Below, piece by piece: positions 1-64,000 of a DNA stretch of 64,000 nucleotides. The stretch is from Ruania alkalisoli (GTDB taxonomy: Bacteria > Actinomycetota > Actinomycetes > Actinomycetales > Beutenbergiaceae): assembly GCF_014960965.1 (NCBI RefSeq), contig NZ_CP063169.1, positions 467,581 to 531,580 of the forward strand. The letters are read 5' to 3'. A model generated the notes under the pieces. The model worked only from the letters and a program-made list of their open reading frames with translations. It was not told the origin of the DNA and made no database searches. Position 1 is the first letter of the stretch. Every line of letters begins with the position of its first letter. The translations under genes were made by a program, and so were the position numbers.

Positions 1-789
1 ATGCAGGGCCGCTCATTGCGGGAGACCGTCCGCTCCTCGGCTCCCGTGCGCGAGTACGGACTGTTCGGCTCCTTCGGCGGGCACGTCAATATCACCGACG
101 GCCGGTACGTCTATATGCGCGCCAGCACAGAACGTGCGAACGAGCCGCTGGTCGAGCACACGCTGATGCCCACTCGCATGCGCGGCTACTTCGCCGGCGA
201 CACCCTCGCCGAGGCCGAGCTCGTCGACCCGCTGCCGTTCACCCAGGGGATGCCCGTGCTGCGCACCCCCGGCGCCAAGGGGCATAACCCGGGGGCGTAC
301 GGCACACTCCTGTTCGATCTGGCCTCCGACCCAGCCCAGCGGCACCCGCTCGTGGACGACGAGATCGAGACCCGGATGACCCAGGCCCTGGTCGAAGCAA
401 TGACCGCCAACGATGCCCCGTCCAGCCAGTTCCAACGCCTCGGCCTGCCCGAGAACGGCTCGGTGAGTGCTGGGCACCTGCTGTGCCGTAGCCAGCATGC
501 CCAGGCATTGGCCGCCCAGCGGGCCTATGACGACGTCCCCTCGCCAGAGTCCTTCCCCTCCGGTCGCGTCGGGGTCACCTCGACCCTGCGGGAGATCCTC
601 GACCACCCGAAAGCAGCAGTCGTGCTGCGCCGCCACATCGGCGACGTCCCGATCGGCCCCTTCGCACCAGTCGCCGAAGCCACCACCCTCTACCGCGCCG
701 CGCCCGTGCTCTTCGGACCGCTGCCGTGGGAGAAGTTGGGTGCGCTCGCGGGTGAACTGGCGCAGGTCAGCGCGAACGTTTCGACGTGA
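1..789 (+). CDS. Sulfatase, C-terminal part (5' end outside window)
   Basis: This is the last 262 residues of a sulfatase; the reading frame is open to the window edge, so the ATG at base 1 need not be the start. The catalytic N-terminal half with the formylglycine motif is not present. What remains fits the C-terminal subdomain of arylsulfatase-type enzymes: a substrate strand region, then FDLASDPAQRHPL and a helix ending in NDAP and RLGL, which is the usual tail where these proteins record product and partner loops. The next gene is a toxin-antitoxin pair in the same direction but with its own promoter. The family call is good; the sulfated substrate cannot be told. Confidence 0.8.
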   Translation: MQGRSLRETVRSSAPVREYGLFGSFGGHVNITDGRYVYMRASTERANEPLVEHTLMPTRMRGYFAGDTLAEAELVDPLPFTQGMPVLRTPGAKGHNPGAYGTLLFDLASDPAQRHPLVDDEIETRMTQALVEAMTANDAPSSQFQRLGLPENGSVSAGHLLCRSQHAQALAAQRAYDDVPSPESFPSGRVGVTSTLREILDHPKAAVVLRRHIGDVPIGPFAPVAEATTLYRAAPVLFGPLPWEKLGALAGELAQVSANVST

Positions 790-825
790 GTTCGTGGGCC
801 GCCAGGTGCAATGTGCTACGGGTGC

Positions 826-837
826 TACAATTGGCTG
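826..837 (+). promoter_or_regulatory. -10 element of a probable leaderless promoter for the antitoxin gene
   Basis: TACAAT lies at 826-831 and the ATG of the antitoxin begins at 838, the distance at which transcription normally starts. There is no Shine-Dalgarno sequence in between, so the mRNA probably begins at the start codon. Two TGCTAC copies (815-820 and 824-829) overlap the element and could be autoregulatory sites. This is inference from spacing only. Confidence 0.5.
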
Positions 838-1092
838 ATGGAGTCGACCGTCAGTCATCGTGACCTCCGCAACAACAGCGGTGCAGTGCTGCACGCTGTG
901 GAGACTGGGGAGTCCTACACGGTCACCAATCACGGTAAGCCGGTTGCGCGACTGGTGCCCGTGGAAGAGTCCGCTCCGGATCTTCCCCTGCACCGGCCTG
1001 CCGCGATCCGTGGCGGGTTCGGTTCGCTCCCCCGTCGCCGTGTGGCTATGTCCAGCGCGGAGGTGCTGGATGATCTGCGTGGCGACCGTTGA
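838..1092 (+). CDS. Phd/YefM-family antitoxin
   Basis: This 84-residue protein is the antitoxin half of a type II toxin-antitoxin pair. The N-terminus (VSHRDLRNNSGAVLHAVETG, then YTVTNHGKPVARLVP) is the classic Phd/YefM fold, which binds operator DNA as a dimer. The C-terminal 35 residues, rich in Arg and Pro, would be the disordered arm that covers the toxin. I chose the ATG at 838 and not the in-frame ATG at 811, because a TACAAT -10 box sits inside the upstream stretch and the Phd domain starts just after 838. Its TGA overlaps the TTG start of the toxin gene, as expected for coupled translation. Confidence 0.88.
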   Translation: MESTVSHRDLRNNSGAVLHAVETGESYTVTNHGKPVARLVPVEESAPDLPLHRPAAIRGGFGSLPRRRVAMSSAEVLDDLRGDR

Positions 1093-1478
1093 ACCGGTAC
1101 TACCTCGACACGTCCGCTGCCGCGAAGTTCCTGGTCGACGAAGCGGAGAGCGTCCGTCTCGCACAGTGGGCTGACTCTCCGGACGTTGCTCTGGTGGCGA
1201 CTCATCTACTGGAGACCGAACTGCGCCGTTTCGCTGTTCGATTCGACCTCGCACAGGTCAATGTGACGGCGATCCTCGCACGTGTCGAGATCTACAACCT
1301 GGCTCCAAGCGTGTACCGCGAAGCCGGGTTGCTACCCGGAACCACGCTCCGTTCGCTCGATGCCCTTCACCTGGCGGCGTCTATCCGTCTCGACGTGGCT
1401 GCGCTCGTCACCTACGACGTGCGACTGAGTGAAGCTGCTGCGGATGTGGGGCTTCGTGTGCACGCTCCGTCAGCCTGA
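1089..1478 (+). CDS. VapC-type PIN-domain ribonuclease toxin
   Basis: This 129-residue PIN-domain protein is the predicted endoribonuclease toxin partner of the preceding antitoxin. The acidic metal-binding residues are in place: Asp in YYLDTSAAAKF near residue 6, Glu in LETELRR near 43, Asp in LDALHLAAS near 94 and Asp in TYDVRL near 112. Length and order match VapC proteins. It starts with TTG, overlapping the antitoxin stop by four bases. Its own 3' end overlaps a converging remnant of another toxin-antitoxin system. All catalytic positions look intact, so I expect an active toxin; the RNA target is unknown. Confidence 0.9.
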   Translation: MNRYYLDTSAAAKFLVDEAESVRLAQWADSPDVALVATHLLETELRRFAVRFDLAQVNVTAILARVEIYNLAPSVYREAGLLPGTTLRSLDALHLAASIRLDVAALVTYDVRLSEAAADVGLRVHAPSA

Positions 1479-1731
1479 CGGTGCCCAGCCCCTGCATCCC
1501 AGCAGTTCCTCGATCCGCGCCGCCACCTGCGGGATGTTCCGCACCAGGATGCTCCAGACGATCTCCGAGTCGACGACGTCGTAGCCGTGGGCGACCAGGT
1601 TGCGGGCATCCTTGGCGCGGCATAGCTCCAGCTCGGGGTGTGATTCGGCGAGGTCTGATCGGCCGTCACAGGGGGATCGCCTCGGCGAGGATGTCGATGT
1701 CACTGGCCGGTGTGGACAGTGCCCGCGCCAT
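1470..1731 (-). pseudogene. Decayed MntA-HepT toxin-antitoxin remnant
   Basis: Two frames hold fragments of one known module. At 1731-1666 a 21-residue frame contains RALSTPASDIDILAEA, the strand-turn with the D-x-D metal pair of MntA-type minimal nucleotidyltransferases. In another frame, down to 1470, RNLVAHGYDVVDSEIVWSIL followed by IEELL matches the C-terminal helix of HepT/DUF86 RNases, including R-x4-H and H-G-Y. The MntA N-terminus and C-terminal half and the HepT N-terminus are missing, and a stop separates the frames. I read this as a deletion-frameshift relic. The first ATG overlaps the rhamnosidase stop, which may be chance. Confidence 0.6.
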
Positions 1732-4052
1732 CAGAGGCTGAAGGGTGTCCGGAGGTGGTGGGTGCCGGGTCCGAGCGTCGTCGCCTCTGCTCCAGGTAGG
1801 TCCACGACGGCGCTCGTGCCCTGGGGGACGGTGGCCTCCAGGATCAGGTGGTCACCCTCGAGGCGCCAGGCGGAGCGCACCAGACCGTGCGGGGTGAGTA
1901 GGCTGGCCTCGGCCCAGGTCAGGTTGCCACCCGGCCGCGGGGCGATGCGGACGCGGGAGTAGCCGGGTTCAGCAGGGCTGATGCCGGCGACCACGGTGTG
2001 CAGCCAGTGGGCGACGGCCCCGAGGGCGTAATGGTTGAAGCTGGTCATGTTCCCCGGGTTGATGGACCCGTCGGGGAGCATGGAGTTCCAGCGCTCCCAT
2101 ATCGTGGTGGCGCCCATGGTCACCGGGTAGAGCCATGAGGGGCATTCGCGTTCGAGCAGCAGCCGGTAGGCGGCGTCGAGGTGGCCGGTGCTGGACAGTG
2201 CCGAGGTCACGTAGGGGGTGCCGGCGAAGCCGGTGGACACCCGGTAGCCGGACTCTGCCACCAGATCGGCGAGTCGTTCACCGGCGTGGTGGCGCTGCTG
2301 GTCGTCGAGGAGTCCGAACTCGATCGCGAGGGCGTAGACGGTGGCGCAGTCGCTGACGATCCGGCCGCCGGGGTGCACGTAGTGCGTGTGGAAGGCTGCG
2401 CGCAGGCGATCGGCGAGGGCGCGGAACCGGGTCTCGTCGGCGCCGTGGCCCAGGACCGCCGCAGACTGCGCCTGGAGGTCCGCGCTGCGGTAGGCGCACG
2501 CGGTGGCCACCACCCCCCGGTCGGCCTTGGCCCGGTCGGGTTGGTTCGGTGGGGCGTCAGGGTCGAGCCAGTCGGCGAACTGCCAGCCGGTGTCCCATAG
2601 GCCGGTGGGGGAGAGGCTGCGTTCGATGGCCTCCACATGGGCGGTCATCGAGGAGTACTGGGCCTGCAGGATCGCGGAGTCGCCGTGGGCCTGGTAGAGC
2701 GCCCAGGGCACCCAGACGGCGGCGTCGCTCCAGATGGCGGTGATCGCCCCGCCTTTGGACGGTTCCTTGAACTGGTGGTCGGGTCCGATCGCGATCACAT
2801 CGGGCACCATGAACGGCACCCGCCCGCCCTGCGCCTGCTGCTCAGCGGCAAGATCGGCCAACCAGTCGGCGAGGAAGTCCTGGGTGTCGTAGAGGTAGGC
2901 GGCGGTGGGCGCGAAGACGGCGATGTCACCGGTCCAGCCGAGGCGTTCGTCGCGTTGCGGGCAGTCCAGGGGCACGTCGAGGAAGTTGCCGCGCAGGCTC
3001 CACAGCAGGTTCTCGTGCAGCCGATTGAGGTCCGGGTCGGAGCAGGAGAAGTGTCCGGTGCGCTTCAGGTCCGAGCCGACGACCACGGCACCGACGGCGT
3101 CCGCGATCTCCGCCAGTTCCCCGGGCCATCCGGTGATCTCGGCGTAGCGGAAGCCGTGGAAGGTGAAGGTCGGTTCGAAGACGTCCTGAGCGCCGGAGGT
3201 GATGTAGCGGTCGGTGGCTTCGGCGGTGCGCAGCGGGCGGGTGCCGAGCTCACCGTGCTCGAGGACTTCGGCGTGGCGCACGGTGATCTCGGTGCCGGCG
3301 GGTGCACTGACCTCGAGCCGGAGCCAGCCGACGAGGTTCTGCCCGAAGTCGAGCAGCGTCTTGCCGGTGGGGGAGGTCCAGATCTGCACTGGGCGGATGG
3401 TCTCGTGCCGGACCACGGGTGGTCCGATGGGGGCGGTGAGGGTGGTGGGGTCGAAGGCGACCTCGTGCACGCCTGCCCAGGTGGTGTCGTCGAAGCCGGT
3501 GGTGTTCCAGCCGGGTTGGTGGCGGCGGGCGTCGATCGTCTGCCCGTCGTAGAGGTCGTCGGCCAGGGTGGCCGACGGTGCAGCTCGCCAAGTCTCGTCG
3601 GTCACGATGGTCTGGACGTTCCCGTCGGCGAAGGTGACGTCGAGGCGGGCCATGAACGCCAGCTCGTCGCCGTAGAGCGCGCGCCCGCCGGCGAAGCCCA
3701 GCCGGCCACGGTGCCACCCGTTGCCCAGGGTCGCTCCGATGGCCACGCAAGGGCCGCCGTCGTCGTGGTCGTTGTTGTGCTGGTGGAGCAGGTGCGTGAG
3801 ATCCCAGGTGCGCCAGCGTAGGCGCCACTGGTAGCTCGACCATCCCGGGGTCAGGACGTCCGGACCCACCGGGTGGCCGTTGACGAACGCCTCGAACACG
3901 CCCAGTCCGGTTGCGGTCAGGGTGGCCGAGGTGACCCGGCCATGGCCGGTATCCAGGGCTCGCTCGGTCCGCAGCAGCGGTGCGCCCTCGACATCCCGGG
4001 CGGGCCCGATCATCCGGGCGCCCTCGAGCGGCGGGTGAGGCGTCGCTGTCAT
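1731..4052 (-). CDS. Alpha-L-rhamnosidase (GH78)
   Basis: This 773-residue enzyme should release L-rhamnose from oligosaccharides or rhamnosides. The N-terminal half has the beta-sandwich modules of GH78 (VFEAFVNGHPVGPDVLTPGWSSY, then a second sandwich with DFGQNLVGW). The (alpha/alpha)6 barrel starts near residue 340 and carries DCPQRDERLGWTGD from about residue 363, with the family's acidic catalytic cluster. WERWNS near 653 holds another conserved Glu, and the C-terminal sandwich follows. There is no signal peptide, so it works on imported substrate. The ATG overlaps the stop of the ABC ATPase gene (ATGA), preceded by AGGGACCAGAC. It ends the transporter operon, which implies the importer carries rhamnosylated oligomers. 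Confidence 0.93.
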   Translation of the reverse strand: MTATPHPPLEGARMIGPARDVEGAPLLRTERALDTGHGRVTSATLTATGLGVFEAFVNGHPVGPDVLTPGWSSYQWRLRWRTWDLTHLLHQHNNDHDDGGPCVAIGATLGNGWHRGRLGFAGGRALYGDELAFMARLDVTFADGNVQTIVTDETWRAAPSATLADDLYDGQTIDARRHQPGWNTTGFDDTTWAGVHEVAFDPTTLTAPIGPPVVRHETIRPVQIWTSPTGKTLLDFGQNLVGWLRLEVSAPAGTEITVRHAEVLEHGELGTRPLRTAEATDRYITSGAQDVFEPTFTFHGFRYAEITGWPGELAEIADAVGAVVVGSDLKRTGHFSCSDPDLNRLHENLLWSLRGNFLDVPLDCPQRDERLGWTGDIAVFAPTAAYLYDTQDFLADWLADLAAEQQAQGGRVPFMVPDVIAIGPDHQFKEPSKGGAITAIWSDAAVWVPWALYQAHGDSAILQAQYSSMTAHVEAIERSLSPTGLWDTGWQFADWLDPDAPPNQPDRAKADRGVVATACAYRSADLQAQSAAVLGHGADETRFRALADRLRAAFHTHYVHPGGRIVSDCATVYALAIEFGLLDDQQRHHAGERLADLVAESGYRVSTGFAGTPYVTSALSSTGHLDAAYRLLLERECPSWLYPVTMGATTIWERWNSMLPDGSINPGNMTSFNHYALGAVAHWLHTVVAGISPAEPGYSRVRIAPRPGGNLTWAEASLLTPHGLVRSAWRLEGDHLILEATVPQGTSAVVDLPGAEATTLGPGTHHLRTPFSL

Positions 4053-6391
4053 GTCTGGTCCCTGTCGGTCGAGGCGATTCCGCGGCCCGGGCTGACCGGG
4101 TAGTGGCAGGCGGTGTGGTGGCCGGGAGCGAGGAGGTCGAGTACGGGCTGCTCGGTGTCGCAGCGCTGGTCGCGGCGGTGGGGGCAGCGGGTGTGGAAGC
4201 GGCAGCCGGCCGGTGGGTTCGTCGGGTCCGGGAGCTCGTCGTTGAGGGCGATCCTGCGCTGGTCGCGCCGGTGGGGGTCGGGCACTGGCACGGCGGAGAG
4301 GAGGGCCTCCGTGTAGGGGTGGCGGGGGCTGGTGAACAGTTCGCGTGTGGGGGCGTGCTCGACGACCTTGCCGAGGTACATGACGGCGACGCGGTCGCAG
4401 AGGTGCTCGACCACGGACAGGTCGTGGGAGATGAACAGGTAGGTGAGGTTGTACTCGTCCTGGAGGTCGGCGAGCAGGTTCAGGATCTGCGCCCGCACCG
4501 ACACATCCAGGGCGGAGACGGCTTCGTCGGCCACGACCAGGCGGGGCCGGGTGATCAGGGCGCGGGCGATGTTGACGCGCTGGCGTTCCCCGCCGGAGAA
4601 GGCGTGGGGGTAGCGGCTCATGTGGTCCGGGCGTAGTCCGACGCGGCGCAGCATCTCGGCGACTTGGTCGCGGACGCTGTTCTCGGAGTTGTGGCCGAGC
4701 CGGGCGAGGGGTTCGCCGATGATCTGCAGCAGTGTTTTGCGGGGGTTGACCGAGGTGAAGGGGTCTTGGAAGATCATCCGGATGTCGCCGCGGTAGGGGC
4801 GCAGCGCCTTGTTGTCCAGGCTGGTCAGGTCCACGTCCCGGCTATCGCGGCCGCGGTAGGAGATGGTGCCGCCGGTAGGGTCGAGGGCGCGCACGATGGT
4901 GCGCCCGAGGGTGGTCTTGCCGCAGCCGGACTCCCCGACGAGGCCGAGGGTCTGGCCGGGGTGGATGGTCAGGTCGACGCCGTCGACGGCGTGCACGGTG
5001 CCGGTGGTGCGGCCGAAGAACCCGGACTTGATGGGGAAGTGCACCTGTAGATCGCGGATCGACATGATCGGCTCGAGGGTGCCGGGTTCGTCGGCGCCTT
5101 GCTGGATAGCGCTACGTTCGTCGTCACCGTAGTCTCGGGCGTCCGTCGTGGTGGACACCGATCGTGTCGCCACCCCGGCCACCCCGGCCACCCCGGCCAC
5201 CCCGGCCACCCCGGCCACCCCGGCCACCCCGGCCACCCCGGCCACCCCGGCCACGCCGGTCGTCGCTGGCGTCTCAGCTGCTGCGTCGGCGATCTCGTCC
5301 TGCACCACCTGCGGGGGTAGGTCGTCGATGTCGGGGTCGCGCAGGTGGCAACGCACCAGCTGGCCGGTTTCGAGGGTGAGTGGGCGTGGTGCGGTGACAT
5401 CGCACAGTCCGGGCATCGCGAACTGGCAGCGGGTGTGGAAGGGGCATCCGGAGGGCCGGTTGCTCGGTTGGGGCACGATGCCAGAGATCGCCGGCAGGCG
5501 GGTGTGCCGGTCGGCGGGCTGGTCGCCGATCGCGGGGATGGATTCCAGCAGCGCCTGGGTGTAGGGGTGCTGGGGGCGGTCGAAGATGTCGGTGACTGTG
5601 CCGCGTTCGGCGACGGTGCCCAGGTACATCACGGCGACGTCGTCGGCGATCTCGGCCACCACACCCAGGTCGTGGGTGATGAACAGCATCGACATCCCGG
5701 TCTCGGCTTGGAGGGAGGCGAGCAGGTCGAGGATGCGGGCCTGGGTGGTCACGTCCAGGGCGGTGGTGGGTTCATCGGCGATCAGCAGGGCCGGGTCGTT
5801 GGCCAGGGCGATCGCGATCATCGCCCGCTGGTTCATCCCGCCGGAGAGCTGGAAGGGGTAGGCATCGAACCTCGTGTGTGGGCTGGGGATCCCGACCCGG
5901 GCCAGGTGCTCGATCGCCTGCACTTTCGCCTCAGCCTTGCTGATGGGCTGGTGAAGGCGGATCGCGCGGGCGAGCTGGGCGCCGATGGTGTACATCGGGG
6001 ACAGCGAGGCGCCCGGCTCCTGGAATACGAACCCGATGTCGCCGCCGCGGATCTTCCGGATCTGGGGACCGGTCGGGTCCATGGCTGCCAGGTCGACCGG
6101 GTCCCTACCGGGCTCGGGGGCGAACCAGACGTGCCCGCCCTCGATGCGCCCGGGGGGCTGGACCAGTCCGGCGATCGAGCGTGCGGTGATCGACTTGCCA
6201 CACCCGGACTCCCCGACCACGCAGGTGGTGCGGCCGCGGGGGACGTCGAAGCTGACGCCGTCGGCGGCCTTGATGATCACGTCGTCGGTGTGGAAGTAGG
6301 TGCGCAGGTCCTCGACCGTCAGCACGGTGTCGTGCCCGGCCGCGGTCAGGAGAGCGTCGTCGTTGGTGGTGCTCATGGCATGGGAGGTCAT
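4049..6391 (-). CDS. Fused two-domain OppD/OppF-type ABC transporter ATPase
   Basis: This 780-residue protein combines the two ATPases of an oligopeptide/oligosaccharide (Opp/Dpp) importer. Each half has a Walker A (GESGCGKS), a signature ([16 protein letters not shown]), a Walker B and an oligo_HPY cysteine tail (CPFHTRC; CRFHTRC). A Val-Ala-Gly repeat built from ten 9-bp units links the halves. I chose the ATG at 6391 because GGGACCAGAC before it recurs at the rhamnosidase start. The ATG at 6406, overlapping the permease stop, is the alternative and would add five residues. It lies between the OppC gene and the rhamnosidase gene in one operon. It energises import at the membrane. Confidence 0.93.
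5172..5261 (-). repeat. 9-bp tandem repeat inside the ABC ATPase gene (Val-Ala-Gly linker)
   Basis: Nine perfect copies of ACCCCGGCC (plus strand) run from 5172 to 5252, followed by a degenerate tenth copy. On the coding strand they spell Val-Ala-Gly over and over between the two ATPase domains. Perfect in-frame 9-mers change length easily by slippage without breaking the frame. Confidence 0.95.
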
Positions 6392-6402
6392 GTCTGGTCC
6401 CG

Positions 6403-7599
6403 TCATGATCGGTAGGGGTCGGCGCTGTCGCGTAGGCCGTCGCCGAGGAAGTTCAGAGCGAGCACGGCTGAGATGACCGCTGCGCCGGGCAGGAGGAGCC
6501 AGGGTGCGGAGGCGATCACGCGCAGGTTCTGTGCTTCTTGGAGCAGCACTCCCCAGGAGACCGTGGGTGGTTGCAGTCCGAGCCCGAGGAAGGACAGGGC
6601 GGTCTCGGCGAGGATCATCGCCGGGATCGACAACGTCAGGGTGGCGATCAGGTGGGAGGTGAACGAGGGCAGCATGTGGGAGAAGATGATGGCTGGCTGC
6701 CGGGCGCCGTCGAGCTTGGCGGCGGTGACGAAGTCCTCCTCTCGCAGGGACAGGAAGCGCCCGCGCACCTCGCGGGCCAGACCCGTCCAGCCCACGAACG
6801 AGAGCACCACGGTGATCGCGAGGTAGCGGGTGACCGGCCCCCAGTCGCGGGGGATGGCGGCGGCCAGGCCGAGCCACAGAGGCAGCGTGGGGATGGACAT
6901 GAACAGCTCGATGACGCGTTGGATGATCGTGTCGATGCGGCCGCCGAAGTAGCCGGAGGCACCGCCCAGGGAGATGCCGAGCACAAACGCCAGCGCCACC
7001 CCGACCAGGCCCACGCTCATGGAGATCCGGGTGCCGTGGATGATCAGTGAGAGTACGTCGTGCCCGAGCCGGTCCGCGCCCCACAAGTACATCGGGTGCT
7101 CAGTGCCCGGGTCAGCCGGGCCGAGCAGGTGGATGTTCGTGGAGAACAGGCCCCAGAACTCATACTCCGACCCCTGCGCGAACAGCTCGACCGGGACTTT
7201 CTGGGTCTCGTCCACCGTGTAGGTCAGGGCCAGGGTCTCCGGATCCTGCTCCACGGCGTACCCGTAGTAGTGCAACCCCCAGTCCCAGGAACCGCCACTG
7301 GTATCGACCAGGTGCAACGAGGTGGGCGGGGCATAGGTGTGCTCGGCCGAGAGGTCGGTGGTGGTGTACGGGGCGAGGAAGCCGGCGAGGACGGCGATCA
7401 CGTACAGCAGGCCGGTCACGATCAGGCCGGCCATCGCCAGCTTGTGCTTGCGGAAGCGCCGCCAGATCAGCGACCACTGCGACGCGGTCGCTTGCCTGGG
7501 GTTCTTGCGGGCGCGGCCGACCCGTTGCCCGGTGGGTGTCCCGCCGGGCTCGCCCTGGGAATCGATCCCCGGCGTCACAGTCGTGGTGTGTTCACTCAT
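6403..7599 (-). CDS. ABC transporter permease, OppC/DppC type
   Basis: This 398-residue membrane protein is one of the two channel subunits of the Opp-type importer. An N-terminal cytoplasmic stretch is followed by a membrane helix (MAGLIVTGLLYVIAVLAGFL) and a large external loop of about 130 residues (rich in Tyr/Trp, ending WGADRLGHDVLS). Five further helices follow, with the ATPase-coupling EAA loop around GARQPAIIFSHMLP. The long external insert is larger than in standard OppC and marks a subgroup found in glycan loci. Its start overlaps the OppB stop (ATGA), and its stop overlaps the upstream ATG candidate of the ATPase gene, so the proteins are translationally coupled. Confidence 0.92.
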   Translation of the reverse strand: MSEHTTTVTPGIDSQGEPGGTPTGQRVGRARKNPRQATASQWSLIWRRFRKHKLAMAGLIVTGLLYVIAVLAGFLAPYTTTDLSAEHTYAPPTSLHLVDTSGGSWDWGLHYYGYAVEQDPETLALTYTVDETQKVPVELFAQGSEYEFWGLFSTNIHLLGPADPGTEHPMYLWGADRLGHDVLSLIIHGTRISMSVGLVGVALAFVLGISLGGASGYFGGRIDTIIQRVIELFMSIPTLPLWLGLAAAIPRDWGPVTRYLAITVVLSFVGWTGLAREVRGRFLSLREEDFVTAAKLDGARQPAIIFSHMLPSFTSHLIATLTLSIPAMILAETALSFLGLGLQPPTVSWGVLLQEAQNLRVIASAPWLLLPGAAVISAVLALNFLGDGLRDSADPYRS

Positions 7600-8549
7600 G
7601 CGGCACCTCCCACGGTGCGTAGCCGGACTCTCGGGTCCGCCCAGGCCAGGGCCAGGTCCGAGATCAACGTGCCGATCACCGTCAGTACCGCGGTGATGAG
7701 AATGATCGAGCCGGCCAAGTACATGTCCTGACTACGCAGGGCGCCCAGCAGCAGTGGTCCGATCGTGTTCAGGTTCGCCACCTGCGCCACGATCACCTCA
7801 CCACCGATGATCCCCGGCAGCAGCCACCCGATCGTGGAGATGAACGGGTTGAGGGCCACCCGCAGCGGATACCGCAACAGCAGCGGCCCCTCGGACATCC
7901 CCTGAGCCCGGGCAGCGATCACATACGGTTTACGTAGCTCGTCCAGCAGATTCGCCCGCAGGATCCGGATCAACCCCGCCGTCCCCGCGGTTCCCAGCAC
8001 CACGATCGCGATCAAGAAGGTGGGCAGATTGTTCTTACCCACGCTCAACCCGAACGTGGAGAACGCGAACCACATCATGATCAGCGCCAGCAGGAAGTTC
8101 GGGGTGGCCAGACCCAGGAACCCGATCGTGGTCACCACATAGTCACCCGGGGAGTACTGCTTCAACGCCGAATACACCCCGATCGGCAACGCCACAGCCC
8201 ACGTGAACAACAGCGTGGAGATGGACAGGATCGCCGTCAGCGGCAACCGGTCCGCCAGCAGCCCGGAGACGTTGGTCGCGTAGTCGAAGGAATACCCGAA
8301 GTCACCGTGGAGCAGGATCCCCGAGATCCATTTCCAGTACTGCACCCAGACCGGATCCCCGAGGCCGAACCGCTCCCGCAACGCCGCCAGTTGAGCGGTG
8401 TCCACCGCCTGTCCCTCAGCCTCCAGCCGCGCCACGTACGACGTCGCGTAGTCACCCGGCGGCAGCTGGATGATCACGAAGGACGCCACCGAGATCAACA
8501 GCAGCGTCGGCACCATGTACAGCAGCCGGCGCCCCAGAAACCTCAGCAT
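7596..8549 (-). CDS. ABC transporter permease, OppB/DppB type
   Basis: This 317-residue permease is the partner channel subunit. It starts MLRFLGRRLLYMVPTLLLISVASFVI, the typical OppB first helix, has the family loop ERFGLGDPVWVQYWKWI and the coupling motif near AARAQGMSEGPLLLRYPLR. I chose the ATG at 8549 and not the frame-extending ATG at 8633, because the family begins exactly there and a G-rich stretch (GGGGCGGA) precedes it. It is the first gene of the minus-strand operon oppB-oppC-ATPase-rhamnosidase. The binding-protein gene is read in the other direction from the shared 373-bp spacer. Confidence 0.92.
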   Translation of the reverse strand: MLRFLGRRLLYMVPTLLLISVASFVIIQLPPGDYATSYVARLEAEGQAVDTAQLAALRERFGLGDPVWVQYWKWISGILLHGDFGYSFDYATNVSGLLADRLPLTAILSISTLLFTWAVALPIGVYSALKQYSPGDYVVTTIGFLGLATPNFLLALIMMWFAFSTFGLSVGKNNLPTFLIAIVVLGTAGTAGLIRILRANLLDELRKPYVIAARAQGMSEGPLLLRYPLRVALNPFISTIGWLLPGIIGGEVIVAQVANLNTIGPLLLGALRSQDMYLAGSIILITAVLTVIGTLISDLALAWADPRVRLRTVGGAA

Positions 8550-8922
8550 GTTCCGCCCCGCCCCGCCCCGTCCCGTTCGCGCGCACCACACGGCTGCGAT
8601 GACATCGACATTGATCCTCCCAGAGGGCAGCACCGCCAGATCGGCGGCCGTGATTGAATCGTATCAGTTACATCTTGACATGCCGAACAAGAACGAGCAA
8701 CGATGGGTCGCGTGACCCAGGGTCCGCAGACCACGAGATCGCCGTGATCGGCTCCAGATCTGCGCAGTTCCTTCATCGAACTCGCCGCTGAGTCTGGTTG
8801 CCAGGTATTGAAACGTCTCATAGGCTGGGTGTCTACGGCACCGGACCTGACCGGTCCGGAAGTACCCGAGACGAACGCCGGAGCCGGCGTCGTCCCCGTC
8901 GAGAGCAAAGAGGCCAGGAACG
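8550..8922. promoter_or_regulatory. Divergent promoter region between OppB and binding-protein genes
   Basis: The 373-bp spacer holds no gene. It must contain promoters for both directions. A LacI-type imperfect palindrome, TGAAACGTCTCA, lies at 8809-8820, and its half ACGTTTCA (read on the minus strand) recurs just upstream of the LacI gene at 17950-19062. A TTGACA lies near 8675, but I could not assign a convincing -10 to it. Confidence 0.45.
8809..8820. promoter_or_regulatory. Candidate LacI-family operator TGAAACGTCTCA
   Basis: Ten of twelve bases are symmetric about a central CG, the normal design of LacI-family operators. It is about 100 bp before the binding-protein start. A matching half-site, ACGTTTCA, lies directly before the LacI gene that ends at 17950. 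Confidence 0.4.
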
Positions 8923-10905
8923 ATGGAACAGACCACAGTGGGCGGTTTCCCACGGCGCAGCTTTCTCGCGCTGGGAGGCGGTGCGTTGGCCACCACCTTC
9001 CTTGTGAGCGGGTGCGACATGCTGGAGGAAGAGGGCGGCACCGGTGGGGAGAGCCCCACCACGGCCAAGGGGCCCGAGGCTCCGGAGCTGGCGGCCAGGG
9101 TCGAGGCCGGTGAGCTGCCTCCGGTGGAGGAACGGCTCCCCAGTACGCCGCTGACGATCGAGCCGGTCGACCGCATCGGGAACTACGGTGGCGCCTGGCG
9201 CACCGCCTTTATCCGGGACGCGATCCCGACGGCGTGGGCCGAGTTCACGATCGGCTGCGAGTTCCTCGTCCGGTTCTCCCCGAACACCACGGACATGACG
9301 GCCGCCGGTGTCGAGGCGAACGTTGCCGAGTCCTTCGAGTTCAACGACGAAGGCACGGAGTTCACCTTCCACCTACGCGAGGGCCTCAAGTGGTCCGACG
9401 GTGAACCCTTCACTGCGGACGACATCATGTTCTGGTACGAGGATCTCTTCAGCAACGCCGAGCTCACCCCGGCCCCGTCCGCCTGGCTGACCGCAGGCGG
9501 TGAGCCCCTGGTGGTGGAGAAGACCGACGAGCTGACCGTGGTGTTCCGCTTCGTCGAGCCCAACGGACTGTTCCTGCCGAACATGGCACGGATCGGGGAC
9601 ATGATCACCCGCGCCCCCAAACATTACCTGCAGCAGTTCCACGCCGACCATGCCGAGGACATCGACGCTGCGGTCGCCGAGGCCGGTCTGAGCACCTGGG
9701 TGGAACTCTTCGAGTCCAAGGGAGGGGTCTTCGGGACCCGTTTCAACAACCCCGAGCTCCCGACGCTGTCGGCCTGGGTGCTCGACGCGGGAGTCAACGA
9801 GGACGTCACCGAGATCGTCGCCCATCGCAATCCCTACTATCACAAGGTCGACCCCGAGGGCAGTCAGCTGCCCTACCTGGACACGGTCCACTACGCCGTG
9901 GTGGCCGAGGCCGACACGCTCGTGCTGAACGCTATGAACGGCGAGGTCGACTTCCACTACCCGAACATCTCCGACCCGGCGAATAAGCCGGTCTTCGCCG
10001 AGAACCGGGAGTCGGGCGGGTACGACTTCATCAACACCACGCGCGCGCAGTCGACCTTCCCGACCATCCAGCTGAACCTCGCGCACAGCGATCCGGTGAA
10101 GCGGGAGATCTTCAACAACAAGGACTTCCGCATCGGCCTCTCCTACGCGATCAATCGCCAGGAGATCATCGGCGCGGTGTTCGCCCGCCAGGGGGAGCCG
10201 TACCAGGTGGCCCCCCGGCCGTCGTCGGAGTTCTACGACGAGGAGATGGCCACCCAGTACACGGAGTTCGATCTGGACCTTGCTAACCAGCACCTGGACA
10301 GCGCCGGGTACACCGAGCGCAACGGTGCCGGGCTGCGCCTCGGACCGGACGGCAACGCGATCTCCTTCGATGTCGAGGTCCCCACCACCAGCAGCCCGAT
10401 GATCGACAGCCTGCAGTTCGTCAAGGAGAGCTGGGCCGAGGTCGGCATTGAGATGACGATCAAGAGCGAGGACCACTCGCTCTTCATCGAGCGGCAGGGC
10501 GGCAATCAGCACGATGCCGCGGTCTTCCAGTCCCAGGGCGGCCTGAACGCGATCATCGACCCGAGCGGGTACTTCCCGTTCAACCAGAACTCCCGCTGGG
10601 CGATCCCGTGGATGACCTGGTACAACTCGGGCGGCGCGAACGGCGAGGAGCCCCCGGAGGCGCCGAAGCGGCAGATGGAGCTCTACGACGAGCTGCTCGC
10701 CACCGCGGACCCGGAGGCCCAGAAGGACCGGATGCGTGAGATCCTCCAGATCGCCAAGGAGGAGTTCTACACGATCGGCATCAGCCTCTGGGCCGATGGC
10801 TACGGGATCGTCAAGAACGACTTCCACAACGTGCCGGACGGCATCGTGGTCGGCGCCTACCCGAACCCGGTCGGCACCAACCCCTGCCAGTACTTCAAGG
10901 ACTGA
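8923..10905 (+). CDS. Extracellular solute-binding lipoprotein (family 5, Opp/Dpp type)
   Basis: This 660-residue lipoprotein is the substrate receptor of the Opp-type importer encoded divergently. The N-terminus has a twin-arginine stretch (PRRSFLALGGG) and a lipobox LVSGC with the lipidated Cys at about residue 31, followed by a Glu/Gly linker. The SBP_bac_5 fold shows in FEFNDEGTEFTFHLREGLKWSDGEPFTADDIMFW and in the later YAINRQEIIGAVF region. It is 100 or so residues longer than peptide-binding relatives, like members from polysaccharide loci. Given the rhamnosidase, the ligand is probably an oligosaccharide; that is inference. A strong hairpin follows the stop. Confidence 0.93.
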   Translation: MEQTTVGGFPRRSFLALGGGALATTFLVSGCDMLEEEGGTGGESPTTAKGPEAPELAARVEAGELPPVEERLPSTPLTIEPVDRIGNYGGAWRTAFIRDAIPTAWAEFTIGCEFLVRFSPNTTDMTAAGVEANVAESFEFNDEGTEFTFHLREGLKWSDGEPFTADDIMFWYEDLFSNAELTPAPSAWLTAGGEPLVVEKTDELTVVFRFVEPNGLFLPNMARIGDMITRAPKHYLQQFHADHAEDIDAAVAEAGLSTWVELFESKGGVFGTRFNNPELPTLSAWVLDAGVNEDVTEIVAHRNPYYHKVDPEGSQLPYLDTVHYAVVAEADTLVLNAMNGEVDFHYPNISDPANKPVFAENRESGGYDFINTTRAQSTFPTIQLNLAHSDPVKREIFNNKDFRIGLSYAINRQEIIGAVFARQGEPYQVAPRPSSEFYDEEMATQYTEFDLDLANQHLDSAGYTERNGAGLRLGPDGNAISFDVEVPTTSSPMIDSLQFVKESWAEVGIEMTIKSEDHSLFIERQGGNQHDAAVFQSQGGLNAIIDPSGYFPFNQNSRWAIPWMTWYNSGGANGEEPPEAPKRQMELYDELLATADPEAQKDRMREILQIAKEEFYTIGISLWADGYGIVKNDFHNVPDGIVVGAYPNPVGTNPCQYFKD

Positions 10906-10924
10906 CACAAGCGTCCTGTTCCGC

Positions 10925-10955
10925 CCGGGTGACTGCCGTGCCGGCAGCCACCCGG
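10925..10955 (+). terminator. Hairpin terminator after the binding-protein gene
   Basis: CCGGGTG-A-CTGCCG, loop TGC, CGGCAG-C-CACCCGG: a 13-bp stem with one mismatch, 20 bases past the stop. It lacks a T-tract, which is common in high-GC actinobacteria. Confidence 0.7.
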
Positions 10956-11094
10956 CGGTAGGGCCCACCACCACTGGCCCCCTGACTGCCCTGCCCACCT
11001 GACTGCCCTGGGCGACGCCGCCCGAGGGTGCGCTCCGTCATGCCCACGCGGCGAGCCGCGGAGCGATGCACGGCCGCGTTCACGTGGCGAAGCA

Positions 11095-11110
11095 CGGACC
11101 CGCGGGTCCG
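11095..11110. promoter_or_regulatory. Perfect 16-bp palindrome before the beta-helix gene
   Basis: CGGACCCGCGGGTCCG is fully self-complementary and sits 20 bp before the start codon at 11131, immediately ahead of the GAGGAGAGAG ribosome binding site. It could be an operator or a small hairpin shielding the binding site; neither is shown. Confidence 0.4.
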
Positions 11111-11130
11111 CCAACTGAGGAGAGAGATCA

Positions 11131-13254
11131 ATGGAGATGGACTCGACCATGCTTGGACGCCGGAAGATGTTCGGCGTCGCCAGTGCGGCCGCCCTGGCGA
11201 CGGCGGCGACCGTGGCGACGGCATCCGGAGCCTCGGCCAACCCGGGCAATCCCGTCGCAACCGGTGGCCATGTCGTCGACACCGCCGTGGACGACCGGGC
11301 CGGGATCAAGGCCCTCGACCACGGCACCACCACCGTGGTCTACCTGACCGAGCCCGGCAGGGAGGGCACCTTCGTATGGCGGGACGGCGACTACTCCGCT
11401 CACGTCGCCGCCGACCCGCGGGAGGGTGTCTACATCGCCTCCAGCTCGACCCCGTCCAGCACCGGCGCCTGGGTGCGCGTGCACGGTGACCGGTTGAACA
11501 TCCGCTGGTTCGGGGCCGCGGGGGATGGGGTCGCCGATGATTCCCCAGCCGTCCAGGGCGCGTTCGACCTCGTGAAGCTCCTGGTGGGAGAGGGGGTCTT
11601 CACCGGTCTCGTGGTGTACGTCCCCACCGGGCTCTACCGGATGATGAGCCGGGCCGTGCTGGACTTCGACAACCGGCCGGTGGACGGTGTGCCCGGTATC
11701 AACCTCGTCGGTGACGGTCCGGTGGCCTCGTACCTGGTGGCCGACGAGTCCAACGCCGACGGCCTGATCCAGCTGTCGTCCAACTTCAACGCCGAGGTCT
11801 GGCAGGTCTCCAGCCTCAGCCTGCTCTCGGCTCTGCCTGCCGATGCCGCGACGAACAACGGCATCGCCCTCGAGGTCAGCTCCGCCCTGAGCCCGGGCGA
11901 ACCGGGCTTCGGGTCCCACCGGCGTCGTTCGGTTCGCATCGAGAACCTCTACATCGGCGGCTACGCCGAGGGCCTGCGCGACCTCGCCTTCGACGGCAAC
12001 TTCGAGAAGGGTATCTACCTCGCGAACAAGTGGTGGCCCTACGTCACAGACGTTTACATCAATGGCGACGGTACGAGGAACGTCTTCAACAACCTCTTCG
12101 GTGCCCAGCAGCCCGATCCCGGCGACATCCCGGAGAACCCGCTCAACTACGAGCTCACCGGCCGGTCCCATGCGATCCACTTCAAGGACTGCTATAGCCC
12201 CATCGTCACCGAGTCCTACATCAACGGTTTCTACCGGTTCGGGATCAAGATCGAGGGACATGACGAGAGCGTCGCCCCCAACGACTTCGAGGACTTCCGG
12301 GTGGCCGACTGCTTCATCGTCGGCGTGGACGTCGGTTGCGAAGTCTGGCACAGCGACGAGCAGGAGGTGCGCGGCCTCTACGAGCCCGGCGGTGCGATCA
12401 CCACCTGCCACATCAACGCCCACACCTACGGTGTCCGGCTGCGCTTCCATCGTGAGGTGATCGTCAGCAACGTCTACTTCTACACCCCGCGCGGGCGTGG
12501 CCTGGCGAACTACAGCGGCAACCCCTCCGCGCTGTTCCTGGACGGGGCCGACGACATCACCGTCGTCGGGTGCCAGTTCCTCGAACCGGGCTTCTACTTC
12601 GACGACGACAACGCGACGTGCGGGATCCGGACGGCTGGGCGCGTCACGGCCAACGTGGTGGCGTGCACGTTCACTCATGGCGGTATCGGCATCCGCACCG
12701 ACGGTGTCCCGGAGGGCTGCGTGACAGTCAGTTCCTCCCAGTTCGTCGGCGCCAACCCGGAAGAGGTGTGGGCACCGTTCACGCCGAGCGTGGACAACGC
12801 CGGGATCCTCGCCGAGGCCTACGTCGAGCGCAAGGGCGGCATCGTGGCCGGTGCCCAGCACGTGGTGCGCTCCTCCGCGACCGGGGCAGGGAGCCCGGTC
12901 CGCTCCATCCTGCGCAGCACCCGGCCCGACTTCGCCGAGACCACCAACGCCGTGCTGGGCGACTGGCAGGTGCAGGGCCCGAACTCCACCGGCAGCGAGG
13001 TGACGGCGTCGGTGATCCGCACCCGGATGCTCGACAACGCCGCGGGTGCCGAACGCAGTGGCGTGGACGTCTTCGCCCTCGTCGGCGGCGATCAGCCGGA
13101 GCGGGTCGGCGCCTTCACAGCGACGGCGGAGGATGCCCAGACGAGTCTCCTGCTCGGGATCCAGGTTGACGGCTCGCTGCGGGTGCAGCGGGTGCAGGTG
13201 GGGGAGCCCGACACCGCCGGCACCGGATACCGCTCGCTTCGCGTGCCGAACTGA
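11131..13254 (+). CDS. Tat-exported beta-helix protein, pectate-lyase superfamily
   Basis: This 707-residue secreted protein starts with a Tat signal (GRRKMFGVASAAALAT, cleavage near ASA-N at about residue 36). After a small N-terminal strand domain, RWFGAAGDGVADDSPAVQGAFD near residue 130 is the hallmark start of a right-handed parallel beta-helix of the Pectate_lyase_3 type. Coils follow with many Asn/Gly turns (ESYINGFYRFGIKI, TCHINAHTYGVRL). Such enzymes are polysaccharide lyases, galacturonases or rhamnogalacturonan hydrolases; sequence alone does not decide. A start at the second Met (residue 7) is possible. It converges with another beta-helix gene across a shared terminator and follows the importer receptor, so it probably produces the imported oligomers. 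Confidence 0.82.
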   Translation: MEMDSTMLGRRKMFGVASAAALATAATVATASGASANPGNPVATGGHVVDTAVDDRAGIKALDHGTTTVVYLTEPGREGTFVWRDGDYSAHVAADPREGVYIASSSTPSSTGAWVRVHGDRLNIRWFGAAGDGVADDSPAVQGAFDLVKLLVGEGVFTGLVVYVPTGLYRMMSRAVLDFDNRPVDGVPGINLVGDGPVASYLVADESNADGLIQLSSNFNAEVWQVSSLSLLSALPADAATNNGIALEVSSALSPGEPGFGSHRRRSVRIENLYIGGYAEGLRDLAFDGNFEKGIYLANKWWPYVTDVYINGDGTRNVFNNLFGAQQPDPGDIPENPLNYELTGRSHAIHFKDCYSPIVTESYINGFYRFGIKIEGHDESVAPNDFEDFRVADCFIVGVDVGCEVWHSDEQEVRGLYEPGGAITTCHINAHTYGVRLRFHREVIVSNVYFYTPRGRGLANYSGNPSALFLDGADDITVVGCQFLEPGFYFDDDNATCGIRTAGRVTANVVACTFTHGGIGIRTDGVPEGCVTVSSSQFVGANPEEVWAPFTPSVDNAGILAEAYVERKGGIVAGAQHVVRSSATGAGSPVRSILRSTRPDFAETTNAVLGDWQVQGPNSTGSEVTASVIRTRMLDNAAGAERSGVDVFALVGGDQPERVGAFTATAEDAQTSLLLGIQVDGSLRVQRVQVGEPDTAGTGYRSLRVPN

Positions 13255-13277
13255 TCCGCCCGGATCAGTCCAGGCCC

Positions 13278-13310
13278 GGTCCGGGTGGGTGCAGCACACC
13301 CGCCCGGACC
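13278..13310. terminator. Bidirectional hairpin terminator
   Basis: A 14-bp stem (GGTCCGGGTGGGTG with CACCCGCCCGGACC, one G-T pair) and a 5-base loop fill the gap between the two converging beta-helix genes. Confidence 0.8.
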
Positions 13311-13317
13311 GCCGGCA

Positions 13318-15102
13318 TCAGCCGTCGACCACCTCGACGGCGAACGCCGTGCTCGGGCTGGCATCGACCTCGAGCGGCCCACCGCTGGTGTGCCGCACGC
13401 TGACGGTGAGGACGTCACCCCCGGTCACCGGGATCACCGGGGTGGCCAGGCAGGTGACGTTCTGGACATCCACCGGTACTCCCGCGACGCCGTTGTACTC
13501 GCTGATCAGGCCGCCGATCACCGGGTCGCCGTTCTTGAACAGCTGCACCTGCCGCCAGCCCACACCACTCTTGGCCCACGCGATGCTCGCGTTGAGGCGC
13601 ACGAACCGCACGCCGGCACCGGTCGGCACCACGAACTCGCCGGGCTCGGCGCCCTCGCGGAAGCCGCCGGTGTCGTATTCGGCAGAGTCCCAGGAGACGG
13701 AGGTCCACGTGGAGTTCTCGATCGTCTGCGCCGCCGACTTGCTCGCGAGAGCGCCGCGATGATGGTCCGAGGCGAAGGCCACCGAGCCGCTGTGATCGTC
13801 TATCATCGGCGAGATCAGATCGATCCCGGTGAACGGATCGCTACCGGTGTCGAACGAGTTGCCCTCGACCGCCACTCCGGTCACCCCCTCGGCCACCGAG
13901 ATCCCCGTGCCTGGGAACGTGAAGAAGTTGTTCTTCACGAGCATGTTCGCCGTCGCTCCCGTGGCAGGGTTGTCACCCGCTTCGAAAACGATCGCCGTAC
14001 GGTTCTTGTTGAACGGCTGATGGAACATATTGTGGGAGATCAGCCCCACCCAGCCATTCTCGATCAGAATATCGACATACTCCGGGGCGGTGTCTGGATT
14101 GTACGTATCGCCCGGATGCGAATTGTAGAAGAGGGAGTTCGTCACGCTGAACTGCATCCGGCGAATTCGAGCACCCACGTCGCGGGCATTGATGTGGCAG
14201 CGGTCGATGGCGAGGGCGGGTTCGAGGCCGGGCGCGGTGCGGACGTCGATACCGACCCGGACGCCGACGGCGAAGCAGTTGTAGAACGTGCCGTCCTCGG
14301 GCTTCATCCCCTCCCCCTCGGGGACGATCTGGAAGCCCGTTGCCGCGGACCAGGCGTAGCAGTTCTGCAGCATCGGCGAGTACGAGCCATCCATGTGAAA
14401 GGCGCATGTGGCCGCATATCGTGGCGAGTTGTCCGCGGTGCTGCGGTTCCCGATGCCGCGGAAGATCACGTCCGAGAAGAACGGGTAGCCCTGGTTGATC
14501 GACTGGATCCCGTAGTCGAAGTAGTCCTCGCGGCCTGTTCCCCGCATCTCGAAGTTGAGCGCGGTCAGCGTGCGCGTGGACAGGCCACCGCGCGGGCGTT
14601 CGACGTAGATGGCCGTGCCCGCACCGGGCAGGTCCGCCCAGAACGAGATGTTGGCGATGGTGATGTGGGAGGCCCGGCCGGTGATGAGTTGCAGGACGCC
14701 GTCGGTGTTGTCGGCGTGGAGGTTCGAGACCCCCTGCCCGTCACCCAGGATGGAGATCTGGATGTTCTTCTGCTCATTCGTGTTCCAGTCGTAGGTGACG
14801 CGGCTGGCGAGGCGGTAGTCGCCGGCCGGCACGTAGAGCGTGCCCGCCCCTGCCGCCACGATCTCGTCGAGAACCTGCTGGAAGGCGGCGCTGTCGTCTT
14901 CCAGGCCATCTCCAACTGCACCGTAGTTCCGCACATCGAAACGAGTGGTGCTTGCGGACGTCGTGGCCGTGTCCGCGTGCGCAGGTGTTGCCGCAGCGAC
15001 AGTCATGGCCGCGACGGCTGCACTCCCCAGACCCAGTGTGGACAGGAATCGACCCCGGCTGACGTGCACGGTGTCATCGGCTGTTTCGCGGGTGGACGTC
15101 AT
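13318..15102 (-). CDS. Second Tat-exported beta-helix protein, pectate-lyase superfamily
   Basis: This 594-residue protein has a Tat-like signal (SRGRFLSTLGLGSAAVAAMTVAAATPAHA) and then FDVRNYGAVGDGLEDDSAAFQQVLDE, the standard N-cap of Pectate_lyase_3 helices. Helix coils run to about residue 430 and a C-terminal jelly-roll-like region of about 130 residues follows, perhaps for binding. I chose the ATG at 15102, preceded by GAGGAGACG, over a GTG at 15135. It resembles the 11131-13254 protein in plan but not closely in sequence, so the two probably cut different linkages of one polymer. The divergent neighbour is a LysR regulator, a likely controller. Confidence 0.82.
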   Translation of the reverse strand: MTSTRETADDTVHVSRGRFLSTLGLGSAAVAAMTVAAATPAHADTATTSASTTRFDVRNYGAVGDGLEDDSAAFQQVLDEIVAAGAGTLYVPAGDYRLASRVTYDWNTNEQKNIQISILGDGQGVSNLHADNTDGVLQLITGRASHITIANISFWADLPGAGTAIYVERPRGGLSTRTLTALNFEMRGTGREDYFDYGIQSINQGYPFFSDVIFRGIGNRSTADNSPRYAATCAFHMDGSYSPMLQNCYAWSAATGFQIVPEGEGMKPEDGTFYNCFAVGVRVGIDVRTAPGLEPALAIDRCHINARDVGARIRRMQFSVTNSLFYNSHPGDTYNPDTAPEYVDILIENGWVGLISHNMFHQPFNKNRTAIVFEAGDNPATGATANMLVKNNFFTFPGTGISVAEGVTGVAVEGNSFDTGSDPFTGIDLISPMIDDHSGSVAFASDHHRGALASKSAAQTIENSTWTSVSWDSAEYDTGGFREGAEPGEFVVPTGAGVRFVRLNASIAWAKSGVGWRQVQLFKNGDPVIGGLISEYNGVAGVPVDVQNVTCLATPVIPVTGGDVLTVSVRHTSGGPLEVDASPSTAFAVEVVDG

Positions 15103-15240
15103 CGTCTCCTCATCTCGATGTCGTTCCTTGGACACTGCGATCGTCCATCTTCAGTGAGCTATCGGTCCAACACGGAGTTCGGATGTTCCCCATCCACGAT
15201 TGAGATAGATCACCGCCCCTTCATGGCTACTGTCGGGGCC

Positions 15241-15255
15241 CAACCATGAGGGTTG
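15241..15255. promoter_or_regulatory. Inverted repeat CAACC-N5-GGTTG before the LysR gene
   Basis: The repeat lies nine bases before the GTG of the regulator and within the spacer shared with the beta-helix gene read the other way. LysR regulators commonly bind interrupted dyads in such divergent spacers. Confidence 0.35.
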
Positions 15256-15264
15256 TGATGTCAC

Positions 15265-16284
15265 GTGTCTGCCCATGAACAACTACAGCTCAGTTGGCTT
15301 CGAGCATTTCTGGCCGTACACAACAAGGGATCGTTCACGGCCGCTGCTGCCCACGTTCACCGGGCACAGTCACGGGTCAGCGGCCAGATCGCTCAGTTGG
15401 AACGCCACCTCGGTGCCCAGTTGTTCATCCGTGACACCCGCCCACCGGTTCGCCTGACAGAGGCAGGGCAGGACTTCCTCCCCTATGCCCAGGCGGTCCT
15501 GCAAGAGGTCGAAGCAGGCGTTTCGGCGGTCGCCTCCCGCGACGGCGTGGTTCGAGGGCGGGTCCGGGTGGCAAGCTTCCCTGGCGCCGCCCTCGTTCTC
15601 GCACCACTGATCAAACAATTCACTGCCCGCCACCCGAACGCGCGGGTCGAGCTGATCGACGCTCTTGGCCATAGCGCGGAGCACTTCGTCCTCCACAACG
15701 ACGTTGACCTCGCCGTTCGTGCGACCGAACCGGTCCGGATTGCTCAGACCAACCTGCTAGGGATCGCGCCGCTCTTCCGGGAACCCATCACGTGCCTACT
15801 GCCGAACGACCACCCGTGTGCAAATGCTCCGCGCGTGCCACCATCGGTCTTCACAGGCGAGAGCGTCATCATGACCGGGCAGCCGGACCATGAGACGGGC
15901 CACTTCTCCGCACTGCTTACCGGGTGCGGCGTACGACCCGCGGAAGAGATAGTGGTCGGCCAGCCCACGACAGTTGCCGCCATGGCATGCGCCGGACTCG
16001 GGCTCGGCATCTTGCCCGCCCTCGCCGCCCGCCTTCTCGACACCCAGGGGCGAGTCAGGCTCGCATCGATTGACGGCTCCGAATGGGTACGCAGTATCGT
16101 CGTCGTTACTCACCGCGCTCGCCAGTATCCTCACGTGGTCGCTGCCTTCGTCGATGCACTGAAGGCCTGCCAACCGCATCCGGACCTACTGCAACCCGAC
16201 GACGCAGGAATCTCCGATCGACCGGAACCATATGAAGGCAGCCTGCAACAGAGAGTCGGCTTAGAACAGTTGCCCGATCTCTAG
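15265..16284 (+). CDS. LysR-family transcriptional regulator
   Basis: This 339-residue regulator has an N-terminal winged helix-turn-helix (WLRAFLAVHNKGSFTAAAAHVHRAQSRVSGQI, residues 11-42, then LERHLGAQLF). A two-lobe effector domain follows from about residue 95 (RVRVASFPGAALVLAPLI). A GTG start at 15265 fits the family well; no ATG is in frame upstream. It is divergent from a secreted beta-helix gene and upstream of a sulfatase gene; either may be its target. The ligand is unknown. The last 35 residues are polar and not part of the fold. Confidence 0.92.
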   Translation: MSAHEQLQLSWLRAFLAVHNKGSFTAAAAHVHRAQSRVSGQIAQLERHLGAQLFIRDTRPPVRLTEAGQDFLPYAQAVLQEVEAGVSAVASRDGVVRGRVRVASFPGAALVLAPLIKQFTARHPNARVELIDALGHSAEHFVLHNDVDLAVRATEPVRIAQTNLLGIAPLFREPITCLLPNDHPCANAPRVPPSVFTGESVIMTGQPDHETGHFSALLTGCGVRPAEEIVVGQPTTVAAMACAGLGLGILPALAARLLDTQGRVRLASIDGSEWVRSIVVVTHRARQYPHVVAAFVDALKACQPHPDLLQPDDAGISDRPEPYEGSLQQRVGLEQLPDL

Positions 16285-16441
16285 GAGAGGCGCGTGGCGT
16301 AGAGCGTGATCGGAACTCATCCGCTGAATGGATGGCAGGTATCTAATGTGCGCATTGGACTGACCGTGGAGAGCATCCTAGGATCAAGAGAATATGGTTC
16401 GTCGAGGGGGCTCCTCCGCGAGACATGGTTGGGCAATAAAG

Positions 16442-16458
16442 CTGTCGACGAACGACAG
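16442..16458. promoter_or_regulatory. Inverted repeat CTGTCG-N5-CGACAG upstream of the sulfatase gene
   Basis: A perfect 6-bp dyad lies 75 bp before the chosen sulfatase start, in a 248-bp spacer that otherwise shows no gene. It may be an operator; support is symmetry and position only. Confidence 0.25.
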
Positions 16459-16532
16459 TGAAGGCGCTTGACCCTAGGCAATGTCCGCCCGCTCGTGTGT
16501 TCTCGATGAACCGTCGACGGAAAGGATGCTTC

Positions 16533-17939
16533 ATGACCAGTTCGATATCTCGACGCATGCTCCTCAGTGGTGCCGCAGCCGCGACAGCGACGGCTGTGGC
16601 AGGATCGTCGTCGTCCGCTTCGTCCCACCCGTCCGGCCGGCGCGGTCGATCCGTCGATGATGAGCGCCCGAACGTCGTTTTTATAGTCACAGACGACCAG
16701 CGCTATAGCGCCCCTCTTGACATGATGCCAAAGGCGGAACGCTGGTTCAGTGACCACACGACGTCCTTCTCTAACGCGTACATCACTACGCCTCTGTGCT
16801 GCCCGGCACGTGCTTCGTTGTTTACGGGTCAGTACGCCCATAATAATGGCGTCTACCGACTCGATGACTCAGGTCGGATGGATCAGAATTCAACCCTACA
16901 GCGCACACTAAAAGACGAGGGGTACACGACAGCCATCTTCGGAAAATACTTCAGCAGGTGGGATATAGCGAGTAACCCGCCCTACTTCGACGAATGGGCA
17001 ATTACCAGCAACGGGCACACCGGCGTCACTGCCAACGTCCAGGGCGATCTTGTCGAGATCGACCAGTATCAGACCGACTTCGTTGCAAGTAGCGCCGTGC
17101 GCTTCATCCACCAGCAGAAGTCTTCCGATGATCCCTTCCTGCTCTATCTCGAACCCTTTGGTCCGCACGGACCGTTCGAGCCGCCAGCTCGCTACCGCAA
17201 CACCAACGTCCCAGAGTTCGAGGGTAACCTGGCCACAGAAGAAGAAGACTTGTCCGATAAGCCATACTGGGTCCAAGGCCGCGCAGAGAACATTGACCAA
17301 GAGAAGATCTCGGAATGGATCCCTCGCCAACAGCGCCGCATGCTCATGGCAGTTGACGACATGGTCGAGAAGGTTGCCCACGCGCTCGAGACCTCAGGAC
17401 TAGCAGAGAACACCGTCGTATTCTTCCTCTCGGATAACGGGTTCATGTGGGGCGAGCATGGCGTCACTCGCAAGTCCTACCCATACACGCCTTCGGTGCA
17501 GATCCCCTTCTACATGCGTTGGCCCGCCGGAGGTATGGGAGGGCAGGTCGACGATCGTCTCGTGGCAGCGAACATCGACGCGACAGCGACAGTGATGGAC
17601 ATTCTCGGGCTTTCCGATCACACCGAACTGGATGGTCGATCACTCCTCTCGTCAGGAGAGCGCGAGCGCCTCCTCCTCGAGTACTATGGCTTGAACAGGA
17701 GCCGGAACGAGGTGAAGACATGGGCCTCGACGCGAACTCGCGAGTTCCAATACACCGAATACTTTGCCGACGACGACCGTACAGAGCTGATACTCAATGA
17801 GTATTACGATCTCGTGGACGATCCATGGCAACTCAACAACCTGCTTGCAGAAACGGGGCAGAGCGATCACCTCGATGTCGCAGCCTTGAGTGAGCAGTTG
17901 CGGAACGACATGGACTGCGCGGGCCGAGCCTGCCCCTAG
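16533..17939 (+). CDS. Tat-exported sulfatase (formylglycine type)
   Basis: This 468-residue sulfatase removes sulfate esters outside the cell. A twin-arginine signal (SISRRMLLSGAAAATATAVAG) is followed by a Ser-rich stretch, then PNVVFIVTDDQRY with metal-binding Asp residues. CCPARASLFTGQ carries the C-x-P-x-R motif (Cys near residue 89, converted to formylglycine). YLEPFGPHGPFEPP and FLSDNGFMWGEHG supply further active-site residues. I chose the ATG at 16533, with AAAGGA upstream and directly before the signal; in-frame ATGs at 16458 and 16506 would bury it. It ends 10 bases from the converging LacI gene. GC looks lower than in its neighbours, hinting at transfer. Confidence 0.92.
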   Translation: MTSSISRRMLLSGAAAATATAVAGSSSSASSHPSGRRGRSVDDERPNVVFIVTDDQRYSAPLDMMPKAERWFSDHTTSFSNAYITTPLCCPARASLFTGQYAHNNGVYRLDDSGRMDQNSTLQRTLKDEGYTTAIFGKYFSRWDIASNPPYFDEWAITSNGHTGVTANVQGDLVEIDQYQTDFVASSAVRFIHQQKSSDDPFLLYLEPFGPHGPFEPPARYRNTNVPEFEGNLATEEEDLSDKPYWVQGRAENIDQEKISEWIPRQQRRMLMAVDDMVEKVAHALETSGLAENTVVFFLSDNGFMWGEHGVTRKSYPYTPSVQIPFYMRWPAGGMGGQVDDRLVAANIDATATVMDILGLSDHTELDGRSLLSSGERERLLLEYYGLNRSRNEVKTWASTRTREFQYTEYFADDDRTELILNEYYDLVDDPWQLNNLLAETGQSDHLDVAALSEQLRNDMDCAGRACP

Positions 17940-17949
17940 CATGGTTCGT

Positions 17950-19062
17950 TCACCGGTTGCTGGCTCGGCGCGTACCACCCTGACTCGGATCCGTCGAGCC
18001 CCGCACGATCAGCTCCGGCTGGAACATCACCTGCTGGTGGGAGTGCCCCACACCCGGATCGATCTCCTCCAGTAGCAGTTCGGCCGCCCGGCGGCCGAAC
18101 TCGTGCTTGGGACGGCGGACCGAGGTGAGGGCTGGAGCCAGGACGGAGGCGAACTCCACGTCGTCGTACCCGATCAGCGCCACGTCCTCGGGAACGCGTA
18201 GGCCGCGGGCGTGCAAACCGCGCAGCGCACCCAGGGCGACCAGATCGTTCACGCACATGATTGCCGTCGGGGGCTGTTGCTCGCTCATCAGCAGGCCCAC
18301 GGCATGCTCGCCCTCGCTGGCGACCAGCGCCGGGACGACCACCTCTTCCACGAGATCGCCGACGTCCAACCCTGCCCGAGCCACGGCCTGGTGCAGGCCG
18401 CGCCGCCGATCGGCTGCCTGTTGGATGTGCTCGGGGCCGTTGATGAGGGCGATGCGGCGGTGGCCCTGCTCCAACAGGTGGTGCGCCGCCATCGCCGCCC
18501 CTTTGACATCGTCCACCGCCACCGAGCAGCGACCCGCATCGGGGCTGGGCTGGTCCAGCAGGACGACGGGCGTACCGCGCGAGCGGACGCCGTCAACCTG
18601 AGCGAGATTTGTCGTCGACGGGGCGATCAGGATCCCGCTCACACCGTGCTCCTCCAGCTGGGCCAGCTGGCGTTCCTCCGTCTGCGGATCCCGGTCAGAA
18701 CTGCACAGCATCAGCACGAACCCCGCCTCGGCCATCCGCTGCTCGACACCTTTGGCGACCGCAGTGAAGTACGGCCCGACGATGTCCAGCACCAGCAGCC
18801 CCACGGTCTGTGACCGTCCCATCCGGAGCTGCCGTGCGGAAGCGTTCCGCACGAAGCCCATCTCCCGCATCACAGCCTCGACCTTCTCGCGCGTGGCCGG
18901 TGCGACGAGGTCAGGGCGATTCAGGACGTTTGATACGGTGCCGACGGATACGCCTGCGCGGGCCGCGACGTGGCGGCTGTTCGGGCGTGCGTTGCCGTCC
19001 GGCCCGCGTGATCCCTGTCGTGGCATCGGTGGGTATCCCGTTCGTGGTCGTGGGGGATCCAT
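17950..19062 (-). CDS. LacI-family transcriptional regulator
   Basis: This 370-residue repressor has the LacI helix-turn-helix with hinge helix (SRHVAARAGVSVGTVSNVLNRPDLVAPATREKV, residues 29-61) and a periplasmic-binding-protein-like sugar domain (TVGLLVLDIVGPYFTAV onward). The HTH lies unusually far in, so the second ATG (19026) may be the true start. With the ATG at 19062, a half-operator (TGAAACG, read toward the gene) lies only a few bases upstream. The same element occurs before the Opp-type binding-protein gene, so control of that importer and of itself is a fair guess. It is followed by a sulfatase gene in convergent orientation. Confidence 0.9.
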   Translation of the reverse strand: MDPPRPRTGYPPMPRQGSRGPDGNARPNSRHVAARAGVSVGTVSNVLNRPDLVAPATREKVEAVMREMGFVRNASARQLRMGRSQTVGLLVLDIVGPYFTAVAKGVEQRMAEAGFVLMLCSSDRDPQTEERQLAQLEEHGVSGILIAPSTTNLAQVDGVRSRGTPVVLLDQPSPDAGRCSVAVDDVKGAAMAAHHLLEQGHRRIALINGPEHIQQAADRRRGLHQAVARAGLDVGDLVEEVVVPALVASEGEHAVGLLMSEQQPPTAIMCVNDLVALGALRGLHARGLRVPEDVALIGYDDVEFASVLAPALTSVRRPKHEFGRRAAELLLEEIDPGVGHSHQQVMFQPELIVRGSTDPSQGGTRRASNR

Positions 19063-19067
19063 CTTTG

Positions 19068-19079
19068 CACGTTTCAGAT
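19068..19079. promoter_or_regulatory. Half-operator ACGTTTCA before the LacI gene
   Basis: TGCACGTTTCA here shares ACGTTTCA with the complement of the palindrome at 8809-8820. It sits within 20 bp of the upstream LacI start candidate, as expected for autoregulation. Only one half is well conserved. Confidence 0.3.
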
Positions 19080-19123
19080 GGCGAGATCATCTGCATGCTA
19101 CCTACCCGGCCAACAAGTGCCGT

Positions 19124-21211
19124 TCAGCGCTCGGCAACCACGGCAGACCCGTGAGCGGGCACGTGCAACTCGCCGTCTACCTTCGTGTCCGTGGTCAGCT
19201 CGGTGCCAGACGCCGGGACGGTCACGACGCTGTCGGTGTGGTTGAGGACGAACAGGAAGCTGGAGTTGCCGCCGGTACGTCGCACCACCTCGACACCCCG
19301 TGGCACCGCAGCGACGGGTTCCACCCCCGCCTCGGCGAGCACCTGCTCCACCAGTGCGGCAGTCCCTGCCTCGTCCTGCCGCGTCGCGACATACCAGGCC
19401 GCACCCTCGCCGACCACGTTGCGGGTCACGGCAGGGCCGCCGGGCAGTGGGCCGTCGGTGAAACGCCGGAGCACCTCCGCGGTGGTGACCTCCACCCGCT
19501 CGGCCCACACGTCCGCCGTCGTGCCATCGTCCAGGGTGAGGCGCTCGCCCTCGAGCAACGGGAAGAACTCATCCGAGCTCGCCCCGAGCAACTCTCGGAA
19601 CGCGCCCGGGTAGCCGCCGAGGCGCACATGGTCGCGCTCGTCGACGATGCCGGAGAAGTAGGTGATCACCACGCTCGCGCCGCGTTCGGCGGCCGCCGCG
19701 ATCGCCGCGGCGTGCTCGTCGGTCACCAGGTACAGCGAGGGGACCAGCACCACGTCGTGGCCGTCCAGGTCCGCACCCGGGTGCACCACGTCCACCGTCA
19801 CGTTGCGGTACCAGAACTCGCGGTAGAGCGCCCGGATCCTGTCCCCGTAGGTGACGTCCACACTGGGGTGGGAGTCCAGCTCGATCGCCCACCATGCGTG
19901 GTAGTCGAAGAGCAACGCCACCCGTGCAGGTACACGAGTCCCGACGACGTCTCCCAGCGTCCCGAGCGCCTCACCCAGGCGCACGCTCTCCCGCCAGCCT
20001 GTCGACTCCCGGCCGGCGTGCGGGACGAGCGCGGAGTGGAACTTCTCCGCTCCGGCTTTGGACTGGCGGAACTGGAAGAACATCACCGAATCCGCTCCCC
20101 GCGCCACATGTGCCAGCGAGTTGCGGATCATCTCCCCGGGCCCCTTGGCGCGGTTGCGCGGCTGCCAGTTCACGGCGCCGGTGGAGTGTTCCATCAAGAT
20201 CCACGGCTTGCCGGCGGCCACTCCGCGGGTCATGTCGGCGGCCAGGGCCAGATCGATCTCCCGCTCCGGGTCGTCGGCGATCGTGTAATGGTCGGTGGCC
20301 ACCACGTCCACCTCGCGTGCCCACCGGTAGTAGTCCATCCACTTCGTGCTCAGGTTCACCATGAAGTTCGTGGTGGACGGCACGAGCGGGGTGATCGGGC
20401 GGACGGCGTCACGCAACTTCTTGTAGTACTCCAGCAGGGTGTCCGAGGAGAACCGCGCGAAGTCGAGCTGCTGGGTCGGGTTCGCGTAGGTCGGCGCTGC
20501 CAGCGGAGGCAGCACATCCTTGAACGCGCTGTAGCGCTGGGACCAGAACGCCGTGCCCCATGCCTCGTTGAGCCGGTCGATCGTGCGGTAGCGCCGCCGC
20601 AGCCAGGTACGGAAAGCCCGCTCAGCCGACTCGGAGAAGTCGTGCGGCACGTGGCAGCCGATCTCATTGTCGATGTGCCACAGGGCCAGGGCGGGATGCT
20701 CGGCATAGCGCTCCGCGATCGCCGTGGCCATCTTGACCGCGTAGTCCCGGTAGACGGGGGAGGAAGGGGCGTAGGACTGCCGGCCACCCTGATGCAGCAC
20801 AACGCCCTCAGCGGTGCGCGGCAGGATCTCCGGGTGGTTCGCCGTCAACCACGGCGGCGGAGAGGCGGTGGCCGTCGCCAGTGCTACCTTCACCCCCGCC
20901 GCCTGCAGCCGATCCATGATGTTGTCCAGCCAGGTCCAGTCGTAGCGGCCCTCGCGCGGCTCGATCGTGGCCCACGAGAAGATCGCCAGGCTGACGATGT
21001 TGACCCCGGCCTCGCGCATCAGCTCGATGTCCTCGAGCCGCACCTCCATCGGCCACTGCTCGGGGTTGTAGTCGCCACCGAAACCGAGCGCGCGCAGCCC
21101 GATGGGCCAGTCGGGGGTCGTGGGGGCCGGTGGTGTGGCCGGCTTCGGTTCAGGTTCAGGCGCGGGTTGAGACTCGGGTTGAGTCTCCGGGGCGGTGACG
21201 TCGTCGGCCAT
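19124..21211 (-). CDS. Beta-galactosidase (GH42)
   Basis: This 695-residue glycosidase has a GH42 TIM barrel (LGFGGDYNPEQWPMEVRLEDIELMREAGVN). The acid/base Glu lies in WHIDNEIGCH near residue 183 and the probable nucleophile Glu in ILMEHSTGAVNWQPRN near residue 340. Trimerisation (GLFDYHAWWAIELDS region) and C-terminal beta domains follow. No signal peptide is present, so it acts inside the cell on galactosides or possibly arabinopyranosides or fucosides. The first 33 residues are a Pro/Glu-rich tail (PEPEPKP) not found in most members. It lies between the LacI gene and the fucose operon, transcribed with neither by obvious coupling. Confidence 0.92.
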   Translation of the reverse strand: MADDVTAPETQPESQPAPEPEPKPATPPAPTTPDWPIGLRALGFGGDYNPEQWPMEVRLEDIELMREAGVNIVSLAIFSWATIEPREGRYDWTWLDNIMDRLQAAGVKVALATATASPPPWLTANHPEILPRTAEGVVLHQGGRQSYAPSSPVYRDYAVKMATAIAERYAEHPALALWHIDNEIGCHVPHDFSESAERAFRTWLRRRYRTIDRLNEAWGTAFWSQRYSAFKDVLPPLAAPTYANPTQQLDFARFSSDTLLEYYKKLRDAVRPITPLVPSTTNFMVNLSTKWMDYYRWAREVDVVATDHYTIADDPEREIDLALAADMTRGVAAGKPWILMEHSTGAVNWQPRNRAKGPGEMIRNSLAHVARGADSVMFFQFRQSKAGAEKFHSALVPHAGRESTGWRESVRLGEALGTLGDVVGTRVPARVALLFDYHAWWAIELDSHPSVDVTYGDRIRALYREFWYRNVTVDVVHPGADLDGHDVVLVPSLYLVTDEHAAAIAAAAERGASVVITYFSGIVDERDHVRLGGYPGAFRELLGASSDEFFPLLEGERLTLDDGTTADVWAERVEVTTAEVLRRFTDGPLPGGPAVTRNVVGEGAAWYVATRQDEAGTAALVEQVLAEAGVEPVAAVPRGVEVVRRTGGNSSFLFVLNHTDSVVTVPASGTELTTDTKVDGELHVPAHGSAVVAER

Positions 21212-21388
21212 GCCTCAGAGCGTATTGACCCCCCTGTAGGTCGGTCCAATCGCCGAGTTCGAGGAGCGACCGTGACCCAATCGTTGCCGGGTTGTGATCG
21301 CGATGCGATCTACCAGCGCCCCTGAAGGGCCACGATGGGCAGCAGGTCCGGGCGCCCGCCGCTCAGACCGGCGCAATGGGGCGTCACT

Positions 21389-21428
21389 GGGGTCGAGGTC
21401 GGCCTATCCCCTGTCGGACCTCGACCCC
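21389..21428. terminator. Hairpin terminator downstream of the fucose operon
   Basis: GGGGTCGAGGTC and GACCTCGACCCC form a perfect 12-bp stem with a 16-base loop, 68 bases past the aldo-keto reductase stop. The rest of the 284-bp spacer probably holds the GH42 promoter. Confidence 0.65.
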
Positions 21429-21495
21429 GCCTCGATTCTGAGGCAGCGGCGGGCGTACCTGGCCGGACCACGCGGCCTGAGCCTGCGATCCGGCC

Positions 21496-22464
21496 TCAGA
21501 GCCTGGCCTCACCCCATGCCGTGAATCCCGGCCGCGACCGCAGCGCCAGGTTCTCCTGCACCTCGACCGCGGTCTGCATCCCGAGCACCACCGAGGCCAC
21601 GCACTCCTGCCGCAGCGGGTACTCGACCGCCAGCTGCGGCAGTGTTGCCCCGTACTGCGCAGCAACCGCCGCGAGCTCACGCGCCCGGTCGAGCAGGGCA
21701 GCCGGGGCCGGCTCGTAGTCGAAGGTGGCGGACTCCGGAACCTGCGGGCGCGCGAGGATCCCGGAGTTGAAGACCCCCGCGAGCACCACCCGGCGCTCAC
21801 CCGCGGCGTCCCGCACCCGGTCGAAGCCGTCGTTGCGCAGCAGTGTGTACCGGCCGGCGAGCATCACGGTGTCGATGTCGTACCGCTCCAGCGCTACTGC
21901 CGCGGTCTCAGAGTCATTGGTACCGACGCCCACCGCCTTCACCACGCCCTGCTCACGCAGCTCCAGCAACGCCCGTACGCCCTGGTCGAGCGCATCCGGA
22001 TCGCCGCTGACTTCCGGGTCGTGCACCAGCGCGATGTCGATGTACCCCAACCCGGTGCGCTCCAGGCTCGAATCCAGCGAGCGCCGCACCGCGTCACGAT
22101 CGAACCCCCACTCACGGGTCAGATCTCCCGGGACCTCGAACATCTCATCGTCCTGCGGCAACGGCGGAACCCGGGGGACGAGCAATCGCCCGACCTTGGT
22201 CGAGACGACGAACTCCTCCCGGGGACGCCCCGCCAGCCCGGCCCCGAGGCGACGTTCGGACAGCCCCAGCCCGTAGTGCGGTGCGGTGTCGAAGTAGCGG
22301 ATCCCCAGTTCCCACGCGGCGTCCACGCACCGCTGTGAGGTCTCGTCGTCGATCGCCTGGTACAGATTGCCGAGGCCGGCGGCACCGAAGCCGATCTCCG
22401 TGAGCGCGAGACCTCCGCCGAGCTCACGTGTGCGCATCACTGAGCCTGCCGTCGGGCCGGTCAC
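21496..22464 (-). CDS. Aldo/keto reductase, probable L-fucose dehydrogenase
   Basis: This 322-residue reductase should oxidise L-fucose (or another 6-deoxy/aldose sugar) to its lactone with NAD(P). The TIM-barrel AKR features are clear: GFGAAGLGNLYQ, RYFDTAPHYGLGLSERRLG with catalytic Asp and Tyr, a Lys in VVSTKVGRLL, and His in DIALVHDPE. This D-threo-aldose/L-fucose dehydrogenase subgroup carries VPRVPP-type inserts. The neighbours encode fuconate dehydratase, a keto-deoxy-fuconate dehydrogenase and an acylpyruvate hydrolase, which makes the first step of the non-phosphorylated L-fucose pathway the natural role. A GTG start overlaps the stop of the preceding SDR gene; an ATG nine codons on is an alternative. 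Confidence 0.85.
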   Translation of the reverse strand: MTGPTAGSVMRTRELGGGLALTEIGFGAAGLGNLYQAIDDETSQRCVDAAWELGIRYFDTAPHYGLGLSERRLGAGLAGRPREEFVVSTKVGRLLVPRVPPLPQDDEMFEVPGDLTREWGFDRDAVRRSLDSSLERTGLGYIDIALVHDPEVSGDPDALDQGVRALLELREQGVVKAVGVGTNDSETAAVALERYDIDTVMLAGRYTLLRNDGFDRVRDAAGERRVVLAGVFNSGILARPQVPESATFDYEPAPAALLDRARELAAVAAQYGATLPQLAVEYPLRQECVASVVLGMQTAVEVQENLALRSRPGFTAWGEARL

Positions 22465-23234
22465 TGGGGCCGCAGCCGCAACTCGTGCATGCCGCCGTCC
22501 ACGGCCAGGCTCACCCCGACTGTTGAATGACTGTGCGGATTCGCCAGATACGCGACGGCGTCCGCCACCTCCACCGGGTCCACCAGCCGGCCGTGGGGTT
22601 GCCGCGCCCGCAGCGCCGCTCGCTCGGCCTCAGGATCATCGGCGGCGTCGAGCAGCCTGCCGATCCACGGGGTGTCCGCGGTGCCCGGACTCACGCAGTT
22701 GACACGGATGCCCTCACGCACATGATCGGCGGCCATCGCTCGCGTCAGGGCCAGCACCGCGCCCTTGGATGCGCTGTACAACGCTCGCTGCGGCAACCCG
22801 GCGGTGGCGGCGATGGAACTGGTGTTCACGATCGCGGCATGCTCGGAGGCGCGCAGGTGCGGCAGGCAGGCGCGGCTCACCCGCGCGATTCCGATCACGT
22901 TCACGTCCAGCACCCGTGCCCACTCGGCGTCGTCGTTGCCGGCCACGTCGCCCTGGGCACCGATTCCGGCGTTGTTGACGAGGATGTCGATCCCGCCGCA
23001 GGTGGCCACCACCTGCTCGACGGCGGAGCTCACCCCCGCACTGTCCGTCACGTCCGCGCGCACGCCCAGGACGCCGTCGGGCAGCCCCATGACGGGAGCC
23101 GGGGCGCCCTCGGGGAGATCCCGGTCCAGGACGACCACGCGGGCGCCATCGGAGTGCAAACGGGAGGCGACGGCGGCGCCGATGCCGGAGGCACCGCCGG
23201 TGACGACGGCCACCAAGCCGTCGAACGCGCCCAT
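22461..23234 (-). CDS. SDR dehydrogenase, probable 2-keto-3-deoxy-L-fuconate dehydrogenase
   Basis: This 257-residue classical short-chain dehydrogenase has TGGASGIGAAVA at residues 11-22 for NAD(P), NNAGIG near 83, a catalytic Ser region (NTSSIAATAG) and YSASKGAVLALT with Tyr and Lys near 148-152. In the L-fucose pathway it would oxidise C4 of 2-keto-3-deoxy-L-fuconate to the 2,4-diketo acid. The next enzyme upstream in the operon cleaves such a product. The ATG shares a base with the preceding stop (TGATG), so longer open frames upstream are not the start. SDR specificity is assigned by context only. Confidence 0.85.
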   Translation of the reverse strand: MGAFDGLVAVVTGGASGIGAAVASRLHSDGARVVVLDRDLPEGAPAPVMGLPDGVLGVRADVTDSAGVSSAVEQVVATCGGIDILVNNAGIGAQGDVAGNDDAEWARVLDVNVIGIARVSRACLPHLRASEHAAIVNTSSIAATAGLPQRALYSASKGAVLALTRAMAADHVREGIRVNCVSPGTADTPWIGRLLDAADDPEAERAALRARQPHGRLVDPVEVADAVAYLANPHSHSTVGVSLAVDGGMHELRLRPQ

Positions 23235-24097
23235 CAGGAAGCTCCCAACGGGGCTGACATGACGGTGCGCTGACGTCCCAGGCCCTCGATCTCCACCTCG
23301 ACCACGTCCCCGGCGCCCAGGTACGGGAAGCGGCCCGAGAGCGCGACGCCCTGGGGGGTGCCGGTGAGGATGACGTCGCCCGGGTCGAGCGCCAGGTACT
23401 GGCTCAGGTGCCACACGATGTGGTCGACATCGAAGATCATGTCCGCCGTGGACGAATCCTGGCGTGGCTCACCGTTCACCCAGCTGCGCAGTGCCAGGTT
23501 CTTCGGGTCCACCTCGTCAGCGGTCACGAGCCACGGGCCGAGCGGGGAGAAGTCCGGCGCGCACTTGCCCTTGCTCCACTGGCCACCGGACTCGGCGAGC
23601 TGGAAGTCGCGCTCGGAGAGGTCGTCGGCGGTGACGAAGCCGGCGATGTGCTCACGCGCCTGTTCCGGGGAGTCGAGGTAGAGCGCGCGGGTGCCGATCA
23701 CGATGCCCAGCTCCACCTCCCAGTCGGTCTTGGTGGCCCGCCGCGGGATCGCCACAGGATCGTTGGGACCGGTCAGTGTGTTCGCCGCCTTGAAGAACAG
23801 GATCGGCACCTCCGGCGGCTCCGCCCCGGACTCGGCCGCGTGCGCGGCGTAGTTCTGGCCGATGCACAGGATCGAACCCGCGCGAGCGATCGAGGAACCC
23901 ACCCGCAGGTCAGCGGAACCCTCAAGCACGGGAAGGGTGCTGCCGCCTGCCGCCTGCCGGATCTTTGCCAGCGAGTCCGGCCCCAGGTGCTCTCCGGTGA
24001 TGTCGGGCACGACTGAACGCAGGTCGAACGCGGTGCCGGACTCGTCGATCAGCACCGGGATTTCCTCGCCGGGTGCTCCGAGGCGTGCGAGCTTCAT
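23234..24097 (-). CDS. Fumarylacetoacetase-family hydrolase, probable 2,4-diketo-3-deoxy-L-fuconate hydrolase
   Basis: This 287-residue FAH-family enzyme hydrolyses a C-C bond in a 2,4-diketo acid, here probably giving pyruvate and L-lactate at the end of L-fucose oxidation. The family core is complete: [32 protein letters not shown], then the metal-binding acidic residues in [10 protein letters not shown] and [13 protein letters not shown], and [12 protein letters not shown] near the C-terminus. It is the first gene of the minus-strand fucose operon and has a strong ribosome binding site (GGAGGACCC). It is divergent from the fuconate dehydratase gene across an 81-bp promoter spacer. Confidence 0.88.
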
Positions 24098-24122
24098 GGG
24101 TCCTCCACTAGTGACTGGCGCA

Positions 24123-24152
24123 TTGACCAGGCAAACATCCGATGTCTAGGCT
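24123..24152 (+). promoter_or_regulatory. Promoter of the fuconate dehydratase gene with an embedded operator
   Basis: TTGACC (24123-24128) and TAGGCT (24147-24152) are spaced 18 bp apart. Between them lies ACATCCGATGT (24135-24145), a perfect odd-length palindrome well placed for the FadR-type regulator encoded at 25515. It also lies upstream of the divergent operon. Confidence 0.5.
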
Positions 24153-24178
24153 CACCACCGTATCCACGGGAGGCAGCC

Positions 24179-25474
24179 ATGAGCAAGATCGTCGCCATCG
24201 ACGTCACCGACATCCGATTCCCCACGTCCACCCAGCTGGACGGATCCGACGCGATGAACCCTGACCCTGACTACTCGGCCGCCTACCTGCGTGTCGACAC
24301 GAGCGACACCGGCGACACCGGCGACACTGGCGAGTCCGGCTACGGCTTCGTGTTCACCATCGGGCGCGGCAACGACGTGCAGGCGGGTGCGGTGCGGGCG
24401 CTCGCCGATCGGCTGATCGGCCGTGACGTCGACGAGCTTCTCGCCGATCTCGGCGGCGTGTGGCGCGAGCTCGTCTACGACTCCCAGTGGCGCTGGCTCG
24501 GCCCGGAGAAGGGTGTCGCGCACATGGCGGTCGGGGCGGTCGTCAATGCCCTGTGGGACCTGCGCGCCAAGCGCGCCGGGATGCCGCTGTGGCAGCTCCT
24601 GGCGAGCCTGAGCCCGGAAGAGATCGTCGATCTTGTCGACTTCCGGTATCTCACCGACGCACTGACCCGTGCGGAGGCGCTGGAGATCCTCACTGTCGCC
24701 CAGGCAGGGCGCGCCGAGCGGGAGGCGACACTTCTCGCCGAGGGTTACCCCGCCTACACCACCACCCCCGGCTGGCTCGGCTACTCCGACGAGAAGCTCG
24801 AGCGGCTCAGCAAGGAGGCCGTGGCGGACGGGTTCGCCCAGATCAAGCTGAAGGTCGGAGGCGACCTCGCGGACGACCGGCGCCGCCTACGGATCGCACG
24901 GGACGCCGTCGGGCCGGACATCCGGATCGCCATCGACGCGAACCAGCGGTGGGATGTGGCCGAGGCGATCGACTGGGTGAACGCGCTCGCCGAGTTCGAC
25001 ATCGCCTGGATCGAGGAGCCCACCAGCCCCGACGATGTGCTCGCCCACGCGGCCATCTCGCGCGGGGTGGCGCCGATCCCGGTGGCGACCGGGGAGCACG
25101 CCGCGAACCGGGTGATGTTCAAGCAGCTGCTCCAAGCCGGGGGTGCGCAGGTGGTGCAGATCGACGCCACCCGCGTGGCCGGGGTGAACGAGAACATCGC
25201 GATTCTGCTGCTCGCTGCGAAGTTCGGGGTGCGGGTCTGCCCCCACGCCGGCGGGGTGGGGCTGTGCGAGGCTGTCCAGCACCTGTCGATGTTCGACTAC
25301 GTGGCGGTCTCCGGCACACGCGAGGACCGGATGATCGAGTTCGTCGACCATCTCCACGAACACTTCGTCGATCCGGTGCGTGTGACAGGTGGGGCGTTCC
25401 AGGCGCCGCGGCTGCCGGGTGCGGGGATGCAGATGCACGAGGCGTCGGTGCGGGAGTACACCTGGGGCGGGTGA
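24179..25474 (+). CDS. L-fuconate dehydratase (enolase superfamily)
   Basis: This 431-residue enzyme should dehydrate L-fuconate to 2-keto-3-deoxy-L-fuconate. It matches the FucD subgroup along its length: [12 protein letters not shown], an FTIGRGND loop, [20 protein letters not shown], the K-x-K pair in IKLKVGGD near residue 222, and metal ligands in DANQRW near 253, IEEPTSPDD and ATGEHAANR. The catalytic His follows in [12 protein letters not shown] small Asp-Thr-Gly repeat (near residues 43-51) is an extra insert. The ribosome binding site is GGGAGG. It is divergent from the other fucose genes and followed by a FadR-type regulator. No lactonase gene is seen; that step can occur spontaneously. 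Confidence 0.92.
24305..24331 (+). repeat. Triple 9-bp tandem repeat in the fuconate dehydratase gene
   Basis: Three copies of GACACCGGC (the last with one change) encode Asp-Thr-Gly three times in a surface loop near the N-terminus. This is a second in-frame 9-mer array in the window. Confidence 0.8.
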
Positions 25475-25503
25475 GGCCGATGGTCCACTCCGGTGCGAAA
25501 AGA

Positions 25504-25514
25504 TAGGATGACTC
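25504..25514 (+). promoter_or_regulatory. -10 element of a probable leaderless promoter for the FadR-type gene
   Basis: TAGGAT (25504-25509) ends five bases before the GTG start at 25515, leaving no room for a leader or a Shine-Dalgarno sequence. The message probably begins at the start codon. Confidence 0.45.
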
Positions 25515-26201
25515 GTGGCTGTCACCGATACTGCGATCGAGACCATCAAGGCGATGATCGTGTCCGGCGAACTCAAGCCGGGGCAGCGATTGCCCCCGGA
25601 GAAGGAGCTCAGTGAGAGGCTCGGCCTCTCCCGGAACTCGCTGCGCGAGGCAGTCAAGTCCTTGGAGTTGATCCGGGTACTGGATGTGCGCCGCGGTGAC
25701 GGGACGTACGTGACGTCGCTCGAACCGGGGTTGCTGCTGGAAGCGATGAGCTTCGTGGTGGACCTGCACCAGGACGACTCGGTGCTGGAGATCTTCGAGG
25801 TGCGGCGGCTGCTGGAACCGCATGCCGCTGCGCTCGCAGCCGCAAGGATCGGGGCGGCGGAGCTGGACGCGCTCGCGGCGGAGCTGGACGCACTACCGGC
25901 CGAGCCCACGGTCGAGGAACTGGTGGACCATGATGTGCGCTTTCACGCCGCCATCACCGCAGCCGGTGGCAACACCTACCTCGCGAGCCTGCTCGACTCC
26001 CTCACCAGCGCCACGGTGCGGGCGCGGGTATGGCGCGGGATCACTCAGGACGGCGTGACTGACCGCACCCTCGCCGAGCACCGGGCGATCCTGGATGCGT
26101 TGCGGCGGCGGGATGCGGAGATGGTGCGGGCCGCCCTCACCGTGCACATCGGGGGAGTGGAGGCGTGGCTGCGGAGGGCGACCGAACCAGACCTGCCCTG
26201 A
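25515..26201 (+). CDS. FadR/GntR-family regulator of the fucose genes
   Basis: This 228-residue regulator has an N-terminal winged helix (ETIKAMIVSGELKPGQRLPPEKELSERLGLSRNSLREAV, residues 8-46) and a helical FCD effector domain (EIFEVRRLLEPHAAALAA from about residue 94; VDHDVRFHAAIT; LAEHRAILDAL with the metal-binding His pattern). It sits just after the fuconate dehydratase gene, and the palindrome in the fucose promoter is a good candidate operator. The effector is probably a fucose-derived acid; that is inference. The start is GTG. The gene converges on nagA. Confidence 0.9.
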   Translation: MAVTDTAIETIKAMIVSGELKPGQRLPPEKELSERLGLSRNSLREAVKSLELIRVLDVRRGDGTYVTSLEPGLLLEAMSFVVDLHQDDSVLEIFEVRRLLEPHAAALAAARIGAAELDALAAELDALPAEPTVEELVDHDVRFHAAITAAGGNTYLASLLDSLTSATVRARVWRGITQDGVTDRTLAEHRAILDALRRRDAEMVRAALTVHIGGVEAWLRRATEPDLP

Positions 26202-26209
26202 GAAAGGTG

Positions 26210-26392
26210 TCACTCGCATTCCGATGTGATCGCCCGCCCCTCCCGCCTGGGGTCGATGCGCTGAACGCCCCGGTTCACGAGGGCGCGCTCAGTGTCGCAG
26301 ACCGGCAAGATTTCGACACTCAAGCCACCCTCGTCGGGCGCTTGGAGGGTGGAGAGCCTGCGGCGACCGACCGCAGGGTCATACCCGGCCAC
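26210..26392 (-). pseudogene. Possible gamma-glutamyltransferase C-terminal fragment
   Basis: A 60-residue open frame begins with GTG directly after the nagA stop and contains EGGLSVEILPV and IDPRREGRAI. The DPRREG tail is typical of the last strand of gamma-glutamyltransferases. If real, it is a scrap of a larger lost gene, since the other 500 residues are absent. It may also be a chance frame in the 191-bp gap between converging genes. Confidence 0.3.
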
Positions 26393-27445
26393 TCACGCTC
26401 CGAGGACCCGGTGCCCCGCGACGTCGACAGCGAGCACCCGGCTCCCCCCGCCGCTGATCTCGAGTTCCACCCGATCCCCTTCCGGTCCGGTGCGGTCCGC
26501 CAGCCCGAGGAGAGCCGCCGGGCGATCCGTGGCCGCTGCCACCAGGTCTTCCTCCTCGAACGGCAAGTGCTCGCGCGCCCAGTCGAGGCACGCACGCAGC
26601 GAGCGCCCGGACCCGGCGAGCAGGTCCGTTCCGGCGAGGGTGAGCCGGCCATCGCCGGAGACGGTCACCGACCCGCCGACCGGCGTGCGGTACTCACCCG
26701 GTTCGGCGCCGGCGAGAGCGACGGAGTCGGAGGTGAAGATGCACCGATCCGGTGCGGTCGCACGCAGGAACACGGTGAGCACATCGGCGGGCAGATGGTG
26801 TCCGTCCGGGATGACCATCGCCGTCAGCCGGTCCTCGGCGAGCTGCGCCCACAGGTGGTTCGGGTGCCGCGGCAATTGGGGGTAGGTGCCATTGCCGAGG
26901 TGGGTGGCGAGGCTGGCGCCCGCTGCCGCTGCCTCGTGCACCTGGTCCGGTGTTGGCGCGCAGTGCCCGATGGAGACCCGCACGCCCTGTGCCGTTGCCC
27001 CGCGGATGTACTCCAGTGCGCCGTCTCGCTCGGGCGCCAGGGTGACGATGCGGACGAGGCCATCGCTGGCCTCCTGCCATCGCTCGAGCTCAGCCAGGTC
27101 GGGGTCCCGTAGGTGGCGTGCGTCATGCGCACCGCGAGGGCCGTCGTCGGCATTCAGTGAAGGCCCCTCGACGTGCACGCCCGGGATCGAATGCGCCACG
27201 AGCGGATCCCGACGGCGTGCCTCGGCGATCGCACGCAGCGTCGCCAGGAGCTGGGGTTCCGGGGCGGTGACGAGGGTAGGCAGGTAGGTGGTGGTGCCTT
27301 CTGTCCACAGGGCCCTGGTCAGCGCGATGACGAGGTCGGTGTCCGCGTCGGGAGCGTTCAGGTCCAGACCGCCGTAGCCGTTCACCTGCAGATCAACCAA
27401 GCCGGGGTAGGTCATCTGCCGGATGCCTGACGTGGAGGAGGTCAT
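26393..27445 (-). CDS. nagA: N-acetylglucosamine-6-phosphate deacetylase
   Basis: This 350-residue amidohydrolase turns GlcNAc-6-phosphate into glucosamine-6-phosphate and acetate in the cytoplasm. Family motifs are present: PGLVDLQVNGYGG near residue 14, GVHVEGPSLN with the metal Glu, SIGHCAPTPDQV and ATHLGNGTYPQLPRHPN with metal His residues, and FTSDSVALAG with the catalytic Asp. The usual long N-terminal strand region is short, and THLFNAM is replaced by THLGNGT, so substrate preference may be shifted. Its ATG overlaps the nagB stop (ATGA). It belongs to the palindrome regulon through the operator before nagB. Confidence 0.88.
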   Translation of the reverse strand: MTSSTSGIRQMTYPGLVDLQVNGYGGLDLNAPDADTDLVIALTRALWTEGTTTYLPTLVTAPEPQLLATLRAIAEARRRDPLVAHSIPGVHVEGPSLNADDGPRGAHDARHLRDPDLAELERWQEASDGLVRIVTLAPERDGALEYIRGATAQGVRVSIGHCAPTPDQVHEAAAAGASLATHLGNGTYPQLPRHPNHLWAQLAEDRLTAMVIPDGHHLPADVLTVFLRATAPDRCIFTSDSVALAGAEPGEYRTPVGGSVTVSGDGRLTLAGTDLLAGSGRSLRACLDWAREHLPFEEEDLVAAATDRPAALLGLADRTGPEGDRVELEISGGGSRVLAVDVAGHRVLGA

Positions 27446-28227
27446 GACGACGATGATGCCGTGACTGCTACTCCTTCGAGCTCGCTCGCGGCCTCCTGGT
27501 CCAGGAACCAACGGGCGCCTGGATGCTCCTGCAACCGGCTCGCCGGGCACGCAGTCTCCACCGGGCCTGTCAGCGCCCGTGCCACGGCGTGTGCCTTCTG
27601 CCGGCCCAGCACGGTGCACACCATCGTGGCAGCCGACGTGAGGGCCGGGACGGTCAGGGTGAGCGCGCGGGTGGGGACCTCGTCGACGGAGGCGAACAGT
27701 CCGTCGTCCACCTGCTGCTGGCGCGAGACTACATCCAGCGTGACCTCCCGCACCCAGGCGGGGTCCGCGAAGTCTGCGATCGCCGGCTCGTTGAATGCGA
27801 TGTGCCCGTTGACGCCCACACCGAGGCACGTCACATCGATCGGTGCTTGCGTGACCAGGGTGCTGTAGCGGGCGATCTCCTCCTCGGCCTCGGCGTCTGC
27901 CCGGATGCGCGCGAAACCGGGCAGTGCCGCCGCTGGAAGGCGGTCGGCGAGCCACTGGCCGAAGGCCTGCGGCCGGTCCATGGCCAGGTCGAGGTACTCG
28001 TCCATGTGGAAGGAGGAGACCTTCGACCAGTCGATGCGTTCGTCTCTCGAGAGCTCGGCCAGCATCGCCTCCTGGGACGGGGCGCTGGCGAAGACCACGC
28101 GGGCCGATCCGCGATCCCGGATGGCCCCGAGCAGCGCTTCGGCGGCGTGCTGAGCCGCCGCGTGAGCGGTGTCCGCCTCGGTGGCCCCCAAGGTGACCCG
28201 TGGCTCCAGCTCGTCGGTGACGGGCAT
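27442..28227 (-). CDS. nagB: Glucosamine-6-phosphate deaminase
   Basis: This 261-residue isomerase-deaminase converts glucosamine-6-phosphate to fructose-6-phosphate and ammonia. It has FASAPSQEAMLAEL for phosphate binding, SSFHMDEYLDL near residue 72 with the catalytic Asp, and LGVGVNGHIAFNEP near 134. TLTVPALTSA and VLGRQKAHAVARAL follow. It is coupled to nagA downstream. The 14-bp regulon palindrome (28242-28255) ends only 15 bases before its ATG, so a repressor there would block transcription directly. Its presence shows that the glycan handled by this locus contains amino sugars. Confidence 0.92.
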   Translation of the reverse strand: MPVTDELEPRVTLGATEADTAHAAAQHAAEALLGAIRDRGSARVVFASAPSQEAMLAELSRDERIDWSKVSSFHMDEYLDLAMDRPQAFGQWLADRLPAAALPGFARIRADAEAEEEIARYSTLVTQAPIDVTCLGVGVNGHIAFNEPAIADFADPAWVREVTLDVVSRQQQVDDGLFASVDEVPTRALTLTVPALTSAATMVCTVLGRQKAHAVARALTGPVETACPASRLQEHPGARWFLDQEAASELEGVAVTASSSS

Positions 28228-28241
28228 GTCGTTCCTTTCGG

Positions 28242-28255
28242 TGCAAGCGGTTGCA
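28242..28255. promoter_or_regulatory. Regulon operator A (nagB-nagA)
   Basis: TGCAAGCGGTTGCA on the plus strand, TGCAACCGCTTGCA on the other. It differs by one base from the five identical sites elsewhere. It lies 15 bp before nagB in the 82-bp gap after the aldolase gene, so nagBA has its own controlled promoter. Confidence 0.85.
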
Positions 28256-28309
28256 TCAGTCTAGTGTGGCGGACTTGTGTGGTCAATTGGTGCCGGTGGC
28301 GCGCGAGTC

Positions 28310-29383
28310 CTACGCCAACCAGCGGTCGAGGTTCTCCGCGATGAACTTGTCGTCGCGCAGATCGGGGTAGGCCGTCCAGATGCGATCGATCTCCTCGGCC
28401 TGTCCGGGGGAGAGGCCTTCGCGCTCGTCGAGGAAGACCAGATTCTCCAGCAGGCCCTGCCGGCGCAGGATTTCGTGGATACCCGGGATGCAGCCGGCGA
28501 ACCCGTTCGCGGCATCGAAGATCACCCCATTGGCATCGGTGAGTGCGGGGTTGATCCGCAGCAGGGCCTCGAGTGCCTCGCCGTCGCCCTGCTTGGCGCG
28601 GCGGGCGAGAGCCAGCGTCTCGACCGCGCCACCCACCCAGACCGCCCACTGCCCGAGGAGCCCACCGACGATCTCCATCTGCCTGGTCTCGCCGCCAGCG
28701 GTCTGAGCCGGGAACGAGGTGAGCAGATCCATCACGATGTGATCGTCGTTCCCCGTGTACAGGGCCACCTCGTCGGCGCGGTCGGAACGGGCTACTCCCT
28801 GGATCACATCGAGTGTGGCGTACCTGTCGAACGGGGCGATCTTGATGCCGACGACATTCGGCAGCGCGGCCAGCCGTTCCCAGAAGGAGCGCGAGAGCCG
28901 GGTTCCCCCGACGGCCGGCTGGAGGTAGAAGCCGATCACCGGCAGCACGGCGGCAACCGCTGCGGCGCGCTCGATCAGATCGTCCTCGCTCGCCTCACCG
29001 ACGCCGTAGGGCGAGAGCAGCACCAGGTCGTATCCGAGGGACGCGGCGAGCTCAGCCTCACGCACCGCCTGCCGGATCGGGCCGGTGATACCGGCCACGA
29101 GCAGGGGATTCTCGGCCGGGTACTCCCGGGCGACGTCGGCCGTGAGCGTGAGGACGGGCTCGAGTAGGTACTGATGCGAATCGTGGATGGCGAACTGTGT
29201 CGAGTGCACGGCCACCGCCAGCCCGAGCGCACCGGACTCGACCTGGTAACGACCCAGTGCTCGCTGTCGGCGCTCATCGAGCCGGCGATCACTCGTCAGC
29301 GCGAGCGGGTGGGCGGGGATGACACCTCCGGCCCGGAATCGGGCGACGGCGGGGGAAGCGTCGAGAGCTGTTGCGGTGGTCAT
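28310..29383 (-). CDS. Dihydrodipicolinate synthase-family aldolase
   Basis: This 357-residue TIM-barrel enzyme belongs to the Schiff-base aldolase family (DHDPS, N-acetylneuraminate lyase, keto-deoxy-sugar-acid aldolases). The Schiff-base Lys is in VVGIKIAPFDRY near residue 181, with the Tyr in VIGFYLQPAVGG near 153. The usual GTTGE motif is replaced by VAGITGPIRQAVREAEL. It is about 50 residues longer than DHDPS at the C-terminus. In this locus it may split a keto-deoxy sugar acid; lysine synthesis is unlikely by context. Its ATG shares a base with the preceding epimerase stop (TGATG). Confidence 0.82.
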   Translation of the reverse strand: MTTATALDASPAVARFRAGGVIPAHPLALTSDRRLDERRQRALGRYQVESGALGLAVAVHSTQFAIHDSHQYLLEPVLTLTADVAREYPAENPLLVAGITGPIRQAVREAELAASLGYDLVLLSPYGVGEASEDDLIERAAAVAAVLPVIGFYLQPAVGGTRLSRSFWERLAALPNVVGIKIAPFDRYATLDVIQGVARSDRADEVALYTGNDDHIVMDLLTSFPAQTAGGETRQMEIVGGLLGQWAVWVGGAVETLALARRAKQGDGEALEALLRINPALTDANGVIFDAANGFAGCIPGIHEILRRQGLLENLVFLDEREGLSPGQAEEIDRIWTAYPDLRDDKFIAENLDRWLA

Positions 29384-30399
29384 CAGAACTTCCCGTCTCG
29401 TTGCTGGAACTTGGTGGGCTTGCCGAGCGTCTCGCCACCGGAGGCAACCCAGTCGGCAGTGGCTGTGATGAGTTGATCGAGTGTGAGCGCGGGGTAGCCG
29501 AACAGGCCGTGGCACCGGGCGGCGTTGGCAAGCAGCGCAGTGGCTTGCTCGTCGCCCGTGAACTGGACGTCGCGTCCCATCCGCTCGGCGAGCTGACTCG
29601 CCACCTGGCGGATCGAAATCGTCTCCGGTCCGGTCAGGTTGAGCACGAACGGGGGCACATCGGCGTGCAGCAGCGAGCGCAGCACCACCTCGTTGGCGTA
29701 GCCCTGCCACACCACGTTGGCGAATCCGGTGGTCACGTCGATTGGCCGGCCGGCCATGATCTCGCGGGCGATATCCACCAGCACCCCGTACCGCATCTCG
29801 ACGGCGTAGTTCAGCCTGATCAGGGAGGCGGGTGTCTGCGTCGTGCCGGCCAGGTGCGTGAGCACGCGCTCCCGGCCCAGACAGGACATCGCGTAATCTC
29901 CGACTGGACCCAGCTGGTCGCCTTCGCGGGAGCCGCCGCCGGCCACCGGCACGAGTGGATAGACGTTCCCGGTCGACAAGGCCGCGATCCGGGAACCGGC
30001 GTAGCGCTGCGCGACCCGTCCGGGCAGGTAGGCGTTGGTGGCCCAGGTGGCCGCCTCCGCTCCGGTGCTGCCGAACTTCGCGCCGACGAGGAAGACGACG
30101 TTCGCCGCATCGGGAAGATCATCGAGCGCGCTGTCGTCGCTGAGGTCAGCGGAGACGATCTGCGCGCCCGTCCGCTCGATCGTCTCTCGAGACGACGCGC
30201 TGCCGTAGCGCGAGACGGCGTAGACCGTCGCTCCGGTGCCGGCTCGCTCGATCGCGCGCACGGCCAGCGAGACCAGGCTGGGGCCGAGCTTGCCTCCTGC
30301 GCCGAGGACGACTAAGTCGCCATCGAGGGTGCGCATGTCACGAATGAGCCCGTCGCTTGGTGCCGCGAGGGCCTCCTCGAGCTCGTGCAGAGTCTTCAT
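29383..30399 (-). CDS. NAD(P)-dependent epimerase/dehydratase-type SDR
   Basis: This 338-residue protein has an extended-SDR Rossmann core (LVVLGAGGKLGPSLVSLAVRAI near residue 29, then NVVFLVGAKFGS). SRIAALSTGNVYPLVP contains the Ser/Thr and the Tyr region of the active site, but the usual YxxxK is not clear: YAMSCLGRER has Arg after Gly rather than Lys. It may therefore be a modified epimerase or a sugar-acid dehydrogenase. I chose the ATG at 30399; longer frames upstream run into the operator. It heads a two-gene operon with the aldolase, controlled from operator B. Confidence 0.75.
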   Translation of the reverse strand: MKTLHELEEALAAPSDGLIRDMRTLDGDLVVLGAGGKLGPSLVSLAVRAIERAGTGATVYAVSRYGSASSRETIERTGAQIVSADLSDDSALDDLPDAANVVFLVGAKFGSTGAEAATWATNAYLPGRVAQRYAGSRIAALSTGNVYPLVPVAGGGSREGDQLGPVGDYAMSCLGRERVLTHLAGTTQTPASLIRLNYAVEMRYGVLVDIAREIMAGRPIDVTTGFANVVWQGYANEVVLRSLLHADVPPFVLNLTGPETISIRQVASQLAERMGRDVQFTGDEQATALLANAARCHGLFGYPALTLDQLITATADWVASGGETLGKPTKFQQRDGKF

Positions 30400-30531
30400 C
30401 ACAGGGTCCAGTTCCTTGGGAGCGAGTGCCGCGCTGTGCCGCAGCCGTGGTCGCGGCTGCGCCCCGGCGTCGTGGGCGCTCGCGACCGCTGTGCAGCCAT
30501 AGCGGATACGGTACGGATCTGCGCCACAAAA

Positions 30532-30545
30532 TGCAACCGATTGCA
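30532..30545. promoter_or_regulatory. Regulon operator B (epimerase-aldolase / Gfo-Idh)
   Basis: TGCAACCGATTGCA lies in the divergent spacer, 46 bp before the Gfo/Idh start at 30592 and 132 bp before the epimerase start at 30399. Confidence 0.9.
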
Positions 30546-30591
30546 GGAACGGTGTGAGAACCTGGGTGGAACCAGACGAATGGAGGACGTT

Positions 30592-31611
30592 GTGGGCGAG
30601 TCCCTGCGCGTAGGTGTCGTCGGAGCGGGAGCGAACACCCGGCGCCATCACCTACCCAAGCTGCAGGCCATCGACGGTGTCGAGGTGGTCGCCGTCGCCA
30701 ACCGGAGCCAGGAATCGGGAAGCCGGGTGGCTGAGGAGTTCGGGATTCCCGTGGTCCATGAGCACTGGCAGGACCTCGTCGGCCATGCTGACGTGGACGC
30801 CGTCGTGATCGGGACCTGGCCGAACATGCACGAGCCGGTCACCGTGGCCGCCCTGCAGGCGGGGCACCATGTGCTGTGTGAAGCACGAATGGCGCGCGAC
30901 CTGGCCGAGGCTCGCCGGATGCTCGCCACGGCTCGCACGCACCCGAAGCAGACGGCGCAGCTGGTGCCGGCGCCGTTCACGCTGCCGTATGACGACGCCG
31001 TCTCTTGTCTCATCGGCGAGGGGGCGATCGGGGAACTGGTCGGCGTGGACGTGACGATGCGGACCGGGTACGCGGACCGCCAGTCGCCGCGTAGCTGGCG
31101 CCAGGACATCGAGCTCAGTGGCCTCAACGTGATGACCCTGGGGATCTGGTACGAGCAGGTGATGCGCTGGGTCGGGGAAGCGACGCGGGTCTCAGCCCTG
31201 GCGCGCACGGTGGTGCCAGTGCGGTCGGACGGCGCCGGAGGGACCGTCGCCGTCGACGTGCCGGACCACATGGATCTGATCGCAGCGCTGGCCGGGGGTG
31301 GCCAACTGCGGATGACGATCAGTCAGGTAAGTCAGTCGAGTGCGAATGGGGTGCAGATTCTCGGGACCGACGGCACGCTGACCTTCGCCGACGGGGAGCT
31401 GACGATTCAGCGGCGGGACGCCGAACCGGAGACCGTTCCGCCTGACGCCGCGGGCGGATGGCGGGTCGAAGAGGAGTTCGTGGCAGCGATCCGCGGCACC
31501 GAGCAGGTGCGCCGGACGACCTTCGAGGACGGCGAACGCTACATGCGCTTCACCGAAGCCGTGCACCGGAGTGCACATGAGCACCGGCAGGTCTCATTGA
31601 GTGAGTTGTGA
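30592..31611 (+). CDS. Divergent Gfo/Idh/MocA-family protein lacking catalytic residues
   Basis: This 339-residue protein has a Gfo/Idh Rossmann fold (LRVGVVGAGANTRRHHLPKL) and the family's C-terminal beta-sheet domain. Yet the EKP motif, whose Lys takes part in catalysis, reads CEARMARD here. The conserved His of the G-x-H-x-x-D helix is also missing (SGLNVMTLGIWYEQVMRW). It may bind sugar without oxidising it, act as an eliminase, or be a regulatory partner. I chose GTG at 30592 because GGAGG stands five bases before it; an ATG at 30580 overlaps that site. It ends 18 bases from the converging LacI gene. Confidence 0.8.
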   Translation: MGESLRVGVVGAGANTRRHHLPKLQAIDGVEVVAVANRSQESGSRVAEEFGIPVVHEHWQDLVGHADVDAVVIGTWPNMHEPVTVAALQAGHHVLCEARMARDLAEARRMLATARTHPKQTAQLVPAPFTLPYDDAVSCLIGEGAIGELVGVDVTMRTGYADRQSPRSWRQDIELSGLNVMTLGIWYEQVMRWVGEATRVSALARTVVPVRSDGAGGTVAVDVPDHMDLIAALAGGGQLRMTISQVSQSSANGVQILGTDGTLTFADGELTIQRRDAEPETVPPDAAGGWRVEEEFVAAIRGTEQVRRTTFEDGERYMRFTEAVHRSAHEHRQVSLSEL

Positions 31612-31629
31612 CGCGGCAGGCTGTCGCCG

Positions 31630-32607
31630 TCACACCTTCCCCGTCGTCCCCCGCGGCGCGTACACCCCGGACAACTTCTGATTCCCGGGCGCACCACCGG
31701 CGCTGACCTCGCTGAGCATGGTGACCGCGCGGGCGCCCAGTTCTTCGAACGGAGCTGTCACGGTGCTCAGCTGCGGTGTCAGGGTGCGCGCGAGGAGCAC
31801 ATCGTCGCAGCCGATGATGCTGCGATCGTTCGGGACGGACAGGCCTTGCTCGTCGAGCCCGCCGACCACACCACAGGCCAGGTAGTCGTCGAAGGCCATG
31901 ATTGCCGTCGCCCCGGTGGCGGCGATCGCCTCCGCGGCGTGCCAGCCGGCCTCGTACGTGGCTTCGACAGGGCCCAGCTCGACGAGCTCGACATCGGCGG
32001 AGGTGTGCTGCGCCCAGGAGCGGACGGCATTCGTGCGCTGGCTTGCGGCCCATGATCCTGCGGGTCCGCGCAGCAGCAGGATCTTGCGGTGGCCGAGCTC
32101 GACCAGGTGGTCGCCCGCCTCCCGCAGCGCCTCGGAGTTGTCACAGGTCACCGATGGGATGCCGCGGACCGCCCGGTTGACCAGCACCGTTGGCGTCGAC
32201 CCGACGGCTGCCTGCAGGTCTTTGGTAGCCAAGCGCGGTGAAGCGACGATGAGGCCGTCGACCTGGGCGCTGAGCCGCTTGAGTTGCTCGGCCGCCTTCT
32301 GGCCGCCGGACTCGGCGTCGAGCAGCATCACCGACGTATCCGACGCACTCGCTGCGCGCTCGACCGCGCGGACCAGGGGCGGGAAGAAGGGGTTCGTGAT
32401 GTCCAGTACCACCAGGCCGATCAGCCCGGTGCGCCCGGTGGCGAGCCCGCGGGCGGCCCGGTTGAGCTCGTATCCCTGAGCTTGCGCAGTCGCGAGGATG
32501 CGTTCGCGGACCTTCGCGTTCACCATGTCCGGCCGGGAGAAAGCACGCGAAACGGTCGATGCTGAGATGTCGAGCTCTCGCGCGATCGAGTAGATGGTCG
32601 CCTTCAC
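31630..32607 (-). CDS. LacI-family regulator, candidate repressor of the palindrome regulon
   Basis: This 325-residue repressor starts with a standard LacI helix-turn-helix (TIYSIARELDISASTVSRAFSRPDMVNAKVRERIL), followed by a sugar-binding domain (LIGLVVLDITNPFFPPLVRAVERAA). I chose the GTG at 32607, with AGGGGG upstream and the HTH at residue 4; ATGs at 32637 and 32643 would add a basic tail. It is the last gene of the DUF4127-hydrolase-lacI string controlled by operator C. It is also the only LacI gene within the regulon, so it is the best candidate to bind TGCAACCGATTGCA. The family's central CG and 14-bp dyad fit. Confidence 0.9.
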   Translation of the reverse strand: MKATIYSIARELDISASTVSRAFSRPDMVNAKVRERILATAQAQGYELNRAARGLATGRTGLIGLVVLDITNPFFPPLVRAVERAASASDTSVMLLDAESGGQKAAEQLKRLSAQVDGLIVASPRLATKDLQAAVGSTPTVLVNRAVRGIPSVTCDNSEALREAGDHLVELGHRKILLLRGPAGSWAASQRTNAVRSWAQHTSADVELVELGPVEATYEAGWHAAEAIAATGATAIMAFDDYLACGVVGGLDEQGLSVPNDRSIIGCDDVLLARTLTPQLSTVTAPFEELGARAVTMLSEVSAGGAPGNQKLSGVYAPRGTTGKV

Positions 32608-32658
32608 GCGTGCGCCCCCTGTCCGTCGTCGGTTCATCGGCACGATACTCCCGCAAGG

Positions 32659-33585
32659 TTAGTTCAGGTGGTTGGTGAGCCAGGAAGCGCAGGCGGCGAA
32701 GACGTGGTCGGGAAGAGGGTGGCCCGTGTTGTGCATCAGCACATCGAAGCCCGAGTCGGGCCAGTTTTGCCGCGCACGCTGGGCGATCTCGGCGTTGTGC
32801 GAACCGTCCGCAGCCCCACCGCCGGCATACAGGACGGGGCGAGGGGCTATGAGTCCGGTGAGTTCGTCCAAGTCGCGCTCTCGTGGCACCTGATCGCCCA
32901 GATACCACGGGTCCTGCCAGTTCGAGTGCGCGAAGCCCACACCTGGTTCGTGCACCACGGCAGCGCGAATCCGTGGATCGAGGGCGGCGAGGAACAGCGC
33001 GTGCTTGCCGCCGAGGGAGTGGCCGAAGGTGCCGATTCGACCGGCGTCGAGCCCCGGGATCTCGGTGAGTGCATCGACGGCGAGCAGCAGATCGGCGACG
33101 CTGCGGCCCAGGCCGGTGACCCCGGGGTGGTGCGCGGCATGCGCCGCGGCCGGTGGGCCATATCGTGCGGACAGGCCGGTGGGGCCCTCGCGCTCGGCGA
33201 GCATCTCCGCCCACCACGGCACGGCAAGCACACCGAGGCCGCGCGCGGCCAGGCGCAGCGCATAGTCCCGACCCGGCCCCGGGCGGCCCACTGGGTAGAG
33301 GGGGCTGGGCCGTCCCAGCAGTGTGTCCGTGTCGTAGAACGGCACCACCACGACGGCGGAGGGCGGGTTGGCATCGGGCGTGAGCAGTACCGCCGTCAGG
33401 TCCGTTCCGTAACTGCGCAGGTGCAGCGGGTGCTGCATGCTGCCGTGAGGGCCTGGTTCCGCATCGCCGAGTCGCCAGGATGCGTCGACGGCGCGGTGGG
33501 CCCCGATCAGGTCGATCCAGTGGGTCCGGTCGATCCGGTCAGTGGGACCGGTGGCGTGAGCGGGCCCGTGGCCGGCGGTGCTCAC
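32659..33585 (-). CDS. Alpha/beta hydrolase (dienelactone hydrolase-like)
   Basis: This 308-residue hydrolase has an alpha/beta fold with the nucleophile elbow GHSLGGKHALF, an Asp/His pair suggested by APRPVLYAGGGAADGSHN and HNTGHPLPDHV, and SAVVVVPFYDTDTLLG for the oxyanion strand. It has no signal peptide. A carbohydrate esterase (for example deacylation of imported sugars) would suit the locus, but no substrate is shown. The GTG start overlaps the DUF4127 stop (GTGA), so the two are coupled. The first 40 residues are outside the fold. Confidence 0.82.
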   Translation of the reverse strand: MSTAGHGPAHATGPTDRIDRTHWIDLIGAHRAVDASWRLGDAEPGPHGSMQHPLHLRSYGTDLTAVLLTPDANPPSAVVVVPFYDTDTLLGRPSPLYPVGRPGPGRDYALRLAARGLGVLAVPWWAEMLAEREGPTGLSARYGPPAAAHAAHHPGVTGLGRSVADLLLAVDALTEIPGLDAGRIGTFGHSLGGKHALFLAALDPRIRAAVVHEPGVGFAHSNWQDPWYLGDQVPRERDLDELTGLIAPRPVLYAGGGAADGSHNAEIAQRARQNWPDSGFDVLMHNTGHPLPDHVFAACASWLTNHLN

Positions 33586-35060
33586 CGGACGCGTTCCAGA
33601 TCGAAGTCGACGGTGAACAGGTAGTTCCAGGGCCAGCGCACATTGCGCACCCGCCATCCGCTGAGCGCGTCGATGCCGGATGCCCACTCGTTGAGGTCGT
33701 CCTCGACGCGCCGCCCAAGATCGGCGATCTCCTCCAGTGGCGGATCTGTCAGCCCCCGCTGCTTGAACTCCTGCTGCAGTCGTGGGCGCAGCACCGGCAG
33801 GTAGTGGCCGTCCTTGATGATCTTGTTCGCCAGGAACTGCTCACGTTCACCGCACGCGTCGTCGGAATCGTCGATGATCGCGCTGACTGCGGCCGCGAGC
33901 GTGGTCCCCAGGGTGTTCCCTGCCGTGTTCCAGCCGCCGTAGGCGACCACGCGGTGCAGCAGACCCGCGTCGTCGAGGGCGTCGAGCAGCAGCGGGTCCG
34001 AACCGTTGGCGTAGCGCACGTCGGCGAGTGCGACGCGGCGACCCTCGGCGAGCTGAGCCTCGAGCTCGGCGACAAGCCGATCGCGCTGGGCTGCCGTGCT
34101 TGGTTCTGGCACGTCTCCTGTCCAGTCGCCAGGGGTCGTTGAGGGTGGATGAACGATGAGCACGACGTCCGCATCGGCTGGATCGTCCACGCGGACTGCT
34201 CCGAGTGCGCGAATCTGGTTGCCGATGCCGTCGTCGAGCGGGCGGTCCTCGTACGGTGCCGTACGGTCGAGGCCACCCGGTTCCGGGCACCGTACGCAGA
34301 TTCGTGACGTCACGCCCTTTGCCTCGGCCGCCACCCGGGCCGTGAGCACGCTCGGCACCTCGTCGGCCCCGGGGTAGAACAGGGCGTGCGTGCCGAGGTG
34401 GCTGTTCCACCGGTCCAGGGCGCGGCGGTCCGATGCGGGAAGTCCCCGGGGTGCGGTGTCATCGGAGGTGATCGCGAGCGTGGCCACCGTGCCGTCGGCC
34501 AGCAGGGACAGGGCCGTGAGGTTGATCGTGTGGTTGCGCAGCCTGCGCCCGACCAGATCCTCCACCGCCTCGGCCGGCACGGCCTCCCGGGCAGCGCTCA
34601 CCTGGTCGGCGTCGGCTTCGCCGTGTTCGATCTTGTCCCAGGCCTGCGATAGCTCGAACAGTCGACGCCCATGGGTCGCCCAGTACTCGGGCTCTTGCCG
34701 GCTGCGCGTGTTGTTGTCGTAGTGGGGCAGCCGGGTGACCACCTGGTAGGCCGTGACCGGGGAGGTGAGCGCCCGGAGCACCTCCAACCGCGGGAGTGCG
34801 TCGAGGATCCCGTCCGGCGTGTTCCGGGACGGGATGAGTCCGCCGTGCACCAAGAGGTCGAGTGAGAGGACGAAAGCATCGACCTCTTGGTCGACCTCAC
34901 GGAGCCACACGGCAAGCCCGGCCGTATGGGCGCCCTCGCGGAAGCGCGGCATCAGGTGGCGCGGAGGTAGGAGAACGTCGACGCCGCAGCACCGGCCGAT
35001 CCACTCGGCGTAGCCGGCCGTGTTCGGACGCTCGTCCGGCGGGAGGAGGGCGATGCGCAT
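33582..35060 (-). CDS. DUF4127 family protein
   Basis: This 492-residue protein belongs to DUF4127, a family of unknown chemistry. The N-terminus (MRIALLPPDERPNTAGYAEWIG) is the family signature, followed by VDAFVLSLDLLVHGGLIPSRN, RLPHYDNNTRSRQEPEYW and the C-terminal ADVRYANGSDPLL and VAYGGWNTAGNTLGTTLA. Conserved Asp, Asn, Arg and His residues suggest an enzyme. There is no signal peptide. The ribosome binding site AAGGAG is strong. It is divergent from a secreted beta-propeller gene across operator C and coupled to a hydrolase. Being in a sugar regulon with nagBA, it probably acts on a glycan-derived product; this is inference. Confidence 0.85.
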   Translation of the reverse strand: MRIALLPPDERPNTAGYAEWIGRCCGVDVLLPPRHLMPRFREGAHTAGLAVWLREVDQEVDAFVLSLDLLVHGGLIPSRNTPDGILDALPRLEVLRALTSPVTAYQVVTRLPHYDNNTRSRQEPEYWATHGRRLFELSQAWDKIEHGEADADQVSAAREAVPAEAVEDLVGRRLRNHTINLTALSLLADGTVATLAITSDDTAPRGLPASDRRALDRWNSHLGTHALFYPGADEVPSVLTARVAAEAKGVTSRICVRCPEPGGLDRTAPYEDRPLDDGIGNQIRALGAVRVDDPADADVVLIVHPPSTTPGDWTGDVPEPSTAAQRDRLVAELEAQLAEGRRVALADVRYANGSDPLLLDALDDAGLLHRVVAYGGWNTAGNTLGTTLAAAVSAIIDDSDDACGEREQFLANKIIKDGHYLPVLRPRLQQEFKQRGLTDPPLEEIADLGRRVEDDLNEWASGIDALSGWRVRNVRWPWNYLFTVDFDLERVR

Positions 35061-35208
35061 GGATCTCCTTGTCGTCTCGTCAGCCCCGCGACCGCGGCGT
35101 GGGCAGCAAACCAGGTCGGTTCACCCCTCAGATCTGGTACCGGCTGCTACTTCGCGCTGGGGGTTGTGCCCGACTGATGAACCACGGTAGCGTCACACCG
35201 CAATGCAA

Positions 35209-35222
35209 TGCAACCGATTGCA
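35209..35222. promoter_or_regulatory. Regulon operator C (DUF4127 operon / beta-propeller operon)
   Basis: TGCAACCGATTGCA lies 53 bp before the secreted protein start and 148 bp before the DUF4127 start. TGCAA is repeated once more just before the site (ATGCAATGCAACC). Confidence 0.9.
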
Positions 35223-35275
35223 CCTGCCATGCGCGGCAACTCCGCGTCGTCCAATCTGCAGTGAAGGAGATTGAG

Positions 35276-38176
35276 ATGGGACTACCCACGAATCCACGTC
35301 GCGCCGTGAGCACGGCTGCGCTGGTCGGGCTGGCAGCAACGATGCTGATGCCTGTGGCTGCTGTAGCCGCGCCGCTCACGAACGAATCCGGGATCGCACA
35401 GGAGACCAGCCGTGTCGAGGAAGACCTCGGCCCCACGATGACGGGCTATGGCTCCGCTTCGGTCGGCTACACGACCGATCCCGACGGCCGCAACATCGGA
35501 CTGTTCGTCTCCACGGGGTCACCATCGGCGTTCAGCGCTGTCGATATCGAGACAGGCGAGCGCCTGCTGGAGTACGAGATCGACGGCTTCGGCGTGCAGA
35601 TATGGGAGTTCGTCACGGCACCGGACGGCGACGTCTACTTCGGCGCCACCAAAACCGGTGAGGTCTTTCAGTACGACGTCGAGAACAACGAGCTGAACGT
35701 GATCGCCGTCGAGCCCTTCGGGCAAACCCACTTCTTCGGCGCTGCGGCAGGAAGCGATGGGCGCATCTACTTCGGCACCTACCGCGACGGGAAGGTGATC
35801 TCCTACGACCCGTCGACGGATGAGTGGCATGACTACGGCTCCGTGCTCGACGGGGCGATGTACGTGCGAAGCATCGACGTCGACGATGACTACATCTACG
35901 CAGGCACGGGCACGACCGTCGGCGTGGTGCAGATCGACATCGAGACCGGCGCGATGAGCGAGATCGAGTTGCCCACCGCGGCCCAGGATGAGCAGTTCGT
36001 CCAGGACCTCAGCGTGCGTGGGGACTATGTGTTCGCCCGGATGAGCGATGCGGTGCTGCACGTGTATTCGCTCGCACAGGAGGCATGGATCGAGGAGATC
36101 CCGCGGGCCGCTGGTCAGGACCTCTCACCCGTGGTGACGACGATCGACTCGGGTGTGGAGCGCCGCGAAGCGCTGATCCCGATGCAGCTCTCCGACGGCC
36201 TCGCCTTTGATATCGACACAGGTGAGACGCGTGAGATCTCGTTCGGCCACCGGGGGCAGAAGCGCAGCTTCGGTCTGCTGGAACTCTCGGCGGAGGGATT
36301 CCCCGGTGAGACCCTCGTCACCGCCACCGATGAGGGGACGTTCTACGCCTGGAACCCCGAGACAGGGGCGACGACAACCTTTGAACCGGACGTGGCGCCG
36401 TCGCGATACCTGATCCGTTCGCTCGGTGTGGGCCCGCAAGGTGACATCTGGACCGGCGGCTATGCGAGCCCTCCAGGTCTCGCGCGCACAGATGCTGACA
36501 CGGGGGAGAGCATCGTGTACCCGACGCGCACTGGGCAGCCGGAGGAGATCGTCGCGCACGGCGACTATCTCGTCGCCGGGATGTACACGCAGGCGCGGCT
36601 TCACGCCTACGACACGACCCAGAGTTGGTCGTGGGGCTCGAACCCGAGAACCGATATCCGGCTCGGGGAGGAACAGGACCGGCCACTCGCGCTCGCATCG
36701 GCCGGAGACGTTGTCGCGGTCGGCACGATGCCCACGTACGGCACGTTGGGGGGTGCGCTGTCGCTCTTCGACCCCGAAACCGGTGACGTCGACGTCTTCC
36801 GAAACGTGGTGAACGACCAGACCGTGCTCTCGCTGGCCTACCGGGGCGGGCTGATCTACGGCGGCACCGGCATCTGGGGTGGCATCGGCGTCGAGCCGAG
36901 CACCACCGAAGGGCACCTCTTCGTCTTCGACCCGGCGACGTCAGAGGTCGTGTATTCCGGTGTCCCCGTCCCCGGTGCCGAGAATGTCTCGGCGCTCACC
37001 TTCGACGAGGACGGCAACCTCTGGGGCTTCACGGCCAACGAACTGTTCAAGTTCGACCCGGCCTCCCGCGAGGTGGTGTTGACCGAGCGCTACTTCGACG
37101 TCGATGACAGCTCGATCTATGCGACGGGTCGCGAACTGTTCTGGCACGAGGGAAAGCTCGTCGGTTCGTCCAACAACCGGTTGTTCGAGATCGACCCCGA
37201 GACGCTGGAGATGACTGTTCTGTTTACCGATGCCTACGGCCTGGCGATCGACCGCAACGGCTCCTACTACTACGCCCGCCAGGCGAACCTCTATCGCTGG
37301 GTGGAGCCCGAGCTGGTGTGCACCGAGACACTCACGGACACGGTCAATGGCGGACTCACGGTTGAGGCAGGTGAGGTGGCGTGCCTGGAGGGTGCGCGTG
37401 TGAACGGCGGGATCACGGTGGGGGCAGGCGGAGCGCTGCTGGCCGAATCATCGTCGATCCGCGGGGGAGTGGGAGCCACCGAAGCGCGGAGTGTGCAGAT
37501 TCGGGACTCGGAGATTCGCGGTGCCGTCACGGTGACCGGCACTCGGGACGAGGCCGTTCTCGCTGGTAACACGGTGCGTGGATCGCTTGAGTGCTCCGAG
37601 AACTCCTCCCAGCCCCACCACGAGGGGAGCCTGAACACCGTCACCGGGTCGGCCGGCGGCCAGTGCGCAGTCCTGGTACCTGTCGAGGACGATTCGCCGA
37701 ACCTCCTGGTCAATGCCGGCTTCGAGGAGGGCGGGGACGTGACTGATATCCGCGGCTGGTCGCTGCGTTGGCCCGCATCAGCTCACTACGTCTCGTTGAC
37801 GGACGAACGCTCCAGCGGTGGCATTCGGAGCCTGCACGTCCGTGACACCTCGACCTCAGGCGGCGGAGGCCTGGTATCCGACTCGGTTCCGGTGGAGGTG
37901 GGTGCCTCCTATGAGTTCAGCTTCGACCAGTACCGGATCGACGGCCGGCTGGCTCCGACGATCTTCTTCGACGACGCGGACGGCAACGTGGTTGATCAGT
38001 CGTACGAGCTCGTCGAGTCCACTCTCGACACCTGGGAACGGATCGCCCTTCGGTTTGAAGCACCGGAAGGCGCGGTCGCGGCGCGAGTGATGATCTACAG
38101 CGCCAGCGGGATCGTCGGCGAATCCTTCGTCGACAACGTCTACTTCGGCGTCCCCGGCGGGTTGGGAGATGGGTGA
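35276..38176 (+). CDS. Secreted beta-propeller / beta-helix / carbohydrate-binding protein
   Basis: This 966-residue exported protein is of no family I can name with certainty. A Sec signal (residues 1-32, cleavage near VAA-A) precedes a propeller of repeated blades with the pattern G-x-I-Y-F-G-T-Y-x-D-G-K-V-I-x-Y-D-P, to about residue 680. A Cys-bounded, Gly-rich region follows (GGLTVEAGEVACLEGARVNG; SSIRGGVGA; DSEIRGAVTV), which reads as beta-helix rungs. From about 808 a jelly-roll starts (NAGFEEGG; VPVEVGASYEFSFDQY; FVDNVYFG), like family 4/9/22-type binding modules. A polysaccharide lyase is the best guess, as several lyase families are propellers. The start has GAAGGAGATTGAG upstream. 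Confidence 0.8.
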   Translation: MGLPTNPRRAVSTAALVGLAATMLMPVAAVAAPLTNESGIAQETSRVEEDLGPTMTGYGSASVGYTTDPDGRNIGLFVSTGSPSAFSAVDIETGERLLEYEIDGFGVQIWEFVTAPDGDVYFGATKTGEVFQYDVENNELNVIAVEPFGQTHFFGAAAGSDGRIYFGTYRDGKVISYDPSTDEWHDYGSVLDGAMYVRSIDVDDDYIYAGTGTTVGVVQIDIETGAMSEIELPTAAQDEQFVQDLSVRGDYVFARMSDAVLHVYSLAQEAWIEEIPRAAGQDLSPVVTTIDSGVERREALIPMQLSDGLAFDIDTGETREISFGHRGQKRSFGLLELSAEGFPGETLVTATDEGTFYAWNPETGATTTFEPDVAPSRYLIRSLGVGPQGDIWTGGYASPPGLARTDADTGESIVYPTRTGQPEEIVAHGDYLVAGMYTQARLHAYDTTQSWSWGSNPRTDIRLGEEQDRPLALASAGDVVAVGTMPTYGTLGGALSLFDPETGDVDVFRNVVNDQTVLSLAYRGGLIYGGTGIWGGIGVEPSTTEGHLFVFDPATSEVVYSGVPVPGAENVSALTFDEDGNLWGFTANELFKFDPASREVVLTERYFDVDDSSIYATGRELFWHEGKLVGSSNNRLFEIDPETLEMTVLFTDAYGLAIDRNGSYYYARQANLYRWVEPELVCTETLTDTVNGGLTVEAGEVACLEGARVNGGITVGAGGALLAESSSIRGGVGATEARSVQIRDSEIRGAVTVTGTRDEAVLAGNTVRGSLECSENSSQPHHEGSLNTVTGSAGGQCAVLVPVEDDSPNLLVNAGFEEGGDVTDIRGWSLRWPASAHYVSLTDERSSGGIRSLHVRDTSTSGGGGLVSDSVPVEVGASYEFSFDQYRIDGRLAPTIFFDDADGNVVDQSYELVESTLDTWERIALRFEAPEGAVAARVMIYSASGIVGESFVDNVYFGVPGGLGDG

Positions 38177-38325
38177 GGTGATTCAGAGTTCACACGTCAG
38201 TTGGGAGATGCTCCGGACTTTCACTGGGTGGATCTATGCGCCGGGACAGGGCCGCACCCGTTCACCTGAGCAGATCGACCGATGAAACGCACGACGCTGA
38301 CATCGTGCACAAGGGAGAGATGACC

Positions 38326-41298
38326 ATGAGACAGTCCAGAACGCTGCTGACGCGAGCAGCTGGCGTCCTGCTGGCGGGAGTGATGCTCGCCGCAGCGGGG
38401 GTCAGTGCACATGCGGAGGGCGATCCGCCGTCTGAGGAGCCCAATCGGCTCACGAACACGAGCTTTGAAGAAGGCGAGGACGCGACCACTGCCCCGGGGT
38501 GGTCACCGCTGTGGGGGAGGAACGAGCTTGTCTCGTTCTCCGATGAGCGCGCCAGCGATGGTGTGCGGAGTTTGCACATCCTCCGCGAGGACGGGATGCG
38601 CACCGGTGGATTCGTTTCGGAACGCGTGCCTGCAGACGCCGGTGAGACGCATGAGCTGAGCTTCGACCAGTATCGGGTGGGCGGCGCGCTCAGCGTCACG
38701 TTCTACTTCGACGATGCTGACGGGAACGTGATCACGCAGCCGTACGAGATGGTCCGCTCGACGACTGATACGTGGGAGCGGACATCGGTTCGTTTCGAAG
38801 CTCCTGAGGGCACCGTCTCGGCTCGACTGCTCTTCTATGCCGTCTCCGGGGCGACGCTGAACACGTTCATCGATGATGTGTGGTTCGGGCTGGCGAGTGA
38901 GGAGCCTGAGGAGCCCGAACTGTCTCCCGTCGAGACGATTCTCGCCCAGGACGAGAATCTCGAGTACCTCGGTACTCCCGTGACTACTCAGATCCCGAGC
39001 CAAGCAGCGCATGGCATCGAGGATGGCAGGCATGTGTCGTACCAGGCGTTCAAGGGATCGCCGGACGCTGGGTACCCCGCGACCTTCGCGGTGACCGACG
39101 TGGCGACCGGCGAGCAGGTCCGCACCTGCGTCATCGACGGCGCCGAACACTCACGGAATCTGAACATCGCTGACGACGGCCGCGTCTACTGGGGGACGTA
39201 CCACGACTCCAAGCTGTGGCGCTATGACCCCGCCACCGGTGAGTGTGAGGACCTGGGCCGGATGAGCGACCAGAAGGACTCGACCTTCGGCATGTCTCCC
39301 GGTCCTGACGCTTCGATGTACATCGGGGCCTATCCCGATGGTCGACTCCTGCATGTGGACCCGGTGACAGACGAGGTGGAACTGCTGCGCGAGATCGATC
39401 CGAATGCGGACTACATCCATTCGATCGCCTATCACGAGGAGACCGACACGGTCTATGTCGGCTCGGGCGGGCAGGTTCCTCAAATCTGGAAGATCACCGA
39501 TGCCGGACGTGGTGAACAGACACTGATCGCCGACAACTCCACGGCGCCAGGCCTGAACGATGGCGCGACCTTCGTGGGCCGTATGGACATCGTCGGTGAC
39601 CGGATCTTCGCTCAGGTCGGGCTGCGGATGCTGGTCCTGGACCTGGACGGGAACGTCATCCACTGGGACGCAGACCAGACGCGCTACTTCTTCGGGCACC
39701 ACCTCATCGCTGGTGCTGACCCCGGTACCGCAATCTTCTCGACCGCTGGCGGGACGCTGGTGGAGTACGACATCGCCACCAACACCTTCGAGCCGACGAA
39801 TATCAGCATCGGCGGGTACCTCTCGAACGGCGTCGTCGACGACTCGAGCGGCACGCCTCTGCTTTATGGAACGTCCGCATCCGGTGTGTTCGTCGCCGAT
39901 CTCGAGAGCGAATCGCTGGTCTCGGAGAACGCGATCGACTTCGCGCAGCCCACGCTGATCCAGAAGCTCCATGCGGGTCCCGGCAACTCCGTGTGGGCCT
40001 CGGGTTACATGGTGGGTCTGGCGCAGGTCGACAAGAGTGGCGCCGATCACGGCCCCACCATGCAGCGCGGTCAGTATGAGTCGGCTGCGGTGCGCGATGG
40101 GAAGCTCTACCTCGGCGCGTACGGGCACGCCAAGCTCGAAGTCCTCGACCCCGCGACATACGACCCCACCGATGGGAGCACGGTACCGAGGCTTTTCGAT
40201 GGCCTCGCCGAGGGGCAGGATCGACCGTTCGGCATGGCGTACAACCCCGATCGAGACGAGATCTACATGGGCGCAGTTGCCATCTACGGCCAGACCCAGG
40301 GAGGACTCGCGATCTGGGACGGAGCCACTGGCGAACACGAATGGCTGACTTCCGAGATCGGCCAGGACGAGAACATCGTCTCCGTCGCGTACAACCCGGT
40401 CGACGGTCTGGTGTACCTCGGCAGCACTGTTGATGGCGGGCTTGGATCGGACCCGAGCGGCAACACGGCGGGCAAGTTGATCGTCTTCGATCCTGAGACT
40501 CGTACCGTCGTCACGACGATTGACCCCGCTGGGGAAGAGCGTGAGGGCATCACCGGATTGATGGTCGACCCCGACGGCGTGGTGTGGGGCGTCGCTGAGG
40601 AGGCGCTGTTCGCCTACGACCCCGCCACCGGTGAGTCGGAGGTCAAGGGCACCGTGGGCGGTCGCTACGGCGCTGGCACCACGTACTGGGCCTACGGGAC
40701 CGTCACGATGTCGGACGCTGATGGAAGGATCTACGTCACCGCCGGCTATCGCTTCAGCGTTCATGATCCAGCCACCGGAGAAACGACGCGGATCGCGAAC
40801 GGCCTCCAATGGAGCGCTGCTGATGAGGACGGCGACATCTACCTCAGCGCCGGTGCTCACCTGTTCCGGTACAACGTAGCCGGATCCGCTGATGAGTGGA
40901 CCTGTACCGAGACACACACGGACCGGGTGGATGGTGGACTCACTGTTCCGGAAGATGCCGTGGTGTGCCTTGACGGCGCCCGCGTCAACGGTGGTGTGTC
41001 GGTAGAGGCAGGGGGAGCGTTGCTCATCGAGAACTCGTCATCGATTCGGGGCGGTCTGATGTCGGCGGATGCGGCGACCCTGCGGGTGCGTGACAGTGAG
41101 ATCCGCGGTGCGGTGTCGGTGACGGGCACGACGGGTGAGTTTGTGTTCATGGGGAACGAGGTGCGCGGTTCGCTGCACTGTTCTGGGAACCTTTCGGAGC
41201 CTGATGACGAGGGGTCAGCTAACGCAATCACCGGTGCGGTCGCAGGCCAGTGCACTGCTCTCGCACCCGTTGAGGGTGACTCACCGAACCTGTCCTAG
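38326..41298 (+). CDS. Secreted paralogue with the binding module moved to the N-terminus
   Basis: This 990-residue protein has the same three modules as its upstream neighbour in a different order. After a Sec signal (to about residue 30), the carbohydrate-binding jelly-roll comes first (TNTSFEEGEDAT, about 40-190). The propeller is next (about 200-855; GRVYWGTYHDSKLWRYDP), and the Cys-bounded Gly-rich rungs come last (GGLTVPEDAVVCLDGARVNGG). It stops at DSPNLS, exactly where the neighbour continues into its binding module with DSPNLLVNAGF. I chose the ATG at 38326, eight bases from AGGGAG; an ATG at 38320 sits on the ribosome site. It is probably in the same operon. Confidence 0.8.
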   Translation: MRQSRTLLTRAAGVLLAGVMLAAAGVSAHAEGDPPSEEPNRLTNTSFEEGEDATTAPGWSPLWGRNELVSFSDERASDGVRSLHILREDGMRTGGFVSERVPADAGETHELSFDQYRVGGALSVTFYFDDADGNVITQPYEMVRSTTDTWERTSVRFEAPEGTVSARLLFYAVSGATLNTFIDDVWFGLASEEPEEPELSPVETILAQDENLEYLGTPVTTQIPSQAAHGIEDGRHVSYQAFKGSPDAGYPATFAVTDVATGEQVRTCVIDGAEHSRNLNIADDGRVYWGTYHDSKLWRYDPATGECEDLGRMSDQKDSTFGMSPGPDASMYIGAYPDGRLLHVDPVTDEVELLREIDPNADYIHSIAYHEETDTVYVGSGGQVPQIWKITDAGRGEQTLIADNSTAPGLNDGATFVGRMDIVGDRIFAQVGLRMLVLDLDGNVIHWDADQTRYFFGHHLIAGADPGTAIFSTAGGTLVEYDIATNTFEPTNISIGGYLSNGVVDDSSGTPLLYGTSASGVFVADLESESLVSENAIDFAQPTLIQKLHAGPGNSVWASGYMVGLAQVDKSGADHGPTMQRGQYESAAVRDGKLYLGAYGHAKLEVLDPATYDPTDGSTVPRLFDGLAEGQDRPFGMAYNPDRDEIYMGAVAIYGQTQGGLAIWDGATGEHEWLTSEIGQDENIVSVAYNPVDGLVYLGSTVDGGLGSDPSGNTAGKLIVFDPETRTVVTTIDPAGEEREGITGLMVDPDGVVWGVAEEALFAYDPATGESEVKGTVGGRYGAGTTYWAYGTVTMSDADGRIYVTAGYRFSVHDPATGETTRIANGLQWSAADEDGDIYLSAGAHLFRYNVAGSADEWTCTETHTDRVDGGLTVPEDAVVCLDGARVNGGVSVEAGGALLIENSSSIRGGLMSADAATLRVRDSEIRGAVSVTGTTGEFVFMGNEVRGSLHCSGNLSEPDDEGSANAITGAVAGQCTALAPVEGDSPNLS

Positions 41299-41323
41299 GC
41301 GCGGCCGCGTCGGGCGGCGCCTA
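41296..41323 (+). terminator. Hairpin overlapping the stop of the second propeller gene
   Basis: TAGGCGC and GCGCCTA pair around a GC-rich 14-base loop region that can fold further; the TAG stop forms the first bases of the stem. It may reduce read-through into the enolase-superfamily gene. Confidence 0.5.
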
Positions 41324-41435
41324 ACCGGTGTCCGGCGCGGTTCCTATCCACCTGCCTGTGCCACCAGTCCTGCACTGAGTTTCGGGGGACTAGTGGCGCA
41401 GGCGGCCGAACCGAAACGAAGGTGAGCGAGCCACT

Positions 41436-42776
41436 ATGGCCGAAACTGACATTCGAGTACTGAGCGTCGCGGTTGCCTTTCGCGACGTGAAGCTTCAAAC
41501 ACCGCTGACGATCAGCGGCGGCGCGATCACGCACTTCACGGTGGCCGAAGTCGATGTAGAGGTGGTGAATCGTTCGGGCGTTCGCGGAACGGGGCACGGT
41601 GAGAGTGTGCTGTCGGTGCCGTGGGCCTGGCCAGGAAGCGCCCTCTCCGTCGAGGAACGGGACGCGGTACTGCGCGAGCTGGTGCGTGGCTATGCGCAGC
41701 GGGCCACAGCGCTCGGCCACGCCGATCCGATCGCAATGTGGCATCACCTGGTCGCCGACATCGAGGACGTTCTCCGGGCCGCACTGCCTGCCTCGACGCG
41801 GGAACGCGTCCCGAAACTCGGCGGATACCTCGCACTGGGTGCCGTCGACAACGCGCTGCACGATGCGTGGGGCAGGGTGGCCGATCGGAACGTATTCGAG
41901 ATGTACACGGCTGACCACCTTGCGGATGATCTGAGCGCGTTCGGCCTGCCCGGCCGTTACCCCGACGATGGCGTCGAGCCCTCGCCGCGGCAGTCGTTGC
42001 CTGTGCAGCACCTCGTCGGGATCTCCGATCAACTGACTCCGGCAGGTGATGGAGCGATCACGCTTGGCGACTGGATCGCGCGGGAGGGGATCAGCCGTCT
42101 CAAGGTCAAGGTGGCAGGAGCCGACCCTGCTGTCGATGCTCAGCGGATCTCTGAGGTCTATCGCGCAGCGAGGTCACAGGGTGTCCGTCCGCACCTCGCC
42201 GTCGATCCGAACGAAGGATACCCGGACGCGACCCACGCGGAGACCATGCTCGACGAGCTTTCGGCTTCCGATCCGGAAGCCGCCGCCGCAGTGCAGTACC
42301 TGGAGCAGCCGATCCCGCGCTCAGCGGTCGCCGACCCAGGCACGTTTCGCCGCCTCTCCGAACGGGTGCCCACCATCATGGACGAGGGCTTCACTGCTCT
42401 AGCCCACATGCCACAGCTGCGAACTGAGGGATGGTCGGGTGTGGTCATCAAAGCCGGAAAGGGGCAGACTCCCGCGGTGATCGCAGCCGCTGTTGCGCGA
42501 CACCTCGGGCTGTTCGTTGCCGTGCAGGACCTCACCGCTACTGGACTTGCATTCGTGCACTCCGCACGGATTGCGAGTTCGTTGCGGGTAAGTGTTTCGC
42601 AGCTTGAGTACAACAGCCGACAGTACGCCCCGGCAGGCAACGATGCAATCCGGCGGACTGCGCCGCGGCTTTGCACCGTCGTAGCCGGCGAGGTCTGGCT
42701 TGACGGTCTCAATGGGCCAGGTTTGTACGGCCGATCGGTCGCCGCGCGCCTAGAGGAGGTGACTGATGGCAATTGA
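41436..42776 (+). CDS. Enolase-superfamily (mandelate racemase/muconate lactonising) enzyme
   Basis: This 446-residue enzyme has an N-terminal capping domain (VAVAFRDVKLQTPLTISGGAITHFT) and a barrel with the K-x-K pair SRLKVKVAG near residue 218. Metal ligands lie in AVDPNEGYPD, YLEQPIPRS and IMDEGFTAL, and a Lys in VVIKAGKGQTP. It should abstract a proton next to a carboxylate, so a sugar acid or lactone is a likely substrate, but the subgroup is not clear. It has no signal peptide although it lies between genes for secreted proteins, which suggests it handles their imported products. Confidence 0.82.
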   Translation: MAETDIRVLSVAVAFRDVKLQTPLTISGGAITHFTVAEVDVEVVNRSGVRGTGHGESVLSVPWAWPGSALSVEERDAVLRELVRGYAQRATALGHADPIAMWHHLVADIEDVLRAALPASTRERVPKLGGYLALGAVDNALHDAWGRVADRNVFEMYTADHLADDLSAFGLPGRYPDDGVEPSPRQSLPVQHLVGISDQLTPAGDGAITLGDWIAREGISRLKVKVAGADPAVDAQRISEVYRAARSQGVRPHLAVDPNEGYPDATHAETMLDELSASDPEAAAAVQYLEQPIPRSAVADPGTFRRLSERVPTIMDEGFTALAHMPQLRTEGWSGVVIKAGKGQTPAVIAAAVARHLGLFVAVQDLTATGLAFVHSARIASSLRVSVSQLEYNSRQYAPAGNDAIRRTAPRLCTVVAGEVWLDGLNGPGLYGRSVAARLEEVTDGN

Positions 42777-42887
42777 CTACCAGCGCGGCGTAGAGGCTGT
42801 AAATAGATCGTAAGTTCGGGCTGTGCTGGTGATCGTCGGGGTCGACATGACGACTCCAGAAGAAGCTACCTGAGGAGGAAATGCGAG

Positions 42888-45800
42888 ATGCAACGAAGCA
42901 TGAAGTTCCTTGCCTGGCTGGCGTGTGCGCTAGTTGGCTTGGTGGCCATTCCGGTTGCTGCGCAACCTGGGCACGCGGCACCTGAAGCCGACAACCAGAC
43001 GGTGTGGGAGGAGCAAGATCTCGGACGTCCAATTAGTGGTGTTGCCACGGGATCGTCTGGCTATACGACCGACGGTTCTGGTCGGGAGATTGCGGTCGTG
43101 ACCGCCGGTGGCCAACCGTCGGTGTTCAGCGCGGTCGACGTGGAGACGGGTGAGCAGCTGATGCGGGCGGAGATCCCTGCCAACGGAGCTCAAGTGTGGC
43201 AGTACGTGACCATGCCCGATCGCAGCATCTACTTCGGGACGACGAAGATCGGAGGCGTATTTCGATTCGACCCGGACAGTATGGAATTGACGCAGATCGA
43301 TGAGACGCCGTTCGGTCAGCCCACAATCTTCGCCGCGGCCGCTGATGATGACGGTACGATCTTTTTCGGGACCTACCCCGACAGCAAGGTCCTCTCGTAC
43401 AATACGGTGACGGGCGAGTGGCGGGACTACGGTCCAGTTCTCGCTGGCGAGGATTATGTGCGTAGCATGGACGTCGACGGTGACTACGTCTACGTCGGCA
43501 CAGGAACCAGTTCGCGCCTGGCGCGAATCGAGATAGTGACTGGTGACGTCACCGAAATCCCACTGCCGAGCGAGTATGCGAATGGAACTTTCGTGTACGG
43601 GGTGAGTGTACGTGAAGGGCTACTGTTCGCGGTAACCAGGCCAGCTAATGTCATGTTGGTCTACTCCTTGGACGACGAAGAATGGGTCGACGAAATTCCT
43701 AACTCAGTTAGCCACGGTGTCTCACCCGCCTTCTCGTCCCAAGAATCAGCCGGCCCGCTGGAAGGTGTCGATACGGCGTCTTCTGGCTACACTGAGAATG
43801 CGTCTGGCGATTCGATGGCAATCATCGCCGATCGCGGGGATCCGACAGTTGTTCGCGTTGTCGACGTCGAGTCGGGTACGCAGCTCATTTCTGAAACGAT
43901 TCCTCGGCGAGGTTCGCAAGTGTGGGGGTATGCGACGGCCCCGGACCGCAGGGTGTACTTCGGGGCGACAGGATCAGGCGAAGTGTATCGATTCGACCCA
44001 GATTCTCTGGAACTCGAAACGATTGCCGAGATGCCTTTTGAGCAAACCCATTTCTTTGCTGCGGCTGCCGACTCTGATGGTCGCATTACTTTCGGCACCT
44101 ATCCCGATGGGAAGGTCATATCTTATGACCCGTCGAATGATCAGTGGCGCGACTATGGCACGGTTGTCGCTGGTGCCGACTATGTGCGCAGTCTGGACGT
44201 GGCTGACGGTTACGTATATGCAGGCACGATGGGTGACGCGCGACTGATGAAACTCGATCTTTCGAGTGGCGACAAGGTCGAGATTCCCTTGCCGGTTGAG
44301 TATAAGGACGGCACGAGCGTGAATGCCGTCAGCGTTCGCGGGGAGTACGTGTTTGTCCGCTCCAGCCCTGCGAATGTGGTTCTGGTGTACTCGCTAACCG
44401 AGGAACGATGGGTTGACGAAGTTCCCAATATGATTGGATATGACATCTCGCCAATCGTCACGACTGTGGACACTGGCGAGGAGCGTGAGGAAGTGGTGCT
44501 TTCGTCGGAAGGAGGGGAATTCGTCGCATACGACCTGCAGTCGCAGGATCGGCGGGTGATCTCGTTGTCTGCTCCGGGTGCCGCACGCGGATGGGGAACC
44601 TACGACCTGTCCCTCGCGGGCTTTCCTGGTTCGTCCATCGTCACGGCTGATGGAGATGGGACCTTTCGTGCCTGGAGCCCGCAGACAGGCGCCACCGAGA
44701 CCTTTGAGGTGAGGTCCGGGTCTGGGCAGGTGCGGACTGAAGTGCTGCTGTCACTTCTCGGGCCGGAAGTAGTTGCCTACGATCTGAATACTCGCGAGCG
44801 GCGCGTGATATCTATGTCGGTGTCTGGCGCCGCACGGGGTTGGGGCTTGCAGGAGTTCTCCCGTGAGGACCTCCCTGGCGAGTCGCTTGTGATGGCGCGT
44901 GTGAACGGTACGTTCCTAGTGTGGAACCCGCAGACTGATGTAAGTGAGACGTTCCGGCCCGATGTCGCTCGTGGCGAGTACTTCATCCGGTCCATGGCTG
45001 CAGGACCTGACGGAAACGCTTGGGTCGGTGGGTACATTCAAGGCATCGGTCTCGCCGATGCCGACACTGGCGATACCCGGATGTTCACGGCTTCAGGACA
45101 GCCGGAGTCGATGACTGCGCACGGTGACTACATGGTGTACGGGACATACGGCGGTGGGCAATTGTGGTCCTATGACTCAACTCAGAGTTGGGCTTACGGG
45201 ACCAATCCAGGCTCGGGAGTCACGATCGGTCACGAACAGGACCGCCCGGTGACGATGACCTCCGCGGGTGACGTCGTCGCCGTCGGCAGCGTGCCCTACT
45301 ACGGTGAGCTCGGTGGTGCGCTGTCCTTGTACGACCCGACGACGGGCGATCTGGAGGTCTTCCGCAACGTCGTTCAGGACCAGTCAGTCCTCTCATTGGC
45401 TTATAGGGATGGCCTGATCTACGGCGGCACCGGCATCTGGGGAGGCTTAGGAGTAGAGCCGACGACCGATGATGGACATCTCTTCATCTTCGACCCCGAG
45501 ACGGATGAGGTCATCTATTCAGGTGTACCCGTACCCGGTGCAGGTAATGTGTCGGCACTGACTTTCGACGATGACGGCAATCTCTGGGGTCTCACTTACG
45601 GGGAGTTGTTCAAGTTCGATCCGGACTCCCGCGAAGTCGTCCATATCGAGACATACATGGAGGGCGATTCCGACAACCCCTACTGGACTGGTCGCGAGCT
45701 CTTTTGGAATGACGGCAAGCTGGTCGGGTCCACGATGTTGGGCTGGGGATCGGGCGAGCGAATCTTTGAGATTGAGCCGGAGTCGCTGGAGATGACAGTC

Positions 45801-46676
45801 CTGGTCTCTGACGCGATCAACTTGGCGATCGACCGAAACGGTTCCTACTATTACAGCAGGGGCGCGAATCTGTACCGGCTCGTCGAGTCAGATGTCGACC
45901 CGGTGGACGGCCCGCAGGTGAGCGTGACGCCAGCGGAGTTGAGCGAGTCCAGGGTCGCAGATGCCGGGGTGACGATTGTTGGGACCGGGTTTGGCCCAGA
46001 CTCGCCGGTGGACCTGTCAGTAGACGGTGAAGATCTGGGTTCGGCCGTCGCGGATGGTGATGGTGCGGTCGAGTTCACGTACGCGGCGGAGCTAACAGCG
46101 GGTGAGTATGTGGTGGCGTTGACAGCCGGAGTGGGCGGCGCACAGACGGTCCTCACCGTGACGGCCGATGCCGATCCCGATCCGGATCTTCAGATCCCGG
46201 CCGAGGCACCGGAAGAGGATGCACTGACGCCAAGTTCTGAGGGCGGGATCTCTGTTCCTCCGATCGTCGATCAGGGCGCGACCATCCCCGTACAGATCGG
46301 TTCTGAGCGCGCCGGGGAGCGCGTGGGTGTCTGGATCTTCTCCGACTCGGTCTATCTGGGCGCGCAGACTGTCGGTACTGACGGTTCGGTGGTGGTGACA
46401 CTGCCAGAGACCTTCGTCGGCGATCATCGGATCGCCGTCTTTGCCGAGGATGAGACTGTCATCGGTTGGGCCGAGATCGAGATCCTCGCCACCGGCGGCG
46501 GCGATCCCAGCAGTTCGGAGGCCGACGGCGGAGGTACTGAGGAGCCGCTGCCGGAGACTGGGCTCGATGCTGGTTGGCCGGTGCTGATGGCACTCACAGC
46601 GTGCGCCCTCGGTGGGGTGCTGCTGCTGTTGCGGCGCCGGGCTCTCGTCCATCGGACGAGCCGGACGCCGAACTAG
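42888..46676 (+). CDS. Giant LPXTG-anchored beta-propeller surface protein
   Basis: This 1262-residue protein has a Sec signal (to about residue 32), a greatly extended propeller region and one Ig-like domain (TPAELSESRVADAGVTIVGTGF, from about 1005). A second Pro/Glu-rich beta domain follows, then LPETG at about residue 1221 with a hydrophobic helix and a basic tail. Sortase would fix it to the wall. It is clearly related to the 35276-38176 protein, but the first propeller module occurs twice (about 47-286 and 291-535) and a later one twice (about 535-617 and 617-700). It lacks the Cys-bounded rung domain. GC looks lower than around it. It may hold polymer at the surface. Confidence 0.85.
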   Translation: MQRSMKFLAWLACALVGLVAIPVAAQPGHAAPEADNQTVWEEQDLGRPISGVATGSSGYTTDGSGREIAVVTAGGQPSVFSAVDVETGEQLMRAEIPANGAQVWQYVTMPDRSIYFGTTKIGGVFRFDPDSMELTQIDETPFGQPTIFAAAADDDGTIFFGTYPDSKVLSYNTVTGEWRDYGPVLAGEDYVRSMDVDGDYVYVGTGTSSRLARIEIVTGDVTEIPLPSEYANGTFVYGVSVREGLLFAVTRPANVMLVYSLDDEEWVDEIPNSVSHGVSPAFSSQESAGPLEGVDTASSGYTENASGDSMAIIADRGDPTVVRVVDVESGTQLISETIPRRGSQVWGYATAPDRRVYFGATGSGEVYRFDPDSLELETIAEMPFEQTHFFAAAADSDGRITFGTYPDGKVISYDPSNDQWRDYGTVVAGADYVRSLDVADGYVYAGTMGDARLMKLDLSSGDKVEIPLPVEYKDGTSVNAVSVRGEYVFVRSSPANVVLVYSLTEERWVDEVPNMIGYDISPIVTTVDTGEEREEVVLSSEGGEFVAYDLQSQDRRVISLSAPGAARGWGTYDLSLAGFPGSSIVTADGDGTFRAWSPQTGATETFEVRSGSGQVRTEVLLSLLGPEVVAYDLNTRERRVISMSVSGAARGWGLQEFSREDLPGESLVMARVNGTFLVWNPQTDVSETFRPDVARGEYFIRSMAAGPDGNAWVGGYIQGIGLADADTGDTRMFTASGQPESMTAHGDYMVYGTYGGGQLWSYDSTQSWAYGTNPGSGVTIGHEQDRPVTMTSAGDVVAVGSVPYYGELGGALSLYDPTTGDLEVFRNVVQDQSVLSLAYRDGLIYGGTGIWGGLGVEPTTDDGHLFIFDPETDEVIYSGVPVPGAGNVSALTFDDDGNLWGLTYGELFKFDPDSREVVHIETYMEGDSDNPYWTGRELFWNDGKLVGSTMLGWGSGERIFEIEPESLEMTVLVSDAINLAIDRNGSYYYSRGANLYRLVESDVDPVDGPQVSVTPAELSESRVADAGVTIVGTGFGPDSPVDLSVDGEDLGSAVADGDGAVEFTYAAELTAGEYVVALTAGVGGAQTVLTVTADADPDPDLQIPAEAPEEDALTPSSEGGISVPPIVDQGATIPVQIGSERAGERVGVWIFSDSVYLGAQTVGTDGSVVVTLPETFVGDHRIAVFAEDETVIGWAEIEILATGGGDPSSSEADGGGTEEPLPETGLDAGWPVLMALTACALGGVLLLLRRRALVHRTSRTPN

Positions 46677-46814
46677 TCGCTAGTGACCTGGCTGTCCTCG
46701 ACTGATGAGTCGGTGGGACAAAGGGACGTGCGAAGCAGGGGTCGGCGACGTCAGTAGATGCGACGCGGACCTGCACGCTGGTGCGACTGATGAGACGCGT
46801 GTTTGTTGCGCGGC

Positions 46815-46877
46815 GGCGTGAGGCCCGTCGTGTCGATGGAGATCTTCGCACTTCGTCGACATGACGGGCCTCACGCC
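46815..46877. terminator. Long hairpin after the surface-protein gene
   Basis: GGCGTGAGGCCCGTC-GTGTCGA and TCGACAT-GACGGGCCTCACGCC pair over about 22 bp with a small mismatch. It stands between the surface-protein stop and an ISAs1 remnant, so it may be a terminator or part of the old insertion sequence. Confidence 0.5.
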
Positions 46878-46889
46878 CGCCATGTCATC

Positions 46890-47469
46890 TTGCCCGACGA
46901 CTGCTTGGCACACCCACCACTGGTCGAGGTGATCGCGCACATGCCGGATTCGTGCGATCCTCGCGGGCCCCCCTTGTCCATTGTCTTGATGCTGGTTCAG
47001 GCCGACGTTGTCGCTGGAGCCAAGAGCATTGGCGATCGGCTAGTGGCCACCGACGTCGACCAAGAGGCTCTGGCTCACAGGGAGTGCGCACAGATGACCT
47101 GCTGCCCACGCTGACCCACGACACCGGTGTGGTCACTGTTCGACTGGTCGCCGACGCTACGACCAACGAGATCCCTGTCCCTATGTCCGGTTGTGCTGGA
47201 TCAGTTCGATCCGGCCAATCTCCCCATCGCCGCCGACGCTTGCAGTGTCAGCGCGCGACCGCCGGGGACATCACCAGCCACGGCTACCACTTCGCCCTGA
47301 CTGTCAGGGAAACGAGCCGCTCCTGAACAAGCAGCTCAAGGCGCTGCCATGCTCGAACTTGCCCGCCGCCGCCAGCATGGACGCAGCCAATTCCCTGCAC
47401 TGGGTCTGCGACGTCACTTTCGATGAGGACTTGGCCCAACTACCCACCAGGCACGGGCCCAGGTCGTAG
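46890..47469 (+). pseudogene. ISAs1-family transposase remnant
   Basis: Broken frames match successive pieces of ISAs1-type transposases. LVEVIAHMPDSCDPRG and VVAGAKSIGDRL correspond to the N-terminal domain. DTGVVTVRLVADATTNEIPV, VLDQFDPANLPIAADA and KQLKALP correspond to the catalytic core. HWVCDVTFDEDLAQLPTRHGP corresponds to the C-terminal RDVTFDED motif. The middle is deleted and there are at least two frameshifts, so it cannot be active. From 47470 to about 47690 I see neither gene nor motif. Confidence 0.7.
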
Positions 47470-47699
47470 CTGCTGTCCGAACACGACGGTGCAGCCTGCT
47501 GCGCCGCTCAGGCTGTGGAGAAATATCGCTGCCGGCCTTGAGGACATCACGCCAGAGAACGCAACCGACCCATCGACCTCGTCTTGAGCGCATGAAATCG
47601 ACTGTGAGTGTGGTGTTCGCAGCCTGGTGGTGATGGGCTGTGGGTGGTGGCTTGGAGTGTGACTCGCTAATCGACTGGCCGTGTGTGCCTTTCGCACGA

Positions 47700-47870
47700 C
47701 TTGTCCGCTCCGGGTCGCCGCCTCCGGCCCGGTCGGAGCGACTGGCCTGATCAGGAGCTTGACCGGCGGGCGTAGTAGCGCCCGTCGTGTCCCATCTACA
47801 GTCCTGCCGATTCTCCTACCGGACCGGAAAGCAACAACGTCCCGTCCCGTTCCGAAGTGGAGGAAACGTC
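47700..47870 (+). ncRNA. Candidate bridge RNA region of the IS110 element
   Basis: The region before the transposase start holds two stem-loops: CGCTCCG (47706-47712) with CGGAGCG (47734-47740), and CGGGCG-TAGTAG-CGCCCG (47767-47784). In the IS110 group the left non-coding end encodes an RNA with target- and donor-binding loops. Position and structure fit; the loops cannot be matched to a donor or target because the left junction is unknown. Confidence 0.45.
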
Positions 47871-48977
47871 ATGACTAGTCTGAGTGATCTCGTCGAGGTT
47901 GTCATCGGGGTCGACACCCATGTCGATACCCATACCGCGGCGATCATCGATGCTGGCACCGGTGGGGTGCTCGGCCAGGTACAGGTCGCGGCCACCCCGG
48001 CGGGGTATGCCGAGCTGGTCGAGTTCGTCGATACCCACCTACGCGGTGAGGATGAGGCTGATATCGAGACCGATCCGTGCGCCGCCACTGGTGGACGGGC
48101 GTGGGCGATCGAGGGCACCCGCTCCCACGGGGCGGGTCTGACCCGACATCTACAGGCTCGTGGTGAGCTGGTCATCGAGATCGACCGCCCGCAACGGGCC
48201 AAGCGCCGCCGTGGAGCCAAGTCCGACCCGATCGACGCAGTCCGCGCCGCACGGGAAGCGTTAACCCGCGAGCACCTAGCCACCCCACGCTCAGGCGGGA
48301 ACCGGCACGCCCTCGCGATCCTGCTGAGCACCCGAGACTCCCTCGTGACCGAAGCAGGCCGCGCCGCACGGCAAGTGTTCCACCTCATCATCACCGCCCC
48401 CGAACCCCTGCGAGCGAAGTTCGCCGGCAAGAAACTGCCCGCGATGATCACCACCGCCGCCCGGCTACGCACCCGGCCCGGTCAAGACATCGAGACCACC
48501 ACCACGATCACCATCCTGCGCGACCTGGCCCGCCGCGCCCAAGACCTGACCACACAAGCGGCCCAGTACAAGAAACAGATCCACCACATCGTGACCAGCA
48601 TGCGCGCCGACCTGCTCGATCAGCCCGGCATCGGCCCCATCGTGGCCGCACGAATCCTGTGCGCCTGGTCCCACCCCGGACGCATCCACTCCGAAGCCGC
48701 ATTCGCCATGCTCGCCGGCGTCGCCCCCATCCCAGCCACCAGCGGCAGAACCACCAACCGACACCGCCTCAACCGCCACGGCGACCGCCAACTCAACCGA
48801 GCACTCCACGTCATCGTCCTGACCCGACTACGCCACGACCCACACACCCGCGCCTACGCCCAACGCCGCACCACCCAAGGCCGCACCCACCGCGAAATCA
48901 CCCGCTGCCTCAAACGCTACATAGCCCGCGACATCTACCGACAACTCGAACACCACAACCCCACAAACACCCCTTGA
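47871..48977 (+). CDS. IS110-family transposase
   Basis: This 368-residue transposase has an N-terminal RuvC-like DEDD domain (VVIGVDTHVDTHTAAIID with the first Asp, a Glu near IETDPC, and KSDPIDAVRAA with two Asp) and a C-terminal helix-hairpin-helix/Tnp20 domain. The latter includes LLDQPGIGPIVAARIL, the region with the conserved Ser (ATSGRTTNRHRLNRHGDRQLNRALHVI) and YAQRRTTQGRTHREITRCLKRYIARDIYRQL. All key positions look intact. The ATG has GGAGGAAACG upstream. It recombines DNA guided by an element-encoded RNA in studied relatives. Confidence 0.93.
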   Translation: MTSLSDLVEVVIGVDTHVDTHTAAIIDAGTGGVLGQVQVAATPAGYAELVEFVDTHLRGEDEADIETDPCAATGGRAWAIEGTRSHGAGLTRHLQARGELVIEIDRPQRAKRRRGAKSDPIDAVRAAREALTREHLATPRSGGNRHALAILLSTRDSLVTEAGRAARQVFHLIITAPEPLRAKFAGKKLPAMITTAARLRTRPGQDIETTTTITILRDLARRAQDLTTQAAQYKKQIHHIVTSMRADLLDQPGIGPIVAARILCAWSHPGRIHSEAAFAMLAGVAPIPATSGRTTNRHRLNRHGDRQLNRALHVIVLTRLRHDPHTRAYAQRRTTQGRTHREITRCLKRYIARDIYRQLEHHNPTNTP

Positions 48978-49127
48978 CAGAACATAGGAGCGTCGTTGCC
49001 GCCTACCTCAATAATCACCGCAGGTCACAGGACCGCGCCCTCGAGAGCGCCCTCGTGAGCCAACTCAGGCCGTGATCTCCGCGGACCAGTACTGAATGTC
49101 GCTCTCGACTGTGGGCGCGCAACCCGA

Positions 49128-49142
49128 GAGCGACGGTCGCTC
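49128..49142 (-). terminator. Short hairpin after the sulfatase gene
   Basis: GAGCGAC and GTCGCTC are complementary around a one-base centre (in practice a 6-bp stem and a 3-base loop), 12 bases past the sulfatase stop on the minus strand. Confidence 0.45.
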
Positions 49143-49153
49143 AGCGGAAGTGC

Positions 49154-50695
49154 TCAAGGGGCGGTCTCCGAAAGAGGCAGCGGTGCGATCGGGCGCCCGT
49201 AGTCATCGATGTCGGCAGGGAATCGTGCAGCCGGAGTGGCATTCCACGCGTTGATGGCGGTGCCCGTCAGCCGGTCGAGCAGCAGTTGGGCATGGCGTCG
49301 CACCAGGTGGTCGTTCGCAGGATCGCCGGCCAGGTTGACCAACTCGCCAGGGTCCTCCTGGAGGTCGTAGAGCTCCGGAGCGCGACCGCCGTCGTGAAAG
49401 ATGTACTTGTACCGCTGCGTGCGCACGCATTTGCTGCGGTGTCGACGGTCGTTGGTGGTGAACTCGCACAGCGCCGACGAGCGTGGTTCAGGATCGTCGA
49501 GGCGTTCGTGGCAGTAGCCGCGCAGGCTCTGGCCCGGAAGCTCCGGAGGTGGCGCGATCCCGGCCAGGTCCAGCACCGTGGACGCCACATCGACGTGCTC
49601 GACGAGGTCGCCGACCTCGCGACCAGGTGTGCCGTGGGCACCAGAGAGCGAGGTGACCGTCAGCGGTACGCGGATGACGGACTCGATGAAGTTCGCTTTG
49701 CCGAGGGTTCCGTAGTCGCCCAGCATCTCACCGTGGTCGGTGGTCATGATGATGACAGTGTCGCGGCCGTCGTTGCGTTGCTCGGCCGCTGCGACGATGG
49801 TGGCCACCATGTCATCGATCAGAGTCATCATCCCCCAGTAGTAGGCAACGATCCGGCGAATGTTCTCGTCGCGCTCGGGTCCATCGAACTGCGGACGACG
49901 GTCTCCCACCAAGGCCGACCCGCTGACAGCATCGAACAGATCAGGCACCGGCATGGATCTGGGGTCGTACATACTCGCGTAGGGCTCGGGTGGGTCGAAC
50001 GGCGTGTGTGGACCGCAGAAGCCCACGGCGGCGAAGAACGGCCCGTCGCGCTCTCTGCTGACGTAGTCGGCCGCGTTGGCCCCGATCCAGGAGTCGATGT
50101 ACTCCTCGGCCGGGATCGGGACCGGGACGGCCGTGTCGAAGTCCGTGTACTCGGACGTGCGACGCGATTCGTAGATGCGCTCGTAGGCGCCCGGGTTGCG
50201 CTCCTCGAGCCAGTTCTCATAGACCGGGCCGAGCTGCGCCGGACCCAGTGGAGACCCCGAGGAGACCGTCCAGCGCGCTCCCTTGCCCTGCGTGAGTCGT
50301 AGCTCGTCGAATCCGCGGGGTGGGAGCAGATGGATCTTCCCGAAGGCCGCCGTGTGATAGCCATGCTGCTGGAGCCGCTCAGCGAGTGTCGTCTCGTCGG
50401 GTGGCAGACCAGGCGTGGCCTCGATGTCGCTGCGCATGTACTCCACGCCGTGCTGATGCACGTACCGCCCAGTGTTCAAGCAGGCCCGGCTCGGCATGCA
50501 CACCGGGTTCTGGATATAGGTATGGGTGAACAGCGTCCCGCGCGCGGCGAGCGCGTCGATGGCGGGCGTGCGCACATGCTCGTTGCCGGTCACGCCGAGA
50601 GTGTCGTAGCGCTGCTGGTCCGTGGTGATCAGAATCATGTTGGGTGCGTTCTCGGCGGAACGGCTGGAGTTCTGAGGTTGCTGGTCCGCTGGCAT
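49154..50695 (-). CDS. Cytoplasmic sulfatase of the ABC importer operon
   Basis: This 513-residue sulfatase has MILITTDQQRYDTLG with metal Asp residues, PVCMPSRACLNTGR with C-x-P-S-R (formylglycine Cys near residue 66), FGKIHLLPPRG, GFCGPHTPFDPPEPY and MTTDHGEMLGDYGTLGKAN. It lacks a signal peptide and follows the permease gene by 35 bases, so it should act on sulfated oligosaccharides after import. I chose the ATG at 50695, where GGAAGGG stands seven bases upstream, over a GTG at 50722. The layout is like glycosaminoglycan-active sulfatases, but the sulfate position it attacks is not visible. Confidence 0.92.
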   Translation of the reverse strand: MPADQQPQNSSRSAENAPNMILITTDQQRYDTLGVTGNEHVRTPAIDALAARGTLFTHTYIQNPVCMPSRACLNTGRYVHQHGVEYMRSDIEATPGLPPDETTLAERLQQHGYHTAAFGKIHLLPPRGFDELRLTQGKGARWTVSSGSPLGPAQLGPVYENWLEERNPGAYERIYESRRTSEYTDFDTAVPVPIPAEEYIDSWIGANAADYVSRERDGPFFAAVGFCGPHTPFDPPEPYASMYDPRSMPVPDLFDAVSGSALVGDRRPQFDGPERDENIRRIVAYYWGMMTLIDDMVATIVAAAEQRNDGRDTVIIMTTDHGEMLGDYGTLGKANFIESVIRVPLTVTSLSGAHGTPGREVGDLVEHVDVASTVLDLAGIAPPPELPGQSLRGYCHERLDDPEPRSSALCEFTTNDRRHRSKCVRTQRYKYIFHDGGRAPELYDLQEDPGELVNLAGDPANDHLVRRHAQLLLDRLTGTAINAWNATPAARFPADIDDYGRPIAPLPLSETAP

Positions 50696-50730
50696 CGGTA
50701 GCCCTTCCGTCGCTGAGCTCACAGTGGCGC

Positions 50731-51612
50731 CTACTTGAGGCCCGACATCATGACCCCGCGCACGAAGTAGCGCTGCAGCAATATGAACACGAGGAACGTG
50801 GGAATGAAGCTAATCACCGCTGCCGCCATGACCGTCGCCAGCGGCGATTGCTCCTCTTGCAGCGTGTTGAGTCCCACGGTGAGCACGTAGTTCTCGGACG
50901 ACTGCTGAGAGATCATTGGCCAGAGGAAGTCGTTCCAGTGCCAGAGGAAGACGAATGTCGCCAGGGTGGCCATGATCGGTTTCGTCTGGGGAAGGATGAT
51001 GGAGGCGTAGATCCGGAACTCGCCGGCGCCGTCGATCTTGGCGGCATCGAGGATTTCGTCCGGAATCCCGTGGATGAACTGCCGCATCAGGAACATCGCC
51101 TGAGCGTTGGCGAGGGTCGGTATGAGCATTCCCCACATGGTGTCGAGGCCACCAAGATCCCCGACGAGGATGTATTGCGGGATTATCGTCAGGTGGTAAG
51201 GGATCATCAACATCGCGATGAAGACCCAGAAAATCAGTTCGCGCCCGGCAAATTTCTTCTTGGCGAACGCGTAACCCGCCATCGAGGCGAATAGCAGGAC
51301 GAGTACGGTCGACACCACAGAATAGATGGTGGAGTTGAATGCCCAGCGTGGGATGTCGCGACTGCCCAATGCCTCATAGAAGGCATCGAGGGAGAATGCG
51401 TCCGGGAATAGCGATTCCGGCATCACGATGGCTTGGCCGGGCTGGAGGGAGATGATCACCATTGAGTAGAACGGGAATGCTGTGATCAATGCGGTGACGA
51501 TGAGCACCACATGCCGAGGGGCGAGTGTTCGTGCCTGGCGGACGAAGCGGGAACGCCGATGTTGCGAAGTGTGCGATCTGGTGGGCGTCCCACTGGTCAT
51601 GGTCTCGGTCAT
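50731..51612 (-). CDS. ABC sugar transporter permease (MalG type, CUT1)
   Basis: This 293-residue permease has six predicted membrane helices, beginning with HVVLIVTALITAFPFYSMVIISL, and the EAA loop EILDAAKIDGAGEFRIYASIILP that contacts the ATPase. It ends in the typical FVRGVMMSGLK. Its ATG shares a base with the stop of the companion permease (TGATG). No ATPase gene is present in the operon. Actinobacterial CUT1 importers usually borrow a shared MsiK-type ATPase encoded elsewhere, and that is the likely case here. Confidence 0.94.
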   Translation of the reverse strand: MTETMTSGTPTRSHTSQHRRSRFVRQARTLAPRHVVLIVTALITAFPFYSMVIISLQPGQAIVMPESLFPDAFSLDAFYEALGSRDIPRWAFNSTIYSVVSTVLVLLFASMAGYAFAKKKFAGRELIFWVFIAMLMIPYHLTIIPQYILVGDLGGLDTMWGMLIPTLANAQAMFLMRQFIHGIPDEILDAAKIDGAGEFRIYASIILPQTKPIMATLATFVFLWHWNDFLWPMISQQSSENYVLTVGLNTLQEEQSPLATVMAAAVISFIPTFLVFILLQRYFVRGVMMSGLK

Positions 51613-52547
51613 CAGTCGTTCTTTCCCACGAGTTTGCGCTGGATCAGCGAGAGGACGAGTGTGATCAGGAGGAGGACGACGCCAGCGGCGCTGGCATAGC
51701 CGAAGTCGAAGTAGCCAAAGCCCTGATCAAAGATCATAAACGTGAGGGTGTAGCTGCCACGCGCGGGACCACCGCCGGTCATGACGAAGATCGTGTCGAA
51801 GGTCTGTAGTGACTTGATTGTCTCGATCACCAGGACGAAGAATATTGCGGGCTTCAGATTGGGGAGCGTGATCTGTGTGAAACGCTGCCAGGAGTTCGCG
51901 CCGTCGATCTGGGCGGCCTCGTAGTACTCCTGCGGGATCGCCAGCATCCCGGCCAGCAGGATCAGCATGTTGTACCCGAAGCTACTCCAGACGCTCAAGA
52001 TGGCGAGCGTCGGCAGCACCCAGAATCTCTCCGTAAGCCATCCGACAGGTTCGACGCCGACAACGTCCAGCAGCGCGTTCACCGGGCCCGCCCCGGAGAA
52101 GATCCACATGAAAACCAGTGCGATCAGCACGCTGGACGTGACCGTGGGAAGGAAGAAGATCGAGCGGTAGACAGCCATCCCCCGCATCACGCGATTGCAG
52201 AGTTGGGCCATCGCGAGCGAGACGATCATCGCGAGCGGCATCTGAATCGCGGCGAAGGTGAACGTCACTCGCAGGGAGTCCCAGAAGATCGGATCCTGGA
52301 AGAGACGGACATAGTGATCGACGCCGACGAACGAGAAGGTGCGACGCAGCGTGTAGTCGCCGAAGCTCAGCACGATGCCGTAGACGGCGGGCCAGACGCG
52401 GAACAGCCCGAACAACACCACCATCGGACCGATGAAGATGTAGGCCGCGATGGCTTCCGACGATCGCCACCAGGGCTTGCGACGGTTTGGTTCGCGTGGG
52501 GGAGGGGCCGTCGATCGTTCCTGATCCGAACGGGTGAGCGTTGTCAT
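51612..52547 (-). CDS. ABC sugar transporter permease (MalF type, CUT1)
   Basis: This 311-residue permease has a basic N-terminus, then EAIAAYIFIGPMVVLFGLF as the first membrane helix. The MalF-type extracellular region is short, and the EAA loop is EYYEAAQIDGANSWQRFTQITLP. Together with the next gene it forms the channel for the ligand of the upstream lipoprotein. The ribosome binding site is GTGAGG. A hairpin stands between this gene and the binding-protein gene, probably setting a lower output for the permeases. Confidence 0.94.
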   Translation of the reverse strand: MTTLTRSDQERSTAPPPREPNRRKPWWRSSEAIAAYIFIGPMVVLFGLFRVWPAVYGIVLSFGDYTLRRTFSFVGVDHYVRLFQDPIFWDSLRVTFTFAAIQMPLAMIVSLAMAQLCNRVMRGMAVYRSIFFLPTVTSSVLIALVFMWIFSGAGPVNALLDVVGVEPVGWLTERFWVLPTLAILSVWSSFGYNMLILLAGMLAIPQEYYEAAQIDGANSWQRFTQITLPNLKPAIFFVLVIETIKSLQTFDTIFVMTGGGPARGSYTLTFMIFDQGFGYFDFGYASAAGVVLLLITLVLSLIQRKLVGKND

Positions 52548-52572
52548 GAGCGCCTCACGGAGTCTGCGCCCC

Positions 52573-52602
52573 GGGACCGGACCGGTGCTCCGATCCGGTC
52601 CC
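52573..52602 (-). terminator. Attenuating hairpin between binding-protein and permease genes
   Basis: GGGACCGGA pairs perfectly with TCCGGTCCC around a 12-base loop in the 76-bp gap. Such hairpins commonly stabilise or partly terminate the message so that more receptor than permease is made. Confidence 0.6.
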
Positions 52603-52623
52603 CAGAGACGACTAGGAGTCTGG

Positions 52624-53877
52624 TCAGAGGATGCGGTTCACTTCTTCGGCTGCCGCGTCAAGCGCTTCTTGGGGGTCAGTACCCTCCAAGAGCACGCTCT
52701 GGATATGCGGCATGACGATGTCGATGATCTCCCGAGCCGCAGGATGCTGGACAGCGGCGCGCATGTCCGGAACGTACTCGGCGCCGACCGCTAGGGCCGG
52801 GTTATCGGTGTAGAGCTGGGCGGTGTCCATGCGTGGGGAGTAGAAGCGGTTGCTTGCGGGCAGGAACTCGTCGAGGAACTCCACGTCTGTCAGGTAGCGC
52901 ACCCAGGCCTGGCTGGCCTCCGGTGCGTCGGTGGTGTTGAAGATCGACCAGCCACCCACGGTGCCCCCGATCACAGACTCGACATCCTGCATGGGTGGTG
53001 CGGTCTCAATGGCATCCTCGCCGAGGATGTCCTGAACGCTGCTCACGCTCCCGCCGCCGTTGTACGCGACGTTGCCCTGTCCGCCCTCGGACTGCTCGAA
53101 TGGCGGAATCGTGGCGAGCTCCTCGTTCGGGATCCACCCGTTGTCGGCCATCTCCTTGATGAACTCCAGAGCTCTGAGGCCTTCGGGACTGTTGAAGGTC
53201 GCCTCGGTCATGTCCTCGTTGAGAACTTCGCCACCGGCCTGCCACAAGTACTGGTAGAAGCTGGCATTCAGGTTCACCGTGCCGTAGTAGTTGGTGACGT
53301 AGTACCCGGCGTCCTGTACGGCGGGTGCGATCTCGCGCAGTTCGTCCCAGGTTGTCGGGCATTCGACGCCGACTTCGTCCATGATGGCAACGTTGCAGAA
53401 GTTCGTGGAGACGCTGACCAGTTGTGGCGCACCGTAGAGAGTCCCGTCGTAGCTCATCGCGTTCAATGCCGAGTCGTGGAACTGGTCCCAGTCGTCGCGC
53501 GTATCGTCGAGGGGCAACAACAGGTCCTCGACCGCGTACTTGGGGATGAAATCCGGATTGAAGTAGACGACGTCCGGCTCGGTGCCGCCGGAGAGGGAGG
53601 TCACAAGCGACTCCTCCCGTCCGCTGTAGGCCTGCATCTGCAGGTCGATCTCAACGTCTGGGTACTCCTCGTTGAACGCTTCGATGTGGGGCTCCCACCA
53701 GCTGGCCTCGTTGACCCCGCCGAATGGGTACGGCCAGAAGGTGACGGTGCCTGAGACCTCTTCCGGGTCGGTGGCGCCTCCGCCTGCTGGTTCGTCGCTT
53801 CCGCCGCCGCATGCGGCGACCAGTAGCAGTGCGCTTGTCGCAAGGGTGCCGGTGGCAACCGTGGCTGTGTGCCTCAT
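52624..53877 (-). CDS. Sugar-binding lipoprotein of the CUT1 importer
   Basis: This 417-residue family 1 solute-binding protein has a signal with lipobox VAAC (lipidated Cys near residue 23), a Gly/Ser linker, then VTFWPYPFGGVNEASWWEPHIEAFNEEYPDVEID and TEPDVVYFNPDFIPKY, the usual two-lobe sugar receptor. I chose the ATG at 53877, with GGAGGGACC before it. An in-frame ATG at 53928 would overlap operator D. The ligand is predicted to be an oligosaccharide from the extracellular glycan, because the same operon encodes a sulfatase and the same operator controls nagBA. Confidence 0.93.
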   Translation of the reverse strand: MRHTATVATGTLATSALLLVAACGGGSDEPAGGGATDPEEVSGTVTFWPYPFGGVNEASWWEPHIEAFNEEYPDVEIDLQMQAYSGREESLVTSLSGGTEPDVVYFNPDFIPKYAVEDLLLPLDDTRDDWDQFHDSALNAMSYDGTLYGAPQLVSVSTNFCNVAIMDEVGVECPTTWDELREIAPAVQDAGYYVTNYYGTVNLNASFYQYLWQAGGEVLNEDMTEATFNSPEGLRALEFIKEMADNGWIPNEELATIPPFEQSEGGQGNVAYNGGGSVSSVQDILGEDAIETAPPMQDVESVIGGTVGGWSIFNTTDAPEASQAWVRYLTDVEFLDEFLPASNRFYSPRMDTAQLYTDNPALAVGAEYVPDMRAAVQHPAAREIIDIVMPHIQSVLLEGTDPQEALDAAAEEVNRIL

Positions 53878-53913
53878 GGTCCCTCCATTGGGTTCGATCG
53901 TGCTAGTCGGAAC

Positions 53914-53927
53914 TGCAATCGGTTGCA
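53914..53927. promoter_or_regulatory. Regulon operator D (ABC importer-sulfatase operon)
   Basis: TGCAATCGGTTGCA (TGCAACCGATTGCA on the gene's strand complement) lies 36 bp before the binding-protein start, where a repressor would cover the promoter. Confidence 0.9.
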
Positions 53928-53979
53928 AGCAACGTAACGAGTGACGACGAGACGTGTCAAGACGCCCGAGGGACGTATC

Positions 53980-55431
53980 TCAATCGTGACCTTTGCCAGC
54001 CTGGTCGGCGGGAAGGGTCTGTGGTGTGGTCACGACATCTCCGGCGCGCGTCCACACGTGCAGATCCCGCACCCGCATCCGCGTCTGGTACATGAGCCGC
54101 AAGGCGATCCGCCCTGTACGCAGGATCGGGCCATAGTTCTGGTAGGAATCGTCGTGGCCTTCCACGACCCACTCGCCGTCGATGGCGCCACGCAGTCGAG
54201 CGCCCTCCTGAACGAACAGCAGGCGATGCCACTGCCCGACTTCGACCACGGGAGACGCGCTCAGCGCAAGGTTCCGCGTCCACGGATTCTTGACCAGGGT
54301 GTGAGAAGCGACGTGCTTGGGCGTCGTCGGAGTGCGCCGGAAGAAGCCCCAGTAGTAGTTGCGGAGCCGGTTCCTGTTGATCACCTGCATGGCGCCGCGT
54401 GCCAGGTCACCCGGATCGGCGAGCACATCCTCGCCCTGCATCCCGCTCGCGTGCGTCACGAGCATCCCGAACCCGCTGTCCTGCTCCATCCGGAAGTCGA
54501 ACTGGACCGCCAGATCGCCCTCGAACATCTGCGGGCTCCACAGGTACATGCGCGATTCGTCCGCGACCTCGTCCGGTGTGTGCAGCAAGAGCCCCTCGCT
54601 GGTGGTGCGCAGCTCCCTCATCTGATGCGGAGGTTGCTGGCAGCCGTGCAAGGTCCACCCGTCGATGTCGCTCGGATGGTTGAAGGAGGTCTGTAGGTCC
54701 AGACTCCAGTCGGAGTCGGGCTCCCAGTCCACACGAGGGCGAGGCTGGGGTTCGAACAATGGCCGGATCCGCTCGGCTGCCGCACGACTACGGGATGAGG
54801 CAGACGAGGCGAACTCCTCCCGTATGTCGGCTGCGGTGAGCTCACGATCGACTGCCTCGATCGAGGCGAACACCATGGCGGGATTGCCGAGGTGGAGCCG
54901 GGTGCCCGGGACGTCTGCGGTGAAGTCGAACTCGCTGATCCCGGCCAGCACCCCGTTCACCCACAGGCACATCCGCTTCTCCCGGTCGGAGAACGTCAAC
55001 ACCAGGTGGTACCAGGTGGCCGCAGTCAACGGCAGACTCTCCACCTGGGTGGAGGCCGGTAGCCGCCCAGGCTCCGGTGTGCCGTGGACCAGCTTGGCCC
55101 GCATAGCCGGCCTGATCTGTGATGTCCACAGCCAGCTGAAGACCCCGCCGGCCTCGCCCGCGGGAGTGTCGCTGACCAGTCGGTATCGCAGTGCCTCGGG
55201 GTCGTGCTCGAGGATCCAGGACAGCGGCGCCGCCACGTCCAGATCCTCCAGCGGGCACACCCACAACGAGAGCGACCACTCGGCTCCGCGCAGCAGGTCG
55301 GTCTCGAACGCGAGTTCGCTCCTGCGAGTCGTGCCGTGGAAGCCGCTACGCCCATCGATGGTGACGAAGCGGTGCGTGCCGTAGGGGCGGACATCCTCTG
55401 TGAGGTTCGCGGGACTGCTCAGGTCCACCAT
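53980..55431 (-). CDS. LamG-like plus DUF1961-like jelly-roll protein
   Basis: This 483-residue protein has two concanavalin-type beta-sandwiches. The first (about 10-215) is LamG-like: LAFETDLLRGAEWSLSLWVCP, TWYHLVLTFSDREKRMCLWVNGVLAG. The second (about 245-465) resembles DUF1961/YesU-like proteins: YLWSPQMFEGDLAVQFDFRMEQDSGFGMLVTHASG, WHRLLFVQEGARLRGAIDG, and GRIALRLMYQTRMRVRDLHVW. The same fold class includes DUF1080 enzymes that cleave 3-keto-glycosides. No signal peptide is seen, so it is cytoplasmic. It is the last gene of an operon with two Gfo/Idh oxidoreductases, which is what a keto-glycoside lyase or hydrolase would need. Enzymatic function is inference. Confidence 0.72.
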   Translation of the reverse strand: MVDLSSPANLTEDVRPYGTHRFVTIDGRSGFHGTTRRSELAFETDLLRGAEWSLSLWVCPLEDLDVAAPLSWILEHDPEALRYRLVSDTPAGEAGGVFSWLWTSQIRPAMRAKLVHGTPEPGRLPASTQVESLPLTAATWYHLVLTFSDREKRMCLWVNGVLAGISEFDFTADVPGTRLHLGNPAMVFASIEAVDRELTAADIREEFASSASSRSRAAAERIRPLFEPQPRPRVDWEPDSDWSLDLQTSFNHPSDIDGWTLHGCQQPPHQMRELRTTSEGLLLHTPDEVADESRMYLWSPQMFEGDLAVQFDFRMEQDSGFGMLVTHASGMQGEDVLADPGDLARGAMQVINRNRLRNYYWGFFRRTPTTPKHVASHTLVKNPWTRNLALSASPVVEVGQWHRLLFVQEGARLRGAIDGEWVVEGHDDSYQNYGPILRTGRIALRLMYQTRMRVRDLHVWTRAGDVVTTPQTLPADQAGKGHD

Positions 55432-55447
55432 GGGAAGGGTTCCTTTC

Positions 55448-56437
55448 TCACCAGTGGCGAGGGTCGCCGTCGTGATCGGCACTGTCCTGAGCCAGCAGGG
55501 CCACCCGCGTGGCCAGCAGGCTCTGCGCCGTCGTGATCTCCGGCTCGTGGCCGGCTGCCACCGCATCGAAGAAGTAGGCCGCCGGGCGCCTGCCCGGCGG
55601 GAGGTCCACCTGACGGCGGGGCTCGTCGTGCGTGGTGACCGTCACGGAGTCGTAGGCCCAGTCCAGCTCGGCGGTGCCGTTCGTTCCGGCCAGGCGCATC
55701 CGGTAGTGGCCGTGCACATCGGCTGCCTGCGGAGCGAGCCAGTTGGCCTCGATGGTGGCCGTGAGATCACCGGCGCGCAGCAGGACCGCGACATGGTCAT
55801 CGAATCGCGGATGGTCGTCCGCCCCGGCGTTGCCCGTGATGGCCGAGACTGTCCCCGAGGTCGCACCACTGAGCTTCAGGGCGAGGTCGATGTCATGCAC
55901 CGGAAGGTCCCCGGCGATCCCGCCATAGGTGCTGCGGTCCAGGAACCAGGCTGGGCGGCTGGGGAGGTTGAGTTTGTGCGGACCGGTGCTGGCCATCAGG
56001 GCCGGTCGCCCGAGCGTTCCATCCTCGAGCAGGTCTTGCAGGGCAAGCGTGGCCGGGTAGAACCGCTTCTCGAACACCACTGAGACGTGCCGGCGATGGG
56101 TAGCCGCGAGCTGCTCGATCTCGTCCAGCTCGTCCAGGGAGGTGCACAGCGGCTTGTCTGCCACCACATGTGCCCCCGCCTCCAGGGCCGCGATCACCGC
56201 CGCGCCGCGGCGGGAATAGACGCCCGCAACCAGTGCGACGTCGACCTGGTGGGCTGCCAGTAGCTCAGCGGGGGAGTCGTAGCGCGGTGTGTCGCCGACA
56301 TCGGACAGGTGTGCCGCCTGCATCTCGGGGTCAGGTTCAGCGACGGCGACCAGTGTGTAGTTCTCCCGCGCAGCCACCTCCTCGAGCGCGTACGAGACGT
56401 GCGGATGTGCCGCTCCCAGGATGGCGACCCGGATCAT
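55448..56437 (-). CDS. Gfo/Idh/MocA-family oxidoreductase
   Basis: This 329-residue oxidoreductase has an NAD(P) Rossmann start (MIRVAILGAAHPHVSYALEEVAA), a DKP in place of EKP (VVADKPLCTSLDE, Lys kept) and GGIAGDLPVHDIDLALKL with the catalytic His and Asp. The C-terminal sheet domain follows. Oxidation or reduction of a sugar hydroxyl is the family reaction. Its ATG overlaps the stop of another Gfo/Idh gene upstream (ATGA), and the jelly-roll gene follows 16 bases downstream. Two different oxidoreductases in tandem suggest oxidation and re-reduction at one sugar. Confidence 0.88.
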   Translation of the reverse strand: MIRVAILGAAHPHVSYALEEVAARENYTLVAVAEPDPEMQAAHLSDVGDTPRYDSPAELLAAHQVDVALVAGVYSRRGAAVIAALEAGAHVVADKPLCTSLDELDEIEQLAATHRRHVSVVFEKRFYPATLALQDLLEDGTLGRPALMASTGPHKLNLPSRPAWFLDRSTYGGIAGDLPVHDIDLALKLSGATSGTVSAITGNAGADDHPRFDDHVAVLLRAGDLTATIEANWLAPQAADVHGHYRMRLAGTNGTAELDWAYDSVTVTTHDEPRRQVDLPPGRRPAAYFFDAVAAGHEPEITTAQSLLATRVALLAQDSADHDGDPRHW

Positions 56438-57462
56438 GACGACACCTCCACCTGGGTACCGGTTTCGGCAGCCTGGTAGATCGCATCCAGCAGGTGGACA
56501 GTGCGGGCTGCCTCCGGTGCATCGATGGCGCATGGGCGCCCCTCGCGGAGTGCGGCCATCACCTCCTGCCACATGGTGACATGCCCGGCGATGCCGATGG
56601 CAGCCGGATCGGCGGATCCGCTGGTGACCGACGCCGATGAGGCGGGACGTGGGACTCCCGGAATCTCCCAGCGCAGAATCTCCCCCTGTCCGAGTTCGAC
56701 GGTGCCGCGCGAGGTGTGCAGGGTCAGGGTCGCGGCCGAGCCCGGAGGGGTGGCCGTCGAGGTGCTGATGAGGCCCAGACCGCCGGATGCGAGACGCAGG
56801 GTGGCCACGGTGGTGTCCTCGGCCGCCATGTCGTGGCCCAGGGTGGCCTGCTGCGCGGTCACGGCGTCGACCGGGCCGCACAGCCAGCGGAGCAGGTCGA
56901 CGTTATGGACGCCCTGATTCATCAGGGATCCGCCGGCGGGCATCGTGGTCCGCCAGGGGGCTGCTTGGTAGTAGTCGTCGTCGCGGCTCCAGTGGACCTG
57001 AGTGACGGCGAGCCGGATCCCACCCAGCTCGCCGGAATCGAGCAGCTGCTTGACGGCGGCGACCTCGGGCTCGAATCGCCGCTGGGCGACCATCGCGACG
57101 AGGACGTCGTGCTTGCGTGCCGCGGCCACGATGCGGTCCGCATCGGCAGCCGTGGTGGCGAGCGGCTTCTCGACCACGGCGTGCTTGCCTGCCGCGGTGG
57201 CCGCGAGCGTGAGCGAGGCGTGGGTCTGTGATGGCGTGCAGATCGCGACGACATCGACCTCCGGATGGTCGATCACCTCGTCGGCACTGCACTGGCGGGC
57301 TGACGGCCATCCGCAGTCGGACATCGTCTCCGGGTTGCCCCCGCTGTAGGTGACCAGGGTGGTGCCCGCCACGTGATGCAACGCCCGCGCGTGGGTGGTG
57401 CCGATACTGCCGGCGCCGACGATTCCGACACCGATCGCTTCTGCTGTCGTGTGTTGCCGCAT
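56434..57462 (-). CDS. Gfo/Idh/MocA-family oxidoreductase
   Basis: This 342-residue oxidoreductase has GVGIVGAGSIGTTHARAL for the cofactor, VVEKPLATTAADAD with the classical EKP Lys, and MPAGGSLMNQGVHNVDLLRWLCG with the active-site His and Asp. It is a canonical member, most like inositol- or sugar-dehydrogenase-type enzymes. It heads the minus-strand operon that continues with a second oxidoreductase and the LamG-DUF1961 protein. The start lies 32 bp from operator E, which it shares with a divergent operon of two more Gfo/Idh genes. Confidence 0.9.
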   Translation of the reverse strand: MRQHTTAEAIGVGIVGAGSIGTTHARALHHVAGTTLVTYSGGNPETMSDCGWPSARQCSADEVIDHPEVDVVAICTPSQTHASLTLAATAAGKHAVVEKPLATTAADADRIVAAARKHDVLVAMVAQRRFEPEVAAVKQLLDSGELGGIRLAVTQVHWSRDDDYYQAAPWRTTMPAGGSLMNQGVHNVDLLRWLCGPVDAVTAQQATLGHDMAAEDTTVATLRLASGGLGLISTSTATPPGSAATLTLHTSRGTVELGQGEILRWEIPGVPRPASSASVTSGSADPAAIGIAGHVTMWQEVMAALREGRPCAIDAPEAARTVHLLDAIYQAAETGTQVEVSS

Positions 57463-57493
57463 GGGCTCACCCTACGAGAGGCCGCCCTTGAAC

Positions 57494-57507
57494 TGCAACC
57501 GATTGCA
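57494..57507. promoter_or_regulatory. Regulon operator E (two divergent Gfo/Idh operons)
   Basis: TGCAACCGATTGCA sits in an 86-bp divergent spacer, 31 bp from the minus-strand start and 41 bp from the plus-strand start, so one repressor dimer could shut both promoters. Confidence 0.92.
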
Positions 57508-57548
57508 TGTCAGGATGGATCTGTTCCCTGCAACGAGAGGACCAACGC

Positions 57549-58427
57549 GTGACCGGCATCGGCTTCATCGGGACCGAGAATTCCCACACCCGGCATTTCA
57601 TCCGATTTCTCAACGAGGAGGGTAGGCATCCGGGCGTACGCGCGGTGGCGTTGGCCGACGGCCACACCGAACGGAACGCGGAGCTGGCCGAGGTGGGTGG
57701 GATCGAGACGATCGTGACCGAGCCGGCCGAGCTGATCGGTGTGGCCGATGCGGCGATCATCTCGACGCGGGACGGTGCCCGGCACCGCGAACAGGCCGAG
57801 CCACTGCTTGCCGCCGGCATGCCGGTGCTCGTGGACAAGCCGCTGGCGACCACGCCGGCGGACGCGGCCGCGATCCTGGACGCCGCCGCTGACGCCGGAG
57901 CGGTGGTGTACTCCTCGTCCGCGTTGCGGGCAGTTCCCGAGATCGCCGAGCTGATTCGCGACGGTGCGGACTCCGGCCCGCTGCGGAGCCTGCATATCGT
58001 CGGCCCCGGCGATCCGGACAGTCCCTACTCGGGCCTGTTCTTCTATGGGATCCATCATGTGGAGGCCGCGCTCGAGCTGCTCGGCAACCCTGCCGTTGCT
58101 CCCGGCGAGATAGCCGTGACCGCCCAGCGCCACGGCGACACCACGACGGCGTTACTCCGGATCGCCGACGTCGATATCACCTTGACCTTCGTCACCCCCA
58201 CCGACACCGAGCGCGTACCGTTCCACCTCACGGCGGTCCACACCAATGGGGTGGTCACCCGGCCGATCACGCTCCACCCTGACTACAACGCCCCGGCCTT
58301 GGCCACGTTCGTGGAGGCGATCTCCTCCGGGCGCTCGCCCGTGTCGCGGGAGACGATGATGGCACCGGTCATCGTGCTCAGGGCGATCGTCGATGCGCTT
58401 GAGGCGAAGCGGGAGGTGCGGTCATGA
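57549..58427 (+). CDS. Short Gfo/Idh/MocA-family oxidoreductase
   Basis: This 292-residue protein starts with ATG-less GTG at 57549 (GAGAGGA upstream); an earlier in-frame ATG lies in operator E. It has a modified cofactor loop (GIGFIGTENSHTRHFIRFL), DKP in VLVDKPLATTPADAA, and a reduced active-site helix LFFYGIHHVEAALELLG with the His kept and the Asp replaced by Glu. It is 40-50 residues shorter than the neighbours because part of the C-terminal sheet is missing. It may be a reductase partner of the next gene, whose ATG overlaps its stop. Confidence 0.85.
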   Translation: MTGIGFIGTENSHTRHFIRFLNEEGRHPGVRAVALADGHTERNAELAEVGGIETIVTEPAELIGVADAAIISTRDGARHREQAEPLLAAGMPVLVDKPLATTPADAAAILDAAADAGAVVYSSSALRAVPEIAELIRDGADSGPLRSLHIVGPGDPDSPYSGLFFYGIHHVEAALELLGNPAVAPGEIAVTAQRHGDTTTALLRIADVDITLTFVTPTDTERVPFHLTAVHTNGVVTRPITLHPDYNAPALATFVEAISSGRSPVSRETMMAPVIVLRAIVDALEAKREVRS

Positions 58428-59416
58428 CTGCCGCGCGCCTTCGGTTCGGCGTGATCGGGGTCGGGATCATCGGCCGTCAGCATGTGGATCGGATTCGTCA
58501 GGACGACATTGCGACAGAGCTGGTCGCCGTCGCAGACTCTTCGGCCGAGGCGGCGCGGGCCATCGCATCCGACTACGGAGTTGAGGCAGAGACCGTCGAC
58601 GGACTGCTGGTGCGTGAGGACGTCGACGCGGTCGTGATCGCCATCCCGTCCGGCTTGCACGCCGATGTGGCCGTTGCCGCTCTGGATGCCGGCAAGCACG
58701 TGCTGCTGGAGAAGCCCATCGACGTGACCGTCGACGCGGCCGACCGCATCATCGCTGCCGAGCGGCGCTCGGGCAAGGTGCTCAGCGTGGTCAGCCAGCG
58801 ACGGTTCCTGCCCGAGTCGGGCTACCTGCGCGAGTCGATCCGGTCCGGTGCCCTTGGTTCGATCACCTCGGCCACCGTCGAGATTGCCCTATGGCGGACA
58901 CAGGAGTACTACGACTCCGGAGCGTGGCGCGGCACCTGGGCGCTGGACGGCGGCGGTGCGCTGATGAACCAGGGCGTGCATCTGGTCGACCTGGCGCTGT
59001 GGCTCCTCGGCGACGTCGAGGAGGTGCATGCCTACGGCGGTTTGCTTGCACACGAGAACATCGAGGTGGAGGACACCATCTCGATCACCGCACGGTTCGC
59101 CGGCGGTGGCGTACTCACCTTCCTCGCGAGCACCACGGCGTATGGCGACCTGCCGATCCGGATGGCCATCATGGGCGACGGCGGCAGCGCCGTCACAGTC
59201 GCCGGGAAGATCGAACACTTCGTGACGGCGGAACAACTCGACCTTCCTGCGTTCGAGCCGAACGACATGCAATGTGCGCAGCTCCTCGACTTCCTCGGGG
59301 CAATCGAGAACGCTCGTGATCCCCTGGTCACCTCGACCCAGGCGCGAGCCGCAGTCGCCTTCATCGAGGCGGCGTATGAGTCGATGCGCAGCGGGAAGCC
59401 GGTGCAGCCACGATGA
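58424..59416 (+). CDS. Gfo/Idh/MocA-family oxidoreductase
   Basis: This 330-residue oxidoreductase is a textbook member: FGVIGVGIIGRQHVDRI for NAD(P), VLLEKPIDVTVDAADRII with the EKP Lys, QRRFLPESGYL, and LDGGGALMNQGVHLVDLALWLLG with active-site His and Asp. It is close in layout to the 56434-57462 protein and may be its paralogue. The ATG overlaps the preceding stop (ATGA), and its own stop overlaps the start of a GDSL-type hydrolase gene, so three genes are translated as a coupled set under operator E. Confidence 0.9.
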   Translation: MTAARLRFGVIGVGIIGRQHVDRIRQDDIATELVAVADSSAEAARAIASDYGVEAETVDGLLVREDVDAVVIAIPSGLHADVAVAALDAGKHVLLEKPIDVTVDAADRIIAAERRSGKVLSVVSQRRFLPESGYLRESIRSGALGSITSATVEIALWRTQEYYDSGAWRGTWALDGGGALMNQGVHLVDLALWLLGDVEEVHAYGGLLAHENIEVEDTISITARFAGGGVLTFLASTTAYGDLPIRMAIMGDGGSAVTVAGKIEHFVTAEQLDLPAFEPNDMQCAQLLDFLGAIENARDPLVTSTQARAAVAFIEAAYESMRSGKPVQPR

Positions 59417-60078
59417 CCCAGGCAGCGGTGACCCCAGCGCTGCGTGAGGTTCTCGACTCGCCTGACCCGCGGGTGTGGACCTTCCTGGGTGACAGTGTGA
59501 CGGCGGCCAGCTGGCACACCTGGGGAAGTCGAGGGTTCTCGGAACTGGTCGAAGAACGGTTGCGGGAGCAGGGGCGTTCGCGGGACGCGGTGATCAATAC
59601 GGCCGTCTCGGGGTGGCAGATCTCCGACCTGGAGCCAGAGCTGGAGGCGCTGTGCCTACGGTTCGCACCGGACGCCGTCGTGATCGGTTTCGGCCTCAAT
59701 GACACGAGGGGAGGTGCCGACGGGGTCCAGACGTTCGGCCGGGTCTACCGGGAGGTCATCCGGCGTATCCGCGAGGCGAGCGGCGCCGTCGTGGTGGTGA
59801 TGACACCGAACGGGACGTTGCCGACGGCACCGGCGCATGTGGTGGAACACCTGCCCGCCTACGTCGAGGAGGTGCGGGCCGTGGCAGCCGACACGTCGGC
59901 CCTGCTCGTCGACCACTATGCCGAGTGGCAGCAGGCCGAGGAAGGGTCCTGGTTCCACTGGCTCGGGCACGGGTGTCACCCGAACATCTACGGGCATCGC
60001 GTCATGGCTCGTACGTTGATGCGTGCGCTGGGGATCTGGGACCCGGAATCCAGGAGTGGGCGGCTCTTGATCCCGTGA
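59413..60078 (+). CDS. SGNH/GDSL-family hydrolase
   Basis: This 221-residue esterase-type protein has block I TFLGDSVTAASW with the Ser nucleophile, block III IGFGLNDTRGG with Asn, and block V HWLGHGCHPNIYGHRVMA with the catalytic His; the Asp lies three residues before it in most relatives but here the position is Gly-His-Gly-Cys, so the triad may be a dyad. It has no signal peptide. A sugar O- or N-deacetylase on imported oligosaccharides is plausible. It ends the operon, with a hairpin immediately after the stop. Confidence 0.85.
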   Translation: MTQAAVTPALREVLDSPDPRVWTFLGDSVTAASWHTWGSRGFSELVEERLREQGRSRDAVINTAVSGWQISDLEPELEALCLRFAPDAVVIGFGLNDTRGGADGVQTFGRVYREVIRRIREASGAVVVVMTPNGTLPTAPAHVVEHLPAYVEEVRAVAADTSALLVDHYAEWQQAEEGSWFHWLGHGCHPNIYGHRVMARTLMRALGIWDPESRSGRLLIP

Positions 60079-60094
60079 GGGCGCTTATGCGCCC
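60079..60094. terminator. Bidirectional hairpin terminator
   Basis: GGGCGC-TTAT-GCGCCC begins right after the stop of the hydrolase gene and serves the converging dehydrogenase gene as well. Confidence 0.75.
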
Positions 60095-60163
60095 CGGCCC
60101 TTCCGTCCTCATCCCCAGCGAGGCGAGGCAGACGCTCCCGCTAGCACTCTCGATGAATTGTGC

Positions 60164-61168
60164 TCAGCCGAGCCGATCGTAGTTCTCGGATGTCACCTCA
60201 GCGCGGAGGGTGCCCTCCCGCAGGAAACTCTCAACCTCGCTGACGACGGTCGCGCCTTGGGCGAACCGGGCCTGCACGGTGCCGCCGGCGACGTGCGGGG
60301 TCAGGATCGCATTGTCCAAGCCGAAGAACGGGCTGTCCGAGGGGAGCGGTTCGGTGGTGAACACGTCGAGGCCCACCTTGAGGCGACCAGCCTTCACTTC
60401 GGCGAGTAGCGCCTCCTCGTCGGTCACCTGGGCCCGCGCGGTGTTGATGACGATCGCACCGTCCGGGAGTAGGGCGAGCTGTTCGGCGCCGAGCATTCCG
60501 GCCGTCTTGGCCGTGACGGGAGCATGGATCGAGAGAACTTCGCTCGTTGCGCACAGCTCTTCCAGGTCGCACAGCTCGACGCCGAGCTGGCGTGCGTCGT
60601 CGGTCGAGCAGTACGGGTCGTAGGCGCGCACGGAGGTGGCGCCGAGCCCCTGGACCATCGAGGCGTAGTGCCGGCCGACGCGGCTGAGGGAAACGATGCC
60701 GATGTGCTGTGCGGCGATGCTCTGGCCCAGCGTGCCCTGGCCACCCTCGTGCCAGTCGCGGGTGCGCTGAAACGCCCGGTCATGCCACACGAGATTGCGC
60801 AGATGGGCCAGGGTCATGGTGAGCGCCATCTCGGCCACCGGCAGCGCCATCGCATCGGCACCGCCCTGCGCCAGGCGAAGCTGGCCGCCCAGGCACTCCG
60901 CGGGGAACAGGTTGCGCACCGATCCGGCGCTGTGCACCGCCAGGCGCAGTCGTGAACCCGCCAGGACGGCCGGGTCGAAGGGCTCGGTGCTCCACGAGGT
61001 GAGCAGCACATCGAACGAGTCGCCGATGTCCGCGGGGACGGCTACCTTCCCGTCGGCTTCCATGCCGAAGACGACCTCCCCGAGGCGGTGGAGCTTCGCC
61101 TGGGTCTGCTCGTCGTAGAGGCGGGCGAACTGGTCCGTGGTGATCGCGACGAAGATGCGGGCGGTCAT
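60164..61168 (-). CDS. D-isomer-specific 2-hydroxyacid dehydrogenase-family protein
   Basis: This 334-residue NAD-dependent enzyme has the family's cofactor region in altered form (IGIVSLSRVGRHYASMVQGLG, Ser where Gly is usual), then INTARAQVTDEEALLAEVKAGRLKVGLDVFTTEPLP with the Arg/Glu part of the active site and ILTPHVAGG with the catalytic His. It could reduce a 2-keto acid or oxidise a sugar acid. I chose the ATG at 61168 (AGGAG upstream); a longer frame would run through operator F. It is divergent from the AGE-type epimerase gene and shares its operator. Confidence 0.88.
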   Translation of the reverse strand: MTARIFVAITTDQFARLYDEQTQAKLHRLGEVVFGMEADGKVAVPADIGDSFDVLLTSWSTEPFDPAVLAGSRLRLAVHSAGSVRNLFPAECLGGQLRLAQGGADAMALPVAEMALTMTLAHLRNLVWHDRAFQRTRDWHEGGQGTLGQSIAAQHIGIVSLSRVGRHYASMVQGLGATSVRAYDPYCSTDDARQLGVELCDLEELCATSEVLSIHAPVTAKTAGMLGAEQLALLPDGAIVINTARAQVTDEEALLAEVKAGRLKVGLDVFTTEPLPSDSPFFGLDNAILTPHVAGGTVQARFAQGATVVSEVESFLREGTLRAEVTSENYDRLG

Positions 61169-61214
61169 GATGCTCCTGTTCTCGAAGTCGGTCAACATGA
61201 CTATCGCACATGTC

Positions 61215-61228
61215 TGCAATCGGTTGCA
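61215..61228. promoter_or_regulatory. Regulon operator F (hydroxyacid dehydrogenase / AGE epimerase)
   Basis: TGCAATCGGTTGCA (TGCAACCGATTGCA on the other strand) lies in the divergent spacer, 33 bp from the epimerase ATG and 46 bp from the dehydrogenase ATG. A TACGAT -10 box follows at 61248-61253, so the operator covers the -35 region on that side. Confidence 0.9.
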
Positions 61229-61261
61229 ATTTTCGAAGCGAATCGCTTACGATCGTGCAGT

Positions 61262-62554
61262 ATGACGACCCTCGAGAGCGCCGCCGCCGACGCACGTGAC
61301 CAGCTGGAGCGGGTGGTGCTGCCGTTCTGGCTGACGCACGGGATCGACCACGAGCACGGGGGCTTCCACACGTGTTTCGACAACCGTGGCCGCTCGCAGG
61401 TCTCAGATGAGAAGTTCACGTGGTCGCAGGGTCGATTCGTCTGGATGCTGGCGCGGGCTGCTTCCCTGACCGGCGCTGGACTGCTGCGTCCAGTTGAGGG
61501 CTTCGACGCTGACGCGTTGATGGTGTGCGCCAACCGTGGCGCCGACTTCCTCGAGGAGTACGCCCTTCGCCCCGACGGCACCTGCTCGTTCGCGCTGGTG
61601 CGCGACGGATCCGCAGAAGCGGCGGGCCACCCCGCGAGAAGCGTCTATGCCGATCTGTTCGTCGCCATGGGATTCGCGGAGATCGCGCGGCAGGGCGGGC
61701 CGCAGCGGTGGCTGGAACCGGCGCGCCTCATCATCGACCGGGCCCGGGCGGACATCCACCAGCGGGTCGCGCCCACACCGCCGTACACGATTCCGGAGGG
61801 GCACCGAGCCTTCGGGCCCCACCTGATCCTCCTGAATGCACTCCTCGTCCTGAGTCAGGCTGAGCGGAGTCTGGAAATCCCGATCTCGCGCCAGGAGGCG
61901 CTCGCCTCCGAACTGGATGCAGTGATGTCATTTCACGACGGCGGACATGGCTTCCGGGAGATGCCTCCGTTGGGGAGGGCTCACTCTGGCGACCCCGGCG
62001 AGGGTTCGGCTGGCCCGTCCGGTTCGGGCCTGGTCGCTACGCATCGCGTACCGGGCCACGCGCTGGAAGCGATGTGGATCGCCCTCGAGGCGATGGATCT
62101 GCTCGGCGATGTGACACATCGGGAGACCGCCCTGGCGAGCATCGCCCCACTGTGCGAACTCGGATGGGATGGCGAGTGTGGCGGGCTGTTCCGGTACGTC
62201 GACGAGGCCGGCGGCCCGCCCACCGGTGCGGCCGGGACGAGCGATTACGAACGTCTGGTGCAGGCCACCTGGGACACCAGGTTGTGGTGGGTGCACACCG
62301 AAGCGGCCGCCGTCGCCGCCACGGCGGCCTGGCGGTACGACCGCCCGGAGGTCGCGGCGTGGTTCGACCGGATCTGGCACTACACCCTGAACACGTTCCC
62401 CGGCGGGGATGAGGGTGAGGAGTGGGTGCAGATCCGCAACCGGGACGGGTCGCCGCGCGATGCGGTGGTCGCACTGCCGGTGAAGGATCCGTTCCACATC
62501 ACGCGCAACCTGATGCAACTGGTCGAGCTCGCAGCCGCGCGCGCCGGCCGCTGA
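61262..62554 (+). CDS. AGE-family (N-acylglucosamine 2-epimerase-like) protein
   Basis: This 430-residue (alpha/alpha)6-barrel protein belongs to the AGE superfamily. It shows VVLPFWLTHGIDHEHGGFHTCFD, KFTWSQGRFVWMLARAA, HRVPGHALEAMWIALEAMDL with the conserved His, and TRLWWVHTEAAAVAATAAW with another His, plus FHITRNLMQL at the end. Epimerisation at C2 of GlcNAc or of an unsubstituted sugar, or aldose-ketose isomerisation, is known in the family. In a regulon with nagA and nagB, ManNAc/GlcNAc interconversion would fit. A TACGAT box only eight bases before the ATG suggests a very short leader. Confidence 0.88.
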   Translation: MTTLESAAADARDQLERVVLPFWLTHGIDHEHGGFHTCFDNRGRSQVSDEKFTWSQGRFVWMLARAASLTGAGLLRPVEGFDADALMVCANRGADFLEEYALRPDGTCSFALVRDGSAEAAGHPARSVYADLFVAMGFAEIARQGGPQRWLEPARLIIDRARADIHQRVAPTPPYTIPEGHRAFGPHLILLNALLVLSQAERSLEIPISRQEALASELDAVMSFHDGGHGFREMPPLGRAHSGDPGEGSAGPSGSGLVATHRVPGHALEAMWIALEAMDLLGDVTHRETALASIAPLCELGWDGECGGLFRYVDEAGGPPTGAAGTSDYERLVQATWDTRLWWVHTEAAAVAATAAWRYDRPEVAAWFDRIWHYTLNTFPGGDEGEEWVQIRNRDGSPRDAVVALPVKDPFHITRNLMQLVELAAARAGR

Positions 62555-62701
62555 GGACTAAGGCCAGGGCATCGCCCACATCGACGAGGGATTCTCTGGA
62601 TGGCGTGGGGTCTGGGGTGAGACGTGGCCCCGATGACCGGGTGTCCACAACCCCTGGGGTGACGCCGGCAGGGTGGGGGTGGTCGCTTCTACGGTGCACG
62701 G

Positions 62702-63676
62702 ATGGCGAGCAGAAATGAGCACCTGAACCCGCATGACGCGATGTTCCGCGCGGTGGTGGGTGTGCCGGCGAATGCGGCGTCGGTGCTGGCCTCGGTGCTT
62801 CCCGCGGAGGTCGCGGGCGGGTTTGACCTGGGAGGTCTACGTCCCGAGCCGGGAAGTTTTGTCGATGCGGAGATGCGCCAGCGGCACACAGACCTCCTGT
62901 TCAGTACCCACCTGAACGGGAAGCCGGCGCTGGTGTATGTGCTCGTGGAGCACCAGGCCAGCTCAGATCGGTGGATGGCGTTGCGCGTGCTGGAGTACGT
63001 CACGCGGATCTGTGACCGGTACCGCGCCCAGCATTCCCGTGAGCGAACCTTGCCGGCGGTGCTGCCGGTGGTCGTCTATCAGGGACGGCGCCGATGGAAT
63101 GCGCCCACCAGGCTGGAGGCACTGTACGACGTTGACGCCAAGCAGGCGCTGGGCGAGTTTCTGCCCCGGCATCAGTTCGTGTTGCAGGACTTGACGGGAG
63201 TGGAGGTGGAGGCGTTGCTGGCAGCACCGTTGACTCCGGCGGCCCGGTTGGCGTTGGCGATGCTGCGGTTCGCACCTGATCAGCAGCACCTGGCACAGGT
63301 GCTGGATCAGTTCATCGATGACCTGCTGATCCTGATCGGCAAGCACCCAGCGGATCGGATGTTCGCGACTATCATGGAGTACGCCTACCAGGTCAGCGAT
63401 ACGAACCCGGAAGAGTTGCAGACGTTCTTCCACGATCTCGGACCCCAGGCACAGGAGGCCTATATGTCCAACACACTTGAACGAGGCGTCGCACAGGGCG
63501 TCGCCAAGGGGCGCGCGGAGGGCGCAGCAGCCATGCTCACCCGTGTGCTGGCTGCTCAGTTCGGTGCCCTCACCCCCGAGCAGTCCGCCCGCATCCAGGC
63601 GGCGACACCCGACCAACTCGACGCCTGGGTCGACCGCTTCACCGACGCCACCAGCATCGACGACGTCCTCCGCTGA
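62702..63676 (+). CDS. Rpn-family recombination-promoting nuclease (PD-(D/E)XK)
   Basis: This 324-residue protein matches the Rpn/transposase_31 family. NPHDAMFRAVVG is the N-cap, RQRHTDLLFSTHLNGKPALVYVLVEHQAS carries the nuclease Asp and E-x-Q motif, LPAVLPVVVYQGRRRWNAP follows, and the C-terminal tail has a Gly-rich repeat (RGVAQGVAKGRAEGAA). Relatives cut DNA and raise recombination in E. coli. It is not part of the sugar regulon; it sits between that regulon and an IS110 copy and may have come with mobile DNA. Catalytic positions look intact. Confidence 0.85.
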   Translation: MASRNEHLNPHDAMFRAVVGVPANAASVLASVLPAEVAGGFDLGGLRPEPGSFVDAEMRQRHTDLLFSTHLNGKPALVYVLVEHQASSDRWMALRVLEYVTRICDRYRAQHSRERTLPAVLPVVVYQGRRRWNAPTRLEALYDVDAKQALGEFLPRHQFVLQDLTGVEVEALLAAPLTPAARLALAMLRFAPDQQHLAQVLDQFIDDLLILIGKHPADRMFATIMEYAYQVSDTNPEELQTFFHDLGPQAQEAYMSNTLERGVAQGVAKGRAEGAAAMLTRVLAAQFGALTPEQSARIQAATPDQLDAWVDRFTDATSIDDVLR

Positions 63677-63757
63677 CCTGCACGTTGGCGCCTGCGTGGG
63701 CGCCAGCCACCCGCTACACGTCTCACGTGTGCGTCCCTCACGCTTCGACGATCCAGG

Positions 63758-63820
63758 AAATTGCTCGTCGATCTGGCGGCCAAACTCGCACGTTGGAACC
63801 GCCAGATCGACGTGCAATTT
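63758..63820. repeat. 22-bp inverted repeat next to the second IS110 copy
   Basis: Arms 63758-63779 and 63799-63820 are complementary at 21 of 22 positions (one mismatch), with a 19-base centre that can itself pair (CCAA/TTGG). It ends 17 bp from the IS110 end. It may be a terminator of the nuclease gene, a small non-autonomous element, or a target structure for IS110. Confidence 0.8.
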
Positions 63821-63837
63821 CGGGTAACTCGAATCGG

Positions 63838-64000
63838 ACGACGCTCCTATGTTCTGTCAAGGGGTGTTTGTGGGGTTGTGGTGTTCGAGTTGTCGGTAGA
63901 TGTCGCGGGCTATGTAGCGTTTGAGGCAGCGGGTGATTTCGCGGTGGGTGCGGCCTTGGGTGGTGCGGCGTTGGGCGTAGGCGCGGGTGTGTGGGTCGTG
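63838..64000 (-). mobile_element. IS110-family insertion sequence, copy 2, right end only
   Basis: All 163 bases are identical to the complement of 48834-48996, so this is the same element in opposite orientation, cut by the window edge. It contains the last 47 codons of the transposase gene (stop at 63857) and the right non-coding end. Confidence 0.95.
63857..64000 (-). CDS. IS110-family transposase, C-terminal end (5' end outside window)
   Basis: The last 47 residues, ending EHHNPTNTP, are identical to those of the transposase at 47871-48977. The remainder lies beyond the window. Confidence 0.9.
   Translation of the reverse strand, partial: HDPHTRAYAQRRTTQGRTHREITRCLKRYIARDIYRQLEHHNPTNTP

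Follow-up and report, generated by a model that had tools for sequence, protein, structure and literature searches.

Genes and operator sites of the locus

The window, the whole 64-kb stretch of Ruania alkalisoli DNA that was analysed, encodes five Gfo/Idh oxidoreductases (Gfo1 to Gfo5), a jelly-roll protein with LamG and DUF1961 domains (JR), several sugar-handling enzymes and repeated copies of a LacI-type operator. The features are listed below, operators without strand; fractions give the number of relatives, out of the nine introduced in the next section, that have the gene.

26393-27445, minus: NagA-type amidohydrolase, in one block (26393-28227) with the next gene
27442-28227, minus: NagB-like deaminase, 9/9
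28242-28255: operator variant TGCAAGCGGTTGCA, upstream of NagB
28310-30399, minus: NmrA-like NAD-binding protein and DHDPS-type aldolase, 2/9
30532-30545: operator, between the NAD-epimerase-like/aldolase genes and Gfo5
30580-31611, plus: Gfo5, above the PF01408 cut-off, lacking both the Lys-Pro and the His motif seen in Gfo1-4
31630-32643, minus: LacI-family regulator, 9/9
32659-33570, minus: alpha/beta hydrolase, in the block 32659-35060, 7/9
33582-35060, minus: DUF4127 protein, in the same block
35209-35222: operator, between the DUF4127 operon and the beta-propeller genes
35276-46676, plus: three large beta-propeller proteins and an enolase-superfamily protein (41436-42776)
49154-50722, minus: sulfatase next to an IS110 element and following the importer, outside the conserved regulon
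50731-53877, minus: sugar ABC importer with its binding protein (52624-53877) and two permeases, 6/9
53914-53927: operator, upstream of the importer
53980-55431, minus: JR, LamG and DUF1961 (YesU-like), probably accessory, without an evident signal peptide
55448-56437, minus: Gfo1, divergent Gfo/Idh oxidoreductase that retains the Lys-Pro and DxxxH motifs
56434-57462, minus: Gfo2, WlbA/DgpA-like oxidoreductase whose Lys-Pro and NxxxH motifs are shared by nine orthologs
57494-57507: operator TGCAACCGATTGCA, between Gfo2 and Gfo3
57549-58427, plus: Gfo3, short divergent Gfo/Idh oxidoreductase
58424-59416, plus: Gfo4, WlbA/DgpA/glucuronide-3-dehydrogenase-like oxidoreductase
59413-60078, plus: GDSL-type hydrolase, 5/9
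60164-61219, minus: D-2-hydroxyacid dehydrogenase-like gene (open reading frame as listed, start uncertain), 7/9
61215-61228: operator, between the 2-hydroxyacid dehydrogenase and AGE epimerase genes
61262-62554, plus: N-acylglucosamine 2-epimerase (AGE) family, 7/9

The 4.45 Mb genome holds six copies of the exact operator TGCAAYCGRTTGCA, five of them inside the window, and a control pattern gave no occurrence. When TGCAANNNNTTGCA was searched in the window at up to one mismatch, six sites were found, all six exact, versus 0.52 expected from shuffles. The sites beside the importer, the AGE epimerase, Gfo5 and the beta-propeller genes come from the counts in both window and genome, and the variant upstream of NagB from the count in the window. 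The sixth genomic site lies outside the window next to a mnmA-like tRNA-modification gene, named by reading its sequence, and is probably a chance occurrence. The LacI-family regulator at 31630-32643 is likely the owner of the operator.

The sequence-only reading had placed four Gfo/Idh genes on one divergent promoter, as is borne out by the operator in the divergent gap between Gfo2 and Gfo3. Gfo3 probably starts at the GTG at 57549; the ATG at 57507 overlaps the operator. Pfam matches, above cut-off for DUF1961 and Lipase_GDSL_2, likewise bear out a LamG and DUF1961 protein and a GDSL-type hydrolase beside the Gfo genes. The genes described elsewhere in the regulon, for the AGE-type epimerase, the DHDPS-type aldolase and a fifth Gfo/Idh protein, are real and operator-adjacent. 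The claim that the locus has no classical glycosidase is correct for the operator-marked genes of the window but not for the window as a whole, which has GH42 and GH78 glycosidases outside those genes.

The beta-propeller proteins were considered as polysaccharide lyases and rejected as such: a PDB profile search returned just designed propellers, sensor propellers and PQQ-type proteins. The predicted model (mean pLDDT 79.9) resembles seven-bladed propellers, one of which is virginiamycin B lyase (Z 29.5); as that match is tied with YncE and WD40 proteins, no function can be assigned from it. Polysaccharide lyases are not among the best 50 structural matches, which excludes nothing. A literature search on DUF4127 found nothing.

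Conservation of the regulon in relatives

Ten genomes, this one and nine relatives, were chosen through a match to Gfo3, and their gene content was read from fetched stretches. Gfo1, Gfo2, the LacI regulator, the NagB-like protein and the operator are present in all ten, Gfo4 in nine (eight of the nine relatives), and the enolase-type gene in seven relatives at 44-79% identity. The operator lies between Gfo2 and Gfo3 in seven of the ten genomes; in the remaining three the two pairs stand apart. Two genomes of the family that lack a Gfo3 match, G688 and G660, were tested and have no operator. For two relatives, G702 and G804, missing regulon genes may reflect which stretches were fetched.

A GH42 gene occurs in the fetched stretches of three relatives (G702, G804 and G903), some kilobases from an operator, so classical hydrolysis is still an option in those organisms. 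There was no glycosidase among 20 unmatched genes scanned near the relatives' operators; these encode transporters, PhoX phosphatases, FAD oxidases and a glucuronyl-esterase-like protein.

A sulfated glycan, suggested earlier as the substrate, was rejected: the idea goes back to one sulfatase gene (49154-50722), and no match to that gene turned up in the stretches fetched from the nine relatives. The proposed link to amino sugars is upheld by the amino-sugar genes in the same regulon. R. alkalisoli and its relatives have a tightly regulated set of genes whose probable role is the uptake and breakdown of an amino-sugar glycan. Among the matches listed in a literature search on Ruania with polysaccharide and sulfatase, none concerned the present system.

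A proposed redox core of two Gfo/Idh pairs

Gfo1 to Gfo4 have the marks of Gfo/Idh/MocA enzymes, scoring above the PF01408 cut-off and carrying Lys-Pro and xxxH motifs. The Lys-Pro motif holds the catalytic lysine; this residue and the xxxH motif are retained by every ortholog compared (eight or nine per protein). There are 38 PF01408 matches in the genome, and four within 2.4 kb arose in 12 of 200,000 random placements.

Gfo2 and Gfo4 resemble solved sugar 3-dehydrogenases. Their best PDB matches are 3q2k and 3q2i, which we take to be WlbA-type 3-dehydrogenases, and DgpA is among the matches of both. Gfo4 also matches the glucuronide-3-dehydrogenase 8tdi, and its block QEYYD...WRGTW...MNQ..H.VDL aligns with 3q2k/3q2i. 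The PDB relatives of Gfo1 and Gfo3 are uncharacterised or weak. While WlbA acts on a UDP-sugar in biosynthesis, the setting here is catabolic. The earlier suggestion of a redox core of four Gfo/Idh enzymes is supported by their conservation together with the operator and by the nearness of Gfo2 and Gfo4 to sugar 3-dehydrogenases in the PDB.

With middling confidence, we propose that the locus is a catabolic regulon under LacI control whose substrate is an oligosaccharide containing amino sugars, and in which two Gfo/Idh pairs form the redox core and JR is accessory. The large beta-propeller proteins, whose N-termini look like those of secreted proteins, would act on or bind the glycan outside the cell, and the ABC importer, presumably of a family with sugar/oligosaccharide specificity, would take fragments into the cell. 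Inside, the Gfo1-Gfo2 and Gfo3-Gfo4 pairs may oxidise sugar carbons, with C3 the likeliest position, and reduce them again, a redox route by which a bond would be cleaved or a residue epimerised. Enzymes of the AGE, NagA and NagB types could then feed the amino sugar into glycolysis.

NAD-dependent glycosidases such as GH4, GH109 and GH188 raise the question of whether the Gfo/Idh enzymes themselves cleave the glycoside, with a single active site carrying out oxidation, elimination, hydration and reduction. No separate eliminase would then be needed, and neither known eliminase type, the PF01261 TIM barrel or DUF1080, was found with the Gfo genes. None of the 17 PF01261 genes of the genome lies in the window, though seven are within 2 kb of another Gfo gene, and none among the matches listed in the nine relatives (at least 165) is at a core locus. 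Gfo1 and Gfo3 also match 8qc2/8qc3, which we take to be sulfoquinovosidase-type Gfo/Idh enzymes. However, these 8qc2 matches are weak (4.6e-11 and 7.3e-6) and cover the proteins in part, no Gfo protein matches a Pfam or NCBIfam model of such a glycosidase, and two pairs of enzymes fit oxidation plus reduction equally well. We consider this explanation unlikely.

A broader form of the idea, which we regard as slightly more doubtful still, is that cleavage inside the cell could depend entirely on the four Gfo/Idh enzymes. They would belong to new families of redox-assisted glycosidases, act as two pairs on an oligosaccharide with amino sugars and perhaps uronates, and require no classical glycosidase and no separate eliminase of the TIM-barrel or DUF1080 type; JR would be an add-on.

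Similarly improbable in our estimate is a scheme in which an enzyme from elsewhere in the genome carries out ordinary hydrolysis and the Gfo enzymes then handle the free sugars or cyclitols, with inositol, inosamine or rare amino-sugar epimerisation as options. Inositol 2-dehydrogenase is among the matches of Gfo2 and Gfo4 and gives their best NCBIfam scores (131 and 140 bits), NagA, NagB and AGE suit monosaccharides, and GH42 lies near the regulon in the three relatives mentioned above. Yet no Gfo protein reaches the cut-off of 355 bits for IolG (TIGR04380), there is no inositol catabolic gene set among the regulon genes scanned, and the presumed sugar/oligosaccharide specificity of the importer family counts against this reading.

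The proposed regulon resembles the levoglucosan pathway LgdA-LgdB1-LgdB2-LgdC, described in an excerpt of PMC7676230, in combining Gfo/Idh-type oxidation and reduction with a sugar ABC importer, but the elimination and hydration enzymes of that pathway are sugar isomerase-like, a type (PF01261) absent from this window. The view that such a combination is undescribed in an actinobacterium was too wide, as 3-keto elimination is already described for levoglucosan in Paenarthrobacter (PMC10066097) and for C-glycosides in Microbacterium and Arthrobacter (PMC8563793). Outside gut bacteria, and apart from a few small substrates, glycoside cleavage by redox-assisted routes is little charted. The present regulon, with four Gfo/Idh enzymes as its constant part, a mapped operator and relatives with or without each accessory gene makes the question of bond cleavage directly testable where the usual glycosidase or eliminase is absent.

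The LamG and DUF1961 protein

JR forms one operon with Gfo2 and Gfo1, 16 bases from Gfo1. Its residues 46-182 match Laminin_G_3 (32.3 bits) and residues 248-459 match DUF1961 (PF09224; 65.1 bits versus a cut-off of 25). As canonical members score about 278-342 bits in genome searches, JR is a diverged DUF1961 protein. The predicted model is poor in the LamG half (mean pLDDT 54.8), so the fold comparison covers the DUF1961 domain, which has a YesU-like fold (1oq1, Z 25.7 over 213 residues; phmmer to YesU 7e-11). JR shares domain family and fold with YesU of Bacillus subtilis but has the extra LamG half. An excerpt of PMC6120924 reports that YesU binds fucosylated glycans and claims no enzyme activity. 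Beyond fungal effectors, a literature search on DUF1961 found nothing.

The Bacteroides 3-keto-glycoside operon BT2157-BT2160 likewise combines several Gfo/Idh enzymes with a concanavalin-fold protein, there of the DUF1080 type, whereas JR belongs to DUF1961 and is dispensable across genomes. Nor do the oxidoreductases belong to the BT_2158/BT_2159 glycoside 3-dehydrogenase families: Gfo1, Gfo2, Gfo4 and Gfo5 score 19-37 bits against NCBIfam cut-offs of 750 and 650, and no match to these models was reported for Gfo3. DUF1080 is involved in lactose use according to an excerpt of PMC9007349.

JR was compared with DUF1080 in several ways. The structure 4jqt, which we take to be of the DUF1080 type, aligns with the JR model at Z 15.6, level with plant lectins and CBM66, well below YesU. 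The DUF1080 signature blocks GYEIQID and QNHG are absent from JR when it is compared with 20 actinobacterial DUF1080 domains, and a profile comparison with these aligned 30 columns at 11.8% probability, versus 98% for DUF1961. Against PF06439 the whole protein reaches 27.6 bits, 0.8 above the cut-off of 26.8, but in the genome search 21.8 bits, below it; the genome has one distant gene and JR as its PF06439 matches, and just two of 15 DUF1961 members match this profile at all. In view of the fold, the short alignment and the PF06439 count, JR was not placed in the DUF1080 family.

Its distribution rules out JR as an essential partner of the Gfo core, as orthologs occur in three of the ten core-bearing genomes and are absent from seven; in G817, with 91-93% identity in Gfo1 and Gfo2, the importer stands directly next to Gfo1 and the place of JR is empty. 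The sequence-only reading had the Gfo enzymes make 3-keto-glycosides, JR cleave them by elimination and another Gfo enzyme reduce the product, and this is quite improbable: the shared operon, the seemingly cytoplasmic location, the whole-protein PF06439 score and the Gfo genes at other DUF1961 loci favour it, and the distribution, fold, missing blocks and profile comparisons just given argue against it. In our preferred reading, JR would be a cytoplasmic YesU-like accessory for handling glycans, gained within a single branch of the genus. Without proof, a DUF1961 domain should not be taken for a DUF1080 enzyme.

Thirteen other DUF1961 loci were compared, leaving out one (L039) that matches the LamG half alone and counting L022 and L058, which share a contig of 327,212 bases, once. 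As a raw count, a Gfo match lies inside the fetched stretch in six of the 13. In one of them, L026, from another family of the same class, a canonical DUF1961 gene is near three Gfo genes, one of them Gfo3-like, and near sulfatases and an alginate-lyase-family gene. Sulfatases lie beside DUF1961 genes in three of the 13 loci (L026, L032 and L036).

An operator-marked Gfo/Idh regulon

Domain searches agree with the gene content given in the sequence-only reading, confirming its observation: one region matches JR (a LamG plus DUF1961 jelly-roll protein), four Gfo/Idh oxidoreductases (Gfo1 to Gfo4) and a GDSL hydrolase. Gfo2-Gfo1-JR run leftward and Gfo3-Gfo4-GDSL rightward from a shared gap carrying the LacI-type palindrome TGCAACCGATTGCA. 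The strict operator has six sites in the 4.45 Mb genome, five of them inside the window; the sixth adjoins an mnmA-like gene and is probably a chance occurrence. A variant differing by one base lies upstream of NagB. The operator positions therefore mark these regulon units, which include the wider membership proposed earlier (Gfo5, AGE epimerase, aldolase):

NagB-NagA
NmrA-like/aldolase genes and Gfo5 (30580-31611, +, fifth Gfo/Idh protein)
DUF4127-hydrolase-LacI operon (LacI regulator, 31630-32643, -) and beta-propellers
ABC importer
Gfo1-Gfo4 (55448-59416), beside JR (53980-55431, -)
2-hydroxyacid dehydrogenase and AGE genes

The clustering of the four Gfo genes is not due to chance, because with 38 Gfo/Idh matches in the whole genome only 12 of 200,000 random placements gave an equally tight cluster of four.

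The regulon's DUF4127 protein (33582-35060) scored 371 bits; a literature search found no paper naming the family. Three large beta-propeller proteins (35276-46676), for which a search found no function, have relatives in 7 of 9 related regulons. The model of the first combines propeller folds with a CBM_4_9 domain and a tail rich in beta structure; the third carries an LPETG-like wall anchor at its end. An Rpn/YhgA-like transposase-nuclease gene (62702-63676) adjoins the AGE gene and has counterparts in G739 and G817.

Oxidoreductases and their conservation

Gfo1-4 orthologs keep the Lys-Pro and xxxH motifs, which mark active Gfo/Idh enzymes. The top PDB matches of Gfo2 and Gfo4 are 3q2k and 3q2i, WlbA-type 3-dehydrogenases, with DgpA among later ones; Gfo4 additionally matches 8tdi, a glucuronide-3-dehydrogenase. 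Inositol 2-dehydrogenase appears in both match lists and is the top NCBIfam model for both proteins, at a score far under cut-off. Gfo1 and Gfo3 are divergent. Since the motifs are kept and Gfo2 and Gfo4 lie nearest sugar 3-dehydrogenases, C3 oxidation by one member of each Gfo pair is the likeliest activity judging from sequence, and the other member could reduce the product. Although conserved in three relatives, Gfo5 lacks the Lys-Pro and His motifs and is perhaps not an ordinary dehydrogenase.

Among 297 genomes of the order, 13 had a Gfo3 match with an E-value no higher than 1e-20; ten of the 13 belong to the same family, this genome among them. The window's proteins were compared with fetched stretches of the nine same-family relatives, in which Gfo3 is present by construction because it was the selection criterion.

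Presence in fetched stretches of nine relatives
9/9: Gfo1, Gfo2, LacI regulator, NagB-like
8/9: Gfo4
7/9: AGE, 2-hydroxyacid dehydrogenase, alpha/beta hydrolase, enolase-type (44-79% identity)
6/9: orthologous importer
5/9: GDSL
4/9: DUF4127
3/9: Gfo5; at least 3/9: NagA-like
2/9: aldolase, NmrA-like
0/9: window sulfatase

All nine relatives carry operator sites, and none was found in two same-family genomes lacking a Gfo3 match (G688, G660). The picture is complicated by GH42 genes (75-76% identity), which lie some kb from an operator within the stretches fetched from G702, G804 and G903. An IS110-type transposase (47787-48977), with 99.7% identical copies just past the window (L025), adjoins the sulfatase missing from relatives, which suggests a recent rearrangement.

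Identity of the jelly-roll protein

JR had been proposed as a DUF1080-like eliminase. Its second domain passes the DUF1961 model (65 bits). Against PF06439, the model for DUF1080/3-keto-disaccharide hydrolases, it scores 0.8 bit above cut-off as a protein and below cut-off in the genome search; of 15 DUF1961 members scanned, all matched DUF1961 and two PF06439. By profile comparison JR matches DUF1961 at 98% probability; against 20 actinobacterial DUF1080 domains the probability is 11.8%, over 30 columns, and JR lacks the GYEIQID and QNHG blocks of those domains. The predicted model is of good quality for the DUF1961 domain but of poor quality for the LamG half. The closest solved protein is YesU (Z 25.7 over 213 residues), followed by ERGIC-53, CBM66 and legume lectins (Z near 16); BT3469, a DUF1080-type structure, overlays at Z 15.6. 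Given this YesU-like fold and the absent signature blocks, JR is unlikely to be an eliminase. According to PMC6120924, YesU binds Lewis-type fucosylated glycans. Glycan binding or handling fits JR best, and an enzyme is also possible.

The closest named relative found, Ruania rhizosphaerae, has a 94% identical JR. JR is a gain in one branch, because a genome-wide search of the nine relatives found orthologs (71-94% identity) in G739 and G674 only, and in G817 the importer lies directly beside Gfo1 (93%) with no JR in between. The relatives' remaining DUF1961 genes are 22-29% identical to JR.

The cleavage step and related loci

The 3-keto eliminases described so far are either DUF1080 proteins or TIM barrels of the sugar isomerase-like type (PMC7676230, PMC8563793, PMC10628242). 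None of the genome's 17 PF01261 genes is within the window (seven lie <2 kb from a Gfo gene). The nine relatives have 165 PF01261 matches in total, and among those listed none lies at a core locus. Cleavage would fall either to the Gfo enzymes unaided, to another conserved protein or to an enzyme outside the regulon. The earlier interpretation is supported in part: the Gfo/Idh core of the regulon stands, but JR is, as far as the evidence goes, an improbable eliminase. The regulon is known Gfo/Idh sugar catabolism in a new form.

Similar combinations occur elsewhere. In G217, from another family of the class, a canonical DUF1961 gene has as neighbours three Gfo genes, one of them Gfo3-like, as well as sulfatases and a gene of the alginate-lyase family. 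In G019 the neighbours of a DUF1961 gene are a sulfatase and a relative of the propellers. G847, with no DUF1961 match in a genome search, carries a Gfo3-like and another Gfo gene beside an importer, together with genes related to those for the NmrA-like protein, the aldolase and the 2-hydroxyacid dehydrogenase. In raw counts, ABC permease matches occur in 11 of 13 DUF1961 loci, Gfo matches in 6, GH42 matches in 4 and sulfatase matches in 3.

A separate cluster in the window (16458-25474) holds sulfatase, LacI, GH42, aldo-keto reductase, SDR, FAH-type and enolase-type genes; the domain scan found its GH42, sulfatase and enolase domains, and it resembles an oxidative fucose-type pathway. Upstream of the window (L024:1-15601) are four further sulfatase-like genes and a second PecL2-like gene.
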